Notes under the pieces: model-generated | The model's input: the letters and a program-made list of their open reading frames with translations, nothing else | Databases searched by the model: none | Told to the model about the DNA's origin: nothing | Shown: piece by piece, positions 1 through 64,000 of the stretch | How positions within the stretch are numbered: the stretch's first letter is position 1 | Layout of the letters: every line of letters begins with the position of its first letter | Made by a program: the position numbers and the translations under genes | From: Desulfobacterales bacterium | GTDB taxonomy: Bacteria; Desulfobacterota; Desulfobacteria; Desulfobacterales; JAAELO01 | NCBI GenBank assembly: GCA_024226555.1 | Contig: JAAELO010000336.1 | Coordinates: forward strand, 1 to 64,000 | Direction of reading: 5' to 3' | Length of the DNA: 64,000 bases

Positions 1-54
1 AACTATGGATTAGTTAATAAAAATCAGAAGAAGAAATAAAACTAAAGCTTTTAT

Positions 55-130
55 AGGGAATCTCTAATAACTGTTCTTTTGGCAAAATACTTTGTATTTT
101 ATCCAAAATTTTAATTATTAGAGATTCCCT
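55..130. repeat. Perfect 16-bp inverted repeat, possible terminator or mini-element
   Basis: Arms at 55-70 and 115-130 are perfect reverse complements (AGGGAATCTCTAATAA), with a smaller nested hairpin around 84-100. The ends resemble the termini of the inverted-repeat family found at 1263, 7825 and 15182, so this may be a short member of that family. It lies directly after the stop codon of the minus-strand gene ending at 135 and could end its transcription. Confidence 0.6.
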
Positions 131-134
131 TAAA

Positions 135-1163
135 TTATTCCTTGAATATGACTTTAAAGGAGTTGTTAGGAATAACTTTAAGGTTCCATCTGGCTAACTG
201 ACTCTTGCAGAATATCAATCTCCCCTTCTTCTGAGTTTTGTACAATATAGTCCCGGGTTTTCTATTTTTTTCTATTATTATTTTTACAAGTTTTGCTGCA
301 TCTTCACCCATGACCTTGCCACTGATAACCATTCCTCCGATAAGCTGATTCTTTCCTATCTGATTTTCATGTACTGTAAATGCCGGAATGGGCGAATTCT
401 TAGAAATCCACTCTGCAATTTTCTCAGGTTTTATATACCTACCGCCCTTACCACGCATTGCCAGGTTTCCGGCTACAAGAAGTATGTCATATTTTTTTTG
501 TTTGCTTTCACGTATGTGTTTTTTCCATTCTGTAAAATTTCCGGTCATCTTCACATTCGCCTGAATATTTAATATTTTGAATTCTGTTTTTCCGAGCAGA
601 TCATTCTGAAAAAAAGCGCGCGCAGTTGGGCTGTCTCCAAGAAGAATGAGAGCTTTTCTTACATCAAGGGTTACTAATTTTGCCATTTTAATAATTGTCA
701 GTTTTATCAGTGGACGTTCAAGTATACCTGTAACATTTCTATACTCAAGCAGCCAGGGGTATGAAAGCCTGATATTTGCATTTATCCCCATAAAAACAAT
801 TGGTGTTTTCTTACCGATACGTGGAACCATCAGGTTCAGTCCATTATCATCACTGATAATGACAATGTCTGGGTTAACAGTTTTACAATATGCCAGAGCT
901 TCATCCGCTTTTTTTTCAAAATCGCTTTGTGGAATTAATTTGGTATGCATTTCAAATTCATAGAATCGGTAATAAGGTTCTTTCAGTATTTTTTTTACGC
1001 CGTTTGACATGTCATTAACCCATTCAAATCGAGCTTTCCTGCTGTAGCTGTGTATTATCAATACCTTTTGTTCCCCAGCAAATATAACTTCTAAACCAAA
1101 CATCAGACTTAGAATAAAAAGTATAACCAGAATTTTTAAGTAGTTTTTTATCATCTTATGCAC
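135..1163 (-). CDS. ABC transporter substrate-binding protein (PF04392-like)
   Basis: The 342-residue product starts with a hydrophobic segment (about residues 9-29) that reads as a signal peptide or membrane anchor. An opening VLIIHSYSRKARFEW segment then matches the HSY-x-W pattern typical of the ABC_sub_bind family (PF04392). The rest fits a two-lobed periplasmic binding fold of usual length. The family binds small ligands, in some members amino acids or related compounds, in the periplasm; the ligand here cannot be told. No permease or ATPase gene lies beside it, so it is either an orphan binding protein or a sensor input. The family call is by eye; the alternative is a generic type I periplasmic binding protein. 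Confidence 0.7.
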   Translation of the reverse strand: MHKMIKNYLKILVILFILSLMFGLEVIFAGEQKVLIIHSYSRKARFEWVNDMSNGVKKILKEPYYRFYEFEMHTKLIPQSDFEKKADEALAYCKTVNPDIVIISDDNGLNLMVPRIGKKTPIVFMGINANIRLSYPWLLEYRNVTGILERPLIKLTIIKMAKLVTLDVRKALILLGDSPTARAFFQNDLLGKTEFKILNIQANVKMTGNFTEWKKHIRESKQKKYDILLVAGNLAMRGKGGRYIKPEKIAEWISKNSPIPAFTVHENQIGKNQLIGGMVISGKVMGEDAAKLVKIIIEKNRKPGTILYKTQKKGRLIFCKSQLARWNLKVIPNNSFKVIFKE

Positions 1164-1262
1164 CGTTTAAACTTTAAGGTTCGATATCAATAAAAATTGA
1201 ATCATTTAAACTGAAATACAGATATTTACAAATGAAGAGAATCAATACTTTTCGTTAAATAA

Positions 1263-1447
1263 AGGGAACCTCTAAAAACTATAAATTTGATTGAAATACA
1301 AGGATGAGAAATAAATAATGAGCCGATTCGTTTATAAAAAGCATTTATTTTATAAAGTTTACAGTTTTTTATTTCGAATAATTCTGTTGTTTTGTTTTTT
1401 TAACAACATAAGTAGTTCAGTCAAAGAGCAGTTTTTAGAGATTTCCT
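1263..1447. repeat. MITE-like inverted-repeat element, copy B (185 bp)
   Basis: The left end AGGGAACCTCTAAAAACT (1263-1280) and the right end (1430-1447) are inverted repeats matching at 16 of 18 positions. The interior carries GAAATACAAGG near the left end and AAAGAGCAG near the right end, shared with the copy at 15182. A long internal block around GTAAACTTTATAAAATAAA is shared in opposite orientation with the copy at 7825. It has no coding capacity, which fits a non-autonomous element or a mobile hairpin. Confidence 0.8.
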
Positions 1448-1582
1448 AAAATAATTAACTTAATAATAACCTGATATGAATACAAAATCAATTGATATGC
1501 CTAACTATGATTTATAATATTGTTTTTTCAAACTATTGATTCCCGATTCATATTTCACTAAAAAAATTTAGAAAAATATTCT

Positions 1583-1622
1583 CGGGAATGACTAATCTTA
1601 GTTTTTTGTATTAGAGATTCCC
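1583..1622. repeat. Imperfect hairpin with MITE-type end
   Basis: GGGAATGACTAAT (from 1584) faces TATTAGAGATTCCC (1609-1622), an imperfect inverted repeat whose right arm is the same terminal sequence as the repeat at 115-130. It lies in the 598-bp gene-free stretch 1164-1761, which otherwise shows only the element at 1263-1447 and AT-rich sequence. Confidence 0.5.
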
Positions 1623-1761
1623 ATAATATGTTTATCAAACTTTTCAAAAGTTTAGCTTTCGGCAGAAGGTTTTTTCTTTGTGAAATTATTTTACTGAAAA
1701 AATTTATTCCAAAATAAGTTGAAATTTTACTATACTTCTATATTGTAAAAACTAGAATAAA

Positions 1762-3123
1762 TTAGAATGTATAGGTGATATCAAGAAAAAACCTGTCATT
1801 ATTTCCTATGTCACTAAACATTGTGTTAGTACCGGTTTTGTAGAATATAACACCTCCGTAAAGCTTGATTGAGTCTGTCCATTCATATTCGGCAGTAAAA
1901 CGCTGATAAGCACCTTCATCACCATCGCCAAGTGTTAGAGCAATAAAAGCAAGGTTAAGTTTTTCATTAAAGAAATCCCGGGATATTCTAAATACCGATT
2001 GAACGATATTTTCGTCCTGTCCACCTGTTTTTATACTATCATCAAAATCTATAATAAATTTATTCATAACTTCAAGAGAAACAGTAGTATCAGTAATACC
2101 TGAATATTCAAACCCTATTAAGTTATCATTTCTTGAGTATGTTTCAGTTGAATTGGTATATTTCAAATCCTCAAAATAGGCTGATTCTGCTTTATACAGA
2201 AAGTTACCAAAGGCAGCATTGATGGTTGCACCGTACATTTTAATTCTTGCATGTTTTTTTATAAAGCTTTCAACATAGAAAGTATCATCATAACCATCAA
2301 AGTAGTAAAATGCCAAATCCCAGCCAGTGAAATTGCCTTCAAGAGAAAAAGCATACTCATTATTTTCCAGAGTATTTTCAGGAAACTCCTCATTTGGGAC
2401 ATTGTATGGGTACATATAAAAATCACTTCCGTAGGAAGGCATTTTATTGTACCTGTGTTCATGAACCGCTATTGCGTAGAGAGAGAAATCACCAAAGAAG
2501 AAACCAAGTTTTGTCATCGCAACAGGAAGTCTCAGGTCTTTGATATCTGTTAGTCCTGGTTCCTGAAGATTCAGAGGATTTAAAACATCTGTTACGCGAA
2601 TATAATCTGATTTTCCCCATACAACAATCTGCCTTCCTGTTTTTAAATCCATCCAGTCTGTAAGGCTTCCTGAGATGTATGCCTCTTTAAGTTCGCCATC
2701 ATCTTCATAATCATCTAATACTTCATCTGTATATTTATTATCTCCATTGATATCATATGCAACGTCATAAAATGCTGATCCATTTACATAAAACTTCCAG
2801 TTTCCAAATAGTTTAGCATCAATTTCGAGCATTGCTTCACTTTTAAGGGATGAAAGGCCATCATATTCGGACGTGCTCTCATGTGCAAAATTATATGAAG
2901 TGTGTAGTTTTAAATGTCCACCGATACGTATTGATTTTTCCTCTGATCCTTTATCTACATTTTCATCAGATGAGATATCCTCATCATCTTCAAAGTCTTC
3001 ATCTATTGAAAAATCATCATCCTCAGTAATAACTTCATTTTTAGGAGTATCTTCAGCAAAAAGGTTTCCTGATACAAGAAGTAAAAAACAGGTAAAAAGT
3101 ACTATATAAAGAATTTTCTTCAT
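1762..3123 (-). CDS. Outer membrane beta-barrel protein, DUF1302-like
   Basis: The 453-residue protein has a signal peptide (residues 1-23, ending near LFAED), then a very acidic linker (about 25-60, runs of D and E), then a barrel rich in alternating aromatic residues that ends in the aromatic C-terminus DITYTF used for outer membrane insertion. The segment TGRQIVVWGKSDYIRVTDVLNP (split here: TGRQIVVWGK, SDYIRVTDVLNP) is typical of DUF1302 proteins. It is the last gene of an RND/LolA-like/barrel operon, only 2 bp after its neighbour. The likely role is the outer membrane part or acceptor of lipid or hydrophobic cargo moved by the RND protein; the substrate is unknown. Confidence 0.75.
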   Translation of the reverse strand: MKKILYIVLFTCFLLLVSGNLFAEDTPKNEVITEDDDFSIDEDFEDDEDISSDENVDKGSEEKSIRIGGHLKLHTSYNFAHESTSEYDGLSSLKSEAMLEIDAKLFGNWKFYVNGSAFYDVAYDINGDNKYTDEVLDDYEDDGELKEAYISGSLTDWMDLKTGRQIVVWGKSDYIRVTDVLNPLNLQEPGLTDIKDLRLPVAMTKLGFFFGDFSLYAIAVHEHRYNKMPSYGSDFYMYPYNVPNEEFPENTLENNEYAFSLEGNFTGWDLAFYYFDGYDDTFYVESFIKKHARIKMYGATINAAFGNFLYKAESAYFEDLKYTNSTETYSRNDNLIGFEYSGITDTTVSLEVMNKFIIDFDDSIKTGGQDENIVQSVFRISRDFFNEKLNLAFIALTLGDGDEGAYQRFTAEYEWTDSIKLYGGVIFYKTGTNTMFSDIGNNDRFFLDITYTF

Positions 3124-3125
3124 AA

Positions 3126-3935
3126 TTAAAGTCCCTTTTCAAGCCTCCTGATAGTGAACATATTCTTTTTAAGCTTCTGATTATATCTTGTATTTTTGAA
3201 TTTCATAACAGTCTGGTGAAGAACTTTTCTCCCAAGTTTTTTCTTCACATGCATCTCCTGGGTAGTCCATATTCCATCTATCTTTTTTAAGGACTTTACA
3301 AGCATGGTTTTTGTGTAATTACCATCATATGTCCACTTTTTAAAACCAATTACAAAGAATATATCCTGTCTTACATACACGTAACCTTTTTTATAACCAG
3401 TTTCTTCCATCACATCTTTTGATCTTGGAGTTGCCTGAATTATCCATACTTTGTGGCCTTTTACTTTAGTCTCTTTTTTTATAGAGTAATCAAAATCTTC
3501 AAGATCCATAGAGTTCATATCTGAATAGTTGAAATCAGAACCCATAAAACTACCACTTTTGTCCGATGATGCAATTCTCTTTGTCTTTTTGAGAGCTGGT
3601 AAGTATAACCACTGGTCATCATCTTTTTTTGATGTATCGTAATCGTAGGTTAAAAATCCGGTATTTCGAACATCAGCAGGGGATTGAAAAAACATGATTC
3701 GATGTGTATCCACACCAAAATCTTTTGTATAACTTTTTATCTGTCTGATTCTTCTATTGTTATTTTTGTCGATCAGAATCATTGTCATATCACTTATGGC
3801 ATTATCACCATCTTCTCTGTCATCAACCTTTTCCATTATTGCCCTTGCTTCAGGCTCATCTTTGCCTAAAGAAGTTGAAGATAAAAAAGTCAGACCAAAC
3901 ATTAATATTAGTAGAACAGATAGAGATCTTTTCAT
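3126..3935 (-). CDS. LolA-like outer membrane lipoprotein-sorting protein
   Basis: The 269-residue product has an N-terminal signal peptide (about 1-24) and a body typical of the LolA-like family PF17131: IMEKVDDREDGD near the start, PADVRNTGFLTYDYD, a DDQWLYLPALKKTKRI segment and GSDFNYSDMNSMDLEDF. Such periplasmic proteins accompany MMPL/RND exporters and DUF1302-type barrels and are thought to carry lipids between membranes. It sits between the RND gene (69 bp away) and the barrel gene (2 bp away), supporting one operon. It is not the housekeeping LolA, which is shorter and acts with LolB/CDE. Confidence 0.85.
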   Translation of the reverse strand: MKRSLSVLLILMFGLTFLSSTSLGKDEPEARAIMEKVDDREDGDNAISDMTMILIDKNNNRRIRQIKSYTKDFGVDTHRIMFFQSPADVRNTGFLTYDYDTSKKDDDQWLYLPALKKTKRIASSDKSGSFMGSDFNYSDMNSMDLEDFDYSIKKETKVKGHKVWIIQATPRSKDVMEETGYKKGYVYVRQDIFFVIGFKKWTYDGNYTKTMLVKSLKKIDGIWTTQEMHVKKKLGRKVLHQTVMKFKNTRYNQKLKKNMFTIRRLEKGL

Positions 3936-4004
3936 GTTTTACTCCTTAGAGGTTCCTTTATTCGTTTACATTTATATTACCTATACGATAGGAACAATTT
4001 TTAA

Positions 4005-6410
4005 TTATTTTCTGTTAACAAGTACCATAAGAGCTGGTGCTATAAAAAAGTCTGATAAAAGTGCAAGTACTATAGCAGAACCAGTTAGAACACCAAAGTT
4101 AAAATAGTTATTCATAGATGCAAACATGAATATATAAAATCCCATGGACAGTACACAGGTTGTCACTATCATTGCTCTGCCAGCAGTGTTTAGAGTTCTC
4201 ATTACAGCATCTTTAGCATCACCATTTTCTTCAAAATATCTCCTGAAGTTATGCAAAAAGTGAATTGTATCATCCACAGCAAGACCAAGGGCAATACTAC
4301 CAACCAACATTGTAAAAAGATCCATATCCATATTGAACCAACCCATTATGCCGATCATAAAAACTATTGGAAAAAGATTTGGGATCATACTTAAAAGACC
4401 TATTCTAAATTTTCCAATTAACAGAACCATTAAAAAAGATATTATTACACAAGCATATATATAACTTTTTGCCATGGATTTTATAGCAGCAAAAAGGGTT
4501 TGAGACATTAAAACAAGACTTCCTGTCATAATTACTTTTGCATCCGGGTATTTTTTCATAAGATGATCAGTTACAGATTGAATATAATCAACATAGGTTA
4601 TTACATCTTTAAATGGTACTCTTATGGAAAAACGGGCTTTTTGATAATTTTCATCTATGAAGTCTTCTCTGTCATCAGAAGAAGAGTTTCCGAACATAGT
4701 AAATTCATCTGTTATGACCCCCCTTGTTTTTGGGATAGAATAATATTCATCTTTTCCTTCATGGAGTGCTTTATTGATCTCTTTTATAAGAGATGTAACA
4801 GCCCATGCTTTTCCTGTTTTAATTTTGTTGTCCTCAAGATTCTCAACAAATTTAACACTCTCCTCTAACCTGTTAAGGATACCAGGGTCATAAAAACCAT
4901 TTACTTTCCCGCTATCAATGATAATCTCCATGGTAACGGTTCCTTTAAGTTCCTTATCAATTTTCTCAGTGGCAACCCTTATTGCAGAATCCTTGGGAAA
5001 CCATCCAAGAACATTGTGATGGAACTCAACCTTTAAAATACCCACAAAAGCAAAAATCAGAAGAAAACCTGAAATTATAAGAACATGAACTGGTTTTTCA
5101 GTGGAAATATTACCACAAAAATTAATGAACCTGTCAACCAAAGTATTTTTATTCATATCTTTCTCCTTCATTGATTTTAAAGGTAGAATAGATATTAAAG
5201 CTGGAAGAAGGACAATGGTATAAACAAAAGCTATTAAAACACCAAAAGCTGCAAAAACTCCAAGATCTGCAACTGGTGCTATTTCTGCAGTAGAAAAAGA
5301 CAGTAATCCACCTGCGGTAGTCATGCTGGTCATAAGAATAGCAAGACCTGAGTGACTCATTGCATAGCTAATAGCTTCTTTCTTATCATCTGTTTTGGCA
5401 AATCTTCTGAAAAAGATCACAAGGACATGAACGGAATCTCCCACACCAACAGCAAGTATGAAAGAGGGGAGAATTTGTGTTGGAAGTTTTAAAGGGGTTC
5501 CAAAAAAAGCCATCAGGCCAAGGGTTGATAGGAGAGATAGAATTACCACAACAAGAGGAAGAATAACTCCTGACATTCTTCTAAACATTATGAACAGAAA
5601 TACTGATATAAAAGCTATTGCAAGACCAAAGAACTTTCTCATATCTCCTAACATTGAAGTCTTTAGCATGTGGATAGTTGCTGATGAACCAGCAATATGT
5701 ATTGGCAAGTCCTTACTTCTGTATTTTTCTATGACTGAATATACGGCATCAATCACTTCACTGTTTTCAGAAACAGAAAGGTAGCTTATCTCTGAATTAT
5801 CGACAGTTTCAACTTCATCATCACCAAAATCGTCACCAATATCAAGATTCTCATCATCACTGTTGTCTTCTGAAGTGAAATTCTGTGTTTTTATAACAAT
5901 TGTTGTGAATTTACTGTTTTCAGATATTATAAGATTTTTAAAAAGTGGATTAGCAAGAACAGTTTTTTTAATTTCTGAAAGATCTTTCTCATTTTTTGGA
6001 AACACTTCTAAAAGATCTTCAACAATGATCTCATCATCTTTACCAATTGTATTTCTTGCATTAATCAGACTCGTAATATCTTTTACATATGGGACCTTTT
6101 CCCTTAGCTCTTCATGAATTGATTTGAGGGTTTTTAAAAAGTCAAAATCAAAAACTTCTTTAGGATTTAGTGCTATGATGATTAATTCATCTCTTCCGAA
6201 TTGCCTTCTAAACTCATCATAATCTTTTAAAACCTGTGAATCTTCATGGATAAAGCCTTCTGTTGAAGTGTCTATAGTTGTTTTTGGAAGTTGTGAGATG
6301 AACAGTAATACAAGACAAATCATAAATATTAATGTTTTATATCTGTTATCAAAAATGAATTCTGTGAAACGACCAAACCAATCTTCCATTTTGTTTCTTA
6401 AACCTGACAT
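4005..6410 (-). CDS. RND superfamily (MMPL-type) exporter
   Basis: The 801-residue protein has one N-terminal membrane helix (about 25-43), a periplasmic domain with an acidic stretch (near 180-200), a five to six-helix membrane block (about 250-420), a second periplasmic domain, and a second block (about 640-795). GVGDSVHVLVIFFRRF and GLAVDDTIHFLHNFRRYF mark the equivalent helix of each half, with the aspartates expected for proton coupling. This is the compact MMPL/HpnN-like layout rather than AcrB. It likely exports lipid or hydrophobic compounds together with the LolA-like and barrel proteins downstream. A TetR gene once lay 10 bp upstream; a duplication now separates them. Confidence 0.85.
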   Translation of the reverse strand: MSGLRNKMEDWFGRFTEFIFDNRYKTLIFMICLVLLFISQLPKTTIDTSTEGFIHEDSQVLKDYDEFRRQFGRDELIIIALNPKEVFDFDFLKTLKSIHEELREKVPYVKDITSLINARNTIGKDDEIIVEDLLEVFPKNEKDLSEIKKTVLANPLFKNLIISENSKFTTIVIKTQNFTSEDNSDDENLDIGDDFGDDEVETVDNSEISYLSVSENSEVIDAVYSVIEKYRSKDLPIHIAGSSATIHMLKTSMLGDMRKFFGLAIAFISVFLFIMFRRMSGVILPLVVVILSLLSTLGLMAFFGTPLKLPTQILPSFILAVGVGDSVHVLVIFFRRFAKTDDKKEAISYAMSHSGLAILMTSMTTAGGLLSFSTAEIAPVADLGVFAAFGVLIAFVYTIVLLPALISILPLKSMKEKDMNKNTLVDRFINFCGNISTEKPVHVLIISGFLLIFAFVGILKVEFHHNVLGWFPKDSAIRVATEKIDKELKGTVTMEIIIDSGKVNGFYDPGILNRLEESVKFVENLEDNKIKTGKAWAVTSLIKEINKALHEGKDEYYSIPKTRGVITDEFTMFGNSSSDDREDFIDENYQKARFSIRVPFKDVITYVDYIQSVTDHLMKKYPDAKVIMTGSLVLMSQTLFAAIKSMAKSYIYACVIISFLMVLLIGKFRIGLLSMIPNLFPIVFMIGIMGWFNMDMDLFTMLVGSIALGLAVDDTIHFLHNFRRYFEENGDAKDAVMRTLNTAGRAMIVTTCVLSMGFYIFMFASMNNYFNFGVLTGSAIVLALLSDFFIAPALMVLVNRK

Positions 6411-6564
6411 AATAAGCCCTCTAATCTTTTCTGACTGCAGTTAGTAGAATATTCAAAAATTCTTTTTGTATCGTTTCAACTGACAGATTATCTTTATCTG
6501 CAAATACATTAAATTTTATTGATAGGTTCTGTTGTTGCAAAAAAGAGATGCCTCAATCACCATC
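6343..6564. repeat. Direct repeat, left copy (about 222 bp)
   Basis: This stretch is nearly identical to 6794-7019, with a few substitutions and small indels. It covers the first ~22 codons of the RND gene, the 10-bp spacer and the last ~140 bp of a tetR gene. The intact RND gene uses this copy. Confidence 0.9.
6421..6564 (-). pseudogene. 3' remnant of a tetR gene (duplicate)
   Basis: The sequence repeats the 3' end of the intact tetR gene at 6872, including its stop codon (6421-6423), but carries small deletions (for example GTTGCAAAAAAG against GTTTGTAAAAAAG) and ends abruptly near 6564. It has no start and cannot make a regulator. Confidence 0.8.
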
Positions 6565-6793
6565 CTTTTAAAACTTTAAAATTCACTAATCGCAAGGCGT
6601 ATGCCAACAGAGAAATACTTAATGCAAACACTGTCAAATCACACCTTAAAAGGTTTTTAGGCTTTATGAAAAAGACTTTGAAATATTTAAATGTATATTT
6701 TCTATACATATTGCTGGTTACATATGGGTAGAAAATACACACATTTAAATTATGATATATAAAAAAATTATGCATAAACTTTTGAATCATTTA
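6565..6793. other. Unique segment between the two direct repeats
   Basis: This 229-bp block separates the duplicated tetR/RND junctions. Its minus strand can encode a short hydrophobic peptide ending in LVNFKVLKGW that continues into the repeat, but no known family is evident and no intact transposase is present. It may be a scar of an insertion that created the duplication. Confidence 0.4.
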
Positions 6794-6861
6794 CTGTTAT
6801 CAAAAACAAATTCTGTGAAACGACCAAACCAATCTTCCATTTTGCTTCTTAAACCTGACAT
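6794..6861 (-). pseudogene. 5' remnant of the RND exporter gene (duplicate)
   Basis: From the ATG at 6861 the reading frame matches the first residues of the RND protein (M-E-D-W-F-G-R-F-T-E) and then runs into unrelated sequence at 6793. It is a broken duplicate. Confidence 0.75.
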
Positions 6862-7019
6862 AATAAGCCCTCTAATCTTTTCTGACTGCAGTTAGTAGAA
6901 TATTCAAAAATTCTTTTTGTATCGTTTCAACTGACAGATTATCTTTATCAGCAAATAAATTAAATTTTTTTCTGATAGGTTCTGTTGTTTGTAAAAAAGA
7001 GATGCCCCCTATGACCATC
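6794..7019. repeat. Direct repeat, right copy
   Basis: This is the partner of 6343-6564. It contains the real 3' end of tetR (stop 6872-6874), the 10-bp spacer and a truncated RND start (ATG at 6861-6859, about 22 codons left). Confidence 0.9.
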
Positions 7020-7543
7020 ATATGAAGTATCAGTGGGTGAACATTTCTAAAAATACCTTTTTCTTTACCTTCATCAAGAATATCTATCAGAAGACCAACA
7101 ATCAGTTTAAAATCATTTCCAACAATTGCAGGAAAATTCTTGCCTCCTCCGGCATTCTCTCGCATAAGAATTTTTGGGAGGTATGGGTTCTCATACATCC
7201 TTTGAACAAGCCTACTTATAAAAAAACTGAGTTTCTCTTCAGGATTTTCAAGTTTCACCATTTGATCAATAAGATTTTTGGCTGATTCTCTAATGACATC
7301 ATGAATTACAGCAGCATAAAGAGTCTCTTTGTCACCAATGTTATAATAAAGAGTTGCTTTGTTTACACCTGCAACTTTTGCAATTTCATCAACTCTTGCC
7401 CCTTCAAAACCAACCTCTGCGAAAATTTTTGAAGCAGCATCGAGAATTTTTCTAGTGGTTATCTCTTTTTTAGAACATCTGGAGCATTGTTCTTCGTGGA
7501 CTTTCCCACAACAATCACTTATAATTTTATTTTTGAAATCCAT
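6872..7543 (-). CDS. TetR/AcrR family transcriptional repressor with Cys-rich N-terminus
   Basis: The 223-residue protein has a TetR-type helix-turn-helix at about residues 29-75 (ILDAASKIFAEVGFEGARVDEIAKVAGV, quoted in part as GFEGARVDEIA and NKATLYYNIGDKETLY), followed by a helical ligand domain. Before the DNA-binding domain lies an unusual segment with CC-x8-C-x2-C (DCCGKVHEEQCSRC) that could bind a metal or sense redox state. It most likely represses the RND/LolA-like/barrel operon: before the duplication its stop codon lay 10 bp from the RND start. A palindrome 30 bp upstream of its own start suggests autoregulation. Confidence 0.9.
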   Translation of the reverse strand: MDFKNKIISDCCGKVHEEQCSRCSKKEITTRKILDAASKIFAEVGFEGARVDEIAKVAGVNKATLYYNIGDKETLYAAVIHDVIRESAKNLIDQMVKLENPEEKLSFFISRLVQRMYENPYLPKILMRENAGGGKNFPAIVGNDFKLIVGLLIDILDEGKEKGIFRNVHPLILHMMVIGGISFLQTTEPIRKKFNLFADKDNLSVETIQKEFLNILLTAVRKD

Positions 7544-7572
7544 CTTATTTATATCCCTATTAATTTTTAAAC

Positions 7573-7586
7573 TAACTATTTAGTTA
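7573..7586. promoter_or_regulatory. Palindromic operator upstream of tetR
   Basis: TAACTATTTAGTTA is a 14-bp palindrome apart from its two central bases. It lies 30 bp upstream of the tetR start codon in an AT-rich promoter region, the usual place for a TetR self-operator. The gene-free stretch 7544-7824 holds nothing else I recognise. Confidence 0.55.
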
Positions 7587-7824
7587 AAATAAATAGTATA
7601 AAAAGTCAAATTTTCAATTTAAATAAGTTGTTAATTTTATCTCTTATAGGTTTAAATTGTAACTGATTTATACCACTTCTTGTTAAGAAGTGTGTATACA
7701 CAAAAGTACAACTCTTTTGTTATCTAATTTGAAGATCTAATACATTGAATTAGATCTTTATCATGCAGTATATTTACAAAAGCCATTGTGATTCTTTAAT
7801 TTTCTAATATTTTTATTCAACTAT

Positions 7825-8046
7825 AGAGAATCTCTAAAACTGCTCTTTTTCTGAAATACTTAAGTTGTTTTAAAAAAGCAAAACAACATAATTTATAACA
7901 ATAAAAAACTGTAAACTTTATAAAATAAAAACCTTTTTACAAACGAATCGTTTCGTTATTTTTTGTCACTCAGAGGTTTTATAAAACTAAAAGCTTTTAG
8001 AAACGTTCTATTTCATTAAAAAATTATAGTTTTAAGAGGTTACCCT
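7825..8046. repeat. MITE-like inverted-repeat element, copy D (222 bp)
   Basis: The left end AGAGAATCTCTAAAACTGCTC and the right end (8028-8046) are imperfect inverted repeats of the family. More than 70 internal bases (around AAAACTGTAAACTTTATAAAATAAA, quoted as ACTGTAAACTTTATAAAAT) match copy B at 1263-1447 in opposite orientation. The element's end overlaps the 3' end of the NifX-like gene and supplies its last codons and stop. Confidence 0.8.
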
Positions 8047-8349
8047 ATACTTATTGAGAACATTCTCAAGGGAACCTTTTATTCCATTATGTATTTCAAT
8101 ACCTTCATGTTGAAATAATTTAATAGCCTTTGGTTCACACTTATCAGCTATAACAATATCTGCTCCAATAGCCTTTAAAAACTGAGCTGATTTAACTGCA
8201 GCAATATTACCTAAGTTACTGTTTTCATTTTCATGTATTTCAAGTTTTTGTGTATTTGTATTGATGATAACAAAATACATACCCCTACCAAAATTCGGAA
8301 CGAGTTGAGAGTTAAGGTCTGTTCCATTTGTTGTAACAGCGATCTTCAT
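8032..8349 (-). CDS. NifX/NifB-family dinitrogenase iron-molybdenum cofactor-binding-like protein
   Basis: The 105-residue product matches the Fe-Mo-co biosynthesis fold (PF02579): MKIAVTTNGTDLNSQLVPNFGRGMYF (quoted as MKIAVTTNG and PNFGRGMYFVI), ENENSNLGNIAAVKSAQFL and GADIVIADKCEPKA. Members bind metal clusters or cofactors; many stand alone in anaerobes outside nif clusters, with unknown role. It is divergent from the sigma-54 regulator at 8604, and a -24/-12 promoter with upstream palindromes precedes it, so it is probably that regulator's target. Its last four codons and stop lie inside the inverted-repeat element 7825-8046, so the native C-terminus may have been slightly different. Confidence 0.85.
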   Translation of the reverse strand: MKIAVTTNGTDLNSQLVPNFGRGMYFVIINTNTQKLEIHENENSNLGNIAAVKSAQFLKAIGADIVIADKCEPKAIKLFQHEGIEIHNGIKGSLENVLNKYRVTS

Positions 8350-8427
8350 AATAACATCCAGATAAATCTAAAATTAATAAAACTTTTTTCCAATCCAAAA
8401 CAATTTTTAGGCTTCCGAATAAATATA

Positions 8428-8446
8428 TAGCAAGTTGTATGCCGTT
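8428..8446 (-). promoter_or_regulatory. Sigma-54 (-24/-12) promoter of the NifX-like gene
   Basis: On the minus strand the sequence reads CGGCATACAACTTGC: GG (8443-8442) and GC (8431-8430) are separated by exactly 10 bases, as required by RpoN. Transcription would start near 8418 and give a leader of about 69 nt before the ATG at 8349. Confidence 0.65.
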
Positions 8447-8514
8447 ATTAGCTGATGCTTGAACCCCTAAATATAGGTATTTAGAAATGTATTATGTATT
8501 AAAAACTTTTTGTA

Positions 8515-8562
8515 TTGCAATAATGCAAATATACAATGCGTTTTACCATTGCATTTATGCAA
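8515..8562. promoter_or_regulatory. Paired palindromic enhancer sites
   Basis: Two copies of a dyad, TTGCAATAATGCAA (8515-8528) and TTGCATTTATGCAA (8549-8562), are 34 bp apart centre to centre, about three helical turns. They lie roughly 100-145 bp upstream of the predicted start of the NifX-like gene and 42 bp upstream of the regulator's ATG, as expected for binding sites of the sigma-54 activator that could also autoregulate. Confidence 0.65.
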
Positions 8563-8603
8563 TATTAAATTGCTAAAAAATATTTAAAACGGTATTAGTA
8601 AAT

Positions 8604-9959
8604 ATGCATGATTTTCTAATAAAAAATACTGATATTATTTTGGACAGTATAGCAGATGGCGTTTTTACAGTTGACTCAAAATGGCGCATTACCTCTTTCA
8701 ACAAATCTGCAGAAAAAATAACTGGAATTAAAAGAGATTTGGCTATAGGCAAACATTGTTGGGAAATATTTAAAGCGAGTATTTGCAATAGTGACTGTGA
8801 ACTGAAAAAAACAGTTGAATCAGGGAAATCTTCTGTAACCAGATCCATATATATAGTAAATTCAGATGGTGAAAGAATTCCAATTAGTATATCGACTGCT
8901 GCTTTAAGAGATGAAGATGGTGCAATTATTGGAGGGGTAGAATCATTTCGTGATCTTACTGTGATAACAAGCCTTCGAAAAGAGCTTGAAAACAGTCACA
9001 CTTTTTTTGATATTGTAAGTCGAAACAGTGAAATGAAGAGGCTTTTCAATATAGTAGAGATGATTTCCGACAGTATGACCAGTGTACTCCTTGAGGGGGA
9101 AAGTGGGACAGGAAAAGAACTTTTTGCTAAAGCTATTCATTCTCTTAGTAGTAGAAAAGAAAAACAGTTAATCACTGTTAACTGCGCATCCATACCAAAC
9201 TCTTTACTGGAATCAGAGCTATTCGGTTACAAAAAAGGCGCTTTTACTGATGCAAAGAAAGACAGAATGGGAAAAATAGCTTTAGCTGATGGTGGAACAT
9301 TATTTCTTGATGAGATAGGTGAACTTGATCTTTCTGTACAGGCTAAATTATTAAGGTTTCTACAGGAAAAAGAGTTTGAACCACTTGGAAGTACAAAAAC
9401 TGAGAAATCCGATACCAGAGTTATTACGGCAACAAATAAGAACCTTGAGAAAATGACCAGAAAAGGAACTTTCAGAGAGGATCTTTATTATAGAATTAAT
9501 GTGGCAAAATTATATCTTCCTTCACTGAGAAATCGTATGGATGATGTTCCTGTTCTTTCAGATCATTTTATTAAGCAGTTTAATCACATTGAAGATAAAA
9601 GTGTAAAAGCATTATCTGATGATGTTATCTCGTTTCTTATGAATTACAGATTTACAGGTAATATCAGAGAACTTAAAAATATAATTGAATACGCTATGCT
9701 GGTTTGTAAAGGTGACTATATTACGATGGATAACCTTCCTGACTATATTAAGAAACATAAGGGATTGCAAAAGAAAGAAGTAAAAGGGCTTGCCTCAGCA
9801 GAAAAAGATATAATTCTTGCAAATTTGAAAAAAAATGGTTGGAACAGGTCATTAACAGCAAAATATATGAATATACATACATCCACACTATGGAGAAAGA
9901 TGAAAAAGTTAGGGATAGAAACACTCAATAGTGATGGTAGATCAAAAAAAGTTTCTTAG
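8604..9959 (+). CDS. PAS-domain sigma-54-dependent transcriptional activator
   Basis: The 451-residue protein has an N-terminal PAS domain (about 8-115: IADGVFTVDSKWRITSFN), a central AAA+ domain and a C-terminal Fis-type helix-turn-helix (about 408-440: NRSLTAKYMNIHTSTLWRKM). The AAA+ part shows Walker A (GESGTGKE), a sigma-54 contact loop reading GAFTDA instead of the usual GAFTGA, Walker B (GGTLFLDEIGEL) and the arginine region. It lacks a receiver domain, so the PAS domain is presumably the sensor. The likely target is the divergent NifX-like gene. The G-to-D change in the loop is seen in some natural activators and does not itself prove loss of function. Confidence 0.9.
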   Translation: MHDFLIKNTDIILDSIADGVFTVDSKWRITSFNKSAEKITGIKRDLAIGKHCWEIFKASICNSDCELKKTVESGKSSVTRSIYIVNSDGERIPISISTAALRDEDGAIIGGVESFRDLTVITSLRKELENSHTFFDIVSRNSEMKRLFNIVEMISDSMTSVLLEGESGTGKELFAKAIHSLSSRKEKQLITVNCASIPNSLLESELFGYKKGAFTDAKKDRMGKIALADGGTLFLDEIGELDLSVQAKLLRFLQEKEFEPLGSTKTEKSDTRVITATNKNLEKMTRKGTFREDLYYRINVAKLYLPSLRNRMDDVPVLSDHFIKQFNHIEDKSVKALSDDVISFLMNYRFTGNIRELKNIIEYAMLVCKGDYITMDNLPDYIKKHKGLQKKEVKGLASAEKDIILANLKKNGWNRSLTAKYMNIHTSTLWRKMKKLGIETLNSDGRSKKVS

Positions 9960-9980
9960 AGGTTCTCTTAAAATAAAAAA

Positions 9981-10003
9981 GCCGGGTTAAATCAAAACCC
10001 GGC
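9981..10003 (-). terminator. Intrinsic terminator of the met/hdr operon
   Basis: GCCGGGTT (9981-9988) pairs with AACCCGGC (9996-10003). On the minus strand the stem is followed by a TTTTTT run, so it terminates the operon whose last stop codon is at 10042. The upstream gene on the plus strand may use it weakly. Confidence 0.85.
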
Positions 10004-10041
10004 TTCATCGGTTCAATGAACCTTATCTTAAGTTTGCCACA

Positions 10042-11508
10042 TTATTTTACTTTATTAACAAAATCTTTAACAGTACCATAAAGAGCAGAAGCCATATTTG
10101 ATGCAACGGTTGAAAAAAGAACTCTTTCTTTATCAACTCCAATTACTTCAAGTTTGCTCTTAATATCTTCCACTCTCCACTTTGCATATGTATTTCCATG
10201 TTCAGATTTGCAGTTTCCAGGGTGACATGCAAGAACTGCAACACCAGCAGCGCCTTTAGAAAACGCTTTTAGAATGTAATCCGCATCAACTTTTCCTGCA
10301 CATGGTACCTTGATAGGTTTAAAACTTTCAGGAATCTCAAAATCAAACTCACTTGCCATGGAAAGAGCTTCATAGGCAGAATTCTGGCAACAAAAAGCAA
10401 CAACAGGAGCTTTCTCGTCAGCAAAGCACTTTTCAATTTCAGAGTTAATTGATGAGTCCTTATAATCTTCTAACTGTATTGCATCCTGTGGGCACTCACT
10501 TGCACAGTTTCCACATGCCTGACAATCAAGTGCTGAAACAACAGCTTCATCCTGTTGCCAGTAAATTGCTCCGTGGGGGCAGCATCTATAACAAGTCAGA
10601 CAGATAGCACATTTATCACCATCAATAACAGCAACATTTTGAGGTACTTCTATTGTTCCATTACCTAAAAACTCTTTTATTTTCAGGGCAACAACTTTTG
10701 AATCAGTTGCTATATCATCCTCATTCATAAGTCTTCTTGCAGTACCCGCTACAAAAATACCTTTTCTTGCAGTATCCACAGGAAATCTGTGAACATTGTC
10801 CATTTGAAGAAGACCATCTTTAGCAATTTTGATATTCAGATCACATGCAAGATTTGTGTTGTCAATACATGGAACATATTCCTCTTCCACAACAACAAGG
10901 TCAGGATATAGTTCCATTTCACTTCTCATAACCTGATCCATATACACAAGTTTTGAACCATCTTCAGAAATTTCAGGTTTCTCAAGTAGTTTAAAGTAGA
11001 TAGCACCTTTATCTCTACCTTCTTTATATAATCTTTCAAGACCTTTTGATGCTACCTTCAGGTTGTTAACAAAAACATAAGGATTCACATCTTCAAGTTC
11101 ACAAAGATCAAGAACACTCTTGAAAACTCTTTTCATCACAAGGGGATTTCCCTCCTGACCAAAACCTGCAAGAAAAACAACACTCTTAGTTCCATTTAAG
11201 GAGTCGCTTTCAGTGAGCTTTTCAAAATCAGACTGGGATATAATTTTATCATTTGGACTTAGATTATAGCTTTCAAAAAGTGGTTTTGTTATGAAATCTG
11301 TAGCTGTAACAATCGCACCAAATTTCTTTTCACCACTATCAAGGGTTGCTGTAAAATCACCTGCAAAACCTTTTAATCCTTTAAGATCCTGAGGAGATTT
11401 AAGCACTTCAACATTGTAATCTAAATTTTTAACCTCTTCAGCGACTTTAAGACCAATGGAAGTAGCTCCAACAACAAGAACATCTGTATTAATAGTTATT
11501 TCAGTCAT
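10042..11508 (-). CDS. HdrA-like protein with two [4Fe-4S] clusters fused to an MvhD domain
   Basis: The 488-residue protein has an N-terminal HdrA/QmoA-type flavin-binding region (VLVVGATSIGLKVAEEV), two ferredoxin motifs (CAICLTCYRCCP and CQACGNCASECP, about residues 300-345) and a C-terminal MvhD/FlpD-like [2Fe-2S] domain (about 365-488, with FCCQNSAY, KVPCAGKVD, ACHPGNCK). This layout resembles a shortened QmoB. It overlaps the stop of the upstream HdrA-like gene by 1 nt and is last in metV-metF-hdrA-hdrA/mvhD. The context suggests electron transfer, possibly bifurcation, coupled to methylene-tetrahydrofolate reduction or oxidation. The first glycine-rich motif departs from GxGxxG (GATSIG), so flavin binding here is less certain. 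Confidence 0.85.
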   Translation of the reverse strand: MTEITINTDVLVVGATSIGLKVAEEVKNLDYNVEVLKSPQDLKGLKGFAGDFTATLDSGEKKFGAIVTATDFITKPLFESYNLSPNDKIISQSDFEKLTESDSLNGTKSVVFLAGFGQEGNPLVMKRVFKSVLDLCELEDVNPYVFVNNLKVASKGLERLYKEGRDKGAIYFKLLEKPEISEDGSKLVYMDQVMRSEMELYPDLVVVEEEYVPCIDNTNLACDLNIKIAKDGLLQMDNVHRFPVDTARKGIFVAGTARRLMNEDDIATDSKVVALKIKEFLGNGTIEVPQNVAVIDGDKCAICLTCYRCCPHGAIYWQQDEAVVSALDCQACGNCASECPQDAIQLEDYKDSSINSEIEKCFADEKAPVVAFCCQNSAYEALSMASEFDFEIPESFKPIKVPCAGKVDADYILKAFSKGAAGVAVLACHPGNCKSEHGNTYAKWRVEDIKSKLEVIGVDKERVLFSTVASNMASALYGTVKDFVNKVK

Positions 11509-12668
11509 TACGATACCCCCAGATATTTCAATACTTCACAGGCCGCCTGATCCGACTGGGCAATTACTGTAGAGATGTTAGCTGGTCCTGTAGCGGTTCC
11601 GGTGACAAAAACACCTTCCTGATCAGTACCCGCTCCACCATTAGTAATAAAACCATCAGAATCCAATCCAGTGCCTAAAAGCTTCGATATCTTTTCATTG
11701 TCATCACCTGGCATAATACCCACAGAAAGAGCTACTAAATCATAGGTTTCATTAGCAGGGTTACCATCTTCCTCAACCATGTATCTAATTAAAAGGTCAT
11801 CATTTTCAGCTGGATAGATATCAGCAGGAATTGTTCGAAGAAATTTTATATCATCTTTACATTTTTCATAGAAAACCGGGAAATCCCTGCCAGTGTTCTG
11901 AATGTCCATATAAAAAACTGTAACATCCAGTTCCTGATCCTTATATTTTAAAGACCTTGCAGTTTTAAGGGCATATGAACAACAAACCTGAGAGCACCAA
12001 AGGTTTCCAAGTCTTTCATCACGACTTCCAACACACTGAATAAAAGCGATCTTTTTTGCCTGTTTACCATCGGATGGTCTTAAAAGTTTTCCGGTTTCTC
12101 TTTTTATCTGCTCAAGTTCAAGACCATTTATTACATTATCAAATTCTTTATAAGAAAGTTGTGATTTTATTGATGCATCAAAAGCTGAAAAGCCAGTTGC
12201 AAGAACAACTGCATCAACTTCAATCTCACCCTCAAAACCGAGTTCACTATAATCAACTGAACCTTCTGGAATAGAACCACAGGTTTCCTTATTAATGATT
12301 ACATTTAGAGGTTTATTGTTGATGGAAAAACCCCTGAGAAGTGCTGATTCTTTGTCATCTTCACTTAGTTCGCTTTTTGAAAGAGTAACTTTGTGAGTTT
12401 TTCCATTTTGAACGGAGGTGATTTCGGTTGAGAGGTGAACATCTATATTGTCTTGTTCAACAACTTTTTTAAGCATATCTTCAACAGAGCAAGCTCCGCA
12501 TTGTACACATTCTTCAGCAGCTTTACAGGAATATCCTATAGCATGACCACCTAAAAAGCAGCTTTTTTCAATCAAATCCACATGGACACCAAACAGGGAT
12601 AGTTCATATGCAGTTGTTAGTCCTGCAATCCCTCCTCCAATGACCATGACTTTTTTTAGTTCATTCAT
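11508..12668 (-). CDS. hdrA: HdrA-like FAD-binding oxidoreductase subunit
   Basis: The 386-residue protein opens with a classic dinucleotide fold (VIGGGIAGLTTAYEL), followed by the HdrA signature ECVQCGACSV (about residues 52-62), which normally binds an Fe-S cluster, and the segment IQCVGSRDERLGNLWCSQVCC (quoted as IQCVGSRDERLGN and WCSQVCC). It is shorter than full HdrA because the ferredoxin domains are in the next gene. It resembles QmoA or the N-terminal half of HdrA2. It probably works with the downstream HdrA/MvhD protein as a flavin-based electron relay to MetF. Gap to metF is 28 bp. Confidence 0.85.
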   Translation of the reverse strand: MNELKKVMVIGGGIAGLTTAYELSLFGVHVDLIEKSCFLGGHAIGYSCKAAEECVQCGACSVEDMLKKVVEQDNIDVHLSTEITSVQNGKTHKVTLSKSELSEDDKESALLRGFSINNKPLNVIINKETCGSIPEGSVDYSELGFEGEIEVDAVVLATGFSAFDASIKSQLSYKEFDNVINGLELEQIKRETGKLLRPSDGKQAKKIAFIQCVGSRDERLGNLWCSQVCCSYALKTARSLKYKDQELDVTVFYMDIQNTGRDFPVFYEKCKDDIKFLRTIPADIYPAENDDLLIRYMVEEDGNPANETYDLVALSVGIMPGDDNEKISKLLGTGLDSDGFITNGGAGTDQEGVFVTGTATGPANISTVIAQSDQAACEVLKYLGVS

Positions 12669-12696
12669 GTTAAACTCCTCATGAAAAGTATTTTAA

Positions 12697-13620
12697 CTAA
12701 AGAACAGGTCGTGGAAGAACACCAGCACGTTCTGCTATTTCAGGAACCATATGTTCCCACTCGATTGCCATTAAGTGAACACCTGGGATACCCTTCATCT
12801 CTTTGAATTCCTCGATCTGCTCACAGGCAATCTTAATACCTTCATCGGCAACTTTCTTCTTATCAACACCCTGAAGACGCTTGATAATTTCATCTGGAAC
12901 ATCCATTCCAGGAACCTTGCTCTTCATGTATTTTGCCATACCTACACTTTTCATTGGAGTAACACCTGGCAGGATGTATACTTTATCGGTAAGGCCCATG
13001 TCATTGGCCATATGTACCCACTTGCGCATTGTGTCCATATTAAAAACACATTGAGTCTGGATAAAGTCAACACCAGCTGCAACTTTTTTGGCTAATCTGT
13101 GAACTCTCCACTCAATTGGCTCTGCAAAAGGGTTTGCGGCACCACCAATAAAGAACTTAGGAGGAGTATCTATCTCAGCTCCACCCAGAAATTTACCCTC
13201 ATCACGCATTTTTTTAACCATACCAATTAGTTGCATGGAATCGATATCATAAACACCTTTAGCCTGTGGATGATCACCAAACTGCTGATGGTCACCTGAC
13301 AAACAAAGAATATTTCTTAATCCATGTGCATAAGCACCTAATATATCAGCCTGCATAGCAAGTCTGTTTCTATCACGACAAACCATCTGGTAATTCGGCT
13401 CAATCCCAAGTTCCTGAACTATCATTGCAGCAGCCCAGCTTGACATTCTAACCATTGCAGTCTGGTTGTCTGTGATATTAACCATATCTACGTTACCTTT
13501 AAGGAATTTGGCCTTCTCCTTAATTGCCTCAATATTCGCACCTCTGGGTGGTCCAAGCTCTCCTGTGAATGCAAAATGACCGTTTGTTAAGACTTTTTCG
13601 AGATTACTTCCTGATTTCAT
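12697..13620 (-). CDS. metF: Methylenetetrahydrofolate reductase
   Basis: The 307-residue protein matches the MTHFR barrel: FTGELGPPRGANIEAIKEKA, NITDNQTAMVRMSSWAAA, the nucleotide-binding LCLSGDHQ, and FIQTQCVFNMDTM. It interconverts methylene- and methyl-tetrahydrofolate, a step of the methyl branch of the reductive acetyl-CoA (Wood-Ljungdahl) pathway in anaerobes. The N-terminal form (FTGELGPPRGA, NITDNQ) is that of the MetF type found with MetV and HdrA-like proteins rather than the enterobacterial NADH enzyme. It lies between metV and hdrA in one operon, so the electron donor is probably the HdrA-like complex. Confidence 0.9.
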   Translation of the reverse strand: MKSGSNLEKVLTNGHFAFTGELGPPRGANIEAIKEKAKFLKGNVDMVNITDNQTAMVRMSSWAAAMIVQELGIEPNYQMVCRDRNRLAMQADILGAYAHGLRNILCLSGDHQQFGDHPQAKGVYDIDSMQLIGMVKKMRDEGKFLGGAEIDTPPKFFIGGAANPFAEPIEWRVHRLAKKVAAGVDFIQTQCVFNMDTMRKWVHMANDMGLTDKVYILPGVTPMKSVGMAKYMKSKVPGMDVPDEIIKRLQGVDKKKVADEGIKIACEQIEEFKEMKGIPGVHLMAIEWEHMVPEIAERAGVLPRPVL

Positions 13621-13658
13621 TTGACTACCCCTTCTATTAATCTTTTAACGTTTTTAAC

Positions 13659-14339
13659 TTAAGCCTTCTGCTCTTCACATCTCTCTTTGTAAGCAGGTTG
13701 AATAGTCGTTCTTGGAATCTGATTTCTCCAGTCATTAGGAGGTGTAACATCCATTATATTTTGAAGACGATCCTGTTTTACCAATCTCTCATGAATTTTG
13801 AACCATGCACATGCCTGATCTTTATTGATTTCACAACTACCAAGATTTGTTCCACCACAAGGTCCATTATATAAACCTTTTGCACACATTGTCACAGGGC
13901 AGATACCTCCTGTCATACCAAGAACACAAGTTCCACATGCTCTACATCTTTCCTCATACACACCAACATCCTTGTTAATACCAATGGAAGTTGTATCTAC
14001 TGCCGGGAAAACAGGAATGTCAGGATAATGTTCAGCAAGGAATTGTATTCCTGCTCCACATGCCATTGAAATAATAGCATCATAATCCTCAATCTTTCCT
14101 TTAAGTTCTAATAAAAACTCTGTATCACACTGCCTTTGAAGAGTAGCTGTTCCTATCTCAATAGGATTACCATCAGCATTTCTTGCAATTTCAAGTTCAG
14201 AATTAAGAATGCCAACTTCTTTCTCACCACCTGCTAAACAAACAGCAACACATGTACTACATCCAACTGTAAAAACTTTCTTACAGTCTTTGACCATTGA
14301 TTTTATTTCATCAAAAGGTTTTCTTTCAGCAACTATCAT
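13659..14339 (-). CDS. metV: MetV-like zinc-binding partner of methylenetetrahydrofolate reductase
   Basis: The 226-residue protein matches the methylenetetrahydrofolate reductase C-terminal family (PF12225): VGCSTCVAVCLAGG, ISMACGAGIQFLAE, YEERCRACGTCVLGMTGGICPVTMCAKGLYNGPCGG (key cysteines at C-R-A-C-G-T-C, C-P-V-T-M-C and G-P-C-G-G). The cysteines bind zinc and one or more Fe-S clusters. In acetogens MetV forms a complex with MetF. It is first in the operon, 38 bp before metF. Confidence 0.88.
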   Translation of the reverse strand: MIVAERKPFDEIKSMVKDCKKVFTVGCSTCVAVCLAGGEKEVGILNSELEIARNADGNPIEIGTATLQRQCDTEFLLELKGKIEDYDAIISMACGAGIQFLAEHYPDIPVFPAVDTTSIGINKDVGVYEERCRACGTCVLGMTGGICPVTMCAKGLYNGPCGGTNLGSCEINKDQACAWFKIHERLVKQDRLQNIMDVTPPNDWRNQIPRTTIQPAYKERCEEQKA

Positions 14340-14789
14340 GAAGTTTCTCCTAATTAAAACATTAGCAAAGCTCTATGTACTATTTATGACAAATGCAAGG
14401 TGGCAAATGAAAAATCCTTTGTGAGGTTCTTAAAGCAACTATGCAAATCTCTATAAGCGTTTAAAATTTGGTAAGCTTTTCCAAATATAATTTATGGAAC
14501 TGTTTTAGGGAAAAAGAATAATTACGTCAAGAGTTTCCACATGTTGTGTTATATTGAATATTTAGATACAATTTCAAAATTTGAGTTATATTACTAATTA
14601 TAAAGCACTTCCTTAAGATTTATACAGAATAAAATCCTTCAGCATCAAGGCATAGTTAGAAGATACAGATATAGTGATTAGAGATTAATAATATAATGAA
14701 TACATTGTATTTACAAAAATGGTTCATTAACTTATTGACGTTATTTTATCATTCCCACCAAAAAAAATTAGGTAGGAATGGTAAAATAT
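14340..14789. other. Gene-free stretch upstream of metV
   Basis: These 450 bases contain no supported gene. They should hold the metV operon promoter (not identified) and, at their right end, the hairpin at 14751-14779. No repeats of the inverted-repeat family are seen here. Confidence 0.5.
14751..14779 (-). terminator. Probable terminator of the HIT gene
   Basis: ATTCCCACC (14751-14759) faces GGTAGGAAT (14771-14779), a 9-bp stem with one G-T pair. It lies 11 bp beyond the stop codon of the HIT gene on the minus strand. The T-tract after the stem is weak (GATAAAATAA), so the call is moderate. Confidence 0.5.
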
Positions 14790-15134
14790 TTATTTTTCCC
14801 AGCCACCAATAAGATGTAGATGGATATGAAAAATAACCTGACCACCACCCTTTTCAACGTTAAAAAAAATTTTATATCCGGATTTATCAACTCCCTCTTT
14901 TTTGGCCATCTCCTTTGCAACACTTATTAGTTCAGAAATAATATCATTATCGTTTTGTGTGATGTCATTTATGCTTCGGATATGTCTGATTGGAACTATC
15001 AAAAGGTGTACCGGAGCCTGTGGATTTATATCTCTAAAAACAACAAGATTATCATTTTTGTATATAAATTCTGTTGGTATCTCTTCATTAGCGATTTTAC
15101 AGAATAAACAGTCTTTTTCCATCATCTCTCCCAT
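14790..15134 (-). CDS. HIT-family nucleotide-binding hydrolase
   Basis: The protein carries the histidine triad near its C-terminus (FHIHLHLIGGW) and the family's N-terminal CLFCKIANEEIPTEFIY. It is of usual Hint/PKCI length (about 110 residues) and probably hydrolyses AMP-linked substrates such as adenosine phosphoramidates. The first ATG (15134) gives 114 residues; a second ATG at 15122 (MEKDCLFCKI) matches the usual start of the family and is preceded by GGGAGAGATG-type purines, so it may be the true start. It is monocistronic. Confidence 0.92.
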   Translation of the reverse strand: MGEMMEKDCLFCKIANEEIPTEFIYKNDNLVVFRDINPQAPVHLLIVPIRHIRSINDITQNDNDIISELISVAKEMAKKEGVDKSGYKIFFNVEKGGGQVIFHIHLHLIGGWEK

Positions 15135-15181
15135 TTGTTTGAGGTTTAAATTAATAGAATAATACTAAATTAGACAGGTTT

Positions 15182-15312
15182 AGGGAACCTCTAAAAACTA
15201 GAAATTTATTATGAAATACAAGGCGAGAGGAAACAATAACCAATGTCTTTAGGCTTCTTCTTTTTCTTTCAACACAGTATTTCGGATAAAGAGCAGTTTT
15301 TAGAGATTCCCT
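15182..15312. repeat. MITE-like inverted-repeat element, copy C (131 bp)
   Basis: The ends AGGGAACCTCTAAAAACT (15182-15199) and its inverse (15295-15312) match at 17 of 18 bases. It shares GAAATACAAGG near the left end and AAAGAGCAG near the right end with copy B but lacks B's long internal block, so it is a shorter member. It fills most of the gap between the HIT gene and the pilin operon. Confidence 0.8.
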
Positions 15313-15403
15313 TTAGTCATTTATACAATTTTTTTAATCAAAATATCTATTGGGAATCCCAATCATAAAATTAGGTATGTTCAACTATGCAAATGATGTA
15401 ATT

Positions 15404-15925
15404 TTATTGAGAAACTACTCTATGTGTCGCAATTATTTTAACTTTTTGTTCATTTTTGTCCAGGAAAAAATATGAATATAAAGTATATAACAGTCTTTTT
15501 TCATTAGAAACAAGAGCTTTTAACATAATGATATTATCCTGATCCTCTGAAAAAAGATCTTTTTTCAGCTCCTCTGTATTATTTGTAATAAAAACTTTGT
15601 AGGACAAATTATTAATGTTGCCATTTTTGATTAATTCAACCGGATTATCAATTGTTGCAATATTCAGATCACTTTCTGATCCATTCAGCAAAAAGGTAAA
15701 ATTTTCAGTGGTTTTTTTATTTAATCTATCTGAGATATCAGTTTTTCCATGTTCGATAGCAGAGTAGGCTGTGATTTCATATAAATTGCTCTTAAACAGG
15801 TTTTTTGTTTTTTGAAGATCAAAAAAACCTCTGTTTAAGGAAGATGCTGCAATTATCGATATAAGTAAAAGTATAACTAAAACCACAATAATAATATTGC
15901 CACTTTCTCTCTTATTCATAATCAT
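15404..15925 (-). CDS. PilX-like minor pilin/pilus assembly protein
   Basis: The 173-residue protein begins with a short basic leader (NKRESGNIIIVVLVILLLISIIAASS), quoted as ESGNIIIVVLVILLL, which has the glycine followed by a long hydrophobic helix seen in PilX N-terminal regions. The remainder has no clear domain. It is last in a four-gene run with GspH/FimT-, PilW- and PilV-like genes and overlaps the pilV-like gene by 4 nt, which supports a role in type IV pilus assembly. No PilY1 gene follows. Confidence 0.65.
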   Translation of the reverse strand: MIMNKRESGNIIIVVLVILLLISIIAASSLNRGFFDLQKTKNLFKSNLYEITAYSAIEHGKTDISDRLNKKTTENFTFLLNGSESDLNIATIDNPVELIKNGNINNLSYKVFITNNTEELKKDLFSEDQDNIIMLKALVSNEKRLLYTLYSYFFLDKNEQKVKIIATHRVVSQ

Positions 15926-16278
15926 TTCGATTTATAGATTGTTAAGGTTTTCCTGTTTTTACCATTCAAATAGGAGTAAAAAAAAGTTATCTCTTTCATA
16001 TTATTGTTAATAGAAGCTTTTTTCACCTCCCACTCTATTTCATGGTTTTTATATTCTTTTTTATGCTTGCCGAAGGATAGTTCGTTAGAATTGTAATCCT
16101 TTTGATATAATAAATTAATTTCTGAGATCAGAGAATAGTATCCAAAACAGTTTTTACCTGAGAATGCGAGGTTTTTAACTGAAATAAATTGCATGGAAGC
16201 TATTGCAAGCACGCCAATAGAAAAAATTGATATCGCTACAATAACCTCTATTATTGAAAAACCACCATTTTTAATCAT
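15922..16278 (-). CDS. PilV-like minor pilin (type IV pilus modification)
   Basis: The 118-residue product has a prepilin leader and cleavage/methylation motif (NGGFSIIEVIVAISIFSIGV): glycine, phenylalanine and glutamate at the fifth position, followed by a hydrophobic helix. The start SIIEVIVAISIFSIGVLAIA is characteristic of PilV. It would be processed by the prepilin peptidase and enter the inner membrane as a minor pilin. Only 4 bp separate it from the pilW-like gene. Confidence 0.8.
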   Translation of the reverse strand: MIKNGGFSIIEVIVAISIFSIGVLAIASMQFISVKNLAFSGKNCFGYYSLISEINLLYQKDYNSNELSFGKHKKEYKNHEIEWEVKKASINNNMKEITFFYSYLNGKNRKTLTIYKSK

Positions 16279-16282
16279 ATCA

Positions 16283-16978
16283 TTAATAATTCAAATTTTG
16301 TAAATGAACGATAGATGACAAAAGGTATCTCTTATATCCATCTCCTGTTGCCTTGAAAACTGTTGTTTTATTACCGGAGGCTAAAGTAACCTCATATATC
16401 TTGTTGTTTTTATAAGATCTGTCTTCACGTTCAACTCTACCTAAAACAACAACCTGAATAGTTCTTATATTATCCGGAGTAGTTATTTTTCCTGTGGAAT
16501 CATCAAGAAGATTCAGGTCTTTATCAAAATAATAGAAGCGAAGAAGTTCTATATTTTCTGAAACAGCTATATTATTTCCTCCCTCCCTCTTTCTGCCAAG
16601 GTCTGAATCTTCATCATTACCAGAATCGTAAAGTGAATATATAACGCTCTCTTTTGTTCCTGATATAATACCATCAGGATTTCCTGAATCATCTAAATCA
16701 GTTATATCCATCTCAATATGTATTTCATCTGTTCCAGCTGTTTTTATGGGAGGATTTGTGTTGGAAAAAATTTTCAGTTGAGGATCAGCTCCGGTAATTT
16801 TAAGATCTCTTGTTATTGCATCCATTGCTGATCTGGTATTTTGATACATATCTGAAATTTTAACTATTTCCATATGGTTTTTTTGTAATGATATAAAAAG
16901 CGTGTAAACTAAACCCATAATAATAGATGATATCAGTATAGATATAAGGAGTTCAATTATTGTAAATCCTTTATGCAT
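16283..16978 (-). CDS. PilW-like minor pilin
   Basis: The 231-residue product starts MHKGFTIIELLISILISSII, a canonical class III prepilin leader with cleavage before F and glutamate at position 5. The body contains a typical PilW segment (NTRSAMDAITRDLKITGADP) seen in type IV pilus assembly proteins. It likely acts in the minor pilin priming complex. It is separated by 2 bp from the FimT-like gene upstream. Confidence 0.85.
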   Translation of the reverse strand: MHKGFTIIELLISILISSIIMGLVYTLFISLQKNHMEIVKISDMYQNTRSAMDAITRDLKITGADPQLKIFSNTNPPIKTAGTDEIHIEMDITDLDDSGNPDGIISGTKESVIYSLYDSGNDEDSDLGRKREGGNNIAVSENIELLRFYYFDKDLNLLDDSTGKITTPDNIRTIQVVVLGRVEREDRSYKNNKIYEVTLASGNKTTVFKATGDGYKRYLLSSIVHLQNLNY

Positions 16979-16980
16979 GT

Positions 16981-17493
16981 TTAGTTCCAGGTTTTACCAT
17001 CATGACTGCTTTTAATTACAATGTTTCCAGCAAGGCTTCTGACAACAATCCCTTTATATTTACAACCTGAATTTTTGAAATAGACATGTCCTAAATGTGA
17101 GCTACTACCTCTTTGATCGAACTTCGTCTGATTTTGGCCGGTACCAAAACTGGCTTCATACATATATGCATCACTATGAAGTATGTGTTCGATGATTTTC
17201 CTGTCTCCTGTATTAAAAGAATTGTCATTATTAGTATCTTCAAAAATTATATATTTTGATTCAGAAGTTTTAAACACAGCATTGATTACACAGTTATCTC
17301 TAATGGCAATATCCCTTGCATTTTGAAGTCTCATTAAAAGGTCAGAAGTTTCTTTGTATAGTATGTAATCTTTTTTAAGCGTGTTTAAATATGGGTATGA
17401 TATTAAAGATATAATGCCTGTAATAGATATGATTATTAGAAGCTCTAAAAATGTAAAACCATTTATGTGTTTTATTTTTAGTGTAAATAGCAT
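16981..17493 (-). CDS. GspH/FimT-type pseudopilin
   Basis: The 170-residue protein has the prepilin motif NGFTFLELLIIISITGIISL near residue 11 and, downstream, the GspH-type pattern LLMRLQNARDIAIRDN followed by a beta-rich domain. It is first of the four minor pilin genes, transcribed leftwards. The core pilus genes (pilA, pilBCTQ) are not in this window. Confidence 0.85.
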   Translation of the reverse strand: MLFTLKIKHINGFTFLELLIIISITGIISLISYPYLNTLKKDYILYKETSDLLMRLQNARDIAIRDNCVINAVFKTSESKYIIFEDTNNDNSFNTGDRKIIEHILHSDAYMYEASFGTGQNQTKFDQRGSSSHLGHVYFKNSGCKYKGIVVRSLAGNIVIKSSHDGKTWN

Positions 17494-17582
17494 AAGAAAA
17501 ATACACTACACTAATCTTTAAATAATTAAAATATGTATTTATAAAAATGTTTATCTTTTTAGTTGAGGGATTTTTCGTAAAA

Positions 17583-17600
17583 GCGGGTTATGGTACCCGC
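17583..17600 (-). terminator. Intrinsic terminator of the DEAD-box helicase gene
   Basis: GCGGGT (17583-17588) pairs with ACCCGC (17595-17600); on the minus strand the stem is followed by TTTTACGAAAAA. It lies 41 bp past the stop codon at 17642. Confidence 0.65.
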
Positions 17601-17641
17601 CTTAATTAGGTTGATTCTGGAAATCGCAATTTGAAAATTTT

Positions 17642-19324
17642 CTATCGGCGTCTTCTTTTTGATGTACTCCGTGAAGAAGAAGATCTCTTTCTTTCAGATA
17701 GTTCAACCCGAATTTTTCTACCTTCAAGTTGAGCTTTTTTCATTTTTGTCAGAACTTTTTCTGCTACACTTGAATCTACTTCGAAGAAAGAAAACTCTCT
17801 TTTAAGTTCAACCCGACCTATTTGGGAAGCTTTTATTTTGGTATTGTCACAAAGGAGTCTTATTATTGCCCCGGCTCTTATATCATCCATCTTTCCAATA
17901 TTTATAAAGAAGCGTGTGGATTTTCCATCCTTAAGATTTCTTCTAACTTCTTTACCGTTGGCTTTTACCTTGTCTCTTTTATTTTTCTCTCTTGATTTAG
18001 CTGTAACATTGATATCAGATGAATTTTTGTAATATGATAAAAAGCGGTTGAATTCTGTAGATACAAATCTTTTTATTAATTCCTCTTTAGAGACATCAGC
18101 AAGAGTCTCATAAACAGGTTCAAGGAATTTCCCGATCTCTTCCTCATCAACTTTTACAGAAACTAATTTATCAACCATTGAAAAAAGCTGTTTTTCACAA
18201 ATCGCTGAACCCGTAGGTACTTTTGCACGTGTAAATTTTACTCCACTGGCTCTTTCAATATCAGCTAATTTTCTATTTTCCCTTTGGTTCATTAGAGCAA
18301 TTGAAACTCCATGTTTCCCGGCTCTTCCAGTTCTTCCACTTCTGTGTGTATAACTCTCAACTTCATCTGGAAGTCTGTAGTTAATGACATGTGTTATATC
18401 ATCAACATCAATACCACGGGCAGCAACATCCGTTGCTACAAGAAGTCTGATTGATTTTTCACGAAATCTCTTCATTACATTATCTCTTTGACTTTGAGAT
18501 AAGTCTCCATGGAGGGGAGCTGCTTCATAGCCATCTTTAATAAGTTTTTCAGCTATCTGCTGGGTTTCCATTCTGGTTCTACAGAAAACAAGTCCAAAGA
18601 CATTTGGATTAAAATCTATCAGTCTTTTTACAGCAGCATATCTGTCTTTCTCAATGACAACATAGTTCAGGTGGTCGATATTATCTGCCCCAGCATTCTT
18701 CTTGCTTACACTTATCTTAACAGGGTCTGTCATATAATTTTCTGCAATTTTTGCCACTAATTTTGGCATTGTTGCAGAGAAAAGCCATGTTCGTTTATCC
18801 TTTGGTGTTTTGTCCAGGATCGCATCAATATCTTCTTTAAAACCCATATTGAGCATCTCATCAGCTTCATCTAAAACCACGTAAGATACTTTGTTAAGCT
18901 TGATAACTTTCCTTTTCATCAGATCAAAAAGTCTTCCAGGTGTTGCAACAATTATCTGAACGCCTCGTCTTATCTGTGATATCTGTTTTTCTATACTGGC
19001 ACCACCATATACAGCTACTAATTTTGCACCTTTAATGTATTTAGAATAGTTCTTAAAATCTTCTGTGATCTGTAGGCACAACTCTCTTGTTGGACAAATA
19101 ACTAATCCCTGTACATGTTTTTGATCAAAATCAATCAGTTCCATCATTGGAAGGCCAAATGCAGCTGTTTTACCTGTGCCGGTCTGTGCTAAACCCACAA
19201 GATCATTTTCACCTTCAATTATTGCAGGAATAGCTTCTTCCTGAATAGGTGTTGGGTTAACAAAGCCAATTTTTTCAACAGCTTTTATTATTTGACTATT
19301 TAAATTTAATTCACTAAAATCCAT
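17642..19324 (-). CDS. DEAD-box ATP-dependent RNA helicase (DeaD/CsdA-like)
   Basis: The 560-residue protein has all core motifs: Q motif (NPTPIQEEAIP), motif I (AQTGTGKTAA), II (VLDEADEML), III (SAT), V (VATDVAARGIDVDD) and VI (HRSGRTGRAG). A C-terminal DbpA-type RNA-binding domain (about 470-545: FFINIGKMDDIRAGAIIRLL) and a basic tail (RSSSSRSTSKRRRR) follow. This is the DeaD/CsdA architecture, acting in ribosome assembly and mRNA unwinding, often at low temperature. It is a single gene with its own terminator. Confidence 0.93.
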   Translation of the reverse strand: MDFSELNLNSQIIKAVEKIGFVNPTPIQEEAIPAIIEGENDLVGLAQTGTGKTAAFGLPMMELIDFDQKHVQGLVICPTRELCLQITEDFKNYSKYIKGAKLVAVYGGASIEKQISQIRRGVQIIVATPGRLFDLMKRKVIKLNKVSYVVLDEADEMLNMGFKEDIDAILDKTPKDKRTWLFSATMPKLVAKIAENYMTDPVKISVSKKNAGADNIDHLNYVVIEKDRYAAVKRLIDFNPNVFGLVFCRTRMETQQIAEKLIKDGYEAAPLHGDLSQSQRDNVMKRFREKSIRLLVATDVAARGIDVDDITHVINYRLPDEVESYTHRSGRTGRAGKHGVSIALMNQRENRKLADIERASGVKFTRAKVPTGSAICEKQLFSMVDKLVSVKVDEEEIGKFLEPVYETLADVSKEELIKRFVSTEFNRFLSYYKNSSDINVTAKSREKNKRDKVKANGKEVRRNLKDGKSTRFFINIGKMDDIRAGAIIRLLCDNTKIKASQIGRVELKREFSFFEVDSSVAEKVLTKMKKAQLEGRKIRVELSERKRSSSSRSTSKRRRR

Positions 19325-19629
19325 CGATTCTCTTTCATGTTATTAAATGTTACATTTGATTTTAATCAAAATTATTTTACGAAACTTTTCAAAATACATG
19401 TAATTCATAAATATTACAATATAAAAATGTATTATTCAAAATTTAAACACACTTTATTTATGTATTATTCCACTTTTTCATTATTATTAATAATTTGATA
19501 ATTTAATTTCTATTGTTTCTACTGATATTGACAGAGGAATTTTATTAATTTAGAATATTTCAAAATAATATACTTTTTAAAGAAAATTGTAATAATAAAT
19601 TTGAAGGTTGTTTAAAAGGATATTCATTT
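19325..19629. other. AT-rich divergent intergenic region
   Basis: These 305 bases separate the divergent helicase and UPF0173 genes and must hold both promoters. The sequence is very AT-rich and I see no gene, clear hairpin or repeat in it. Confidence 0.5.
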
Positions 19630-20316
19630 ATGGAACTCAATATTATATCGTTAGGGCATTCAGCACTTCTATTTGATACAGGGAAATATAAGATCCTTAT
19701 AGATCCCTTTATAAACGAAAATCCTAAAAGTACTATAAAACCAGATGTTTTAAATCCTGACTATATTGTTATCACACATGGTCATGGCGATCATATTGGT
19801 GATACCATAGAAATTGCAAAAAGGTCTGGTGCGAAAGTAGTTGCAAATTTTGAGATCAGCAACTGGTTAAATGGTAATGGTGTTTCAAATACGCATCCAA
19901 TGAACATTGGAGGGAGTTTTGAATTTCCATTTGGAAAATTGAAACAGACAATTGCTCATCATAGTTCAATACTTCCCGATGGTTCATATGGTGGAAACCC
20001 TTCTGGTCTGATCTTTTATTTTGAAAATTTTAAAGTTTATTTTGCAGGTGACACCGGACTTTTTCTGGATATGAAGCTTATTGGTGAGGAGGAGCTTGAT
20101 CTTGCGATACTTCCTATTGGAGATAACTTTACAATGGGACCTTCAGATGCTTTAAAAGCAGTTGGTTTTCTAAACCCCAAAAAAATAATCCCGGTACATT
20201 ACGGCACATTTGATGCGATAGGGCAGGATCCAGAAAAATTTAAAGATATGGTTGGGGCTAAATATCCAGATGTTGAGACTGTTGTTTTGAGAGCAGGTGC
20301 AAAATATTGTTCATAA
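19630..20316 (+). CDS. Metal-dependent hydrolase, UPF0173 (metallo-beta-lactamase fold)
   Basis: The 228-residue protein shows the metal-binding motif THGHGDHIGD (HxHxDH, about residues 53-62), a later AHHSS and AGDTGLF aspartate motif, and a final PVHYGTFD histidine. The opening GHSALLFDTGKYKILIDPF and overall length match UPF0173. Members are predicted Zn-dependent hydrolases of unknown substrate. A ribosome-binding AAAGGA lies about 10 bp before the ATG. It is the last host gene before the tRNA genes. Confidence 0.9.
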   Translation: MELNIISLGHSALLFDTGKYKILIDPFINENPKSTIKPDVLNPDYIVITHGHGDHIGDTIEIAKRSGAKVVANFEISNWLNGNGVSNTHPMNIGGSFEFPFGKLKQTIAHHSSILPDGSYGGNPSGLIFYFENFKVYFAGDTGLFLDMKLIGEEELDLAILPIGDNFTMGPSDALKAVGFLNPKKIIPVHYGTFDAIGQDPEKFKDMVGAKYPDVETVVLRAGAKYCS

Positions 20317-20396
20317 AAAACTTAAATCTGTAAAATTAAGGTTTAAATAATTATTTAACCTAAATTTTAATAGATTAAAACTGAAGAGGGAAAAAA

Positions 20397-20473
20397 TGGG
20401 GTGAGTGAAGGGGCTTGAACCCTCGGCCACCAGGATCACAACCTAGTGCTCTACCAACTGAGCTACACCCACC
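20397..20473 (-). tRNA. tRNA-His (GTG)
   Basis: Read on the minus strand this is a complete cloverleaf with the extra G(-1), acceptor stem GTGGGTG/CACTCAC (one G-U pair), loop TTGTGAT with anticodon GTG, TTCAA T-loop, C discriminator paired to G(-1) and encoded CCA. G(-1) is the hallmark of tRNA-His. Confidence 0.95.
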
Positions 20474-20536
20474 ATATTAAGAATCGAACCAAGGTTAATA
20501 TTTTACTGTTAGATTTTTGTAAAAGATTTTCAGTCT

Positions 20537-20581
20537 TGGTGCGCCCGGCAGGATTCGAACCTGCGACCTGCGGATTCGAAG
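20537..20581 (-). other. attL: 3' half of tRNA-Arg (TCG) at the prophage boundary
   Basis: On the minus strand the segment matches a tRNA from the anticodon loop (CTTCGAA, anticodon TCG) through the variable and T arms to the acceptor 3' strand and CCA (CGGGCGCACCA). The bases that should form the 5' half of the anticodon stem are absent: sequence beyond 20581 is unrelated. This is the remnant left when a phage integrates by crossover in the anticodon loop. The complete tRNA-Arg should be at the other end of the prophage. Confidence 0.88.
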
Positions 20582-20652
20582 ACCTACTATAAAAACTAAT
20601 ACAAACATAGATATCGTAAACGTTAGTATTCTGGGCGTTTTAGAATTTGCTT

Positions 20653-20716
20653 TTAGAAACTTTTAAAAATTTTTAAAAACTTTTAATTTCATAGGGCACA
20701 ATTTAGGCACAATTTT
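20653..20716. promoter_or_regulatory. Putative integrase arm-type repeats next to attL
   Basis: GGCACAATTT occurs twice head to tail (20695-20704 and 20706-20715), preceded by repeated AAACTTTTAAAAATTTTT-like tracts. Their position just inside the attachment core fits arm-type binding sites of a tyrosine recombinase. The stretch 20582-20808 holds no gene. Confidence 0.45.
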
Positions 20717-20808
20717 TTATTTACGCCTCTTAATTATTAAAAGCAGGGTTCAAAGAAGAAACTATTTAATTAACGGTCATTCATAAAATAATTCGTATGG
20801 TCTCTTTA

Positions 20809-21534
20809 TTAAGCCATATCAAATTCAATTTTGTAGTTTTCAACTTCTGAATCAGGAAGCTCGTTAATTTCGTCCTCAATCTCTTCAAGCCTTGCAAATG
20901 AATTATTTATGTGATTTCTAACAGCAAGTCCCATTTTAATAATGTCTGAGTTGGTAACATCACGCCAGCCTGATAACGTTTTCCATTTTGTTGTTACTGA
21001 ATTTTCAAGATCCTGTGCAGCAATGAGAAAAGCCCCAAAAATTTTAGTTTGACCCGTATCATCTGTTTCCAGGTTAAAGTCAACACAAGATAACCCGACC
21101 ACTGAAACTCCCGATATTTCATAAATTTTACGAGCTGATTTGGCTTCACTTAATTTAGATTCACGCATGGAATCATAATCTATAATCCATGAGGTACCGT
21201 TATGCTCATTCGAAAAATCTGGCGGTACTGTATCCATTACTTCTTCAGGAACAAGCTCACCTATTGCCGTTATTTCAACCTTGGTACCATCTTTTTTATA
21301 GTAACTTGTCCCCCTGAGATCATCATGCACCACCCAAGAACCACCCTCAGTACAATGTATCGGAACACTACCCTCTTCAGTAAGGAATCGTGCTATTTTT
21401 CCTTTCTGGAACTCTGGAGGTATATCTAATGTTTCAAAAGCTGCAATTATTTTTTTATCGTCAATGCCGATTTCATATGCTCCGGTTCCATTTAAAACAC
21501 CTGTTTTTTCATCATAAGTATAAGTTGTATTCAT
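20809..21534 (-). CDS. Phage tail fibre-associated protein, DUF4376-like
   Basis: The 241-residue protein follows the tail fibre gene by 7 bp at the left end of the phage. Its C-terminal third (KWKTLSGWRDVTNSDIIKMGLAVRNHINNSFARLEEI, quoted in part as GLAVRNHINNSFARL) resembles DUF4376 domains found in tail fibre chaperones and fibre-end proteins. The N-terminal part carries a small GTSYYKKDGTKVEI segment of unknown fold. The likely role is assembly or host-range modulation of the fibre. Confidence in the DUF assignment is moderate. Confidence 0.6.
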   Translation of the reverse strand: MNTTYTYDEKTGVLNGTGAYEIGIDDKKIIAAFETLDIPPEFQKGKIARFLTEEGSVPIHCTEGGSWVVHDDLRGTSYYKKDGTKVEITAIGELVPEEVMDTVPPDFSNEHNGTSWIIDYDSMRESKLSEAKSARKIYEISGVSVVGLSCVDFNLETDDTGQTKIFGAFLIAAQDLENSVTTKWKTLSGWRDVTNSDIIKMGLAVRNHINNSFARLEEIEDEINELPDSEVENYKIEFDMA

Positions 21535-21541
21535 AATCTCT

Positions 21542-22702
21542 CTAATATTTGATTAAAAATTGCACGTTAATATTTATAGGGTTCGCTTGGTTTCCCCCTG
21601 AATAATCACCATAATTATTTCGTACGGTCTGACCCGTTGTAGTACCTTGAGGCGTACCATTTCCAGCCATAGGACTATAAGGTGAAAGAACTTTTTTATG
21701 CCTGTGGCTTTTGTTTTGAGATAACTGCCTTGTTCCTACATAATCACCAGTTATTGAGGTACCTAACCGATACAAACGAGAATCTCGGTTCGGATCGTTT
21801 ACTGAACCATTAGCCCAACCCCTCAAAAACATACCTCTGTAATCGGGTATATAAAAATATTCATCTGAGCTATAACCATAAAATGTTTCAATAACATCGT
21901 ATAAATTTGAGTAAGTAGCTCTTAAAAGAGACGCCCCATTACATTCAAGGAAACCAGGTGGTTTTACCTCAAGCGGCCAAATAATAATGGAACCAACTGG
22001 CATAAATCCGAATGTTGAAACAGGTATTGAACTAATATTGCCTTCAGAATCAGATTGGATGAGACCATCGGTTAAATTAGAAACCTGAACTCCCCCGGTT
22101 AGAACCGATTTATTAGTCGCCTTGTTTGCAATCTCCCTGAATTCATTAGGCGTTAGTGATTTTATGCTACCACCATTAGGCCGACCAATAACAGAATCCT
22201 CATTGATAGTCAGCGTGTGCGGTTGTTCAGCAATGTCAGATTTAAATATTGTATTTTCACCAAAGTCAGCTCGTAAAATATTTCCTTCAGATGGAAGAGT
22301 AATACTTATGTTCTCTGTATTCCCTATCTTTATGTATAGCTTTTCAACCTGTTCTATTCCAGTTGGTACAGTTTTATCCGGAAGAAAATTTGAATCAGCT
22401 TCATGATCATAACAAAAAAGAATCTCTTTGGTTTCGACCTCTGGATCTTTAATATAAAGCCCTGTTTCATGAACATAAAAACCCTCTGTTACATCATCAT
22501 TTCTATACGAAATAGTGATACATAAGGTTTCATTATCAACAAACTCTCTGTTATTTATTTGAACGTCCATTTTGTACGAAATTAATTCCGTGAATGTTAA
22601 CGGATCTCCAGAAAGCTCACCATTTCCAATTTCAGCCCTAACAAATTCAATATTTACATCCATAAGAGCAAGGACATTAAGCCCCTTTGTCGTTATAATC
22701 AT
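21542..22702 (-). CDS. Phage tail fibre protein with collar domain
   Basis: The 386-residue protein has an N-terminal baseplate-attachment region of the tail-collar fibre type (roughly 1-150; VDNETLCITISYRNDD, YVHETGLYI) and a C-terminal phage collar domain (about 235-340; GSIIIWPLEVKPPGFLECNG, YIPDYRGMFLRGW). The tip is glycine and asparagine rich (GNQANPININVQFLIKY). It should bind the host surface receptor. It overlaps the gpI gene by 4 nt. No reverse transcriptase or template repeat suggests diversity generation. Confidence 0.88.
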   Translation of the reverse strand: MIITTKGLNVLALMDVNIEFVRAEIGNGELSGDPLTFTELISYKMDVQINNREFVDNETLCITISYRNDDVTEGFYVHETGLYIKDPEVETKEILFCYDHEADSNFLPDKTVPTGIEQVEKLYIKIGNTENISITLPSEGNILRADFGENTIFKSDIAEQPHTLTINEDSVIGRPNGGSIKSLTPNEFREIANKATNKSVLTGGVQVSNLTDGLIQSDSEGNISSIPVSTFGFMPVGSIIIWPLEVKPPGFLECNGASLLRATYSNLYDVIETFYGYSSDEYFYIPDYRGMFLRGWANGSVNDPNRDSRLYRLGTSITGDYVGTRQLSQNKSHRHKKVLSPYSPMAGNGTPQGTTTGQTVRNNYGDYSGGNQANPININVQFLIKY

Positions 22703-23265
22703 AACCTTCCTCTTTTTTTGATTGAATATACTTTCTTTACAATCCCAACAGATAGAACAGAGTTTCTATTATTTTGAGTGACAATATCCTCGAGAACACT
22801 TCTTTTGTTTTTTACAGATTCAACTCCCTCAAATAATGTTTGATAATCAGAAGTTTTCTTTAATATGCTCTCCGTTGAAATCTTAAAATGATATGGATCT
22901 CCTCCATATTCCCACCACTCAAGAAGAGTGCCTTCACCAAAAACCGTTGTAATTACATCTTCCACAGCTGAAGGCGTTCCGCGTCGCTTATGCCAGGCAA
23001 TTGATTGTTTAACGAGCTCTCTTTTTTTCTCAATTGAAAACTCTTCATCCCAAAACGGTGTTTTAAAAGCCCAGGCAAGATGAGAAAGGAGATCTTCATT
23101 CTCAAGTTCTTCGATCCTGGAATAGATAAGAAGTTCGTTAATACCTGAATTTACATTTTGAAGCTCAGTATCAAGGGAAGTTGCAGCAGCTTTGATTGTT
23201 TCATCCTCTGCAACAGAGTCTGGAAGAAGATCAACGAAACTTATTTTATCAAGAGCTTTACTCAT
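22699..23265 (-). CDS. Phage tail protein I (baseplate)
   Basis: The 188-residue protein matches P2 gpI (PF09684): LLPDSVAEDETIKAAATSLD, HLAWAFKTPFWDEEF, AWHKRRGTPSAVEDVITTVFG and WWEYGGDPYHFKI. gpI forms part of the baseplate and joins the tail fibre to gpJ. It overlaps the J gene by 8 nt and the fibre gene by 4 nt, preserving the P2 order W-J-I-fibre. Confidence 0.92.
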   Translation of the reverse strand: MSKALDKISFVDLLPDSVAEDETIKAAATSLDTELQNVNSGINELLIYSRIEELENEDLLSHLAWAFKTPFWDEEFSIEKKRELVKQSIAWHKRRGTPSAVEDVITTVFGEGTLLEWWEYGGDPYHFKISTESILKKTSDYQTLFEGVESVKNKRSVLEDIVTQNNRNSVLSVGIVKKVYSIKKRGRL

Positions 23266-24379
23266 CTTCAGCCCCCATATATGTAAAGGTTATATTCTCA
23301 TTTTCAATAGATATTTGAGTTGATGTTAATTTAAGATAATCAGGAGAATTAATTACAACTCTTTTAGCACCTGCTGTAATCAACAATTGATTCAAGATAT
23401 CCGGGCTTCTGTCACGTCCCAGTTTTTCTTTTTGCCAGGTTATGAAATTATCTTTTGCTGTTTGAATACTCGCTTTAACGCTTTCAGCATTAGATAAATC
23501 AGAATTTTTTATATAGTACTGAACATTCAGATCATAATTTATAACTTCCGGATCAATAACAGATACTTTATCCGTAAGAGGCCTTACTGTTTTATCTGAA
23601 ACAATTGAATTGACAGCATCTTTAATTTCCTGAGAAGGGACCTTTCCTCCTTTTTCTAAAACACAGATCTCAACCTCTCCAGGATTTGGACTTGAAATCG
23701 TAACATCAGAAATATCCTGGTGAGCAGATCTTACAAAATATTCATATGCTACTTCCGGCCCAGCTGTACTAAATCTTGAAGGTGCTTCATTGATTCTTAA
23801 CCGATAAGCACTATCTGATTCCGTATCTGCACCACCTGAAGTTGTTGTGATATTTGAAACTTCTTTTACAAATGAAATAGTATCAACAAGCTTTATTATT
23901 TGCCCTGGTAAATAATTATTTCCAATTTCACCTGGTGTTTGACATGTAACAGGAACTTCAACAGAAGTATTACCAACATCAATTTGATAGTCTTCATCAG
24001 CAGAAAAAAACAGTTTCCCATCAGGAGAAACCCTTGTTCCTTGCAGAATTGAAATTACTTCTGTGTAAGCCTGTGCCAGTGAAAAACGCATTGTTGTTTT
24101 TGCCGGTTGTTCCGGAAGTCGTTCTGTTTCAACAAGAGCTCCCAAATGATCAAGGTTTTCATTCTCTGCATATGCAAGTAAGTTTTGTTTTCCAGTCTTA
24201 TTTATTAATACTTTTTGCTGTCCAATGATAACTGCTAGAGATTCAAGAAAAAGCCTTTCAGGATCTGCCGGAGCAAGAGAACGACCTGTAATACCTTCAT
24301 ATGTAGTTATTATATTTTGTCTGACGTTTTCTGTATCATCATCAACAAAACTTACTTCTTTTAAAGAATCAAGATTCAA
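23258..24379 (-). CDS. Baseplate assembly protein J
   Basis: The 373-residue protein is a gpJ homologue (PF04865): YEGITGRSLAPADPERLFLESLA at the N-terminus, then FSADEDYQIDVGNTSVEVPVTC and GGADTESDSAYRLRI. gpJ proteins make the peripheral wedge of P2-type and T6SS-like baseplates. It overlaps gpW by 11 nt. Confidence 0.93.
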   Translation of the reverse strand: MNLDSLKEVSFVDDDTENVRQNIITTYEGITGRSLAPADPERLFLESLAVIIGQQKVLINKTGKQNLLAYAENENLDHLGALVETERLPEQPAKTTMRFSLAQAYTEVISILQGTRVSPDGKLFFSADEDYQIDVGNTSVEVPVTCQTPGEIGNNYLPGQIIKLVDTISFVKEVSNITTTSGGADTESDSAYRLRINEAPSRFSTAGPEVAYEYFVRSAHQDISDVTISSPNPGEVEICVLEKGGKVPSQEIKDAVNSIVSDKTVRPLTDKVSVIDPEVINYDLNVQYYIKNSDLSNAESVKASIQTAKDNFITWQKEKLGRDRSPDILNQLLITAGAKRVVINSPDYLKLTSTQISIENENITFTYMGAEDE

Positions 24380-24677
24380 TTTCTATCTCCACTATTGGTT
24401 TTAAAATACCTTCAATAAGCTCATTATCATTTTTAAATGAGACGTTTTTTACTTTTACACCTGGTACCTGTTTTTCAACTTCATCAATTACATTTGATAT
24501 TGCTAAAACTTTTGCAACTGGAAGAGGTTTATCAATGAAAGAAAAATCAATGCCAAATCCTCTATCAAAAGGAACTGAACATTTAACAGATTTAAGAACT
24601 GTTCTTATTTGCTGGATAATTCGCCCGGCACCTGTAGCACCAATAACAATTTTTGTGTCATCAAGCCCTATAATCAT
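24369..24677 (-). CDS. Baseplate wedge protein W (GP25-like)
   Basis: The 102-residue protein matches the GPW/gp25 family: IRQIRTVLKSVKCSVPFDRGFGIDFSFIDKP (here IQQIRTVLKSVKCSVPFDRG then FGIDFSFIDKP) and a C-terminal VKNVSFKNDN segment. It contacts the sheath and baseplate. Despite the old name GP25-like lysozyme, the family is structural. It abuts the GpU-like gene. Confidence 0.9.
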   Translation of the reverse strand: MIIGLDDTKIVIGATGAGRIIQQIRTVLKSVKCSVPFDRGFGIDFSFIDKPLPVAKVLAISNVIDEVEKQVPGVKVKNVSFKNDNELIEGILKPIVEIEIES

Positions 24678-25063
24678 CAGCTATACTCCCTTAATTTTAC
24701 AGAGCATTTTAAATATATAAGATTGCCTTCTGTGGTGAATTTTTCCCAGTCCTCAGAAACCTCTTCCAATACGTATTCACCAAAGCGATGTTCACCCAGA
24801 TTAAGTCTATAAGCCTTACCGGAATGAACAACGTGATACATAATTAACATATAGTCCCTCGGGTTTATTCCTAATCCAGCATGCAAATGAATCTCAAAAT
24901 TCAGATCAGAAAGATCCGGACCAAGAAATTCAAGAACAGGTTTTTTTGAAATGATAGTATGCTTTGCATATCTAGCTTTCACAGTTCTCTTAAGACCTAA
25001 GATTGTGTGAACAACCTGATCGCTCACTTCAAAAACAATATTTCCAAATGTTCCTACTATCAT
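24677..25063 (-). CDS. GpU-like tail protein
   Basis: The 128-residue protein resembles P2 GpU (PF06995): an N-terminal VGTFGNIVFEVSD, then a KPVLEFLGPDLSDLNFEIHL segment and a FTTEGNLIYLKCSVKLREYS ending. GpU proteins act at the tail terminus or with the baseplate hub. In P2 the gene sits beside the tape measure; here it lies between V and W, an altered order. The family call is by eye. Confidence 0.65.
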   Translation of the reverse strand: MIVGTFGNIVFEVSDQVVHTILGLKRTVKARYAKHTIISKKPVLEFLGPDLSDLNFEIHLHAGLGINPRDYMLIMYHVVHSGKAYRLNLGEHRFGEYVLEEVSEDWEKFTTEGNLIYLKCSVKLREYS

Positions 25064-25065
25064 TT

Positions 25066-25257
25066 TTAGTCAATATACCCTTCAAGATCATTGCCATCGA
25101 CCGTAATCTTAACCTTGGTATTACTCTGGCTATATTCTTCAACGATTGCCTCAGCGATAGCATCGCACCAGGTTATGAAAACCGGTTGATCACTTCCAAG
25201 AGATTTAGCTTTTAATTTAGTTTGAATCTTTAGTGATAAACTTTCTTTATTTGCCAT
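25066..25257 (-). CDS. Small conserved phage baseplate-region protein
   Basis: A 63-residue protein starting MANKESLSLK. I place the start at 25257 because it overlaps the gpV stop codon as TAATG, while the longer frame to 25311 would run inside gpV. It contains ITWCDAIAEAIVEEY. I do not recognise the family; position between V and U suggests a structural or assembly role. Confidence 0.6.
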   Translation of the reverse strand: MANKESLSLKIQTKLKAKSLGSDQPVFITWCDAIAEAIVEEYSQSNTKVKITVDGNDLEGYID

Positions 25258-25928
25258 TATGGCGTTACCTTTAACGTTTCTGTTCCTGAATGAGTAAGAC
25301 CTAAAGGACAAGGATTACCCGAATGCACACAATTTACAGAAGGGTTTTCTCCCATTAAAATTTTCGGGCTTTTAACAATTACCTCAATTTCAGAAGTTAT
25401 TTCTGCTTTTTCAGAAACAACAGCTTTTAAATTCTTTGCAATAATTTCAGCTGTCTCAGAAACATTTATATTTGAATTCTTTGTAGTAATCACTGTGTTT
25501 TCGGCAACCACCGCATTAAGATTTTTACATTTGACTTCAATATCACCTGCAGCACTTAGAATATCGATAGTTAGTTTATGAGAATCTCTATCATACTCAA
25601 GAATTGCATTATCTTTAAATTTGATATGAGCTTTTGAAGATCCCTCAACAGGGGCAGAATCAACACCAGAAAACATACTTCCAATAACAAAACCCTGGGT
25701 TACATCAAATGGAAGAAAAACACATAAAACCTGTTCTCCAATATCCGGCATAAACTGAAACTTATCATCCTGGGTTTTCGGGAAAAGCACTGGTAGCTCG
25801 TGAGTAGAAACATCATTAATCATAACTCTTACGTTACCACCTTTCACTTCAGAAATAATCCCGACTCGAATAAGCTTATCGAGTTTAGTTTCAAGCTCTT
25901 CAACTCTTCTTTTAAGTTCTACAATCAA
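25257..25928 (-). CDS. Baseplate assembly protein V (spike)
   Basis: The 223-residue protein has an N-terminal coiled stretch (LKRRVEELETKLDKLIRVG), an OB fold (GNVRVMINDVSTHELPVLFP, FMPDIGEQVLCVFLPFDVTQGFVIG) and a repetitive beta-helix region of alternating A-E-I-T-type strands ending in CVHSGNPCPLGLTHSG. This is the gpV/gp45 spike that forms the needle tip of the tail. It overlaps gpD by 4 nt. Confidence 0.9.
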   Translation of the reverse strand: MIVELKRRVEELETKLDKLIRVGIISEVKGGNVRVMINDVSTHELPVLFPKTQDDKFQFMPDIGEQVLCVFLPFDVTQGFVIGSMFSGVDSAPVEGSSKAHIKFKDNAILEYDRDSHKLTIDILSAAGDIEVKCKNLNAVVAENTVITTKNSNINVSETAEIIAKNLKAVVSEKAEITSEIEVIVKSPKILMGENPSVNCVHSGNPCPLGLTHSGTETLKVTP

Positions 25929-26929
25929 TATTCAAGTACCTTTCTGATTTTTATGGAAGTGACATATGAAGAGCCAATGTCATGCTTTGCTTCTTCTATA
26001 AAATATTTACCTGAAAAAACTCCAAAGCCTATCAAATCAAGATTAATACCAGCACGAAGAAGAGGATTTCCAAGGAGTTTCATGTTTCCTGTATCACCGG
26101 ATTCATTCTTTTTTCTTAATGCGTTTTTGGCCAGCTCTTCAGCTTTTACTTTTGTCATTGAGCCTCGATCAAGGGCCAGAACCTCATCAAAAACATCAGC
26201 ACCAGGAGGAGACCACCTGAATTTTTCCGGACTTTTATCTTCAATATTCTGATAAAGAAGAATTACAGCAGAATAGGTATCATGTGCTTTTGAATTAAAA
26301 CTACACGATTCAATATTTGAAACACCTTTCTCAATAACCAGTGTCGGTGGTTTTTCTTCATATTTTTTTCCGGAATAAACTACTATTTTTTCGGATTGTA
26401 ATTTTAACTTTAAACCATATTCATTTGTAATATTCTTAAGAAAAGTCAGATCACTTTCATCCTGTGACACTCTTTCAATAAGAATCTCTTCATCCACCGA
26501 ATAAACATGTTTAAGTCCATGGTACTTTGCAATACTACTAACAACCTCACCTAATGATATATTTTCATATGTTCTTTTCTGCCTGGTATTTAATCCATTT
26601 ATCTTTGCCGGATCTTTTTTGCCGGATGAATCAACAGAACTGACTGCTTTCATCTTAAAAATTGCCGGTGGTTCAGATGCTGATACATCATCAATTGTAA
26701 ATATCCCGGGGTTCAATTTAGTTTCATTAAAAATAATATTAAACTTCAGTTTTGCCCCTTTATGTGGAAACCATCCATTAGTCCATTTTCCACTTTTATT
26801 ATCCAGAGTAATATGAAGGTCATCTTTTTTACCATGGGCAAAATCGGTATATGAGAGAGACTCAAGATATTGATTAATGCTTTCAGAGATATCTTTATCA
26901 TTATAACTTATATCAATAGTAACTTTCAT
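25925..26929 (-). CDS. Phage late control gene D protein (tail hub)
   Basis: The 334-residue protein matches gpD/gp27-type hub proteins (PF05954): DISYNDKDISESINQYLESLSYTD, WFPHKGAKLKFNI, and a central ESDLTFLKNITNEYGLKLKL motif. It forms the hub ring between tube and spike. The name late control reflects an old genetic effect in P2; the role here is structural. It is 1 bp from gpX. Confidence 0.92.
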   Translation of the reverse strand: MKVTIDISYNDKDISESINQYLESLSYTDFAHGKKDDLHITLDNKSGKWTNGWFPHKGAKLKFNIIFNETKLNPGIFTIDDVSASEPPAIFKMKAVSSVDSSGKKDPAKINGLNTRQKRTYENISLGEVVSSIAKYHGLKHVYSVDEEILIERVSQDESDLTFLKNITNEYGLKLKLQSEKIVVYSGKKYEEKPPTLVIEKGVSNIESCSFNSKAHDTYSAVILLYQNIEDKSPEKFRWSPPGADVFDEVLALDRGSMTKVKAEELAKNALRKKNESGDTGNMKLLGNPLLRAGINLDLIGFGVFSGKYFIEEAKHDIGSSYVTSIKIRKVLEY

Positions 26930-26930
26930 A

Positions 26931-27131
26931 TTACTCCCATGGAGGCTTTGTTTCGAGGAACTGACTGTTTTTATCTATTTCCGGCAACTCAATTTCAATT
27001 CCTGCACCAAAAAAAACAATCTCCTGAATCTGAGGATTTAATTTAAGAATTTCAGAAGCTAAAGATTCACTTCCAAGCTCATTAAAAGCGATACTATCCC
27101 ACATATCACCCTGTTTAGTTATATACTTCAT
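26931..27131 (-). CDS. Tail protein X (LysM-like)
   Basis: The 66-residue protein reads as a LysM-like P2 gpX (PF05489): YITKQGDMWDSIAFNELGSE, LNPQIQEIVFFGAGIEIELP. It is needed for tail completion, and may stabilise the hub. It overlaps the tape measure gene by 4 nt. Confidence 0.9.
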   Translation of the reverse strand: MKYITKQGDMWDSIAFNELGSESLASEILKLNPQIQEIVFFGAGIEIELPEIDKNSQFLETKPPWE

Positions 27132-29437
27132 ATTCTGATTCTATCCTCATTTGCATTTATCTCATCCTGAGTTTTCTTGAACTCTTCAGCAGATAACTGA
27201 ACCGCTTTATTTGTCCTTCTCTCAATTTCACCCACATCAGCACCTGGTGCATTCACAATAATTTTTGGACTATAATTAACTTTATTGTTATATGAACCAG
27301 CTTCAACGGCTTCTTTTCGGACTTGCGGAAAGCGTCGATGCTCAACATATGGAGGAGAAACTATTTTTCTTGTCTTAGCCGGATCTGCAGAAGTTACTTT
27401 TGGCGTAGTCTTACCTGCAAACCCTAACAAACGCGCACCATATTTAATTATTTTTTTGATTTTAGCCCAGACAAAATTAACAAGATCCCGGAAGGGTTTG
27501 AATTTTTTATACAGTAAAACTGCAAGCCCTATTAATGCAGCAACACCTACCACTACTAATCCAATTGGATTTGCAGTTAAAGCTGCATTCAATAACCATT
27601 GTGCAGCTGTAGCTAATTTCGTACCGATTGCAAAAGCTCTTTGTGCCACAGCAACGCCTCTAACCGCTGCTGCGTGAATCCATAATCTTGCAGTTGAAAC
27701 CATAGTTGTTAAGCTTAAGGCTTTCTTTGCAAGGGTTAAACCTTTTACGACCAAACCATAGCCGGTTCCTATGTGACTGCTAAAACTCATTGCATAACCC
27801 AAAGCAAGAAGAGCTCCTGTGGCTCCAACAACAACTGCACCAACTCCCATAACGCCAGCCGTTAGAGTCGGGTTTGCATCAATAAAAACTCTGAGGTTAC
27901 TTGCAACACTTCCAATAGCATCAGCTAAAACTATTGAAACTGGAGCGAATCCCTGCCCAATGGATGCTGTAAGATTTTCCACAGATTGAGCAGCAACTCC
28001 CCATCTTTCTCCAGGGCCTTTGTTCATTGCCTGAGCCATTGCTTTTGTTGGGCCAAGACCGCCTGACATATTTTTAGCAATAGCATCCGTGTTACTTTTC
28101 AAATCATCAGTATTATTAATAAGTGAAGAGATAAAACTGGAAGCTTCATCGGATCCAAATGCCTTAGTTAATGAATCAGCTTCATCAGCATCGAGCTCAC
28201 CATATTTACCTTTAATCTCTTCAAGAATTTCAGGAATAGATTTTAATTTGCCTGTATCTGGATCTGTGAAATCAAGATTCAGTTCTTTACCAGCTTTATT
28301 GGCTCCCTTAATAAAAGCCCTTAATTTTGTAGCGGATTCTGAACCGGAAAATGTTTGCTGTAATTTGCCTAAAACAGCAAATTGCTCCTGCATGCTATAC
28401 CCTGCAGAAGTTGCAGCAGATCCAAGAGAGGATATTGCCTGAGACATTTGAGAACCATCTGTTCTGAACAACTGTACAGATGTTGCTATTCCGGCAGAAA
28501 AAGCCTCTCCAAACTTAAGATCCTTCTCTTCCTGTGATAAGGTATTCCAACCCTTTATTACTTTACTCCCAAACTTTCCAAACTCTTTACTATAAACACC
28601 ATAACCTTTTGCAAAAAGTGTTGTCATCTCACCTGTTGTTGCTTTTGTTGCTTTACCGGTCAGAGCTGCCATACTTGTAAATTTTGCAACAGACAGATCT
28701 GAAAGACTTGAAACACCACTTTTAATATCATAACTTGCACGAATAAAATCAGGTGCTGACGTTCCACTCCAGGTATCAGAAAACTTTGTTGCTTCAGCGG
28801 ATATTTTCTTAATCCCTTCAGCATCTATTCCTAAACTTGCAACTTCACCCTGAGCTGATGCAACTTTTGCATGACTTGCCCCCATTCCTGCAAGAGCAAG
28901 AGCAGCTCCTCCCACAGCAACAGCTTTACCCCGAACATTCTCACGAAACTGTTTACCTTTTTTTCTTCTTAAAACTCTTTTTTGAAGCTTCTCTTCTGCT
29001 TTCCTTGCCCTGTCGATATCACTTGCAAGTTTTCTACTTTCTGCAGAAAGATTTTTTGTATTTATTCCGGCAGATTTTAAGGAACCTTTTAACTTCTTTA
29101 GACCTGTTACCTGCCTGTTTAAACTATTTTTTAATTTTGCAGATTTACTTTTTGCTGAAGCAAACTCTCTCTTAAGTGCTGCAGTGGGTTTTGAAGTTGA
29201 ATCCATCTCAAGTTTTAATTTCTTACATTTAGCCTGAGCTTCATGAAACTCATTAGCTGTCTTTTTTATATCATTTCTTAAGCCTGAGAATTTATTAACA
29301 TTCTTTTGTTTGGATTCTAACCCCTTCACTTTTTTGTTCAGATCACCCAAACTCGAAGTAGCCATTCCTACTGCACTTCGGAAGGTATTAGCGACCAAAC
29401 CAACAATACTGAACCTAACTTTATGTTCTTGTCCCAT
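27128..29437 (-). CDS. Tail tape measure protein (TP901-type)
   Basis: The 769-residue protein has a long N-terminal helical region (about 25-165), a TP901 core (about 205-480, including SSLGSAATSAGYSMQEQFAVL and FSGSESATKLRAFIKGANKAG), and hydrophobic helices (about 515-650). It sets tail length during assembly. By the usual rule of about 0.15 nm per residue the tail would be of the order of 110 nm. The ATG directly follows the TAG of the E' frame (TAGATG), which places it in the standard tail chaperone-tape measure arrangement. Confidence 0.93.
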   Translation of the reverse strand: MGQEHKVRFSIVGLVANTFRSAVGMATSSLGDLNKKVKGLESKQKNVNKFSGLRNDIKKTANEFHEAQAKCKKLKLEMDSTSKPTAALKREFASAKSKSAKLKNSLNRQVTGLKKLKGSLKSAGINTKNLSAESRKLASDIDRARKAEEKLQKRVLRRKKGKQFRENVRGKAVAVGGAALALAGMGASHAKVASAQGEVASLGIDAEGIKKISAEATKFSDTWSGTSAPDFIRASYDIKSGVSSLSDLSVAKFTSMAALTGKATKATTGEMTTLFAKGYGVYSKEFGKFGSKVIKGWNTLSQEEKDLKFGEAFSAGIATSVQLFRTDGSQMSQAISSLGSAATSAGYSMQEQFAVLGKLQQTFSGSESATKLRAFIKGANKAGKELNLDFTDPDTGKLKSIPEILEEIKGKYGELDADEADSLTKAFGSDEASSFISSLINNTDDLKSNTDAIAKNMSGGLGPTKAMAQAMNKGPGERWGVAAQSVENLTASIGQGFAPVSIVLADAIGSVASNLRVFIDANPTLTAGVMGVGAVVVGATGALLALGYAMSFSSHIGTGYGLVVKGLTLAKKALSLTTMVSTARLWIHAAAVRGVAVAQRAFAIGTKLATAAQWLLNAALTANPIGLVVVGVAALIGLAVLLYKKFKPFRDLVNFVWAKIKKIIKYGARLLGFAGKTTPKVTSADPAKTRKIVSPPYVEHRRFPQVRKEAVEAGSYNNKVNYSPKIIVNAPGADVGEIERRTNKAVQLSAEEFKKTQDEINANEDRIRI

Positions 29438-29856
29438 CTATTCAATATTCCTGTTTATTGTTTCAACCCACTCATAAAGATCTACAAGAGCCATATGGTA
29501 ATAAAAATCAATTCCGGTTCTTGTAGCTCTTCCACAATCAAGAATTAGTTTTCTAATTTCTTGTGAGTTTGCTCCATACCGAGCAAAAAACGCTGCACTT
29601 CCTCAACTACTTCACAACCATCAAGGGCAGACAACTCAGCTAAATCACCATATTCATAACCAGAAGCTTTTGCAGCAACACAGAGACAATAACTAAAATT
29701 CAGTGAAAGTGGAGCAGTTGGAGTACCACCATTTAAATGATAGTCTCTTTCAGCACTAACTAAATCCATAACTTTCAAATCAATTAGTTTAAGATTGAGA
29801 ACTTTCACATCTTTTTCATTAACTTTAATTTTGTTTTTCAAAACGATTTTACCCAT
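29438..29856 (-). CDS. Tail assembly chaperone E+E' made by programmed -1 frameshift
   Basis: Within gpE the heptamer T TTT TTG (minus strand, 29590-29584) sits in the correct phase for a -1 slip, the same type of site used by P2 E/E'. After the slip the frame stays open (FFARYGANSQEIRKLILDCG ... VDLYEWVETINRNIE) to a TAG at 29440-29438, immediately before the tape measure ATG. The fusion would be 139 residues (90 from the zero frame, 49 from E'). Such paired chaperones coat the tape measure during tail assembly. Seen directly: slip site and open frame; frameshifting itself is inferred from P2. Confidence 0.85.
29545..29856 (-). CDS. Tail assembly chaperone E
   Basis: This is the 103-residue zero-frame product (MGKIVLKNKIKVNEKDVKVLNL...). 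It resembles the small E/gp41-type tail assembly chaperones found between tail tube and tape measure genes. It begins 5 bp after the tube gene stop and shares its first 90 residues with the E+E' frameshift product. Confidence 0.85.
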   Translation of the reverse strand: MGKIVLKNKIKVNEKDVKVLNLKLIDLKVMDLVSAERDYHLNGGTPTAPLSLNFSYCLCVAAKASGYEYGDLAELSALDGCEVVEEVQRFLLGMEQTHKKLEN

Positions 29857-29861
29857 TTTCT

Positions 29862-30383
29862 TTACACTCCCATTGCTCTGTTGATATCATCAAGGACGCT
29901 TACACCATCGACCTTGTAGATATTGTTAAATTTATCAATTTCCAAAAATTCAAAACTATCAACCAGAACCTTTATTTTTGTTAAACTTAGATCAACACTT
30001 GAATCAGTTCCTTCACCAATCAAAAACTTACCTAATGATGTTTTCATTGCACTTCCAACAACATCAATACGAATGTCCTGGATAGATCTGATCCCGTTTT
30101 GAGAATTTGTAACCTGAATCCCACCTCTCAAAGACACTATGTGAGCAACTGGTTTTGCAAAAACATTCATTTTATTTGTGATTGTTCTGAATTTTATGGT
30201 CATATTCAAAGCACCAATGTGACCAATAAGAGGGATCTCAGTTTTTCCCAAAAGACCCACTCCACCAAGTTCTACTTTTTGAGGTTCGATATCAGGTAGA
30301 GTAACATCTGCAACCCCTAACATGTCCTCTGAGCCTTCACCGTAGAAAACTTTATATCCGGCAACTACTTCTGGTATTATCAT
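29862..30383 (-). CDS. Major tail tube protein (FII-like)
   Basis: The 173-residue protein matches the contractile phage tube family (PF04985): IIPEVVAGYKVFYGEGSEDMLGVADVTLPDIEPQKVELGG (in part YKVFYGEGSEDMLGVADVTL) and IPLIGHIGALNMTIKFRTI. It forms the inner tube. It lies between sheath and chaperone genes as in P2. Confidence 0.92.
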   Translation of the reverse strand: MIIPEVVAGYKVFYGEGSEDMLGVADVTLPDIEPQKVELGGVGLLGKTEIPLIGHIGALNMTIKFRTITNKMNVFAKPVAHIVSLRGGIQVTNSQNGIRSIQDIRIDVVGSAMKTSLGKFLIGEGTDSSVDLSLTKIKVLVDSFEFLEIDKFNNIYKVDGVSVLDDINRAMGV

Positions 30384-30412
30384 TTAAAAACTCCTTAAAT
30401 TAAGCTGTTAGC

Positions 30413-31852
30413 CTACTTAAAAACCGCCTCAAAGTTTGCAGGATCATATTCCTGGATAAATTCAATATCTCTTGCCGGGCTTGGTGGAGTCATTAAAACA
30501 TGGAACTTTTGAACCCCATCCATCAGATCAAGAACGCTATTTTCATCAGATCTGAACTCAACTGTTGCACCAAGTAGAAATTGCCTTGCAACCAATCCAT
30601 CAAGCCACATCTGAGCAGATCCAAGAATTGTTTCAATTAATCGCCTGTTTGCAGGAGCATCGATCTTTGACCAAAAGGTTAAAATCAGAGTATTACCAAT
30701 CCATTTAAACATTCTTCGAGTGCAAATCCATGCATCTTTCGGGTCAGTATTTGCCGGATAACAAGCAGTTCTGTTTCCCCATAATTTCCAGCCACCAGAA
30801 AAATTCAGAGCAGTTACAATACCCTGGCCATTAAGATAATTTGCCTGTTCAAGCTGAAGCCAAACTGTTTCACCATCAGCTACACAACTATCTATCTGTA
30901 AATTATGATTACTTGGAGAAACGTATGGTACACCCGAATTTTCAGAATCTGTTCTTGCAATCAAACCTGCGATTTGCGTTGATAGATGAAAGGTTTCTGA
31001 ACCTAATTTTACCTTTGGCCAGCAAACAATCTGAGCCGGATCCATGAAGTTTTTTGAATTCTTCTCCGCTGGTGCATCGGAATATTTTTTAACAACCGAA
31101 TCATCAAGGTCAATTAGAGCAAGGCAACTGAAGATCTGATTAATGGATTTTGCTTTTGCAGTCATAACAGCAGCAACAGCGGGTTTATGAGACCAGCCAG
31201 GAGAAACGATTAAACCAGGTAAGGTCCTGTATTTTGGATAAGTACCATTTACAAGCTCAAGACCCTTAAGTTTTCCGCTTTCTGAATCAACTCCACCAAT
31301 AATATCAAATTCAGTTACTTTAGATGGATCTCCCACTGTAAAAGCAATTGAAACATCTGCATCAGAAACAATACTTCCTGTTGAAATTCTGATTATTTTT
31401 CCATTGATAAGATCAACATCATAATCTTCACCCATAACAAAAGTAACCGGAGTAACATCTTTGCTTTTGATCTCAACCGATCCGTCAATAATACCAGGAG
31501 AAAGCTCAACCTCATCTGAACTGAATTTAAAATCAGCTGCACCAACTTCTGTTTGATGAACAGAAGGATCAAAAACATTCACAAACAAAATCGGACAGAC
31601 CGCAAAAAGAGCAAAGTGAGATTTAACAAACTCACAAAGAGAATACTTTTCCCAGTCATCTGAATATCCAAAAGTGCTGACAGCTTCTGAATAACTTGAA
31701 ATCAAAGTAACCTCTTCAACAGGCCCGATTCCGTCCTCAAGCATATGAACAGGAGCAGTACCAACAACAAAAGGAACTGCAGAATCAACACTAACTGGTG
31801 GCAGTAAACCTGTTGGAACTTCTGAACTATAAACCCCGTGTTTGTATGTCAT
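30413..31852 (-). CDS. Contractile tail sheath protein (FI-like)
   Basis: The 479-residue protein matches the sheath family (PF04984): HGVYSSEVPTGLLPPVSVDS at the start, LPGLIVSPGWSHKPAVAAVM, GGWKLWGNRTACYP and the C-terminal SKIDAPANRRLIETILGSAQMW. It forms the contractile sheath and establishes this phage as a myovirus. One base separates its start from the small upstream gene. Confidence 0.95.
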   Translation of the reverse strand: MTYKHGVYSSEVPTGLLPPVSVDSAVPFVVGTAPVHMLEDGIGPVEEVTLISSYSEAVSTFGYSDDWEKYSLCEFVKSHFALFAVCPILFVNVFDPSVHQTEVGAADFKFSSDEVELSPGIIDGSVEIKSKDVTPVTFVMGEDYDVDLINGKIIRISTGSIVSDADVSIAFTVGDPSKVTEFDIIGGVDSESGKLKGLELVNGTYPKYRTLPGLIVSPGWSHKPAVAAVMTAKAKSINQIFSCLALIDLDDSVVKKYSDAPAEKNSKNFMDPAQIVCWPKVKLGSETFHLSTQIAGLIARTDSENSGVPYVSPSNHNLQIDSCVADGETVWLQLEQANYLNGQGIVTALNFSGGWKLWGNRTACYPANTDPKDAWICTRRMFKWIGNTLILTFWSKIDAPANRRLIETILGSAQMWLDGLVARQFLLGATVEFRSDENSVLDLMDGVQKFHVLMTPPSPARDIEFIQEYDPANFEAVFK

Positions 31853-32134
31853 TTAATTAACCTCCAACTCTTTTAAAACTCTTCTGACTGTTTGAGAAAG
31901 AAGAGATGCAGGTTTATTAAGCTCATTCATAGCCTTTTGAAGATCAGAAACAGGAACAAACAGTTTCTTAATACTCAAATGTTTTTGCTCAACAAACCCC
32001 TTAATTTCCACAGGCAACCCACCTTTAAAAGTTGTGAATTGACTCAATGAAACAGGAGTACTGATATTGGGACCAATGTAAATCTGTGGACCCGCAACTT
32101 TCGGTTCTTCCTTTTTCTTTACCTTTTTTTTCAT
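31853..32134 (-). CDS. Small phage protein upstream of the sheath
   Basis: The 93-residue protein has a basic N-terminus (MKKKVKKKEEPKV) and a central IYIGPNISTPVSLSQFTTFKGG. It sits exactly between the tail terminator-like gene (4-nt overlap) and the sheath. I do not recognise the family; similar small proteins occur at this point in Mu- and P2-like phages and may cap or join the tail. Confidence 0.6.
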   Translation of the reverse strand: MKKKVKKKEEPKVAGPQIYIGPNISTPVSLSQFTTFKGGLPVEIKGFVEQKHLSIKKLFVPVSDLQKAMNELNKPASLLSQTVRRVLKELEVN

Positions 32135-32613
32135 AGATAACTATCCTCCCTTGCTATGCCCGGATAACTCCATTTAGTTATAATTTCACATTCACTAAAA
32201 GGTTGAGGTTGATAATGTCTTGCTGCAGGATCTCCGGATGTCCATTTCACTGGTTTTTCCAGATTAAAAGAATCCCCACAAACACCTTTGCTCAGGATTA
32301 TTTTTCTACAAACCCAGGCAAGGTTTAAAACATCATTTACTCCAGCTTCTTCACTTTCAGCACTATAAACACCACATATTAATTTCACATTTACAACAGA
32401 GTGCGCAGCTCCCTGAGACTCATCATTGAAGCCTTCAAAAGCCTGCAGGATAATGCATGGATAATCTTCATTTCCTTTATCTTTTGAAGGCAACTCTCCA
32501 ATTAAAATTTTCACATCCGAATACTTCTCACCGCTATTCTCAACCCTGAATTTCTTATCACTCAATCCTTCATAAAGAAGTCCCTGCAATCCTTTTAAAA
32601 GTAAAAATTCCAT
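32131..32613 (-). CDS. Putative tail terminator/completion protein
   Basis: The 160-residue protein (VKILIGELPSKDKGNEDYPC, VVNVKLICGVYSAE, LNLAWVCRKIILSKG) has the size and position of tail terminator proteins between the gpZ-like and sheath genes. The alternation of strands and helices fits the shared fold, but sequence evidence is weak. It overlaps its upstream neighbour by 1 nt. Confidence 0.55.
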   Translation of the reverse strand: MEFLLLKGLQGLLYEGLSDKKFRVENSGEKYSDVKILIGELPSKDKGNEDYPCIILQAFEGFNDESQGAAHSVVNVKLICGVYSAESEEAGVNDVLNLAWVCRKIILSKGVCGDSFNLEKPVKWTSGDPAARHYQPQPFSECEIITKWSYPGIAREDSYL

Positions 32614-33161
32614 TACTTAAGACTCCTTTGAATCTCACGACCCATCTCATGTTTAAAATTCTTCTCAAACCTTTCAACAGCAGATTTTTCAACATTGTTT
32701 ACAACTTCCTCATTATTCATCATCTGAGGTATTGATGGCCCCAGTAGCTTTTCAACAGGTAGTCTTGATTTTTCAACTCTTCTGTAGATATGTTTTCCTT
32801 TTGAGAAAAAAGAACTACGAATTGTTTTTCTCTGCCTTCCAACACGAACAGAAAGACCAACTTTAGGCCTTGACCTTAAAGAATTGGGTCTGACTCCAAA
32901 CTCTCTAAGGCTAATCCTTGAACCTCTAACCAATGCAGATGCATTTGAACTTCTTCTGTTAGCTTTTTTAAAACTGAAACCTTTACGAACAGAAGCAGCT
33001 TTCACATTGTAATTTTCTCTGACACTTCTCACGCTGTCTGTTTTAACGCCCTGAATTGTGCGATTTACAGAACGGGCTAAAGCACCGTTTGCTTTATCTC
33101 CAATTACTTCAAAAAATAACCGGGCATTTTTAAGACCATCTGTATCGATATTAAGATTCAT
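32613..33161 (-). CDS. Minor tail protein Z-like
   Basis: The 182-residue basic protein matches the prophage minor tail Z type (PF06763): GALARSVNRTIQGVKTDSVR, YNVKAASVRKGFSFKKA and GVRPNSLRSRPKVGLSVRV. The family acts in head-tail joining or tail completion. It overlaps the holin gene by 11 nt. Confidence 0.8.
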   Translation of the reverse strand: MNLNIDTDGLKNARLFFEVIGDKANGALARSVNRTIQGVKTDSVRSVRENYNVKAASVRKGFSFKKANRRSSNASALVRGSRISLREFGVRPNSLRSRPKVGLSVRVGRQRKTIRSSFFSKGKHIYRRVEKSRLPVEKLLGPSIPQMMNNEEVVNNVEKSAVERFEKNFKHEMGREIQRSLK

Positions 33162-33720
33162 TTTTTTTCTTCATCCACGCTTTGATTGATGGATTATCAA
33201 TATTATCCAGAAACTCACCGGATTCTTCCCTGAACAGTTCGAGATCCTTCTCATCCTGTTTCTGTTTTCTCAGCTCATAAATATGACTTTGCATCTCATT
33301 AAACTTATCAGGATCTATAACCATCCCTTTTGTTTCCCGAATTTTGTGGAGCTCTCTTGCACAGAAGTAAAAACCGATAATTGCAGAAAGCACATACCAC
33401 ATGCGTTCAGGAACAGTTGAAAGTCCCAGATTTAAGATTTGAAATTCCTCCGGATTTGCATATGAAAGGATAAAATAAGCGACAATCAGAACAACAAAAA
33501 GCGGTCTGGGCATCCTGTTTAATCCATCCCAAAAGGAATCCCATGATGTTCTGTTGTTTCTATTATGAAATTCAGAACTAAAACTTTTTTGATTATTCAC
33601 ATACTCATCATGCTTATATAGATCTCTTTCTTTCTTGCTTCCTGTAAAAGTCTGGACAACGCTATTAACTCCATCAGAAACAGATTTTACAGCTTTTCCG
33701 AATATATCAAATCCAAACAT
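33151..33720 (-). CDS. Holin-like membrane protein (3TM holin type)
   Basis: The 189-residue protein has a polar N-terminus, then MPRPLFVVLIVAYFILSYA (about residues 70-90) and MWYVLSAIIGFYFCARELHK (about 105-124) as membrane helices, followed by a charged C-terminus. RMPRPLF and GFYFCARE match the phage holin family PF11351. It sits next to the endolysin gene, as expected for a lysis cassette, and would time release of the endolysin. Confidence 0.78.
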   Translation of the reverse strand: MFGFDIFGKAVKSVSDGVNSVVQTFTGSKKERDLYKHDEYVNNQKSFSSEFHNRNNRTSWDSFWDGLNRMPRPLFVVLIVAYFILSYANPEEFQILNLGLSTVPERMWYVLSAIIGFYFCARELHKIRETKGMVIDPDKFNEMQSHIYELRKQKQDEKDLELFREESGEFLDNIDNPSIKAWMKKKNES

Positions 33721-33722
33721 CT

Positions 33723-34265
33723 CTACACCTCTTTCCTGAAAGATTCAGCTCTTGCAAGCCATCCCTTAATGAATACTTCCTGTGTTTTGTCATTTGAAAC
33801 GATCAATTTATAAAAATTGATTCTTTCATCAACAACAGCATTATTGAAATATTCACCCATTTCAGTTTCAGCTGTGAAAGCAGCAATTCGTGTCTTTGCT
33901 CCAATAATTCCATCAATACTTCCGGATTTAAAACCAGCCTTACTTAAAACATTTTGCATAAACCTGACTGCTCTCCGTGGTCCATGATTGATTGCAGAAT
34001 CAAAAACAATGGGTTGAATATCAAAAGGAAGCTCATTAATTTGAGGAACATAATAGTAATTCTGTCTGTAAATCTCTTTTGCAATATCTACTTTCAGATT
34101 TCTCACATCAAAAACAGAAGCATCTCTACCAAACCACTTTGAAAGAGTTTTTCGGGTAATCCCAAAATTAGTTGGTCCACCCCTGTCACTCTTGTGATCA
34201 ACAAAGCCACCCTCTTTTTTCAATACTTCATCAATCATTAATTCTATCTGTTTAAAATTAGTCAT
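33723..34265 (-). CDS. Endolysin, glycoside hydrolase family 108
   Basis: The 180-residue protein has the GH108 start IDEVLKKEGGFVDHKSDRGGPTNFGITRKTL (in part KEGGFVDHKSDRGGPTNFGI), containing the catalytic glutamate E17-type residue in KEGG, and a C-terminal peptidoglycan-binding segment (VRFMQNVLSKAGFKSGSIDG). It has no signal peptide and therefore depends on the holin. It overlaps the preceding gene by 4 nt. Confidence 0.92.
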   Translation of the reverse strand: MTNFKQIELMIDEVLKKEGGFVDHKSDRGGPTNFGITRKTLSKWFGRDASVFDVRNLKVDIAKEIYRQNYYYVPQINELPFDIQPIVFDSAINHGPRRAVRFMQNVLSKAGFKSGSIDGIIGAKTRIAAFTAETEMGEYFNNAVVDERINFYKLIVSNDKTQEVFIKGWLARAESFRKEV

Positions 34266-34897
34266 GCTTTAACCCTTCGGGACATGATGAGACCGCAAAT
34301 CTTAAGAGAAGTTGCCCTGAATATCTGCAACTCATACTCAGATAGTTTTCTTGGTTTGTAGCAGTAATCTATTCTTACAAAGCCAATGGGAAGCATATCT
34401 ATTGAAAACAATCCAACCACATAAAACGATTCAACACCCTGGGAATGAATTGTTGAATACATGGATATATCTTTCTCTTTAAGCTCATTTGCATCAGCAC
34501 AACAGATCTCTTTCTCTTTTAGAAGTGTTGAGTTCCAACCAGCATAAAGTGAATTTGGCATATTCTGAAGACCACCAATTATTGACTTTACGCCCACCTG
34601 AACCCTTTCATGGGTATTCGAACATTTACCCATATGAACACCTTCTGTATTCACATCACCATTATGATATTGATAAAGAGAAGCCCGAGAGCACTGGGTT
34701 GAAACGATTAAGCTTTCAAGAGCATTATTAACCTTCAGATCCACTGCAATTTTCCCGGGAAGATCTTTTTTAAATCTCTTATGCTTATTGAGAATTTTCT
34801 TAACCAGATACCAGACGATTAAAACAAGAATAACCTGGTACAAGTCATACTTAGTAAACAAATCAAGAAACGTTTTAATTAATGCCCAATCAGGCAT
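34262..34897 (-). CDS. Membrane-anchored GAF-like phage protein in lysis cassette
   Basis: The start is placed at 34897 (MPDWALIKTF) because AAGGAG lies just upstream; the longer frame to 34948 would begin well inside the neighbour. The 211-residue protein has one membrane helix (about 18-35, YQVILVLIVWYLVKKI) and a cytoplasmic domain with SRASLYQYHNGD and a C-terminal SEYELQIFRATSLKICGLI, resembling GAF-type sensor domains. Role unknown; position before endolysin and holin suggests a lysis-timing or environment-sensing function. That is inference. Confidence 0.6.
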   Translation of the reverse strand: MPDWALIKTFLDLFTKYDLYQVILVLIVWYLVKKILNKHKRFKKDLPGKIAVDLKVNNALESLIVSTQCSRASLYQYHNGDVNTEGVHMGKCSNTHERVQVGVKSIIGGLQNMPNSLYAGWNSTLLKEKEICCADANELKEKDISMYSTIHSQGVESFYVVGLFSIDMLPIGFVRIDYCYKPRKLSEYELQIFRATSLKICGLIMSRRVKA

Positions 34898-35207
34898 ATC
34901 CACTCCTTCGTAGAAGTTCAAAATCGAGCCATGCACCATTCGGATCAAGTTTTTCTACAGAATAATTTTTGCTGTCGATTGTTATTTCCTGACCAAGATT
35001 AATTTCAAAGTCAAAGTCAGCTCTTAAGAAAGATATAAACATGTCATTTTCATTTATTCCGTGGTGTTCTTCCATAACAAGAACATCACGGTCAACGATT
35101 GCTCTTAAAGGTTTAGGCTCAGAACCTGAAACAGAAACCTGAACATCATGCCCAAGACGCTTTAACATCTCTACGGGAGAATCATTGATTACTGTTTCAA
35201 GTCTCAT
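34890..35207 (-). CDS. Putative head-tail joining protein
   Basis: The 105-residue protein follows the major capsid gene, the usual site of head-tail attachment proteins in lambda-like heads. It reads as a small beta-rich protein (VQVSVSGSEPKPLRAIVDRD, SKNYSVEKLDPNGAWLDFEL). The phrase at the end, a property-defining strand preceding LRR, resembles other phage head-tail connectors. The assignment rests mainly on position. Confidence 0.55.
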   Translation of the reverse strand: MRLETVINDSPVEMLKRLGHDVQVSVSGSEPKPLRAIVDRDVLVMEEHHGINENDMFISFLRADFDFEINLGQEITIDSKNYSVEKLDPNGAWLDFELLRRSGYA

Positions 35208-35240
35208 TTTAAAATTAGATCCTAAAGTTTAATAATTTAA

Positions 35241-36275
35241 TTATTCACTACTAACAGTTGTTTCACCTTTAACTAAAAGAGCTGGTCTTCGTGACATTGG
35301 TAAAACATTACTTTGGGTATGAAGATCTATCCATCTCCCGAATTTTTCTTCCACCTGTTTTGCGTAAAGCTCTTTACCTTTAGTATTTACAGACTCCAGA
35401 AAACTGGCAGGTGCAAGATAGGTTTTAAAAGTATCCCTGGTTCCAAGAGGGAAGAAATGTGCATTACCTTCTTCAATAAAAGACCTTACAACACCTCTTG
35501 CATCAGGTGCGTTTCCACTGTGCTCTTCAAAGGTAATTCCTTCAAAAACAAAACCTTTTCTGGAGTCACCACCTTTACCTACAAGGTTAAGAGCCTGAGC
35601 ATGATTAAGGTAATACTTCTCAACATTTGGATGTTCAATAAAGTCATCAAAGAATTTTTCATCACAAAAACAGTGGATCTTGCCGTTTGACACTTCACCC
35701 ATCATGTTTTGCTCAATGTGACGTTTTACTTCCCTGCACTTTTTAGCAATATTTGTATCTGGATTATCAAGCTCGAAATCTATTACTTTTTGCGTGACTT
35801 CAAACTCATCAAAGAAATTGTAAACAACCTTACCCTTTGGAGATAAAACAATCCCTTTAAGAGCTCCCCATTTTAAATATTCTTTGGTTATTGCATGCTT
35901 AAGTCGCATCACTTTACACTTTTCTGCAAATACTTCAGCTTCATTATACGTTTCAGATTCAGTTCCAAACTTACGAACATTTGCAAAAGCTTTCGCCATG
36001 AGAATATCATCATAAGGGATATTAGGAATCTGGAACGTCCTGCCTTTTCTTTTTGGTTCTTTTCCCTTTGGAGCTGGAGAACCTTCAGGTTCAATATCAA
36101 GCAAGTTTAAAACGCCATGTTTCTCTTCAATCAAAAGAGTGTCTGAATATATTGGTGTATCTACAAACAAACCCATTTGATGCAAACGACCATAATCATT
36201 AGGTATAAGGTTTATACCTGTTGTCATGGACACAAGATCAAACATATTTTCTCCATATGGACTTAAAATAGGCAT
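35241..36275 (-). CDS. Major capsid protein E
   Basis: The 344-residue protein matches lambda gpE (PF03864): FDLVSMTTGINLIPNDYGRL at the N-terminus, RGRTFQIPNIPYDD (KRKGRTFQIPNIPYDD), a GKVVYNFFDEF segment and a C-terminal GRWIDLHTQSNVLPMSRRPALLV. It forms the icosahedral shell. It follows gpD by 4 bp. Confidence 0.94.
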   Translation of the reverse strand: MPILSPYGENMFDLVSMTTGINLIPNDYGRLHQMGLFVDTPIYSDTLLIEEKHGVLNLLDIEPEGSPAPKGKEPKRKGRTFQIPNIPYDDILMAKAFANVRKFGTESETYNEAEVFAEKCKVMRLKHAITKEYLKWGALKGIVLSPKGKVVYNFFDEFEVTQKVIDFELDNPDTNIAKKCREVKRHIEQNMMGEVSNGKIHCFCDEKFFDDFIEHPNVEKYYLNHAQALNLVGKGGDSRKGFVFEGITFEEHSGNAPDARGVVRSFIEEGNAHFFPLGTRDTFKTYLAPASFLESVNTKGKELYAKQVEEKFGRWIDLHTQSNVLPMSRRPALLVKGETTVSSE

Positions 36276-36279
36276 ACTC

Positions 36280-36942
36280 TTACGCCTCCTCGTTATTTAA
36301 AATTCCGAGGGCATTAAGCTCAGCAAGCGCTTTTGTTTTTTGCTCCTCAGTTACTGTTTCCGGCCACTGCAGGTTTGAATAAAAGCAATAGGCGTTTCGA
36401 CAAATGATAACTCCATCCACAGAACCACTCGTGCAGTCATACTCACCATAGGAAAAACCAACGGCTTTTTGAGATCCATCAACCGCAGCAAAGTTAATTT
36501 CTACTACCTCGCCAGATCCTTCAGTTACTGTAATTGTTGCCGTGTCATTAACAGCAGCATCAGCCCCGCCATCATTCAAAGTAAAGTTGATGTGCTTACT
36601 CACAAAAGGAACGCCAACCGTAGCCTTGCCAACAATGAAACCATCTGGAGTCTGAACATCAAAAACTTCAGATCCTGAAACAGAAGCATCAATACATGTT
36701 GCGATGTAGTCCCCAACAATTGTTAATTCAGACATTGAAACTTCAGTGCATGTCATATCTCCGGCAGAATTAACACTGCCGTTTTCGGTTGTTTCCAAAA
36801 GCTTTTTACCAACCACAGAACCCGGCAGTAACTCCTGAAGAGATTCAATTGTTACCTTTTCCCTTGAAAAGAAAGTTGGAGCTTCCATCTCCCCTTTCAA
36901 AACATCAGACAATCTCAGTTTTTCAATCAGTACTTTGCCCAT
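36280..36942 (-). CDS. Head decoration protein D with extension
   Basis: The N-terminal region (MGKVLIEKLRLSDVLKGEME, LPGSVVGKKL) and the following beta-rich part match head decoration protein D (PF02924), but at 220 residues it is about twice the length of lambda gpD. The extra sequence (SGEVVEINFAAVDGSQKAVG, YCFYSNLQWPETVTEEQKTK) may form an additional surface domain. It stabilises the capsid after expansion. Confidence 0.82.
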   Translation of the reverse strand: MGKVLIEKLRLSDVLKGEMEAPTFFSREKVTIESLQELLPGSVVGKKLLETTENGSVNSAGDMTCTEVSMSELTIVGDYIATCIDASVSGSEVFDVQTPDGFIVGKATVGVPFVSKHINFTLNDGGADAAVNDTATITVTEGSGEVVEINFAAVDGSQKAVGFSYGEYDCTSGSVDGVIICRNAYCFYSNLQWPETVTEEQKTKALAELNALGILNNEEA

Positions 36943-37341
36943 TTAGTTCCCTCCACTTCCTGCGATCTCGGAACATGCAGCAATAAAAGGATTTACTTCA
37001 CCAGTTGTTGTCGGACTTACTGTGGAATTAACAACAAAATCACCATCAGCTTTAGCTTTGATTATGAGTTTTCTTGCCTCATCAACCCCAACTTTTTTCT
37101 CAAGAAGTCCTGAAACCATTTGAGGACAACCAGCAAGTTCACAAAGTTCCGTAATCTCAAGAGCATCTTCATAACTTGGTCCATTCGAAACGTCAGTGGT
37201 TGCAGTTGTCACAGTTGGCTGTGTTGCTGCCTCCTGCGGAACCGGTTCCTCTTCAGCTTTCTTTTCAAATCCGAGATCTTTAAGGGCCTGAACACCCCCA
37301 TCACCCGACAACAGTTTTCCTAAATCTTCCTTTAGACCCAT
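36943..37341 (-). CDS. Putative nested capsid scaffold protein (Nu3-like)
   Basis: Within the protease gene an in-frame ATG at 37341 (MGLKEDLGKLL) is preceded by AAGGGGGG, a strong ribosome-binding site 6-8 nt upstream. Translation from it gives 132 residues covering the scaffold part only. Lambda C and Nu3 are arranged in just this way. Expression is inferred from the site and the precedent. Confidence 0.7.
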   Translation of the reverse strand: MGLKEDLGKLLSGDGGVQALKDLGFEKKAEEEPVPQEAATQPTVTTATTDVSNGPSYEDALEITELCELAGCPQMVSGLLEKKVGVDEARKLIIKAKADGDFVVNSTVSPTTTGEVNPFIAACSEIAGSGGN

Positions 37342-38187
37342 CAGGCCCCCCTTATTCTTTTTCTTGTTTAAATTTACTAAAATATGGTTAATTGCTTCCT
37401 TCCTGGACATCACATAATCTGCCAGACCATTATCAACCGCATCCTGTCCTGTGAAAATTCCAGCTTCAGTTCCTGAAATTTTATCGATGGAAGCACCACG
37501 ATTTCGTGAAACACTTTCAACGAATAAACTGTAGGTTTTATCAACGCTATCCTGAGCCCTTGCATGAGCCTCTTCAGATAGTTTTGAATGTCTTGAAAAA
37601 TCGTTCTTTCTTTCTCCGGCAAAAATAGAAGTATATGAAACACCTTCCATCTCATCTCTTTTGCTTTCATCGATGTGAACTGAGATAACGCCAATTGAGC
37701 CGACCTGACCTGTTCGAGGGATATAAATAGAATCGGTGGCAGAGGCAATTGCGTATGCAGCCGAGAAAATAAACTCATTTGCAATGGCACAAACTGGTTT
37801 TTTTCCCCGTGCCTCATGAATTTCATCAACCAGATCAAAACACCCCGCAACATCACCACCAGGACTATCAATATCAAAGATGATTGCATCAATACTTTCA
37901 TCCATCAGAGCTTCAGAAAACATCTTGCGTATGCGGTCATAAGACATTGAGCTGTAGAGCCAGCTTAAAAAACCAGAGCTTTTGTGTCTCAATGCACCGG
38001 AAATCGGAATAATTGCAGCAGTTAATGGAGCTCCACTGTTCAGATTATTGGAACTGATCATTTCAGGAGATGGAATTTCTGCACCTTCACCCATAATTTC
38101 CGGACTCATGGAAGCAAGAAATTCAACAGCACCCGGAAGCATCATTAATGGTCTGTTTGCAAGTAATTGAAGCAACTGTTTATTCAT
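36943..38187 (-). CDS. Head maturation protease (S49 family) with scaffold tail
   Basis: I place the start at 38187 (MNKQLLQLLA), which overlaps the portal stop by 8 nt and has GAGGA upstream; the frame to 38259 is longer but lies inside the portal gene. The 414-residue protein has the SppA/ClpP-type serine protease fold (IFDIDSPGGDVAG, IANEFIFSAAYAIAS with the nucleophile serine, GQVGSIGVISVH) and a C-terminal low-complexity and helical part (from about GLMGLKEDLGKLL) typical of a scaffold. It matches lambda gpC. An internal start probably produces the scaffold alone. Confidence 0.9.
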   Translation of the reverse strand: MNKQLLQLLANRPLMMLPGAVEFLASMSPEIMGEGAEIPSPEMISSNNLNSGAPLTAAIIPISGALRHKSSGFLSWLYSSMSYDRIRKMFSEALMDESIDAIIFDIDSPGGDVAGCFDLVDEIHEARGKKPVCAIANEFIFSAAYAIASATDSIYIPRTGQVGSIGVISVHIDESKRDEMEGVSYTSIFAGERKNDFSRHSKLSEEAHARAQDSVDKTYSLFVESVSRNRGASIDKISGTEAGIFTGQDAVDNGLADYVMSRKEAINHILVNLNKKKNKGGLMGLKEDLGKLLSGDGGVQALKDLGFEKKAEEEPVPQEAATQPTVTTATTDVSNGPSYEDALEITELCELAGCPQMVSGLLEKKVGVDEARKLIIKAKADGDFVVNSTVSPTTTGEVNPFIAACSEIAGSGGN

Positions 38188-39649
38188 TAGATTCCTCTTC
38201 TTCCTCATAGTCATCAGCAGACTGGTAAACACCGCTGATTGTTGTTCTTCGCGGATCACTATCCAGAATAATTTTTAATTGATCCACTCGCTGATTATCT
38301 CTTTTAATCTCCCTATCAACCTTTTCAATATCGTAGCCAAGCTCAGCAATTGACTGATCACGGGATTTTAGACCGGATCGAATTGCAATCAGTTCAGCCT
38401 TCACATCCTGAAGAGGATTAACGTACTTCCAACCGTCAGGCCTCCACTGAATTCTTTTGTATTCACGAATTTTCTTATTGAAATCGGGAACTGAAATAGC
38501 TCCTGAGATGACTGCAACTTTGAGCCAGTCGTTTGATATTGGTCTACAGAACTGAAATATAATCTGGTTTTTCTGAATCAGAACGCATCTTCTCTGGAAC
38601 TCAAGAAGACCAGCCCGAATGGAAGAAAAATTTACTTTGGAGAGATCTCCTGTGAGCTGCTCATAGGTAATTCCAATTCCCTTTGCAACAGCACGGATCT
38701 CATGCTCCATCCAGGCGATGTAATTACCACCAACATCTTTCGGATTTGAAAAAGTGACCTCATAACCTTCAGGAAGTTCTGAAAAAGTCCCCGGTTCAAG
38801 AGCAACAATTCCATTCTCTTCTTCATCACCTAAAACTCTCTGCTCGTCATTTGGCGGTTTTGTTATGAACCCACCAAACATTGCAGTTGTTTTTCTTCGA
38901 ACAAGCTCAGCATCAGAGCACTGGTCAATCTCGTGCAACTTTACTATTATGGATGATAACCAGGGGCGACCACGTTGCTGACCAGGACGAAGGCGTTTAA
39001 AAATGTGACAAATCCTGTCAGCAGGAATTCTGATTCGCTCACCAAAATCAGCTCCATTTAAAAAAGCTTCTCCCGGGTGTTCTTTAAACATCCAGTAAGC
39101 GAGTCTTTTATTCTTTTTGGAATATTCAATCCCCATTCTGATCTTGTTGCCATTGGGTGCAACAGCATTATAAGAAGCATCACAAAAATCACTTTCAAGA
39201 ATCTGGATCTGAAAAGGAACAATCAGGTTTAAATCATTAACGTAGTGCTTTAAAACAAAAACCTCTCCGGCCTCAATTAAAGATCTTGTTACAAGACCCT
39301 GAAGGCCATAGAAATCATCCAGCCCTTCAAAATCAAACTCATCAACACAATCACTCCAGAGCTCCTGAACCTCTTCTTTCTTTGCATCATCTTTAATCTG
39401 CCAACGGGGAGTTATGCCGGTCCCAATCAAATTTGCAACAAAGGAGTCCACGCCACCATCTGCGAGGGGGTTGTTTCGCGTTAATTCTCTGGATCGGTTC
39501 CTGAGACTTGAAAGGGAGTTATGTAAAACATTGTTGGGACCGGCACTACTCATTCCCCAGGTATGAAGACGCCTGCCAGTGGATGCACCTTCATGGGCCT
39601 GAATCTTATTTCCATTATGATCAAGAATCTTAAGGGTTCTTGCTTTCAT
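38180..39649 (-). CDS. Phage portal protein (lambda family)
   Basis: The 489-residue protein matches lambda gpB (PF05136): NNPLADGGVDSFVANLIGTG, WSDCVDEFDFEGLDDFYGLQ, RIRIPADRICHIFKRLRPGQ and RGRPWLSSIIVKLHEI. It forms the dodecameric vertex for packaging. It overlaps the gpW start by 1 nt and the protease start by 8 nt. Confidence 0.94.
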   Translation of the reverse strand: MKARTLKILDHNGNKIQAHEGASTGRRLHTWGMSSAGPNNVLHNSLSSLRNRSRELTRNNPLADGGVDSFVANLIGTGITPRWQIKDDAKKEEVQELWSDCVDEFDFEGLDDFYGLQGLVTRSLIEAGEVFVLKHYVNDLNLIVPFQIQILESDFCDASYNAVAPNGNKIRMGIEYSKKNKRLAYWMFKEHPGEAFLNGADFGERIRIPADRICHIFKRLRPGQQRGRPWLSSIIVKLHEIDQCSDAELVRRKTTAMFGGFITKPPNDEQRVLGDEEENGIVALEPGTFSELPEGYEVTFSNPKDVGGNYIAWMEHEIRAVAKGIGITYEQLTGDLSKVNFSSIRAGLLEFQRRCVLIQKNQIIFQFCRPISNDWLKVAVISGAISVPDFNKKIREYKRIQWRPDGWKYVNPLQDVKAELIAIRSGLKSRDQSIAELGYDIEKVDREIKRDNQRVDQLKIILDSDPRRTTISGVYQSADDYEEEEESNE

Positions 39650-39873
39650 TAAAGCCCCTTTCTGGTTCTTGTTCTAATAAAAGATTTTGTGGAAACTCTT
39701 AATTCACGGCTGATTTCATCACGAAGTTTCTTAAGGCTTGCAAGATCTGTCTCTGAATATTCAGTGGTTTTGCCCTGGGTAATAAATTTTACAACCCTTG
39801 CTCCCTGGGCAAGTTCTATAATGGCTTCCTGAATATTCTCTAAGTCGGTTTGTGTATACATTGTATCCTGCAT
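39649..39873 (-). CDS. Head-to-tail connector gpW
   Basis: The 74-residue protein matches lambda gpW: YTQTDLENIQEAIIELAQGA, RVVKFITQGKTTEYSETDLA, LKKLRDEISRELR. The family sits between portal and tail. An inner ATG (residue 5, MYTQTD) is a likely alternative start. It is the first gene after cargo zone 1, so its transcription must pass through or start within the cargo. Confidence 0.85.
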   Translation of the reverse strand: MQDTMYTQTDLENIQEAIIELAQGARVVKFITQGKTTEYSETDLASLKKLRDEISRELRVSTKSFIRTRTRKGL

Positions 39874-39925
39874 CCCTTTTGTTTTTTTCCAAAGGATACA
39901 GGCAGGATTTTAAAAAATATAGGGG

Positions 39926-39945
39926 CTTAAACTGTCTTAAACTGT
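39926..39945. repeat. Tandem 10-bp repeat at the edge of cargo zone 1
   Basis: CTTAAACTGT occurs twice head to tail, and related CTTATTCGG/CTTAATCGG words recur up to about 40090. This lies where phage head genes stop and AT-rich cargo begins, so it may mark an insertion edge or hold regulatory sites. The gap 39874-40179 shows no other feature. Confidence 0.35.
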
Positions 39946-40179
39946 CTTATTCGGCCTTAAATCGTACCAGGCGGCTTAATTTTTATTAATATTTTGGTTA
40001 AAATCGCTTTAATGTCTTTAGGAGAAGGGCATTACAGTATTTATTTTTTTCAAACCAAATCCTTAATCGGCTTATTCGGGCTTAATCAGGCTCCAGCGGT
40101 AATCTTTAAATATGATTTGCATAATTCATTTAAAGTGTTTATTTTTATTAAAACTTTACAACAACAAATGAGGAAAAAA

Positions 40180-40956
40180 ATGAGTGTTTACGACGAATTT
40201 ATAAATAATATTTCTCCACAAGAATGGGAATACTTTGCTGAAGACGTTCTTGCTTATATAGGATTCATAATATTAGAAGGACCAGCATCTGGTCAAGATG
40301 GTGGGAAAGATCTAATAGTTCAAAAGGATAATGATATTTTCATTGTAAGTTGTAAACATTATAGTAAGGATATAGGAACATCTATTGAAAATAATATTGT
40401 TGATAGAATTATGGAACATAATGCAAATGGATTTATAGGATTCTATTCAACTTATATTACAGAATCTTTTAAAAATAGGCTTCAAGGAATTTCTCAACAA
40501 TACAAAATTATAACTTACAACAGAATGAATATTGCACAAATAATACCTGATTTAAGTAGCACTATAACTCAGAAATATGGTAGAAAACCATCCGGTAACT
40601 CTTATGTTTTAAATACTGATGAAGATGATTATCGGCCATTAAATTGTTTAAAATGTGGAAAAGACATTCTAATGCCAATTTTTATTCGTGAATCAATGGC
40701 AATGTTACATAAAGATGAAAATGATATTTACCATTATCTTTATGGATGTAAAGAATGTATTAATTCATTATCTGAAGAAGGTTGGGTTGAAATTTATCAA
40801 GCTCTACATTCTGAGCAATTAATTTCTTGGAACAATATGGTAGATGAAGATACAAAAGGAAAAAAAGTTTCAAATTCTTTTTATAGAAATAAAAGTGAAT
40901 TTGACAGCAAAATAGCTCAGAGAATGTTTCCAAGAAATATGGGAACTTGGATATAA
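40180..40956 (+). CDS. Mrr-like restriction endonuclease-fold protein
   Basis: The start at 40180 (MSVYDEF) has AGGAA 7 nt upstream; the frame extends further upstream but without a ribosome site. The 258-residue protein has an Mrr-type PD-(D/E)xK core: EWEYFAEDVLAYIGF, then GQDGGKDLIV and FIVSCKHYSKD. The usual Q-x-K third motif reads S-C-K here. A later pair, LNCLKCGKDI and YGCKECI, may bind zinc. Such proteins cut modified or foreign DNA. It is encoded against the late genes, 146 bp before an alarmone synthetase gene. Very AT-rich codon use suggests recent acquisition. Confidence 0.75.
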   Translation: MSVYDEFINNISPQEWEYFAEDVLAYIGFIILEGPASGQDGGKDLIVQKDNDIFIVSCKHYSKDIGTSIENNIVDRIMEHNANGFIGFYSTYITESFKNRLQGISQQYKIITYNRMNIAQIIPDLSSTITQKYGRKPSGNSYVLNTDEDDYRPLNCLKCGKDILMPIFIRESMAMLHKDENDIYHYLYGCKECINSLSEEGWVEIYQALHSEQLISWNNMVDEDTKGKKVSNSFYRNKSEFDSKIAQRMFPRNMGTWI

Positions 40957-41102
40957 AATGGCAAGAGCTATAGATAAAATCTAAGAAAGCAACTGTTGAA
41001 GTGCTATGAATAAAGGATCAAACCTTCAGAACGTTGTGGTGCATTACAAAACAAAAACGCGCTCTTGGATTAATAAAGTAAGAATTAACAATTGAGGTTA
41101 CC

Positions 41103-42140
41103 ATGAGTGAGCACTTAAATTATGTAATAGAAAATCATCCTGAATATATTGAAAAATTTGATTTAAATTTTAATAATTATAAATCCTTATGTGAAGAAGT
41201 TGAATACATTCTTAACAAACAAATAAATGATAACGAAACACAAATATCAGCCATAACTTCTAGACCAAAATCAAAACCAAGTTTTTGTGAAAAAATTCGT
41301 AGGAAAAATTATGATGATCCTTTTAAGGAAATAACTGATTTTGCAGGTGTAAGGATTGTCTTTCTATATTCAAAAGATAGAAAAAAAATTGAAGAAATTA
41401 TTGAAGCTGAATTCGAAATTATTGATAAAGAAGACAAAATTTCTGGTAATAATATAGATAAATTTGGTTATGGAGCTTTACATTACTTAATAAAAATAAA
41501 AAATAATCATTCAGGTGCAAGGTATGATGAAATAAAAGATCTTGTATGTGAAATTCAAGTAAAAACAATACTACAGGATGCATGGTCTTTAGTCGCTCAC
41601 CACTTAAGTTATAAACAAGAATCTGATGTACCTCCACAACTTCGTCGAAAGTTAAATGCATTATCAGGTTTATTTGAAATAGCTGATGACCAGTTTGAAA
41701 ATATTAGAACTGCCCGAGTTGAGTACCATAGAACTATGAAGTTAGAAATTGAAAACAATCCTGAAATATCACTCGAAAAAGAAATAACGATCGATAATTT
41801 AATTGCTTACCTTGAATATAAATTTCCAGAAAGAAATAAAATAACAATGGATCATGCTGTTGGAATTTCAGAAATTCTCATCAATACTGGATATAATACT
41901 TTGAAAAAAGTTGATGATCTATTATCAAAAACAATAGATGCCATTTCTGCCTATGAAAAAAAATCCCCTCCTATAGATAAAAATGATGTTCATAATACTA
42001 CTTTTACACAAGGTGGAGTTCTTATCTATGCTCAATTATTTATAAATTTAAAAGCAAAAGAAATAGAAGGGAAATTAGAAGAAGACGGATTCATACTTAA
42101 TCAGAAAGAAATGGTTCGATATTTAGATTTAGTAAAATAA
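41103..42140 (+). CDS. RelA/SpoT-domain alarmone synthetase
   Basis: The 345-residue protein carries a (p)ppGpp synthetase domain (about residues 25-200): ITSRPKSKPSFCEKIRRKN, ITDFAGVRIVFLYSKD, KFGYGALHYLIKI and CEIQVKTILQDAWSLVAHHL. There is no HD hydrolase domain or TGS/ACT regulatory part; the C-terminal 140 residues are unassigned. Single-domain synthetases include growth-regulating enzymes and toxSAS/CapRel-type anti-phage toxins. Its place in prophage cargo next to an Mrr-like nuclease suggests a superinfection or abortive infection role (inference). It may be co-transcribed with the nuclease gene. Confidence 0.85.
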   Translation: MSEHLNYVIENHPEYIEKFDLNFNNYKSLCEEVEYILNKQINDNETQISAITSRPKSKPSFCEKIRRKNYDDPFKEITDFAGVRIVFLYSKDRKKIEEIIEAEFEIIDKEDKISGNNIDKFGYGALHYLIKIKNNHSGARYDEIKDLVCEIQVKTILQDAWSLVAHHLSYKQESDVPPQLRRKLNALSGLFEIADDQFENIRTARVEYHRTMKLEIENNPEISLEKEITIDNLIAYLEYKFPERNKITMDHAVGISEILINTGYNTLKKVDDLLSKTIDAISAYEKKSPPIDKNDVHNTTFTQGGVLIYAQLFINLKAKEIEGKLEEDGFILNQKEMVRYLDLVK

Positions 42141-42167
42141 CAGACTTAATAAATTCTGCTAAAAAAA

Positions 42168-42186
42168 GCTGCCTCAGAAAGGCAGC
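42168..42186. terminator. Bidirectional terminator between convergent genes
   Basis: GCTGCCT (42168-42174) pairs with AGGCAGC (42180-42186), flanked by A7 on the left and T4 on the right. It can stop both the plus-strand synthetase gene and the minus-strand Rha-family gene. Confidence 0.85.
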
Positions 42187-42194
42187 TTTTAGAA

Positions 42195-43190
42195 TCATTT
42201 CAAACCAATTCCGGTAATTATATAGGGTCTGCTGTCTGCTGATCTTAATTTCTTAGTTGTAAATTCACCCATTTTATAGAGATTCTTGAAAAAGAAACTG
42301 TTTGATTCAAAGAGATAGCCTTTATTATAGCAGTAATCTTTATAGTGGCTATACAGTTTTGATTTTTCGACCATTCTTTTTGGCTCTGTTAAGCAGCAGT
42401 TTTCAACAAAGGAAGTAATTGTTTCCGGGATGTCTGGGTGTTGTTTTGTTTCGGTTTTATCCAGCTCATTAGCCAGATCCTCGACTGGAGCTCCTGTCAG
42501 ATGTCCAAGGATTCTGAGGGAAGCTTTTCCTTTCAGGGATTTATCTGCAATTTTGCAAAGTTCAACAACACTGGAGTCCAGTTTTTCAGGGTTTTTGGGT
42601 TTTTCAGGTTCATTCATCAGGTCATTTAGTTCATTTCGGTACATCAGTTCTTGTTCCATTGCGTTAAAGGCTTTGATGAAGGTTTCTTTAAATTGTGCAG
42701 CCTTTTTCCCTGTGAAGCCCATGACAAGAAAGAAGAATCCATCTCTGGTGACTTCATAACACTTTCTTAATTCACCTTTTTTATCTTCATAATCAACGGG
42801 CTGAAAATTCAGCCCGTTAAATTCTTCGCTACAGTCAAGGGTTTCAATAGATTGTAAAACATTTTTATGCTTTTTCCCAAAAACCTCAGATATAATCTTA
42901 GAAGTTGTAACTGGTTTTTCATTATCATCTAAAATTATCAGGTCTTTTTGTTCAGCTTCTTCCTCTTCCCTTTGCTTAAGAACAGGAACAAGTTTACTCC
43001 GAATTTTTATGGAATCATCATCAATTTTTGAAAAAATATCATAGATAATATCAAAGCCTATTTTCCAGTCATTTTCTGACATACTTTCAAAAAAATAATT
43101 TAGTTTTCCTGTGATCTCTTCTTGCTGCTTAAGTAATCGAACTAATTCTTTGATGGGATTGTGGAAAGGTACAACAGAACTTTGGTCCAT
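42195..43190 (-). CDS. Rha-family phage regulatory protein
   Basis: The 331-residue protein contains a pRha domain (about residues 75-170): VTTSKIISEVFGKKHKNVLQ, SIETLDCSEEFNGLNFQPVDYED (in part FNGLNFQPVDY), YEVTRDGFFFLVMGFTGKKA and AFNAMEQEL. Rha-type proteins of lambdoid phages influence lysogeny and act as antirepressors or anti-host factors. The C-terminal part (about 245-331) looks like a second, ORF6N/KilA-like or primase-associated winged segment. Its ATG is preceded by AAGGGGG. The upstream leader has a C4-like structured RNA, as for the P1/P7 antirepressor. Confidence 0.85.
   Translation of the reverse strand: MDQSSVVPFHNPIKELVRLLKQQEEITGKLNYFFESMSENDWKIGFDIIYDIFSKIDDDSIKIRSKLVPVLKQREEEEAEQKDLIILDDNEKPVTTSKIISEVFGKKHKNVLQSIETLDCSEEFNGLNFQPVDYEDKKGELRKCYEVTRDGFFFLVMGFTGKKAAQFKETFIKAFNAMEQELMYRNELNDLMNEPEKPKNPEKLDSSVVELCKIADKSLKGKASLRILGHLTGAPVEDLANELDKTETKQHPDIPETITSFVENCCLTEPKRMVEKSKLYSHYKDYCYNKGYLFESNSFFFKNLYKMGEFTTKKLRSADSRPYIITGIGLK
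42795..42818. repeat. 24-bp palindrome inside the Rha gene
   Basis: AACGGGCTGAA and TTCAGCCCGTT flank AA, a nearly perfect 24-bp palindrome with 11-bp arms. It has the same AAAATT centre as the four palindromes at 43483-43562. Confidence 0.7.
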
Positions 43191-43224
43191 TTGTGGCCCC
43201 CTTGATTAAATTATTAACCGCCAC

Positions 43225-43436
43225 TCACAGGTGCTAAAGCTGATGGGTGACAGACTGAACAGGGTTAGCACTACCGTATCAAGGAAACGGCCCAACCGAA
43301 GTTGGCCCCGCCCAGTCCGCCATAAGGACACAAAAAAAGTGCATCAAAAAAAGAAGGCACTTTAGGCCTTGATTATTCGGGGTGCTAAATCCCGGCACTG
43401 GAATTTGCCAGTACATTTCAAAGATGCACTTTTTTA
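43225..43436 (-). ncRNA. C4-antisense-RNA-like leader of the Rha gene
   Basis: The minus-strand transcript is highly structured. AAAAAAGTGCATC (43435-43423) pairs with GATGCACTTTTTT (43345-43333); alternatively AAAGTGC near 43360 pairs with GCACTTT just before the T-run, making a terminator hairpin. A GGCCAAC-TTCG-GTTGGGCC hairpin, a GTGCTAA word and two TTTAGCACC words complementary to it follow. This is the organisation of phage P1/P7 C4 RNA, which blocks antirepressor expression. The identification is from memory of the pattern plus context, not a covariance search. Confidence 0.6.
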
Positions 43437-43482
43437 TGCTATTTGTCTATGATTTTGTTTATAAATGTTAGTTTTTGTTAAT

Positions 43483-43562
43483 CAGCTTAAAATTGAGCTG
43501 GTTAAAATAGCTCAATCCAAAATTGGATTCACCTCAAAATTGAGGAGAGCTGAAAATTCAGC
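43483..43562. repeat. Array of four short palindromes with common AAAATT centre
   Basis: CAGCT-TAAAATTG-AGCTG (43483-43500), AATCCAAAATTGGATT (43514-43529), CCTCAAAATTGAGG (43532-43545) and GCTGAAAATTCAGC (43549-43562) lie in a row. Arms differ but the centre AAAATT is constant; centres are about 30, 17 and 17 bp apart. They lie upstream of the C4-like leader and may be protein binding sites or structured RNA. Confidence 0.7.
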
Positions 43563-43706
43563 CGACCTAATTTCATGGTCCTGTAGATGACGTAACTATA
43601 AGTTACACCATCTTTTTCATCGAACCATCCTGCATAATAAGCAGGGTGGTTTTATATCCATTATGACCCATTGATTTTGGTGTAGTCGCCACAGTTAAAG
43701 AGCTTG

Positions 43707-44570
43707 TTAGGTCATTATTGATTCTGCAGTTTTTGGATCTGAGACTATATCAACATGTTTGCATTCAATAGTTAAACTTTCAATGCAACAATTTTTGAAT
43801 TTTTTATTACTTCCACAAAAGCATTTTTGGTTTCTTCCAATTTTTTTATAATCTGGATTTGGAAGTATTTTTGATGAATATTTTAATTTTCCAAACCCCA
43901 AAGGTGTAATTTTTTTACTATCAAGTAGGTTGCTCAAATACCGAATAAGTTTAAATTGTTCACTTTGGTCATCGTATTGAACAACACAACGTTTATCTTT
44001 AGGGTTCTTCACCATTGCAACATGATTTATTTCACTTTTTTCAATAATGGCACATGCCATAACTCCTCCATATAGTTCACCTTTTATATGAGGGCATTCA
44101 AGTGAATCAATATTTTCCCCACAAATACTGCAAGTACATTTTTCAGTAATGCATCCAATGCTAAAAAAGACTTTATAAGGGTATAGACTTTCTAAGTTTA
44201 TAAGTTGATCTTCAAAAAATGGTATAAACTTCGAATTATCTGTAGTTTTTGAAAATTTCTTAACTGCTCTGAGATAATCCATGGAATTTTGCAAATGGTT
44301 CCATGATTTACTAAACCTATTTTCCCTTATCATTTTCCAAGTAAGATTATACTCAAGTAAAAAGGATATATATGATTTGAATACAAATAACTCGTCAAGT
44401 TCTTCATTAGTAATATTAATATTACTTGTTAAAACCTTAAGTTCATCAATTATTGAAACAAGAGACTTAGAAGCCATTTCCGTTAAGCCACTATTAATTT
44501 GATCAATTACATTAATTAAACGGTTCTTGAGTTGTTCATATTTATTTATGATATTTGAGTTTAAAAACAT
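43707..44570 (-). CDS. SEC-C motif protein of prophage cargo
   Basis: The 287-residue protein has a C-terminal SEC-C zinc motif (IGRNQKCFCGSNKKFKNCC, C-x-C-x8-CC) and a second cysteine cluster in the middle (CITEKCTCSICGENIDSLEC, about 137-158). The N-terminal half is helical. SEC-C modules bind metal and are common in uncharacterised proteins of mobile elements. It follows the small upstream frame by 2 bp and may belong to a leftward operon with three membrane protein genes. Function unknown. Confidence 0.7.
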   Translation of the reverse strand: MFLNSNIINKYEQLKNRLINVIDQINSGLTEMASKSLVSIIDELKVLTSNINITNEELDELFVFKSYISFLLEYNLTWKMIRENRFSKSWNHLQNSMDYLRAVKKFSKTTDNSKFIPFFEDQLINLESLYPYKVFFSIGCITEKCTCSICGENIDSLECPHIKGELYGGVMACAIIEKSEINHVAMVKNPKDKRCVVQYDDQSEQFKLIRYLSNLLDSKKITPLGFGKLKYSSKILPNPDYKKIGRNQKCFCGSNKKFKNCCIESLTIECKHVDIVSDPKTAESIMT

Positions 44571-44572
44571 AC

Positions 44573-44758
44573 CTATTCCATAAACTTATTCAGATCTAGT
44601 TTTTTTATAGCACTTTTCAAGGCTTCTCTATCACCCTCAAATTCGAATTTCTTGTTAATTCCATTTTTTTTGTCTTGGTATATTGAAAAATATGGGGTCA
44701 AGTCTGCTTTTGACCTTTGCACTCTACGAAGCTTCTGGATTGTCGCTTGTAGAACCAC
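44573..44758 (-). pseudogene. Small frame joined to a REP-like half unit
   Basis: The 61-residue frame reads across the half repeat at 44694-44712 and overlaps the end of the next membrane protein gene by 35 nt. Only its C-terminal part (FEFEGDREALKSAIKKLDLN) looks protein-like. It is probably the tail of a gene cut by the repeat, or a spurious frame. Confidence 0.4.
44694..44712. repeat. REP-like half unit
   Basis: GGGGTCAAGTCTGCTTTTG is the left half of the palindromic unit repeated at 57220, 59347 and 59522. It lies at the junction of two small cargo genes in zone 1. Confidence 0.7.
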
Positions 44759-45140
44759 CTATTAACTTGTAAAACCAAATAAAAAACCAACCGATAAATA
44801 CTGTGGATACAGATGCAATCACAAAATCAATTGATGTTAAATATGAAAATCCTTTGAACAAAGATAATATTAATAGAATTGCCATGTTGTAGGAAATGCT
44901 TTTCGCATAAATGTTTTCAAATGGGATTCTATTTTGTATTCTGCCAAAAAAATGCCCAACTATTATACCTAAAATACCTACAAGAATTGAAAATGTAATA
45001 AATAATCTAATAAACTTTTCCAATGTAAATTCAAAAGGTAGTGTATTAAGCCGCCCAGTAAACAAAGTAAACAACATACCAAGCATTTGAAATAATGCAT
45101 AAGATACAAACCCTGAAATCATTAATTTATTCTCTTTCAT
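44724..45140 (-). CDS. Small multi-pass membrane protein
   Basis: The 138-residue protein has four hydrophobic helices (about 6-25, 35-65, 78-95, 103-127). GAGAGGATTA precedes its ATG. No family is recognised. Its C-terminus ends right beside the REP-like half unit at 44694, so the original end may have been lost. It groups with two other small membrane proteins of cargo zone 1. Confidence 0.6.
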   Translation of the reverse strand: MKENKLMISGFVSYALFQMLGMLFTLFTGRLNTLPFEFTLEKFIRLFITFSILVGILGIIVGHFFGRIQNRIPFENIYAKSISYNMAILLILSLFKGFSYLTSIDFVIASVSTVFIGWFFIWFYKLIGGSTSDNPEAS

Positions 45141-45189
45141 TAATCCTCTCTTTTATAAGCTATATAGTTTGTAAGTTGCATTTATTGAT

Positions 45190-45681
45190 TCAAACAATTT
45201 CTGAAACCTTCTTTATTTTTTTGCACATATAAAAAAATAATATTACTGAAATAATAGACATCACTATAAAAAAAATTATAGTAGTCTCTGAACCAAATTT
45301 AATGGAGGTACTCGTTTCAATAATACCTTCAGTCATTCCACCTAAGATAAATAATGGAATACTAAAAACAAATGTTCTAATTGAAATTGGTAATCCAAGG
45401 CATATAATTCTTTTAATAAAATCTTTATTATCACCTGAAGAGTTTATTCTGTAACAAAAATATAGTTCAATTATAGATATAACAAAAAACATAATAGTAT
45501 TTAAAGCATTATAAATGTTATATTTCAGACCTATATTTACATAAGGGTCTGAAGTTAGTACTATTAATACAGTAAAGAATAACATATATTTAAATTCTTC
45601 TTTTTGATCAACTTTTCCAGTTTTTAAATCTTCTACTAAATTATCTACTTTCCAAAAATACATTTTTACCTTTTCTTCCAT
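45190..45681 (-). CDS. Small five-helix membrane protein
   Basis: The 163-residue protein has hydrophobic helices at about 30-45, 58-78, 92-115 and 128-152 after a charged N-terminus (VEDLKTGKVDQKEEFKY). An inner ATG at 45663 is an alternative start. No family is recognised; the layout recalls Yip1-like proteins only loosely. It is one of three adjacent membrane protein genes in cargo zone 1. Confidence 0.55.
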   Translation of the reverse strand: MEEKVKMYFWKVDNLVEDLKTGKVDQKEEFKYMLFFTVLIVLTSDPYVNIGLKYNIYNALNTIMFFVISIIELYFCYRINSSGDNKDFIKRIICLGLPISIRTFVFSIPLFILGGMTEGIIETSTSIKFGSETTIIFFIVMSIISVILFFYMCKKIKKVSEIV

Positions 45682-45734
45682 TACGTTTGTGGTAACCAGC
45701 TATAGTTGACTACGAAACTGTTTTGTCATGAATT

Positions 45735-46223
45735 TTACTTTTTCATTAGTTTCATTCTAAACTTTTGATCTCTTAGATCCTCAGCAGCTTTAAATACATC
45801 AATAGTTTTTTGCCTTCGTAGATACATAAATATCATAATATCTATTATTGTGAATATTGATATCATGGTAACAGCAGAGTCAATAGGTAGCTTAAACTCA
45901 GTTTCAAAATTTATAATTACTATAGCCCCTATCAATCTGATGAAAGGATCAATAATGCAAATAGCTTGTTGAATTTTTCTAGCAGATTCATTGTAAAATA
46001 CAAACCTAAATGAATGAATTATGAAGAATATGACAAAACAAAGAATTAACCCAATACCAATATATGTAACAGCTTTAAAAGAAATTACTTTTTCTATAAA
46101 ACCGAAAAGATATATACTCGTTGCCATCCAAGATTGGATTATAAATAAATTTATAAGAACTATAATAATTGTAAAAAATCTAACCAAAATTCTTTTCCTT
46201 TCGTAATTCATAACAGTTTGCAT
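45735..46223 (-). CDS. Small four-helix membrane protein
   Basis: The 162-residue protein has helices at about 12-35, 42-68, 85-105 and 112-132, with a charged C-terminus (FKAAEDLRDQKFRMKLMKK). No family is recognised. It is the first of the leftward trio and lies 79 bp from the terminase-side HTH gene, in the most AT-rich part of cargo zone 1. Confidence 0.55.
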   Translation of the reverse strand: MQTVMNYERKRILVRFFTIIIVLINLFIIQSWMATSIYLFGFIEKVISFKAVTYIGIGLILCFVIFFIIHSFRFVFYNESARKIQQAICIIDPFIRLIGAIVIINFETEFKLPIDSAVTMISIFTIIDIMIFMYLRRQKTIDVFKAAEDLRDQKFRMKLMKK

Positions 46224-46302
46224 TTATTGTATTATTTCCACATAAAAGCGGAAAAAATGTGTGCATAAAATCATAAAAAACATTTTATGTCAAAATTAAT
46301 AT

Positions 46303-46506
46303 TTATCCTTCCATCTCTGCCTGAATCTTCACACTATCCAGATATTTATGAAACGACTTCTCAGAGATCCTTAACGACCTTTTACCTATCTTAATAGCCT
46401 TTAAATGTCCATCTCTAATGAGATTCCGCACGAAATCTTCAGACACATCAAGAGATTCTGCAACTTTAGAAACCTGTAGATATTTATTTACTCTTTTTTT
46501 AGCCAC
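46303..46506 (-). CDS. Helix-turn-helix (excisionase-type) DNA-binding protein
   Basis: The 67-residue protein matches the MerR/excisionase helix-turn-helix type: YLQVSKVAESLDVSEDFVRNLIRDGHLKAIKIGKRSLRISE (in part SLDVSEDFVRNLIRDG and KRSLRISEKSFHKYL). It follows the terminase gene by 4 bp and so is co-transcribed with it. It may regulate late genes or act as an excision factor. Confidence 0.8.
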   Translation of the reverse strand: MAKKRVNKYLQVSKVAESLDVSEDFVRNLIRDGHLKAIKIGKRSLRISEKSFHKYLDSVKIQAEMEG

Positions 46507-46510
46507 CCCT

Positions 46511-48472
46511 TCACCCTCCCATAAATTTAGAACGTACCGTGTTTATCTTTTTCTTTGTAGATGCCTTTTTAATTCTTGGTTTTAAGAGGTTAACCCCACC
46601 ACCGGGCCATTCCCAGTCTGAGAGAGCTGCGTTCATGCACTCACAATCGAGGTAATGGTTATCTCTTTTGAGCTGAACCCACTCTTCAGCACCGTTTTTC
46701 TGAAGCTGTTTTTCCTCTGCAAGGATCTGCTTTGCATAATCATCGTCAACTTTCGAATGAAGGTAAGCTGCTATCCCCTCTTGTTTCACAGCGTTTCCCA
46801 GACGATCATAGACAATATCTTTAAATCTGTTTGTGTCCAGGAAGTACAGGCGAAACCCGTTTTTCAAGGGCTTGCCGCTTGGAGTTGATTTCAGCTCAGC
46901 CCCTCTTTTAACTTTCTTTTCCTGTGGTCTTGAAGCCCCTTTCATTCCCCAGATTCGGGGACCATTCCAGCCCTTAACCTTTTGAAGCCAAAGCAGTGTT
47001 GCTTCTGTCATGGATTGACCGGAATCATATCTACCACCACCTGTATCAACCCCTCCGCGCCAGATCGGAAGCATCTCTTTTGAATCCTGAACGGGATAAG
47101 CAGTATCAAAAAACAGGTTTTCCACATCTCCCCAGGTTCCAAGATCTCCATAATCTATCAACCAGGAGTGATAATTTGGAGCCCATGCCCTCACCAGATA
47201 CCAGAAACCTCTTTTCTGAACATCAACCGCAGCAGTGACTGCAACCGCTTCCTGTGGAATAGTTTGTGGTGGAAGAGGTGTTTTTGCTTTAAGAATAGTC
47301 ACATTGTCTGAGGTTACTATGATCTGTTTATAGGGCTTTGCTTCATAGTTGTTTGCGTAATCCTGCTTTTCTTCAGGTCCTCCGTTTTCCGCTTTGATGT
47401 ATCTTGCAACTGTTTCAGAGATGGGAACAAAGAAAGATATCCAGGAAGGAACATGAAAGCCGATTTTCTTTGGTTTGAAGCTCTTAAGATATGTAAAGAG
47501 TTCAATCTCTTTTCCCCGGGATCTCCATTCACCAGCCCGAACAGCTTTGTTTCTAACATCATCATTCCACGCACTTTCACAAAACCTGCATTCATAATGT
47601 GCCAGATATTCAGATTCAATCTTTCTATAGTCAGCCTTTAAACCGCCTTCCCATCTGCAATTATCAATTGACATGACCTGATAATCCTCACAAAAAGGAC
47701 ATTTAGCAAAGTAGTCAAAGATAACCTGAGCCTCAACAGTCAAAGCTTCCCAGATGAAGCCTGTTTCTGTTGTTGGTGTGGAAAGTTTTATTATTTTTGC
47801 TCTGTTACGTCTCTTAAAAGTTGTTGTTCTCTTTTCTCCCAGAGAGATTGTATCTGTCTCGTTCTTAGCTGCGGTCTGTGGATACTTGTCTGTTTCATCA
47901 AAAACAACATATCTGTACGCTGCGGATGCAAGAGAAGCGGGAGAATGAGCCCATGCAATATCAATATCCAGATGTTTCAGCCTGATTCCCAGATTGTTTT
48001 CATCGTTCACACTACCAGTGAGGTATTTTTTCAGGTTGGAACTTGCCTTAAACATGGGCAGAATTCTCGTTTTAAGCTGCTTTTTACCTGCATCCTTGTT
48101 TGGGTATACATAAAGTATGTTACCGGGTCCTCTGTCAGCCATACAACCCATTAAGCTGTGAAAATTTTCTGTGCCACCGGATTGAACACATTTGCAAAGG
48201 ATTGTGGTTTCAACTCCCGGAAAATCAGCAGCATCAATAATTCCGACCATGTACGGAGTGAACAGGTTTTTCATTGGTCCTGCAAGATCTGAACTATCTG
48301 GAAGAACCCTGTATTTTTCCTGCCAAACAGACGGACGAACCATCGTCTTCTTCCTCATCATCTTCTTTTCTGCTGAAGAAAAACTGAAAGTATGAACTGG
48401 TCCATTATCTAAAATGAGCTGAATGTAGCTCTTCGGCATCCACTTCGGAAATTTTTTAACATTAACTATCAT
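46511..48472 (-). CDS. Terminase large subunit, GpA family
   Basis: I start it at 48472 (MIVNVKKFPKW), with AGGAG upstream, overlapping terS by 11 nt; the frame extends to a GTG at 48490. The 653-residue protein has the GpA ATPase with the deviant Walker A of lambda type (KCVQSGGTE, lysine at the start of the loop), Walker B (YVVFDETDK) and a C-terminal nuclease (TAAVDVQKR and GGVDTGGG aspartates). It cuts and translocates the DNA into the head. Two zinc-like CPFC and CRFC motifs lie between the ATPase and nuclease parts. Confidence 0.94.
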   Translation of the reverse strand: MIVNVKKFPKWMPKSYIQLILDNGPVHTFSFSSAEKKMMRKKTMVRPSVWQEKYRVLPDSSDLAGPMKNLFTPYMVGIIDAADFPGVETTILCKCVQSGGTENFHSLMGCMADRGPGNILYVYPNKDAGKKQLKTRILPMFKASSNLKKYLTGSVNDENNLGIRLKHLDIDIAWAHSPASLASAAYRYVVFDETDKYPQTAAKNETDTISLGEKRTTTFKRRNRAKIIKLSTPTTETGFIWEALTVEAQVIFDYFAKCPFCEDYQVMSIDNCRWEGGLKADYRKIESEYLAHYECRFCESAWNDDVRNKAVRAGEWRSRGKEIELFTYLKSFKPKKIGFHVPSWISFFVPISETVARYIKAENGGPEEKQDYANNYEAKPYKQIIVTSDNVTILKAKTPLPPQTIPQEAVAVTAAVDVQKRGFWYLVRAWAPNYHSWLIDYGDLGTWGDVENLFFDTAYPVQDSKEMLPIWRGGVDTGGGRYDSGQSMTEATLLWLQKVKGWNGPRIWGMKGASRPQEKKVKRGAELKSTPSGKPLKNGFRLYFLDTNRFKDIVYDRLGNAVKQEGIAAYLHSKVDDDYAKQILAEEKQLQKNGAEEWVQLKRDNHYLDCECMNAALSDWEWPGGGVNLLKPRIKKASTKKKINTVRSKFMGG

Positions 48473-49019
48473 CTCTGTTATTCTCCTCACTGCAATTTAT
48501 TGTGTAGCTATCAACCCTTGTGAGATCATGAAGCAGATCTGTCCATTTTTCTTCAGCAAGATTCTTTGCTTCATTGACTTTGGTCATGTTCCCGGTAAGC
48601 AGGCTGCAAATATCCGGCATAATCTCTTCAACCATCTGCCTGAAGTTCAGATCCAGAACAACCAGAAGATTAACCTGGTTAAGATTTGACTCAGTAATTT
48701 TGATATATTTCTTTTGATCCTTCTCAAAATCAAACCTGAGCCTTTTGTTTTTGATCCTGAAGTTTTCAATCTCTAAAGTTCTTTTTTCTGCTTTGTCTTT
48801 GTCCACAGCTTCGGGATTTGATTCTTCAATTTTTTCAAGCTCAGCCCTGACAATATAAGCAAGCACTTCTGTTTCAGAAATGGGTTTGCCTTTTTTTACT
48901 TTAATCAAACCTTCAGCTTTGTCCTGGTACAATTTTGTTTTTTCAATCTTGTATCCGGCATTTTGCAGATGCCTGAGCACATCCATCAAAGTTTTGAATT
49001 TTTTTTCTGACTTTTCCAA
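48462..49019 (-). CDS. Terminase small subunit
   Basis: The 185-residue protein lies directly upstream of the large subunit, has an N-terminal winged helix-like region (LMDVLRHLQNAGYKIEKTKL, DKAEGLIKVKKGKP), and a long helical middle (ENFRIKNKRLRFDFEKDQKK) typical of Nu1-type small subunits. It recognises the packaging site. The gap to the next gene (49020-49152) contains no gene. Confidence 0.8.
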   Translation of the reverse strand: MEKSEKKFKTLMDVLRHLQNAGYKIEKTKLYQDKAEGLIKVKKGKPISETEVLAYIVRAELEKIEESNPEAVDKDKAEKRTLEIENFRIKNKRLRFDFEKDQKKYIKITESNLNQVNLLVVLDLNFRQMVEEIMPDICSLLTGNMTKVNEAKNLAEEKWTDLLHDLTRVDSYTINCSEENNRDDS

Positions 49020-49152
49020 TCTCTACCTCAAAACGTCAAAATCATGACTATTGCTAAAAATCTTCCGTTTTCCGTTCCGTTTTTCAAAATTCAGTACGTG
49101 CATAACTTGCGCTTCTTAGCAGCGTATGGAATCTTTTTTTCAGAAGGACCCG

Positions 49153-49368
49153 TTACAACTCTTTGATTCGAAATCTATAATCAAATTCTTTGCGCCACTT
49201 TATTTTTCCAAGTGTTATCAGCTCACAAAGAATTCCACAGAGAATAGCTTCTGTATAATCAACAACAGCAAGATCATTAACAGGTCCATTCAGGTGATTT
49301 GTTCTTTCAGCCAAAAGCATTTGGATTTGATATTCTTCTAAATTATTTAAACTTAATCCGTCTAACAT
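49153..49368 (-). CDS. Small phage protein, unknown
   Basis: The 71-residue protein (MLDGLSLNNLEEYQIQMLLA...) has a strong ribosome-binding site (GGAGGAAA) before its ATG and lies in the leftward early-to-late run. I do not recognise the family. Confidence 0.6.
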   Translation of the reverse strand: MLDGLSLNNLEEYQIQMLLAERTNHLNGPVNDLAVVDYTEAILCGILCELITLGKIKWRKEFDYRFRIKEL

Positions 49369-49387
49369 CAGGTGTTTCCTCCGCTAA

Positions 49388-49621
49388 CTAAACCATTGAT
49401 CTTATCTTGATATCACCAGTATTCACCATCTCTCTTAAATCTTCTTTGGCCACCATCAGTAATCTGATTGCTTCTTCAGCAAACTTGGTTCGAGGCAGAT
49501 CTTTTGGACCGAGTATTGGATCAAAGTGAATTGTAAACATTCCCTGCTTTTGTACTAATAAAACACCAAAGAAAGGTTTTGATTTAAGATGCTCTGATAA
49601 AGCTTTTACAGTTTGTTTCAT
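49388..49621 (-). CDS. Small phage protein, unknown
   Basis: The 77-residue protein (KSKPFFGVLLVQKQGMFTIHFDP...) has AAGGGGAAA upstream of its ATG. A predicted mixed strand-helix fold is visible, but no family is recognised. It is spaced 19 bp from the next gene of the run. Confidence 0.6.
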   Translation of the reverse strand: MKQTVKALSEHLKSKPFFGVLLVQKQGMFTIHFDPILGPKDLPRTKFAEEAIRLLMVAKEDLREMVNTGDIKIRSMV

Positions 49622-49744
49622 AATTTTTTCCCCTTAAAAAGAATCTTTGTAAGGTCTGTGTGGCTTTATCTGGCTTTTATGAGCCACACTTTTTATTATT
49701 AAAATCAGACTGTTATTCCTTTCTGGATTCATGGTCATGATAAA

Positions 49745-49783
49745 AAGTATATATATAAATACGCGCGCGTGTGTGTGCGCGGC
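49745..49783. repeat. Alternating purine-pyrimidine tract
   Basis: A run of TATATATATA followed by CGCGCGCGTGTGTGTGCGCG alternates for nearly 40 bases. It lies in the 314-bp gap 49622-49935, in which no convincing gene is seen. Such tracts can form left-handed DNA under negative supercoiling. Confidence 0.75.
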
Positions 49784-49935
49784 TGAAAAAATCCATGCGT
49801 CCCATGAATCCATACAGGTATAACATACCTTATTCATTAGCTTTTTTGTGGTATGCAAAATCAGTTCATGATTCATTTTCATGTTACGATAATGCAATTT
49901 TTTATTTACAAGGGGGGAGGGGCACAAAAACATAA

Positions 49936-52245
49936 TTATACCCTCAGTCCAAGGCCGTTATAATACATTAAACGTTTACCATTTACCGATCTACGCCCAC
50001 TTGTAATACTTCTGTGTATGGATCTGATCTCTCTACCGAAATGATTCGAATTCAGCGGATGAAATCCATATCTGGTGCAGTACTTTTTGTACTCTCCATA
50101 CAGATCTTCAAGTGATACAGAGATCGGGTTCATGCTATCACCTTCGTTCTCAGTGATACACATCTCATCAGAGAATGACATAACCGGATTATTTGACTTC
50201 TTATACTTCCTTAAGGTCTCATTAACGCCCTTAGCTTCGGTAAATTCTCCCTGATCTCTAAGCCTTTGCAGACCATCAAGGGACCACTTGAAAATGCCAT
50301 CAAGCTCAGTCATAAGTTTGTCCACAAGGTCAATATCTTTGTCTTTACCAAAGAACTGTTTTTTAAAGGGAATTAGAAGAATACGCCTGAACAGGCCGTC
50401 TGTGTTATCAAGAACTTTAGGAAAACGATTATAAGCAAAAGCCAGCTTACAAAAGGGCTTGAACTCAAAAACATCTTTGTTTTTAAATGCTGCTGTGATC
50501 AGATCACCCGAAACAATTGTTTTAAACCATCCGGATTCAAAGGCCTTACCTTCAACCTCAGCAGCAGTGTTTAACAGTTTTTTATAAAGCGTTGCCCTGT
50601 GGAACTCTTTCTCTAAGGATTCCATGTTTATTGCAGCACAGTTATTTACACCAACAACAGCCTGAAGAATACTTAAAAGAGTTGATTTACCATCGGACCC
50701 AGGGCCAAGAAGATGTAAACTTTTTTCGTGTTTTACTTCTCTGGTCAGGCAGTAACCGAAAAACTCCTGGACAACTTTTATCGTGTCCTCATCCTGAATA
50801 GTCTCTTTTAAAAACCTGATCCAACGCTCACAAGCTGCGTTCCTGTCGTAAATAACGTCAAGAGCATAGCTTGAATAATACTTCTTGTCGTGGGCTTTTA
50901 ATTCAAAGGTTTTCAGGTCAAACATGCCATTTCCAAGACAGACAATATCTTCGTTATCATCCATCTCAACACCAAAATCCAGAGTAGATCTGTCCTGAAC
51001 CTGAGTAACAGCATCCGAAACAAAAGAGGTTCTTGTTTCTTCACCCAAAAGATTATGGGCTTGTTTTCTTAGATGCTGCGGATCGTATGTCTCCCAATAT
51101 TTAAAATTCCACCGATATAAAAGCCCTGTGGCTGGCTCGGAAACAAGGCTGATATTACTCATAATCTCTTTTGCCAGTCGTGCCGGTTTAAAACTCTTCC
51201 CATTAAAAAAGCGTCTTGTGCTTTCATGCATCTCATGAACTTCAAAATGCCTTGCTTCAGAGAGAAGATCCTCAAGGTCAGATACAGATTTGCCAAACTT
51301 CATAAAAAAATCAGTCAAATCATTCCCATGTTTATCTGGAAGCTTTTTCTTGTAGTCATGCATAAAATCAGGCCAGCGTATCATCCTTACACTTTTTACT
51401 GATTTAACAAGTTTTTCAGCAACCATCTCAGCACCTTCAAAACCCGGAATGTCATCATCATAGGCAATAACCACATCACAGCCTTTAAGCTGCTTTGTGA
51501 ACTCCTTGCTCCAGTTGTTAACACCGTGAGTTTGAGAAATAGCATTTAATCCATGGGACCGGGCACAGATACAATCCGGCTCTCCTTCACAGATCCAGAT
51601 AAGCTCACTTTTATCAACCTCCTGGGGGGAGGGGAAAAGTGATGTTCCAAGATTAGCCATCCAGGGCATTATCTTAAACTTCTCTTCTCCGGGCTTTGGC
51701 TTTGGTGCATATACTTTGATATTTTTAAGAACACCTTTTTCATCTCTAACCGGAATAGCAATTTTTTTTGGATCTTTAATCTCAATGAGCTTTGAGGTTT
51801 TAGGATGCCTGAAATATGTCTGAAGCCGAATATCTAAAGATTTAATAATATCCTCAGACCAGCCTCGTTTCTCTTTAAATTTTTTAATCCAGGAAGGGGA
51901 AAGGGGAGGAAGCTTTGAAAGTGAATACTCAAGATCATCTCCATTTTTAACTACCACAGGAGCCTCTTTCTTAACATATTCATCCATGAAAGCCATGTAA
52001 CCCTCTTTCTGGCTTAAGCCTTTAACCTGTGTATACAGCATTACAAGATCCCCTTGAGATCTCTTGCCACACGTAAAACACCCTCCCAAATCCTTCACAT
52101 AGTTGTATCCATAACTTGAGTTCTTCTCATCATGAAACGGACACAAACCCCTTACTTCATCTTTTTTTACTTCCGTTACCTGAAAAAGCGATTCTGCAAT
52201 CTCTTTTCGTTTCTCAGGACTTAAATGCTCCAATGCTTTGCCCAT
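49936..52245 (-). CDS. Phage primase-helicase (zinc finger, Toprim, D5-type helicase)
   Basis: I start it at 52245 (MGKALEHLSPEK), with AAGGAGGT upstream; the frame reaches back to 52320. The 769-residue protein has a CHC2-type zinc finger (GLCPFHDEKNSSY, GCFTCGKRSQGD), a Toprim domain (LIWICEGEPDCICA, DVVIAYDDDIPGFEGAEM), and a C-terminal D5/primase-helicase domain with Walker A (LGPGSDGKSTLL) and a following INMESLEKEF segment. It combines priming and unwinding for phage replication, as in P4 alpha and related proteins. It belongs to the leftward run. Confidence 0.9.
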   Translation of the reverse strand: MGKALEHLSPEKRKEIAESLFQVTEVKKDEVRGLCPFHDEKNSSYGYNYVKDLGGCFTCGKRSQGDLVMLYTQVKGLSQKEGYMAFMDEYVKKEAPVVVKNGDDLEYSLSKLPPLSPSWIKKFKEKRGWSEDIIKSLDIRLQTYFRHPKTSKLIEIKDPKKIAIPVRDEKGVLKNIKVYAPKPKPGEEKFKIMPWMANLGTSLFPSPQEVDKSELIWICEGEPDCICARSHGLNAISQTHGVNNWSKEFTKQLKGCDVVIAYDDDIPGFEGAEMVAEKLVKSVKSVRMIRWPDFMHDYKKKLPDKHGNDLTDFFMKFGKSVSDLEDLLSEARHFEVHEMHESTRRFFNGKSFKPARLAKEIMSNISLVSEPATGLLYRWNFKYWETYDPQHLRKQAHNLLGEETRTSFVSDAVTQVQDRSTLDFGVEMDDNEDIVCLGNGMFDLKTFELKAHDKKYYSSYALDVIYDRNAACERWIRFLKETIQDEDTIKVVQEFFGYCLTREVKHEKSLHLLGPGSDGKSTLLSILQAVVGVNNCAAINMESLEKEFHRATLYKKLLNTAAEVEGKAFESGWFKTIVSGDLITAAFKNKDVFEFKPFCKLAFAYNRFPKVLDNTDGLFRRILLIPFKKQFFGKDKDIDLVDKLMTELDGIFKWSLDGLQRLRDQGEFTEAKGVNETLRKYKKSNNPVMSFSDEMCITENEGDSMNPISVSLEDLYGEYKKYCTRYGFHPLNSNHFGREIRSIHRSITSGRRSVNGKRLMYYNGLGLRV

Positions 52246-52262
52246 ATATTTTGTCGACCTCC

Positions 52263-52505
52263 TTATTTTAGTGATATATTCAGAGCTATGGCTACAGCAA
52301 TTAACCCAATTAAACCGCATAAGAGTAAATTACAGGCTATAAACATGAGACCGTTTACAATTGGCCTCTGATAGAAAGTTATAATTGATTTACAAAAAGA
52401 CCTCTTCTGAAGTAATGGCTTTGAATTAACATCAGACAAATGTCGGGTTAAGTATTTTAACTGTGCTTGATTCAATGGAACCTCTTGTGATATAGTTTTA
52501 TTCAT
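52263..52505 (-). CDS. Small membrane protein, unknown
   Basis: The 80-residue protein has a C-terminal hydrophobic segment (about 52-77, LMFIACNLLLCGLIGLIAVA) and AAGGGGAA before its ATG. It lies 17 bp upstream of the primase-helicase start. No family is recognised. Confidence 0.55.
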   Translation of the reverse strand: MNKTISQEVPLNQAQLKYLTRHLSDVNSKPLLQKRSFCKSIITFYQRPIVNGLMFIACNLLLCGLIGLIAVAIALNISLK

Positions 52506-52583
52506 AATTAAATTCCCCTTTCGCTAAGAATTTTTAATTATACCGTCAGTCCTTGTTAGAGCAAGGACTGACACCCAGTTTAA

Positions 52584-52844
52584 TTAATTTCCTGAATGTT
52601 TCTGCAATTCACTTTCTTTAATTACATTTTCAAGGTGCTTCTGAAAAACTCCTAAATATTTTTCATCAATGTTCTCAAAATTTGTAATTTGAAAAGTTAC
52701 TTTGGATTGCTGATCTTCAGATATCAGAGTTACTATCTCTTTGTAGTAATCCTTGAATGTTTTTTCTCTGTAATCATTTTGATCTTCTAAAACAATAGCC
52801 TTAGCAAGAATTTCGAGTTTTTCACTAACTTCAAGATTTTTCAT
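52584..52844 (-). CDS. Small phage early protein, unknown
   Basis: The 86-residue protein is charged and mostly helical (VSEKLEILAKAIVLEDQNDY). GAAGGAAC lies 8 bp before its ATG. It begins the leftward run that leads into replication, terminase and structural genes. Confidence 0.55.
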   Translation of the reverse strand: MKNLEVSEKLEILAKAIVLEDQNDYREKTFKDYYKEIVTLISEDQQSKVTFQITNFENIDEKYLGVFQKHLENVIKESELQKHSGN

Positions 52845-52925
52845 GATTTAAGTTCCTTCGATTGAAGCAGGGGAAACAAAGGTCGAAGAATTTGAGCATG
52901 CATATTTTGATAAAGGGAATGAAAA

Positions 52926-53076
52926 CACCTGTGGATAGGTGCTTAAGGAGATTTGATTTTATGTTTTCCCCTAAACGCAAAAAACTCATTTCGGTTTTTC
53001 TCCGAGAATGAGCATGATTTGAATGTGGTAAAACAATAATTTTGTGTGTTAAGTATCAGTAAAGAATAATTATTGT
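52926..53076. promoter_or_regulatory. Hairpins and inverted repeats upstream of the leftward run
   Basis: The 305-bp gap 52845-53149 holds a CACCT/AGGTG hairpin (52926-52941), a stem between CTCATTTCGG and CTCCGAGAATGAG (52985-53012), and ACAATAATT (53033-53041) facing AATTATTGT (53068-53076). It should contain the promoters for the two divergent genes and perhaps operators. No promoter can be assigned with certainty. Confidence 0.4.
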
Positions 53077-53149
53077 GTTGTCAACTAAAAATTGATAACT
53101 GAAAGTGGATTAAAAATGGATAATACAATACTTAGATCAGGTTAACCAT

Positions 53150-53632
53150 ATGACTTTGATAAATGTTAAAAATTTTTACATGGCTGTTTCTATGAGCGAT
53201 CTCGTTTCATGGTCTGTAGTAGATGAAGAAGAGTGTATAGAAAATCCTGAGCTCAGATCTGTTATTGAATTGTTGGGTATAGAATTAAGTTTGACCGAAC
53301 TTTATAATACTTTTTTTGATGAAGCTGTTGGAACAGGTGACGTTTTTCTATTTCAACCAGATACTAACAGTAGCAATTTATTTGCAATCGATTTATATCA
53401 TGGAATGAGCGACCAAATGAATATTGTAAACTTGGGAATCAGTTGTGAAGAAAAATTGCTTTTTAGTGTAAGAACTGGTCTGCGAGCTTTCTTTGAATCA
53501 GCTTCATGTCAAGTGCGTTACGAAGAAGCAAGCTATTCGGTTAGTTTGCACCAGATGTTAGATGCTCGAAATTATCCTAAAAGCATAAAAGAGTCGGGAT
53601 ATAAACAAAATTTGGTGCTCAAACATGGTTAA
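53150..53632 (+). CDS. Hypothetical cargo protein
   Basis: The 160-residue acidic protein (VDEEECIENPELRSVIELLG, TGDVFLFQPDTNSSNLFAID) shows no recognised motif. A weak AGGTT lies before its ATG. It starts cargo zone 2, is divergent from the early leftward run and is followed by a gap with a strong hairpin. Small acidic phage proteins sometimes counter host enzymes, but nothing specific supports that here. Confidence 0.55.
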   Translation: MTLINVKNFYMAVSMSDLVSWSVVDEEECIENPELRSVIELLGIELSLTELYNTFFDEAVGTGDVFLFQPDTNSSNLFAIDLYHGMSDQMNIVNLGISCEEKLLFSVRTGLRAFFESASCQVRYEEASYSVSLHQMLDARNYPKSIKESGYKQNLVLKHG

Positions 53633-53759
53633 CAATCACTCGAAAAGGGATTTGCCCCCATATTTAATCAAAGGTAAAATGAAGATTTGATCCCACGCCC
53701 ATTTTATAACTTTGAACATCATTGACCTTTGTGCCATACCCTCAAATTTTTTACTTTTA

Positions 53760-53786
53760 ATGGGTGAGAAGAATCTTCTCACCCAT
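53760..53786. terminator. Strong hairpin between convergent genes
   Basis: ATGGGTGAGAAGA and TCTTCTCACCCAT form a 13-bp stem with a one-base centre. It lies 6 bp past the stop of the Sel1-repeat lipoprotein on the minus strand. U-tracts are short, so it may act as a transcript-stabilising hairpin or terminator. Confidence 0.6.
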
Positions 53787-53792
53787 AAAAAT

Positions 53793-54932
53793 CTAACCTT
53801 TATTTTTCATATTTTTCTTGTACTCATCTACAATTTTTGCCTGCTCTACTGCCATACCTCTTATACATTGAGCTTGAGACCATATTACGAATTTCAAGAA
53901 CTTTGCGTTTTTATCATTTAATGGTTTAATAGTTCCAAAAGCTTCAAGAAGTTTCTTTACAGATAGAAAATAAAAGTTCTTAATAGAACCTTGTGCTAAC
54001 ATATAATTCGCTTCAGATAACTTTGAAACAGCTATACCCATTTTAGAATTATCTTTGTCTCTTCTTGCACCAAATATAGTTGCAAATGAATACATCCTTA
54101 ATAGAGTGTCACTATCAACAAAGTAAGTATTTTTGTATAGAATTTTACTCGATTCTCTTTTTATTTGACTATTAAATTGAACAAAATATTTATGGTGCAA
54201 TTCCAAAGAAAGTCTACTAGCTTTTTCAAGCTCACCTGGCTTTAGTTCTTTTCTTACCTTGTTCATTTTTTGAGCAACATAACCAAGATTATTTGAATAT
54301 TGAAAAACATTGGAAGCTGCTGATGTACAGTACCATGCAAAAGCATCAACTTTATTGTTCATGGCATACTCTGTTTCAGCAATATAAAAAAAAGATAAAA
54401 CTTTGAATTTCTCTTCAATCTGTTCTTCACTTGCATTTATAACTTTATAATAAAGATCTTTTGCTTCATTAAGTTTTTTCTCATACCTATATACAGAAGC
54501 AAGATCAAATCCTGCTAACAGTAGGCCATTTTTGTATGCTTTTTTATACCATTTTACTGCTTCTTTTAAATCTCTTTTAAGATATTTACCAATTCCATAA
54601 AAGGATCCCATATCATGTTGTGATTTAGGATCTCCTTTTTCAGCTGCTCCCAAAACAAGAGCAACTCCCTTTTTTACTTCTTTTCTTGAGATGTAAATTC
54701 TACCTAGAATTCTGTTTGCTGCAAAATTCCCCTGATCAGCAGATTTCATTGCATATTTTTCAGCATTTACTAAATCTTTTGTTTTTAAATAATGATCTGC
54801 AACTTCATATTGTTTAACCGGATCACCAGCGTCTGCTTCTTTTTTTAGAGTATCGAATTTTGATGCACAACTAACAAGCATTAAAAGCACAGCTACAACC
54901 AATACCAACTTAACATAATTAGTTCTTTTCAT
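53793..54932 (-). CDS. Sel1-repeat lipoprotein
   Basis: I start it at 54932 (MKRTNYVKLVLVVAVLLMLVSC) because GGGAGAAAA lies just before this ATG. A lipobox (LVSC) makes it a lipoprotein of about 379 residues. Several Sel1-type repeats follow (about residues 40-185; AEKYAMKSADQGNFAANRIL, EKGDPKSQHDMGSFYGIGKY, AVKWYKKAYKNG). Sel1 proteins act as scaffolds. This is not a typical phage gene, so it may be lysogenic-conversion cargo or chromosomal DNA captured by the element. Confidence 0.8.
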   Translation of the reverse strand: MKRTNYVKLVLVVAVLLMLVSCASKFDTLKKEADAGDPVKQYEVADHYLKTKDLVNAEKYAMKSADQGNFAANRILGRIYISRKEVKKGVALVLGAAEKGDPKSQHDMGSFYGIGKYLKRDLKEAVKWYKKAYKNGLLLAGFDLASVYRYEKKLNEAKDLYYKVINASEEQIEEKFKVLSFFYIAETEYAMNNKVDAFAWYCTSAASNVFQYSNNLGYVAQKMNKVRKELKPGELEKASRLSLELHHKYFVQFNSQIKRESSKILYKNTYFVDSDTLLRMYSFATIFGARRDKDNSKMGIAVSKLSEANYMLAQGSIKNFYFLSVKKLLEAFGTIKPLNDKNAKFLKFVIWSQAQCIRGMAVEQAKIVDEYKKNMKNKG

Positions 54933-55197
54933 TTTTTCTCCCATAAATTTTTAATTGTGTATTACACAAATTGTAATATAATTTAAATTTAAGAATAATA
55001 AAAGTATTTTTTAATAATTCGTAAAGATTTCCATAGCTTGTATTTGTCGCAAAAAATAATAGGGACGTTCTTTTCCTCTTCGCAGTGATCAATTTTGGGC
55101 GGTCATGTCTTTAAAATATGTTTGCTATTAAATGTATTTTTACATATTTTAGGACAGTCTATTATTCCTTTTGCAAACTCATAGAAAGTTGGTACCC

Positions 55198-55926
55198 ATG
55201 AAATTTAATAAAATCATTATCTCCATTTTTTGCCTGTTAATAACACCTGCTGCTCTTCAGGCTGGAGGGAACACAACTATTAGTTCTTTTTCTAAGGCTA
55301 AAAAGATACTTCAGAAGAAAGTTTATCACGACCATAGAGTAACGTTTTATTGTAAATGCCCATACCGAAAGAATAAGACCATTATTAAATCTAACAATTT
55401 TTCACCATCCACAAAGCATTTCAAGAGATCCCGTAGAGTAGAATGGGAACATGTTGTTCCTGCTCACAGCTTTGGTCAATCGTTTAAAGAATGGCGAAAG
55501 GGAGATCCTAAATGTGTGAATAGGAAAGGTAGATCCTTTAAAGGTAGAAAATGTGCAGAAAAAGTAAACATGAAATACCGATATATGCAGGCAGATCTCT
55601 ATAATCTCGTACCTGCAAATGGACAGGTCAATGCACTGAGATCTAATTATAGTTATGCGATTATTCCAGGTGAACAAAGGCAATTTGGTGCTTGTGATAT
55701 GGAAATTAGAAGTAGAAAAGCTGAGCCAATGCCAGAGATCAGGGGTGATATTGCCAGGATCTATTTTTATATGGATGATGCATATCCTGGTCGGGGTATC
55801 ATAAGCAGGAAAAACCGTAAAATGTTCAAAGCCTGGGATAAAGCAGATCCTATTGATGCATGGGAAAGAAAACGCGCAAAGAGGATAGAACGGATTCAAG
55901 GTAATGTGAACAGGTTTGTACACTGA
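55198..55926 (+). CDS. Secreted endonuclease I (EndA/Dns family)
   Basis: I start it at 55198 (MKFNKIIISIF), the natural signal peptide; the frame opens at 55171. After a signal peptide (cut near LQAGG), the 242-residue product has the endonuclease I core: EWEHVVPAHSFG with the catalytic histidine, QADLYNLVPANGQVNALRSN, and YFYMDDAYPG. The family cuts double-stranded DNA outside the cytoplasm. In a prophage it could digest rival DNA or help the host use DNA. It stands alone on the plus strand. Confidence 0.9.
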   Translation: MKFNKIIISIFCLLITPAALQAGGNTTISSFSKAKKILQKKVYHDHRVTFYCKCPYRKNKTIIKSNNFSPSTKHFKRSRRVEWEHVVPAHSFGQSFKEWRKGDPKCVNRKGRSFKGRKCAEKVNMKYRYMQADLYNLVPANGQVNALRSNYSYAIIPGEQRQFGACDMEIRSRKAEPMPEIRGDIARIYFYMDDAYPGRGIISRKNRKMFKAWDKADPIDAWERKRAKRIERIQGNVNRFVH

Positions 55927-55977
55927 TCAAATAAAGCAAATGAGGTTAAAACTCGGTGCTTTGAAACAAAAACGTAC

Positions 55978-57114
55978 CTACGAAACTTCCTCAATAAATT
56001 CCCAATCATCAAAATGTGTTGATGTGTTGCATAAACAATTTTGATTATGCCCATAAAGCCATAAATCTGTATTTATAACTCTATCAATGAGTTCATTTTT
56101 GATTTCTTCATCAAGACTGTTCCACCACAATGGATTTAGATATATGTTTTCTGTGAATTCAAAGAAAAATAGAATTAACCTATTTGTTATTTGATCTTTT
56201 GGTATAGCCCTCAGGCTATTTATAAATGCTTCGCAGTGTTTTTTGCTATTTTCATTGTCGATCCAACAAAACACTACAGCACCGCCTGATTCAGTTGCTA
56301 TTATTGAAGCTGTTAACAAATCAGGTGTAAGGGTCAAGTCAGCTAAATCAATAAGCTTTTCTCCATTAAAATCGCATTCAGGGAAAATACCAGTACTACA
56401 CATTATTGAAGGTGTTTTTTTAAAATAAATTGTATATGTTTTTACGTTTCGAAAATCACAAGATAAAAGAATACTATTCATCTGGTCTAAATGGTATTGA
56501 GAGTCTCTTTTTCCAGCTTCTGTACCAGATTTTGAATTTGCTGCTATTCTCTGAATAACTTCTTGAGTTAAAGAGTCTGTACCTTTATCTGAATTTTTTA
56601 GCAAATCAGTTGATTTAGAGTGTGATATTTTTAAAAAGACTTCACGCGCTTGAGCTCTATAGGCCAGTAAAAAGCACTGTTCTTTTGTGTTTTCAAAAGG
56701 TTTATCTTCAAGAGGTGAAAATAGATTCTTGTCATGATATTTACAAAAGCCTGAAAATGTAGAAGCTTTATTTATTCCTACAAGCTCCGGCTTAAGTTTA
56801 CCGTTATTTTTTGTTAAATTCTCAAACGATGGAATAAATGCATAAACATGACTATCAATTGCAATTTTTTTTAAATTTTGGCTTTTAGAAACGGTATGAG
56901 CTTTAATAATTTTGCTATTACATTTGTTTTTTAACTCTTTAGGTACGATACAGTATTTAGCACTAAAAGCTTTTTTTAGATCTGCTTGAGCTTTCCATGG
57001 TTTTACAGGTTCTTGGTTTTCACGATTTAAGTGACACTTCTTATATTTGACTCCAGATCCACACCAACATGGCTCGTTTCTACCAATTTTTTTTTTTGAT
57101 TTTGCTTGATTCAT
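55978..57114 (-). CDS. SEC-C motif protein, possible nuclease-like defence protein
   Basis: The 378-residue protein begins with a SEC-C motif (IGRNEPCWCGSGVKYKKCH, C-x-C-x8-C-H) and has a conserved-looking IKAHTVSKSQNLKKI region (about 70-85), which recalls the H-x-V/x-S-K histidine motif of some HNH-like proteins, followed by GFCKYHDKNLF. The remaining part is helical with no recognised domain. Similar proteins occur in defence islands of bacteria (knowledge, by memory). It is the second SEC-C protein of this prophage. Function not known. Confidence 0.6.
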   Translation of the reverse strand: MNQAKSKKKIGRNEPCWCGSGVKYKKCHLNRENQEPVKPWKAQADLKKAFSAKYCIVPKELKNKCNSKIIKAHTVSKSQNLKKIAIDSHVYAFIPSFENLTKNNGKLKPELVGINKASTFSGFCKYHDKNLFSPLEDKPFENTKEQCFLLAYRAQAREVFLKISHSKSTDLLKNSDKGTDSLTQEVIQRIAANSKSGTEAGKRDSQYHLDQMNSILLSCDFRNVKTYTIYFKKTPSIMCSTGIFPECDFNGEKLIDLADLTLTPDLLTASIIATESGGAVVFCWIDNENSKKHCEAFINSLRAIPKDQITNRLILFFFEFTENIYLNPLWWNSLDEEIKNELIDRVINTDLWLYGHNQNCLCNTSTHFDDWEFIEEVS

Positions 57115-57219
57115 TACTTTTATCTATCCTTAGTCCCAAAGCATTGATTAAATATCAATATTTCCAATACCATGATCTCTATCATAAGGAGTAATTTCGT
57201 CTTTAAATAATAATGCAAT

Positions 57220-57270
57220 GGGGTCAGATCTGCTTTTGGCTTTTGCAAAGGTCGTTAGCAGACTTGATAT
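57220..57270. repeat. REP-like palindromic unit (R1)
   Basis: GGGGTCAGATCTGCT faces AGCAGACTTGATAT with the loop TTTTGGCTTTTGCAAAGGTCGTT (in part GGCTTTTGCAAAGG). This unit recurs almost unchanged at 59347 and 59522. It fills much of the gap between the SEC-C gene and the zinc-ribbon gene. Confidence 0.8.
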
Positions 57271-57335
57271 ACATATAAAGGTAGCAGTATTATCGGTGCG
57301 TTAAAAACAAAAACGCACCCTTTGAAACTATAAAA

Positions 57336-57758
57336 TTAGTTTAAATTTAAACCCCATATTATAAACCTTAAAACTAAATACAAAGGGATGAGACAAAGGA
57401 TGGCACCAAAGGAAAATCTATTATCATTTAAATATTCTTTTTCCAATTGATCAATCATAAGTATATCAAGAATTTTACGTGTAATAGAGAAAACAAGTAT
57501 TGAGACAACACTTGTAAATTTAGTGCTAATAATAAGTAAATAACATACAACTAAAACCCAAGATATTAATAATGCCAATAAACTTACTTTGTACTCTTTT
57601 TTTTTTAATTTTCTCTTTCTCTCTGTAATTGTAAGATCACCCTTGATTTCAAGGGTTTTCTTAGCTCCACACTTACATACAAAATGAATCACTTTTTGGG
57701 TATCACACTCATCTGATTCGAGAAACTCTCCACACATATCACATTGTGTAATTGTCAA
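57336..57758 (-). CDS. Zinc-ribbon membrane protein, unknown
   Basis: The 140-residue protein has an N-terminal zinc ribbon (CDMCGEFLESDECD then CKCG) and two to three membrane helices (about 55-75, 80-98, 115-135). No family is recognised. Bordered on both sides by REP-like units. Confidence 0.55.
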   Translation of the reverse strand: MTITQCDMCGEFLESDECDTQKVIHFVCKCGAKKTLEIKGDLTITERKRKLKKKEYKVSLLALLISWVLVVCYLLIISTKFTSVVSILVFSITRKILDILMIDQLEKEYLNDNRFSFGAILCLIPLYLVLRFIIWGLNLN

Positions 57759-57872
57759 AAGAACTCCTTAAGAAAGTATTTTGTATTAGTTCAACCTTAA
57801 TACTATAAGGGTTTTAGTTATGTACCTTTGATATTCAATATAATAGAAGGATGATACGGTCAATATAAAAAA

Positions 57873-57898
57873 CAAAGGTCATTAGCAGACTTGACCCT
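57873..57898. repeat. REP-like half unit (R2)
   Basis: CAAAGGTCATTAGCAGACTTGACCCT is written here in parts: CAAAGGTCATTAGCA then GACTTGACCCT. It is the right half of the unit at 57220 and sits at the left edge of the GC-rich block. Confidence 0.75.
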
Positions 57899-58230
57899 AT
57901 CTTTTGAAGGTCAGTTACAGGGCCTCCCGATTCCCGCGCAAAAGATTTCTGTGCATGCATGAGGTCTCCGACCCCGTCAGGTCCTTATAACCCTTACCAA
58001 CACGGGCTATAAAATCTTGCCTTCTGTGCAAATGAACCACATCGGCACCTGAAATTTTAATCTTTTACGAGGCTCAATATTCAGCCTGCACTTTCCCTTG
58101 TCAACGCTTCGCTAAGGACGTTACCGCCGTCAACGCATGACTCAGGGCTGGCGTGGGTGGTTAACCCTTCACCATAGGACACTTTCAGTCCCTAACTCTT
58201 GCCGGTTTTAATCGGCGCTCTCATTAGCAG
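57899..58230. other. GC-rich non-coding block between REP-like half units
   Basis: This block of about 330 bp is much richer in G and C than its surroundings and contains no long frame in any direction. It is bounded by the right-half repeats at 57873-57898 and 58222-58247. Sequence style suggests a structured RNA or a remnant of a mobile retroelement leader. I do not recognise it. It occupies most of the 531-bp gap 57759-58289. Confidence 0.5.
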
Positions 58231-58247
58231 ACTTGACCCCCATCTTT
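58222..58247. repeat. REP-like half unit (R3)
   Basis: CATTAGCAGACTTGACCC followed by CCATCTTTT is the same right-half repeat as R2 and R6. It closes the GC-rich block. Confidence 0.75.
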
Positions 58248-58289
58248 TCTACTAATGCAGTGTGATGAAATAGCTATGAGCTCCACCGA

Positions 58290-59063
58290 TCAATCAATAT
58301 AGTTCCTGGTGATTCTTTCGATAGTTCCATCTTTTTTCATTTGTGTCATGATACGATTGATCTTTTTGAGTAATTCTATTTTGTTAGGTATTTTAGACTT
58401 TTTTGATATTACGAGAAAGGCTTTCCTTCCTGTTTTCCCATTTTTATCAAGATCAGTTAAGGCTTTACCCACAACTTCTTTTCTTTTATGCTTTTTTAAG
58501 TATAGTCCAACCGTTGAACGTTTTCCAACAATGACAGGTAAGCGTTTAAAGTAAACCATTTTTAATAACTGGGAATATCGATTCATCTCATATAGCTCAA
58601 TATCTCCATTTTTCGTAGCGGTGTCAAAAGCAGGAGAAACACTAATTCCACGAAGCTTTCCCACTTTTTGACCGTACAGATCACTTAATTTATTATATTT
58701 GTTTTTATTTTCCTGTAAACAATAAGCCATATAAAGAGTCCTGTGTACTGGAACCTGGGTGTAGATTGAATATTTTTGTCTTTCTGGAGTGACGAATAAA
58801 GGAAAGCCCCCATCAACCAGTCCATCTTCAATGGATATGAGAACGCGAACCCAGGGAACCAATCTAAACTCGACTGTTATATTAGCACGTTTTGCCATTT
58901 CCTTGATTACGTCCACATCAATTCCAACAATCTCGCCCTTGTTATTTTTATAAACAGAAGGTTTATTCCCGGTATTACCCACTAAAACCAGCTTTTGAGA
59001 GGAAAAAGCGTCCTGACCTATGAGACATAGGGCAAATACAATCAATATTAGTTTTCCTTTCAT
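58290..59063 (-). CDS. Solute-binding protein, amino-acid-type (bacterial extracellular family 3)
   Basis: The 257-residue protein has a signal peptide (1-20) and the family 3 core: GNTGNKPSVYKNNKGEIVGIDVDVIKEMAKRA (in part GEIVGIDVDVIKEMAKRA), WVRVLISIEDGLVDGGFPLF, and VGKLRGISVSPAFDT. Many such proteins bind amino acids, but orphans in Desulfobacterota and relatives are often of unknown use. There is no transporter partner in the window. It lies between REP-like units, which hints at chromosomal origin. Confidence 0.85.
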   Translation of the reverse strand: MKGKLILIVFALCLIGQDAFSSQKLVLVGNTGNKPSVYKNNKGEIVGIDVDVIKEMAKRANITVEFRLVPWVRVLISIEDGLVDGGFPLFVTPERQKYSIYTQVPVHRTLYMAYCLQENKNKYNKLSDLYGQKVGKLRGISVSPAFDTATKNGDIELYEMNRYSQLLKMVYFKRLPVIVGKRSTVGLYLKKHKRKEVVGKALTDLDKNGKTGRKAFLVISKKSKIPNKIELLKKINRIMTQMKKDGTIERITRNYID

Positions 59064-59346
59064 TATTCCTCCTTATTTATGTTTAAATATTAATTAAGAA
59101 AAAATTACGTAGAAACTGTTATAGTGGAATCTCTGATTTTTTATAAAAATATCATGTTAATTGACTTTAAGCAATCAGTAAATGGGAACCATTAGAGGTC
59201 CGTGACAAAATGACAAATATAATTAAATTCTTTTTTTTATAATTTGACCTTGTGTCTTTTTTTCCTGTTGAAATTAATACTGTTCAAATAGAGGGTTACA
59301 ACGATTATTTTGGAAAATATCTGGAAAAAATCCGTTTAAAAAGAAT

Positions 59347-59398
59347 AGGGTCAAATCTGCTTATGGCTTTTGCAAAGGTCATTAGCAGACTTGATCCC
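59347..59398. repeat. REP-like palindromic unit (R4)
   Basis: AGGGTCAAATCTGCT and AGCAGACTTGATCCC enclose the same loop (GGCTTTTGCAAAGGTCATT) as R1 and R5. The full gap 59064-59666 contains this unit, R5 and R6, and no supported gene. Confidence 0.8.
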
Positions 59399-59521
59399 GT
59401 TCTATTCATGTTGACACCCTGAAAAGCTTGTATTACTTTTGATAAATTTTTTATTATATTTCATTAAGGATTTCAGGATTGCGCAGTTTAAGAAGGAGAT
59501 TGTTAAGATGAGAAATGCAAT

Positions 59522-59610
59522 GGGGTCAGATCTGCTTTTGGCTTTTGCAAAGGTCATTAGCAGACTTGACCCTCTATTTGTTTTTATTAGCAGACTTGAC
59601 CCCCATCTTT
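59522..59610. repeat. REP-like unit R5 plus adjacent half unit R6
   Basis: GGGGTCAGATCTGCT (59522-59536) and AGCAGACTTGACCCT (59559-59573) form the full palindromic unit. A second right half (TTAGCAGACTTGACCCCC, about 59588-59605) follows after a few bases, reproducing the R2/R3 end. Confidence 0.8.
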
Positions 59611-59666
59611 TTATATCCCTTTGAGCCTTGAAATGTGCATAGAATGCACCCTACGAAGCTACATGG

Positions 59667-61640
59667 CTAATCCAATGGTACAATTTTAAAATATTTTTCT
59701 CTTAGTTCAAACAATAAACCAGAATCAGTTTCAAGATATTTTAAAATTCTATTGTCAAAGTTATCTACTATTAAGTTTCCTATCAATTTAACTAATCCTT
59801 TCGAATTGTAATGTCTAATTCCAAGGTCATAATCTTTGTCATTTAAAATTTTCTCTAAAAGCAATTTTCTTTCATTAATAAGTTTTTCAATATCAAGTTT
59901 TTTTATAGTTTCATTGAATTCTTGTTTAAGACCATCTACAGTTCTTGATTTCTTTAATAGATTATTTTTAATAGTATTATTAATTTTTTGAGTAGCATAA
60001 TCTATAGCTTGATATTCAATATTTTTCTCAATACTGTTAAAAAAATGAACTTTTGCATTTTCGACTTTAATATCTTCACAACAAAATTGTTTTGCTCCTG
60101 CTTTAAGGACTCTTTCATCACACAAAAGGTTTTCAACCTCTTGAGTTTCTATGCAATATATTGAATTTTCAATCCATTTAGTTTTTTGATTATCTGAATG
60201 ATAGTCCCCATCTATAATTCCTATTGAAGTGTTTCCAAAAATTTCTTTAGATTTATTAAAAGCACGAGTATAATTTATAACCTCTATATGTCCACCGACT
60301 GGTTTAACGGTATAATTTGGAAACATCATAGAGTACAACTTATAATCAATACTTGATTTTTCTCCTTCACAAAATAGTATTTTTTTTCTACTTCCTAATA
60401 TTTCCATTAACAATTGTTCGGGGATTTCTTCATCATTCGGAAATAAAACAACATCCCAAATATCTGGTGGGGTGAACTTCTTATTCCAAAGTTTTGTTGC
60501 TTGTATTCTTGAAGAGGCAAAATCAAGGCTATGTGTTAGAAAGATAAACTTACAGTCTTCTCTTAATAATTCCAGTGTGTCCCAAAGTTTAGAAGCAATT
60601 CCAATATGGAGGTGATTTTCTGGTTCATCTACAATAATGTATGAATTTTCTTTGGCAAGTAATACATGAGATACATAATAGAAAATAGCTTTCTCACCAT
60701 CACTCAATCTTGGAAATTCATAATGTTCACCTCTTGGTGGATAAATATTTAAATTATAGTTTTCATACTTCATTTTTCTGTGAATAATAATTTCATTCCA
60801 ATATTTCATTGCCCTTTCTAACTTGGACTTTGGATAGTTTTTTCTTTTAACCTCTGAAGTATGATAATATTTTTCAACATGTTTATGATGATCTGCAACA
60901 AGACTTTTGATTAAGTTATTCAAATCTTCAGAATATTTATGTTGTGAGCCCCAATCTTTTCCTAATTTTTCATCTGCTTGAAATTCATGAACAGAATTGA
61001 GAGGAACTGAATCTATAAGAATATGATTTACTCTTTGAATGTTAAATATTTTTTGAGCTGATATGATAGAAACATTAGTTCCAAATATACTTTTTGTTCT
61101 TCTAGAAAAAGAACTTTTTCCAGAACCATTAGCCCCAATAATAACAACACTCTGTTCAATATCTTTTATACTATCAAAAGACTTAACATGATATAGTCTA
61201 TTTAGGGTGTTTTCTATAATTTTATTATTATTATATAGAATATCTTGAATGCTATTGATAAAATCATTTCTTGCATTGGTATTTTTATCTAAATAGATGT
61301 TTTCATTAATTCCGGATAGTCCATTAGAACATTTGATTAAAGAGTTTTCAATTGAAGTTAAAGAATTAATCGTAGTAAAGACTAAATTATAGTATTGGTG
61401 AGTCCATTTTTTTTGAAATTGATTTTTTATACCATTTATTTGCTCTATTAATTTTGGACAAAGAGATATTTCATTCTTTACTTTTTCAAATGCGTTATGA
61501 AAATTTTTTCCTAAAAATTTTGAAAGCAACTTTATTATTTTATTTTCATTGTTCAATACATCATTCATAACTACAGAGTATTGATCTATTATAGATATGC
61601 TTTGATCAGATTTTTCTTTTAGCAGATCTATTTCATTCAT
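59667..61640 (-). CDS. AAA ATPase-DUF4435 fusion (PARIS/OLD-like anti-phage candidate)
   Basis: The 657-residue protein has an ABC-type ATPase with a long coiled insertion: Walker A (VVIIGANGSGKSSF, about 172-185), ABC signature region (FPRLSDGEKAIFYY, about 307-320), Walker B (SYIIVDEPENHLHIG) and switch histidine (KFIFLTHSLDFAS). The C-terminal third carries a DUF4435/Toprim-like domain (ILFCEGEKSSIDYKLYSMMF, IGIIDGDYHSD, YCIETQEVENLLC). This is the domain set of the AriA and AriB proteins of the PARIS defence system in one chain, and also resembles OLD-type nucleases. Position just outside the immunity region and low GC content fit defence cargo. Activity is inference. Confidence 0.8.
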   Translation of the reverse strand: MNEIDLLKEKSDQSISIIDQYSVVMNDVLNNENKIIKLLSKFLGKNFHNAFEKVKNEISLCPKLIEQINGIKNQFQKKWTHQYYNLVFTTINSLTSIENSLIKCSNGLSGINENIYLDKNTNARNDFINSIQDILYNNNKIIENTLNRLYHVKSFDSIKDIEQSVVIIGANGSGKSSFSRRTKSIFGTNVSIISAQKIFNIQRVNHILIDSVPLNSVHEFQADEKLGKDWGSQHKYSEDLNNLIKSLVADHHKHVEKYYHTSEVKRKNYPKSKLERAMKYWNEIIIHRKMKYENYNLNIYPPRGEHYEFPRLSDGEKAIFYYVSHVLLAKENSYIIVDEPENHLHIGIASKLWDTLELLREDCKFIFLTHSLDFASSRIQATKLWNKKFTPPDIWDVVLFPNDEEIPEQLLMEILGSRKKILFCEGEKSSIDYKLYSMMFPNYTVKPVGGHIEVINYTRAFNKSKEIFGNTSIGIIDGDYHSDNQKTKWIENSIYCIETQEVENLLCDERVLKAGAKQFCCEDIKVENAKVHFFNSIEKNIEYQAIDYATQKINNTIKNNLLKKSRTVDGLKQEFNETIKKLDIEKLINERKLLLEKILNDKDYDLGIRHYNSKGLVKLIGNLIVDNFDNRILKYLETDSGLLFELREKYFKIVPLD

Positions 61641-61968
61641 TTTTTCCTCATTTATTAGTATTTTTATTTAATGATTTAATTTAAATTAAAAAATACTAAA
61701 TCCCAAAAAAAAATAATTATCAAGCACTTTTTTACACTGAATAAAAAATAAATCCTTAAACAGTACCACAATTAGTATTATGTAAAGATTTTATTTTTTT
61801 GGATGTTGAAGATATAATGATGGGTTTTATACAAGGAATCAAGTTGTGTGGGACAGGTGCATTGATGTTTCGCAAATAAAACAAAAACTCAAAACATAAA
61901 TTCACACAAAATACAATTGAATCAATGCCGTGCTTATACTAAGTGGTTACGGTGGGAATGAATGAACA
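61641..61968. other. AT-rich gap between AAA-DUF4435 gene and repressor
   Basis: These 328 bases should contain the promoter of the AAA-DUF4435 gene at their left side and the 3' end of the repressor transcript at their right. Nothing else is recognised. Confidence 0.45.
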
Positions 61969-62451
61969 CTACATTCCCTTGGCTTTCTTTTTAGCGGCTT
62001 TTTTTTCAGCATTCTTTTTTTCGTAGAGTTGGAAATCGAGGAATTCGTTAACTTTTTCAAGGCTTTTTGGATCTAACTTTTCAAGTTCAACCATTTTCAT
62101 ATTACATTCTTTGGCCAGTTTCTTTTGTTTGAATTTTTTAATAACTTCGGAATGTAATTTATCCTGGTGATCATCCAGGTCATTATTTTTTGATAATATT
62201 TCAGGCTCTTTTGCTGAAATATTGTTTTCCTTATTAAACAGTTCCTGCCCGAGAACAAGCATTTCAAGATATGTTTTCCCAAAATAAGCAGCAATAATTT
62301 CCATTTTCTCTTCAGAGAAACCTCTTTTACCCTTCAGAAAGGAATTAAAGTGTGGGCGTGAAATATTAAGAGCGTCAGCTATTACACTTTGCTTATTTTT
62401 TTTTGAAATATAACTCTCAACAGATTTTATAAATAAATCAGTACTTTTCAT
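61969..62451 (-). CDS. Phage repressor (XRE/CI-like, short)
   Basis: I start it at 62451 (MKSTDLFIKSVES), the second methionine after a short upstream extension; the longer frame (62475) is possible. The 160-residue protein has an N-terminal helix-turn-helix of about 15-58 residues (QSVIADALNISRPHFNSFLK, GKRGFSEEKMEIIAAYFGKT) followed by a lysine-rich helical tail with no peptidase domain, so it would not self-cleave as lambda CI does. It is divergent from the Cro-like gene, separated by an operator region, and marks the immunity region. Confidence 0.85.
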   Translation of the reverse strand: MKSTDLFIKSVESYISKKNKQSVIADALNISRPHFNSFLKGKRGFSEEKMEIIAAYFGKTYLEMLVLGQELFNKENNISAKEPEILSKNNDLDDHQDKLHSEVIKKFKQKKLAKECNMKMVELEKLDPKSLEKVNEFLDFQLYEKKNAEKKAAKKKAKGM

Positions 62452-62461
62452 AGTTTTATTA

Positions 62462-62545
62462 CCTATCATTGGCAATAATATTTTTCAATTTCCGACATAT
62501 GGCAACTTTATCCTTGACAATTATTTCCACATTATGGCAATTTTA
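62462..62545. promoter_or_regulatory. Immunity operator region with ATGGCAA-type repeats
   Basis: ATTGGCAAT (near 62468), ATATGGCAA (near 62498) and TTATGGCAA (near 62532) repeat a TTGCCAT/ATGGCAA half-site. TTGACA at 62514-62519 can serve as the -35 element of the rightward promoter. The repressor and Cro-like protein probably compete for these sites. Confidence 0.6.
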
Positions 62546-62565
62546 ATTTTAAAAAGGAGAACTTC

Positions 62566-62829
62566 ATGAGATTACCAAACGGAACATTAGTAAAAATTCA
62601 TAAAATCACCGGTATTTCAACGCCAAACCTAAGTGAATACATTTCAAACAAAAGATTTCCAAGCCGTAACCGTGCAATCGTATTAGGTAATGCATGTGCA
62701 AAACTCGGTTTCAATGTTCCAAAAGAAACATGGATGTTTGGAACAACTGAAGAAATAAAATCAGCCTTAATAACTTGTAATCAAAAATCTGAAGACTCGA
62801 CAACGAAAAAACAAATGGAGATTTTTTGA
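62566..62829 (+). CDS. Cro-like helix-turn-helix protein
   Basis: The 87-residue protein has a helix-turn-helix pattern (LVKIHKITGISTPNLSEYIS, about 9-28) and AAAAAGGAGAA 6 nt before its ATG. As first gene of the rightward run opposite the repressor it fits a Cro-type regulator. It ends 1 bp before the next gene. Confidence 0.75.
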   Translation: MRLPNGTLVKIHKITGISTPNLSEYISNKRFPSRNRAIVLGNACAKLGFNVPKETWMFGTTEEIKSALITCNQKSEDSTTKKQMEIF

Positions 62830-62830
62830 T

Positions 62831-63397
62831 ATGTTAAAAGCCCCTGAACAAAAAGCCCCTGAACAAATTCCCAAAGAAGCGACTATATTAACAGCCGGAA
62901 TTGATATGTATAATGACAGGTTTCTTTTTGTAGTACGTGCTTGGTCAAAAGATAAAAGCTGGTTGATACAATACGGTTCCATTTCAACTTGGAAAGATCT
63001 TAAACGTTTTATATTCAATTTTCATTACCCAATTCAGGGAACTTCAAAAACAATGAAAATATCCAGAGCTGCTCTCAATACAACATATAGAACTGAGGAA
63101 GTTTATGATTGGCTTATTAATAATAGCAAAGGGATTGTATACGGAATTTGTTTGGCTTGCCAACCACAAAGGGAAAGAATCAAGTCAGTTTTTATTCATA
63201 AAATATATTCAAATCAAAGTCTTGAACTAAAATTTCTTGATCCTGGTTCTATCGAAGACCGTTCCCGGAAAGAAATCGGCGCAAGTCCTGATCATTTCAT
63301 TGGGTGTGAGGTATATGCAACAGCTTGTATTGAAAAATCCTGGTCTTCTACAAATAATTCGAACTTTTTAAAAAAGATAAAGAGTTTTTTGAAATGA
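62831..63397 (+). CDS. Early protein homologous to the terminase nuclease domain
   Basis: The 188-residue protein matches the first half of the GpA nuclease domain of this same phage (segment IPKEATILTAGIDMYNDRFLFVVRAWSKDKSWLIQYG, in part VVRAWSKDKSWLIQYGSIST; compare LVRAWAPNYHSWLIDYGDLGT), with identical layout: D in GID for D in AVD, STWKDL for GTWGDV, HYPIQ for AYPVQ. The second active-site aspartate (GGVDTG) is replaced (RAALNTT), so catalysis may be lost. The ATPase is absent. A short duplicated KAPEQ stretch marks its start. It is an early gene, far from the terminase, so it may act as a regulator, decoy or accessory protein. Confidence 0.75.
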   Translation: MLKAPEQKAPEQIPKEATILTAGIDMYNDRFLFVVRAWSKDKSWLIQYGSISTWKDLKRFIFNFHYPIQGTSKTMKISRAALNTTYRTEEVYDWLINNSKGIVYGICLACQPQRERIKSVFIHKIYSNQSLELKFLDPGSIEDRSRKEIGASPDHFIGCEVYATACIEKSWSSTNNSNFLKKIKSFLK

Positions 63398-63454
63398 AAT
63401 TTTTTCAGAACATCAAGTTAATCAACCGTTTATTAGAATAAGGAAACATTCGAT

Positions 63455-63898
63455 ATGTCAGACGGCCGAATAAACAACCTCCTATACGAAATTCTTATTA
63501 TGAACCAGAAAGGTGCAATATATGATGTTGCAGAACTAACTGGTTATGCTTACAGATCTGTTCACGATTTCTGTTCTGTCCTTAATAAAAACGTTCCAAC
63601 CAAAATAATAAAAGCTGCTTATCTGGTTACTAAAGATCCTCGTTTGAAAAGAGAACTTGAACCAGAGGGTTATGAGCTTTCTATTAAAAAAGAAGGGCTT
63701 GATTATTCTGAAGATTTTCACAAAGAGATTTCAGATGTGAACATAAAACTTTCTTCTCTTCTACTTACATTCAGGGATGCTCTGGAAGATAAAAAAATAT
63801 CAAAACAGGAAAAAATCACCCTTAAAAAACAATGGGAAGAGGTTTCTAAGGAACTGGCTGAAGTAGGGGCATTAATAGATAGTAAATGTAAATTTTAA
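63455..63898 (+). CDS. CII-like phage regulatory protein (CP76 family)
   Basis: The 147-residue protein begins LLYEILIMNQKGAIYDVAEL, has a helix-turn-helix (YDVAELTGYAYRSVHDFCS) and ends in a helical tail (SSLLLTFRDALEDKKISKQE). It resembles phage regulatory protein CII (CP76, PF06892), which controls lysogeny in P2-related phages. It is the third gene of the rightward run; a gap of 57 bp separates it from its neighbour. Confidence 0.75.
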   Translation: MSDGRINNLLYEILIMNQKGAIYDVAELTGYAYRSVHDFCSVLNKNVPTKIIKAAYLVTKDPRLKRELEPEGYELSIKKEGLDYSEDFHKEISDVNIKLSSLLLTFRDALEDKKISKQEKITLKKQWEEVSKELAEVGALIDSKCKF

Positions 63899-63908
63899 AG
63901 GAGAAAAA

Positions 63909-64000
63909 ATGGCTGAAACAAATTGTATATGGAAAGAAGAAGACAGAGGGGATGAAGCTTCAGTTTACTCAAGAGCATGTCATAAAGAACACATACTGAT
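63909..64000 (+). CDS. Partial early phage protein, cut by the window edge
   Basis: An ATG at 63909 with AAAGGAG 6 nt upstream opens a frame (MAETNCIWKEEDRGDEASVY...) that runs off the window. The start (CIWKEEDRGDE with following C) recalls small phage zinc-binding proteins with a C-x-W-x-E-D pattern. Only about 30 residues are seen. Confidence 0.55.
   Translation, partial: MAETNCIWKEEDRGDEASVYSRACHKEHIL

Follow-up and report, generated by a model that had tools for sequence, protein, structure and literature searches.

The question raised by this locus is whether a prophage protein that joins an ABC ATPase to a Toprim-like nuclease in one chain is a PARIS system and, if so, how the nuclease might be switched on. 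In two-gene PARIS, AriB is kept bound by AriA until a trigger sets it free, after which it dimerises (PMC11455837). Six AriA subunits sequester three AriB subunits in that complex (6:3), whereas a single chain forces a 1:1 ratio, so that free release of AriB would be impossible without cleavage. We analysed a 64,000-nucleotide stretch of a Desulfobacterales bacterium contig (JAAELO010000336.1, positions 1 to 64,000; hereafter the window), in which the initial annotation had described such a fusion as a PARIS-like, phage-borne defence protein that could work by a different mechanism.

The gene (59667..61640, minus strand) is an uninterrupted frame of 657 codons, with a GAGG ribosome-binding-like motif a few bases 5' of its ATG. 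The 657-residue product matches the Pfam families AAA_21 (47.9 bits) and DUF4435 (49.5 bits), each against a cut-off of 27, and the host genome holds no second DUF4435 match. The AriA-like ABC ATPase half (residues 157–399; 60444..61172, minus strand) contains a Walker A motif (GANGSGKS, residues 169–176; 61113..61136, minus strand) with K175, the signature residue S313, the Walker B pair D338 and E339, and the H-loop residue H370. The DUF4435/AriB-like Toprim nuclease match (residues 420–633; 59742..60383, minus strand) contains the Toprim glutamate E425 (60366..60368, minus strand) and a DxD motif formed by D477 and D479 (60204..60212, minus strand). For comparison, 107 fused homologues were collected as BLAST hits at E 1e-20, leaving out five duplicate loci, ORFs shorter than 480 residues and ORFs without a recognisable Walker A. 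Across all 107 rows K175, S313, H370, E425, D432, D477, D479 and E503 are invariant, and the Walker B Glu position is occupied by Glu in 93. Judged by its motifs, the gene is real and intact with a full catalytic set, and the reported fusion of an ABC ATPase with a DUF4435 Toprim part is borne out.

The AriAB gene lies within an integrated prophage of ~48 kb on the 69,686-bp contig, in agreement with the initial annotation. Recognisable phage genes include those for the tape measure (27128-29437), tail sheath (30413-31852), head protease (36943-38259), portal (38180-39649), terminase large subunit (46511..48490, minus strand; phrog_15), a D5-type primase/helicase (49936..52320, minus strand; assigned by profile matches) and a tyrosine integrase (contig 67595-68662). 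The prophage can be delimited to ~20.5-68.9 kb of the contig, because a 46-bp attachment repeat at 20536..20581 recurs identically at contig 68806-68851 within a tRNA-Arg gene. A tRNA-His gene (20397-20472) adjoins the left repeat, and a tRNA-His/tRNA-Arg/tRNA-His array (contig 68721-68999) abuts the integrase end, where the tRNA-His copy may be the phage's own. The AriAB gene is located 328 nt downstream of, and in the same direction as, an HTH repressor-like gene (61969..62475, minus strand) that probably encodes the prophage repressor, with an HTH_3 match below cut-off and matches to phrog_8 and phrog_3. Beyond it lies a small divergent ORF (62566..62829, plus strand), a possible Cro-like gene by its position, for which Pfam and PHROG profile scans returned no family match. 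Given this weakly matched repressor-like gene and the divergent ORF, placing AriAB next to the immunity region is reasonable. Promoter and terminator scans scored no better than shuffled sequences. Scans of viral contigs with the AriAB protein or the prophage primase as a single-protein query returned no relative, which left no sister prophage for comparison at the AriAB locus. A ParA query found three distant loci.

Several other features of the prophage deserve mention. A ParA-like partition gene (phrog_164; contig 64784-65524) is adjoined by an ORF (contig 65512-66339) that is a candidate ParB by its sequence, a pair as seen in phage-plasmids. The segment 62831-63397 is a lone fragment resembling a GpA-type terminase nuclease domain, with 38% identity to the prophage's own terminase. 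Between the primase and AriAB, 55171-59063 forms a cargo-like stretch unusual for a prophage, with profile matches to an Endonuclease I family protein (55171-55926), a SEC-C motif protein (55978-57114) and a family-3 solute-binding protein (58290-59063; SBP_bac_3). The ORF at contig 66543-67187 is, by its sequence, a candidate HNH endonuclease gene.

Profile searches assign the protein to PARIS. The PADLOC AriAB fusion model PDLC02982 matches residues 157-651 with 370.9 bits (E 2.9e-111), and the separate PADLOC AriA and AriB models match as well, more weakly than AriAB. Within the family alignment, the AriAB profile matches 38 of 38 members and DUF4435 the C-terminal halves of all 38 relatives. 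An NCBIfam scan yielded nothing beyond generic ATPase families, all far below cut-off, and the matches from a BFVD search were likewise generic, to ATPases or ATP-dependent endonucleases. Among phage families, phrog_25246 (616 residues) matches residues 64-652 with 387 bits; its name, “ABC transporter”, is misleading and conveys no function beyond it. Membership of the PARIS family is very probable. The initial reading as PARIS-like therefore stands, supported by the AriAB match and an AriB-like C-terminal half. Single-gene fusions were, however, described earlier: Rousset et al. 2022 (PMC9122126) found ariAB in 5.2% of genomes, either as a cassette of two genes or fused into one, built profiles for the fused AAA_21+DUF4435 form, and located PARIS-containing hotspots between cI and the integrase in Vibrionaceae prophages. 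Since both were already reported there, neither the fused form nor its prophage location is new.

What does distinguish the protein from ordinary fused AriAB, as modelled by PDLC02982, is its N-terminus. The two domains, their order and the single chain are the same; the 657-residue protein adds a ~156-residue domain outside the matched range (residues 1–156; 61173..61640, minus strand), which a whole-chain AlphaFold2 model (mean pLDDT 86.1) predicts to be all-helical, with eight helices at residues 3–154. Neither this domain nor the published fusion detection models figured in the initial annotation. Walker A lies mostly at residue 25–45 (up to 90) in ordinary fused AriAB and at residue 121–186 in extended proteins, about 168 in the present one. 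In a tree of the 107 homologues built without the extension, all extended proteins fall into one clade of 32 rows (SH-aLRT 100); in a tree of 63 of these rows (all 32 extended and 31 hand-picked short ones), the clade receives 100/100 bootstrap/SH-aLRT and the extension is a single change. The genome collection had been searched with a four-sequence Toprim alignment, and among the best 80 of 137 matches that were kept, together with the other homologues, the clade has members in at least five phyla (Bacteroidota, Bacillota, Spirochaetota, Fibrobacterota and Pseudomonadota). Two viral contigs also belong to it, as does Oenococcus phage phi9805, the nearest phage record, in which the extension is present too. 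The phrog_25246 match, which starts at residue 64, likewise takes in part of the N-terminal domain. Nearest to the 657-residue protein within the clade are rumen Fibrobacter and Treponema genomes. Two apparent exceptions were rejected: L069, a Hydrogenothermaceae member of the clade that looked short, has an extension-like stretch in another frame upstream of position 763, reflecting a frameshift, a sequencing error or recoding; and L076, outside the clade, looked extended by an extra N-terminus that reads like an out-of-frame upstream stretch, a start-codon artefact. The PARIS literature, in the portions searched, does not mention fused AriAB with an N-terminal extension, and a domain that defines one clade looked new relative to ordinary AriAB.

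The N-terminal domain changes faster than the rest of the chain. Of 43 pairs whose ATPase identity exceeds 0.6, 42 show their lowest conservation there, as do 274 of all 406 pairs, the distant ones lying at the limit of what can be read from an alignment. In six of six close pairs its dN exceeds that of the ATPase, and in the four of these where omega was computable it ranges from 0.07 to 0.25. By these sequence comparisons the domain is the fastest-evolving part, yet under purifying selection, and is therefore a real, fast-changing protein domain; the C-terminal tail of AriAB also evolves fast. The N-terminal domains of 17 relatives share no Pfam family, the 14 weak matches each occurring in one of the 17. 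Profiles of different subgroups match one another weakly (hhalign E 0.008, probability 5%; two other comparisons were worse), so distant groups do not appear convincingly homologous by profile, and common descent of the domain rests mainly on the clade and on position. In 30 of 31 rows the domain has an isoelectric point under 7, that of the present protein being 7.7; such an acidic domain suits an acidic Ocr-type DNA mimic poorly as a trigger.

Two roles for this domain can be weighed. It may serve as a sensor, a tentative assignment to which we give somewhat less than even weight. The alternative, which we regard as comparably plausible, is an oligomerisation or autoinhibitory helical bundle that replaces the in-trans inhibition of AriB by AriA; the all-helical prediction, the position directly before the ATPase and a weak long-helix alignment, from residue 1, to the N-terminal parts of retron PtuA chains all point in this direction. 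Set against a bundle is the finding that the domain changes fastest even between close relatives, more typical of a recognition surface, although such change is compatible with a structural role too and could also come from a helical spacer under relaxed constraint.

A second alternative concerns the nuclease itself. OLD class 1 and GajA proteins are likewise single chains of an ABC ATPase and a Toprim domain, and a 2023 review (PMC10568477) leaves open how fused AriAB relates to the OLD classes and whether it forms one of its own. The protein might be an OLD/GajA-like enzyme that responds to a DNA end or to nucleotide state by cutting DNA. Residues 391–657, modelled separately (pLDDT 90.7), were compared with 994 solved chains by structure re-ranking, and the two best-ranked chains are AriB: 8v46_D (Z 9.8, 216 residues, 8.1 Å) and 8ux9_A (Z 9.2, 208 residues, 6.1 Å). 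OLD C-terminal regions (Z 6.2–6.7) and GajA (Z 4.8–5.5) rank directly after them. AriB emerges only in this re-ranking; with the C-terminal half as query, Foldseek alone matched nothing in the PDB at E 0.001, and AriB was also missed when PDB sequences were searched by profile. The ATPase half aligns with AriA 8v45_C (Z 14.1, 207 residues, 3.2 Å), tied with retron PtuA (Z 14.2). Among solved folds, the C-terminal half is thus closest to AriB of two-gene PARIS from E. coli B185 (8ux9, 8v46), whose AriA is among the nearest solved chains for the ATPase half. In addition, the ends of the aligned range (model 12 with AriB 3) would set E425 opposite AriB E26, making E425 its probable counterpart in the model; mutation of E26 abolishes cleavage, according to PMC12409363. 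No OLD Toprim family was detected by Pfam in the 657-residue protein at E 1 or in the 38 C-terminal halves at E 0.01; the protein has DUF4435 instead. The flanking genes scanned, encoding the SBP_bac_3 and HTH proteins, contain neither a GajB-like helicase gene nor an HNH family; Septu/retron PtuA is an ATPase paired with an HNH nuclease, whereas the present protein carries a fused DUF4435. Because the C-terminal half is nearest to AriB, the structure prediction against AriA/AriB and OLD proposed at the outset did not yield an OLD-type fold devoid of PARIS features. On profiles and C-terminal fold ranking, the protein is PARIS-like rather than plain OLD, and an OLD/GajA-like DNA nuclease is unlikely. 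Membership of PARIS, as a prophage-borne single chain of a distinct extended subtype, is well supported.

How the nuclease might be activated is best approached from the junction between the two halves. The segment at residues 412–426 (MEILGSRKKILFCEG; 60363..60407, minus strand) ranks second in conservation among 15-residue windows across the 107 rows, above Walker A. The spacing between H370 and E425 is 54–56 residues in 95 of the 107 rows and 53–63 overall, and in the structural alignments the end of the AriA range (about residue 444 of 464) runs almost directly into the start of the AriB range. Sequence and model together suggest a junction that is short and ordered, not by its look a loose or cleavable linker. 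Its conservation and near-constant length speak for activation in place rather than for release of the nuclease. Release could in principle persist through proteolysis at the junction, followed by dimerisation as described for classical PARIS (PMC11455837), but a highly conserved, ordered segment of near-constant length is unlike a cleavable linker, and we consider such a cut improbable. The conservation of the junction looked new as a feature of fused AriAB.

The distribution of the gene is patchy. Among 96 same-order genomes, 10 contain a match at E 0.001, the own genome included, and the host's own is the only one to extend over the whole query, the others being partial; in 297 genomes from the phylum, four match at E 1e-20, again including the own genome, and the three others start at residue 162 or later, none covering the N-terminal domain. 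Matches so rare indicate a sporadic gene, and AriAB is probably horizontally acquired cargo. In the 31 other extended loci and the window, ORFs within 6 kb yielded a single neighbour cluster, common to three loci; AriAB, having no conserved neighbours, seems to act alone. On a Paraburkholderia sabiae plasmid (L019:1360-5635), a two-gene AriA/AriB pair is directly followed by a fused AriAB. Split AriAB-like ORFs on plasmids of Rhizobium binae (L137) and Campylobacter coli (L138) were rejected as two-gene forms; they are likely frameshifted copies, because the annotation of related records gives a single chain. That AriAB is cargo with no defence role, or is inactive in this host, would fit its low G+C content (26.5%, against about 30–41% in the 4-kb blocks of the contig) and the frameshifted copies in relatives, but is very unlikely in view of the intact ORF, the full catalytic set and purifying selection across the family.

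An anti-phage function is likely. Two-gene PARIS is characterised by Ocr or other phage anti-restriction proteins as triggers, tRNA cleavage and abortive infection. The host genome carries an HsdR_N match (type I restriction subunit family), so that the host appears, from sequence, to have a first-line system on which anti-restriction proteins could act. We favour, with moderate confidence, the reading that this N-terminally extended, prophage-borne single-chain AriAB serves as an abortive-infection or superinfection-exclusion system. In the proposed mechanism, the ATPase halves would assemble and keep the Toprim halves inactive, and a protein of an invading phage would be detected; the fast-evolving N-terminal domain, acting with the ATPase, would probably do so. 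A change in ATPase shape would then allow the Toprim halves of neighbouring chains to pair in place, with no release of the nuclease, as they would be held by the short ordered junction. The paired nuclease would cut host tRNA, and translation would stop. RNA is a reasonably probable target in preference to DNA, and activation in place, the simpler reading than release by a cut, is given modest credence. The fuller proposal, that the extended clade is a mechanistically distinct PARIS combining a variable N-terminal domain with non-Ocr-type triggers and tethered, in-place Toprim pairing, is speculative and on balance doubtful.

Classical PARIS needs the release of AriB, and a widespread one-chain form with no capacity for release would stand in contrast to it. 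Extended AriAB would make two questions testable, namely whether fused AriAB represents a separate OLD-like class, as raised in PMC10568477, and whether an exchangeable domain determines the trigger range of PARIS.

Follow-up and report, generated by a model that had tools for sequence, protein, structure and literature searches.

A stand-alone GpA-type terminase nuclease domain, predicted to be nuclease-dead, between cro-like and cII-like genes of a Desulfobacterales prophage

The gene and its prophage

The stretch of DNA analysed here (the window, 64,000 nucleotides) is part of contig C336 (69,686 bp), on which a 48-kb prophage lies in tRNA-His. This prophage carries both the gene under study, hereafter P1, and a full-length GpA terminase, together with a primase, ParA and ParB, and the late genes (Table 1). 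The ParA and ParB genes (L003 4784–6339; contig 64784–66339) belong to its early region and have relatives in Desulfoluna prophages of related layout. Near its right end, tRNA-His genes at contig 68721–68796 and 68924–68999 flank a tRNA-Arg (L003 8718–9003; contig 68718–69003); counting the one at 20397, the contig holds three tRNA-His copies.

Table 1. Coordinates of P1, its active-site codons and the prophage features discussed (window positions unless marked as contig)
Feature	Position	Strand	Basis or remark
P1, stand-alone GpA-type terminase nuclease domain, predicted nuclease-dead	62831..63397	+	188 aa; PF20454, alignment, AF2
Asp25, first catalytic Asp kept (GIDM)	codon 62903..62905	+	D in 189/189 rows
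Asn83, replaces second catalytic Asp (LDTGGG to LNTT; following glycine loop deleted)	codon 63077..63079	+	alignment; D in 189/189 rows
Glu142, replaces invariant Lys	codon 63254..63256	+	K in 189/189 rows
Gly158, replaces third catalytic Asp (NHLLDCE to DHFIGCE)	codon 63302..63304	+	D in 189/189 rows
Divergent HTH repressor gene	61969..62475	-	weak HTH_3 (0.0009); PHROG transcriptional regulator (8.5e-6)
Three TGGCAA copies (62470, 62500, 62535), likely operators	62470..62540	.	divergent promoter region between repressor and Cro-like gene
Small Cro-like gene, 87 aa	62566..62829	+	position; relatives have small HTH genes in the corresponding position; no Pfam match
CII-like regulator, 147 aa	63455..63898	+	other prophages have relatives in the corresponding position; closest relative's Phage_CP76 (CII) match weak, below cut-off
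Resident full-length GpA terminase large subunit, ATPase and nuclease	46511..48490	-	PF05876 171.7 bits; PF20454 142 bits
Nuclease part of resident GpA	46556..47296
Probable small terminase subunit, 185 aa	48462..49019	-	position; in L066 and L070, homologues immediately precede terL
Prophage left end, tRNA-His repeat	20394..20478	.	matching right copy outside the window, contig 68718–68800
Integrase, at the element's end	contig 67595–68662		outside the window

The P1 reading frame is unbroken, running from an ATG start through 188 open codons with neither stops nor frameshifts of the kind that mark a broken pseudogene, and its codon signature is gene-like in the annotated frame only. It sits between the Cro-like gene upstream and the CII-like gene downstream, which bears out the initial annotation's placement of the gene in an early region beside cro and cII; from this position we infer that P1 is expressed early. 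Its ATG lies 1 bp after the stop of the Cro-like gene and is preceded at a distance of 10 nt by a GGAG (62817–62820). The end of the Cro-like gene itself reads GGAG-ATT-TTT-TGA (62817–62829, + strand), a spacing like that of the prfB +1 frameshift site; a Cro–P1 fusion made by +1 frameshifting there is a weak proposal, as the window contains seven instances of this loose pattern.

In L063, L064, L065 and L070, the related prophages for which the early region was read, the cro-like gene is followed by the cII-like gene with nothing between them, and a search of related prophages' early regions for P1 remnants found none. The viral-contig scans returned no close relatives of the Cro-like or CII-like proteins, and in the phage collection nothing matched the CII-like protein.

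Homology, origin and active site

P1 scores 44.4 bits against the Pfam GpA_nuclease family PF20454, for which the cut-off is 22.5, and reaches 7e-16 against the terminase large subunit profile PHROG 15. Alignment with the resident GpA gives 33% identity over 131 aa with an E value, for this single pairwise comparison, of 6e-16; the homology to a terminase nuclease proposed from the first reading of the sequence is thus upheld. A short profile similar to the GpA nuclease region, PHROG 15657 (function not assigned, 230 positions), is matched only weakly by P1 (E 0.0016), compared with 1.5e-8 for the resident GpA. The ATPase motor domain (PF05876) is absent, again as first described, and P1 begins at the nuclease domain border. 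The similarity had been placed at residues 14–130; in the alignment with full-length terminases it extends further, residues 1–174 matching the complete nuclease domain, which is covered from shortly ahead of its first strand through to its end. Three in-frame internal deletions interrupt the match: one takes out the glycine loop that follows Asp2, another the NKPIPG turn, and the third some 48 aa in front of the last motif.

P1 had also been described as a homologue of the phage's own terminase, which is correct in the broad sense that both belong to the same Pfam nuclease family and lie in the same prophage, but its closest kin are found in another terminase clade. The best matches are the terminases of three Desulfoluna prophages (G146, G168 and G184), with 45–52% identity over the best stretches as against 38% for the resident GpA, which over the P1 columns is only 30% identical. 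In the tree, P1 stands beside the Desulfoluna rows with support (91/50) that is not firm and on a branch of 1.58 against a median of 0.31, whereas the resident GpA, its catalytic residues intact, falls in a different clade with support of 100/98; an AU test rejects the pairing of the two (p=0.0101). The identity of 30–38% and this test rule out a recent duplicate of the resident gene, and P1, highly diverged and with its frame intact, does not look like the merely recent, decaying copy that the initial annotation had allowed for. The Desulfoluna terminases share with P1 a nuclease domain with the same order of elements, but they are full-length proteins of about 640–690 aa with an ATPase and an intact D-D-D and K, whereas P1 has 188 aa and three deletions and reads N, G and E where they have the last two aspartates and the lysine. 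Since the Desulfoluna prophages have ParA, primase, CII-like and terminase genes in common with the P1 prophage, the donor was probably a related phage; some of the divergence of P1 may be older than its capture.

In an alignment of 189 terminase rows, from which the active-site columns were read, three aspartates and a lysine are invariant throughout, and P1 has Asp, Asn, Gly and Glu in their place. The initial annotation had noted the loss of the second active-site aspartate, and this stands; the third aspartate and the lysine are gone as well, leaving only the first. We assign these residues a catalytic role because they are invariant and because of what is generally known about terminase nucleases with an RNase H-like fold. 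Among the 14 columns conserved at 95% or more, P1 departs at nine (six changed, three deleted), where real terminases depart at no more than three. Since the invariant Asp, Asp and Lys are replaced and nine near-invariant columns are lost, P1, which lacks the full set of three catalytic aspartates and lysine of an active GpA endonuclease, cannot be expected, as judged from sequence, to cut DNA by the terminase mechanism. These features very probably reflect the capture and inactivation of a terminase nuclease domain.

Predicted fold, retention and decay

The AlphaFold2 model of P1 (pTM 0.81; mean pLDDT 83, exceeding 90 in most of the core blocks) predicts an RNase H-like core, and thus the fold of the GpA nuclease family, from an input alignment of related terminase domains that biases the model towards that fold; the nuclease part of the resident GpA is modelled with a pLDDT of 92.9. 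By VIA-align, the P1 model matches the terminase nucleases of G20c, SPP1, P74-26 and HCMV with Z scores of 8.0–8.9, and RuvC-like proteins tie with them. RuvC and the poxvirus resolvases, at Z about 9, have the RNase H-like core in common with P1, a likeness of fold only, with no sequence relation shown. Foldseek alone gave no match to P1 below 1e-3, and a sequence search of solved structures found none for P1 or GpA. Neither a helix-turn-helix nor any other added domain is present in P1, which is basic (pI 9.4), with a net charge of +9 that lies at the high end of the values for related nuclease domains, whose mean is +0.7.

We consider it probable that P1 has been kept for a function. In neutral simulations on the P1 DNA, 33% amino-acid divergence brings about 4.9 stops, with a probability of 0.0035 that none arises, and divergence of 40–53% brings six to eight. 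The near-invariant columns lost in P1 must have changed after terminase function ended, and their share is of the order of the simulated divergence. Neutral decay is disfavoured because the frame has stayed open despite the loss of these near-invariant residues. Further, P1 keeps 29 of the 45 columns conserved at 80% or more, those of the active site being mostly lost, so that fold positions are better kept than active-site positions (Fisher p 0.0016, for an active-site set picked after the alignment had been viewed).

P1 is a singleton, and selection is read from its open frame, not from dN/dS. No second stand-alone copy was found in its own genome; in 146 relatives, 389 genomes of the order, 395 of the phylum and 340 of the class (overlapping sets, about 1,000 in all); among the best 80 loci of each scan of viral and genome contigs; or in the phage or plasmid collections. 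Close-relative scans with P1 in viral contigs and genome contigs gave no matches, and our searches of the open-access literature yielded no description of a dead terminase nuclease that stands alone. Other short GpA-nuclease frames were checked as possible sisters, and most are terminases cut by contig ends. Four from the contig collections proved to be split terminases whose ATPase half is encoded in a frame that overlaps, and the frames from the order are either truncated at contig ends or relics in which the frame is broken or degenerate. For two frames of 333 and 347 aa (L041 and L042), which keep the catalytic aspartates, the ATPase half was not found.

Of the explanations that compete with retention for a role in packaging, the one that survives best is that P1 is a passenger, the scar of an illegitimate recombination, open and translated by chance, functionless and decaying. 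The singleton status of P1 agrees with this, as do its active-site substitutions and deletions, which are what relaxed constraint gives; moreover, the same order does contain relics in the form of terminase fragments or split terminases, and in some of these the deletions are in frame. However, a gene that had lost nine of 14 near-invariant columns would be expected to hold several stops, and P1 holds none; its fold positions have outlasted those of the active site; and its start codon and GGAG lie exactly behind cro. The relics checked in the order are also mostly the reverse of P1, with catalytic residues kept and frames broken. We therefore regard a passenger as rather unlikely. A relic of a terminase nuclease domain that does have an in-frame deletion, with its catalytic residues intact, lies at L236 3462–4103, in a second locus of G122.

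Possible action on packaging

Our preferred reading, which we put forward tentatively and hold at somewhat less than an even chance, is that P1, a captured and nuclease-dead domain, has been retained to compete for terminase or DNA in early lytic growth without cutting. The whole nuclease domain of a related phage's terminase, without its ATPase, would have entered a lambda-like switch between the cro and cII genes, after which two of the three aspartates, a lysine and three loops would have been lost and the open frame and RNase H-like core retained. Once the repressor releases the operon, P1 would be made together with Cro in early lytic growth. It could then bind the targets of a terminase nuclease, either cos or other phage DNA, or the nuclease or ATPase domain of another terminase. 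By occupying cos or pairing with an active nuclease, the dead domain could block cutting. Packaging would thus be poisoned or delayed, either in a rival of the donor type, whether co-induced or co-infecting, or in the phage itself as a timing control. Taking these two targets together, we regard an action on packaging as close to an even call.

Two features would narrow this action. In lambda gpA, the N-terminus binds TerS, the small subunit, and the C-terminus binds the portal. Because the regions known from lambda gpA to bind these partners are absent from P1, its contacts are limited to DNA and to nuclease–nuclease or nuclease–ATPase faces. Further, the operon that contains P1 is apparently under repressor control, so that the gene should be silent in the lysogen and expressed early in lytic growth, which argues against ordinary superinfection immunity; a role during induction, directed against co-induced or co-infecting phages or at timing, fits better than the classic form of such immunity.

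A distinctly less likely possibility is that P1 is a repurposed regulator, its RNase H-like domain acting within the switch as a DNA- or Cro-binding partner without any link to packaging. Its location between two regulators, with 1 bp separating its start from the cro stop in an arrangement that resembles translational coupling, would suit such a role, as would its basic character and the predicted survival of the fold after the loss of catalysis; but relatives run the same switch without P1, and the protein has no DNA-binding helix-turn-helix or added domain. That P1 is solely a self-directed timer, delaying the phage's terminase early in lytic growth to keep replicating DNA from premature cutting at cos and having no part against rivals, appears improbable: its early position, opposite to the late packaging genes, and the GpA of the same superfamily in the same prophage speak for it, but P1 comes from another terminase clade than that GpA and related phages need no such gene.

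The boldest form of the competitor reading, in which P1 is a dominant-negative terminase inhibitor, a rival's packaging nuclease turned into a weapon or control element expressed from the early switch operon, we hold to be unlikely. If true, P1 would be comparable in logic to the host restriction factors derived from viral proteins, and pieces of one phage's motor could become another phage's factor. To our knowledge, the phage packaging inhibitors described so far mostly act via the small terminase subunit or the capsid, so that a large-subunit nuclease domain stripped of catalysis in an early switch operon would, if confirmed, be a new way of packaging control by a phage. The question can be tested directly with one small gene.

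Blocking of packaging through a terminase-binding protein has a precedent in Rpp of the PICIs (PMC6739421). If the competitor reading holds, P1 would resemble Rpp of Gram-negative PICIs and Ppi of SaPIs, which are small proteins of mobile elements that block the phage terminase complex (PMC6739421). Rpp, however, is a satellite protein whose target is the small terminase subunit, whereas P1 originates from the nuclease of a large subunit and is carried by a full phage; the likeness of P1 to Rpp and Ppi is one of proposed action only.

The prophage carries other likely conflict genes, which fit a phage engaged in competition and prove nothing for P1. Adjoining the prophage repressor, a gene at 59667–61640 (- strand) encodes a 657-aa AAA and DUF4435 protein that scores 371 bits against the fused AriAB (PARIS) model and is likely, by its sequence, to be a PARIS-like defence factor made up of one protein and carried by the prophage. 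Between portal and terminase in the late region, on the opposite strand, a gene at 41103–42140 (+ strand) encodes a 345-aa protein with a RelA_SpoT domain (PF04607, 70 bits), a PADLOC PDC-S33 candidate; it adjoins a gene at 39994–40956 (+ strand) for a 320-aa protein with an Mrr_cat restriction endonuclease domain. An Endonuclease I family protein (PF04231) is encoded at 55171–55926 (+ strand), among the non-phage-like genes at 53–59 kb inside the prophage.
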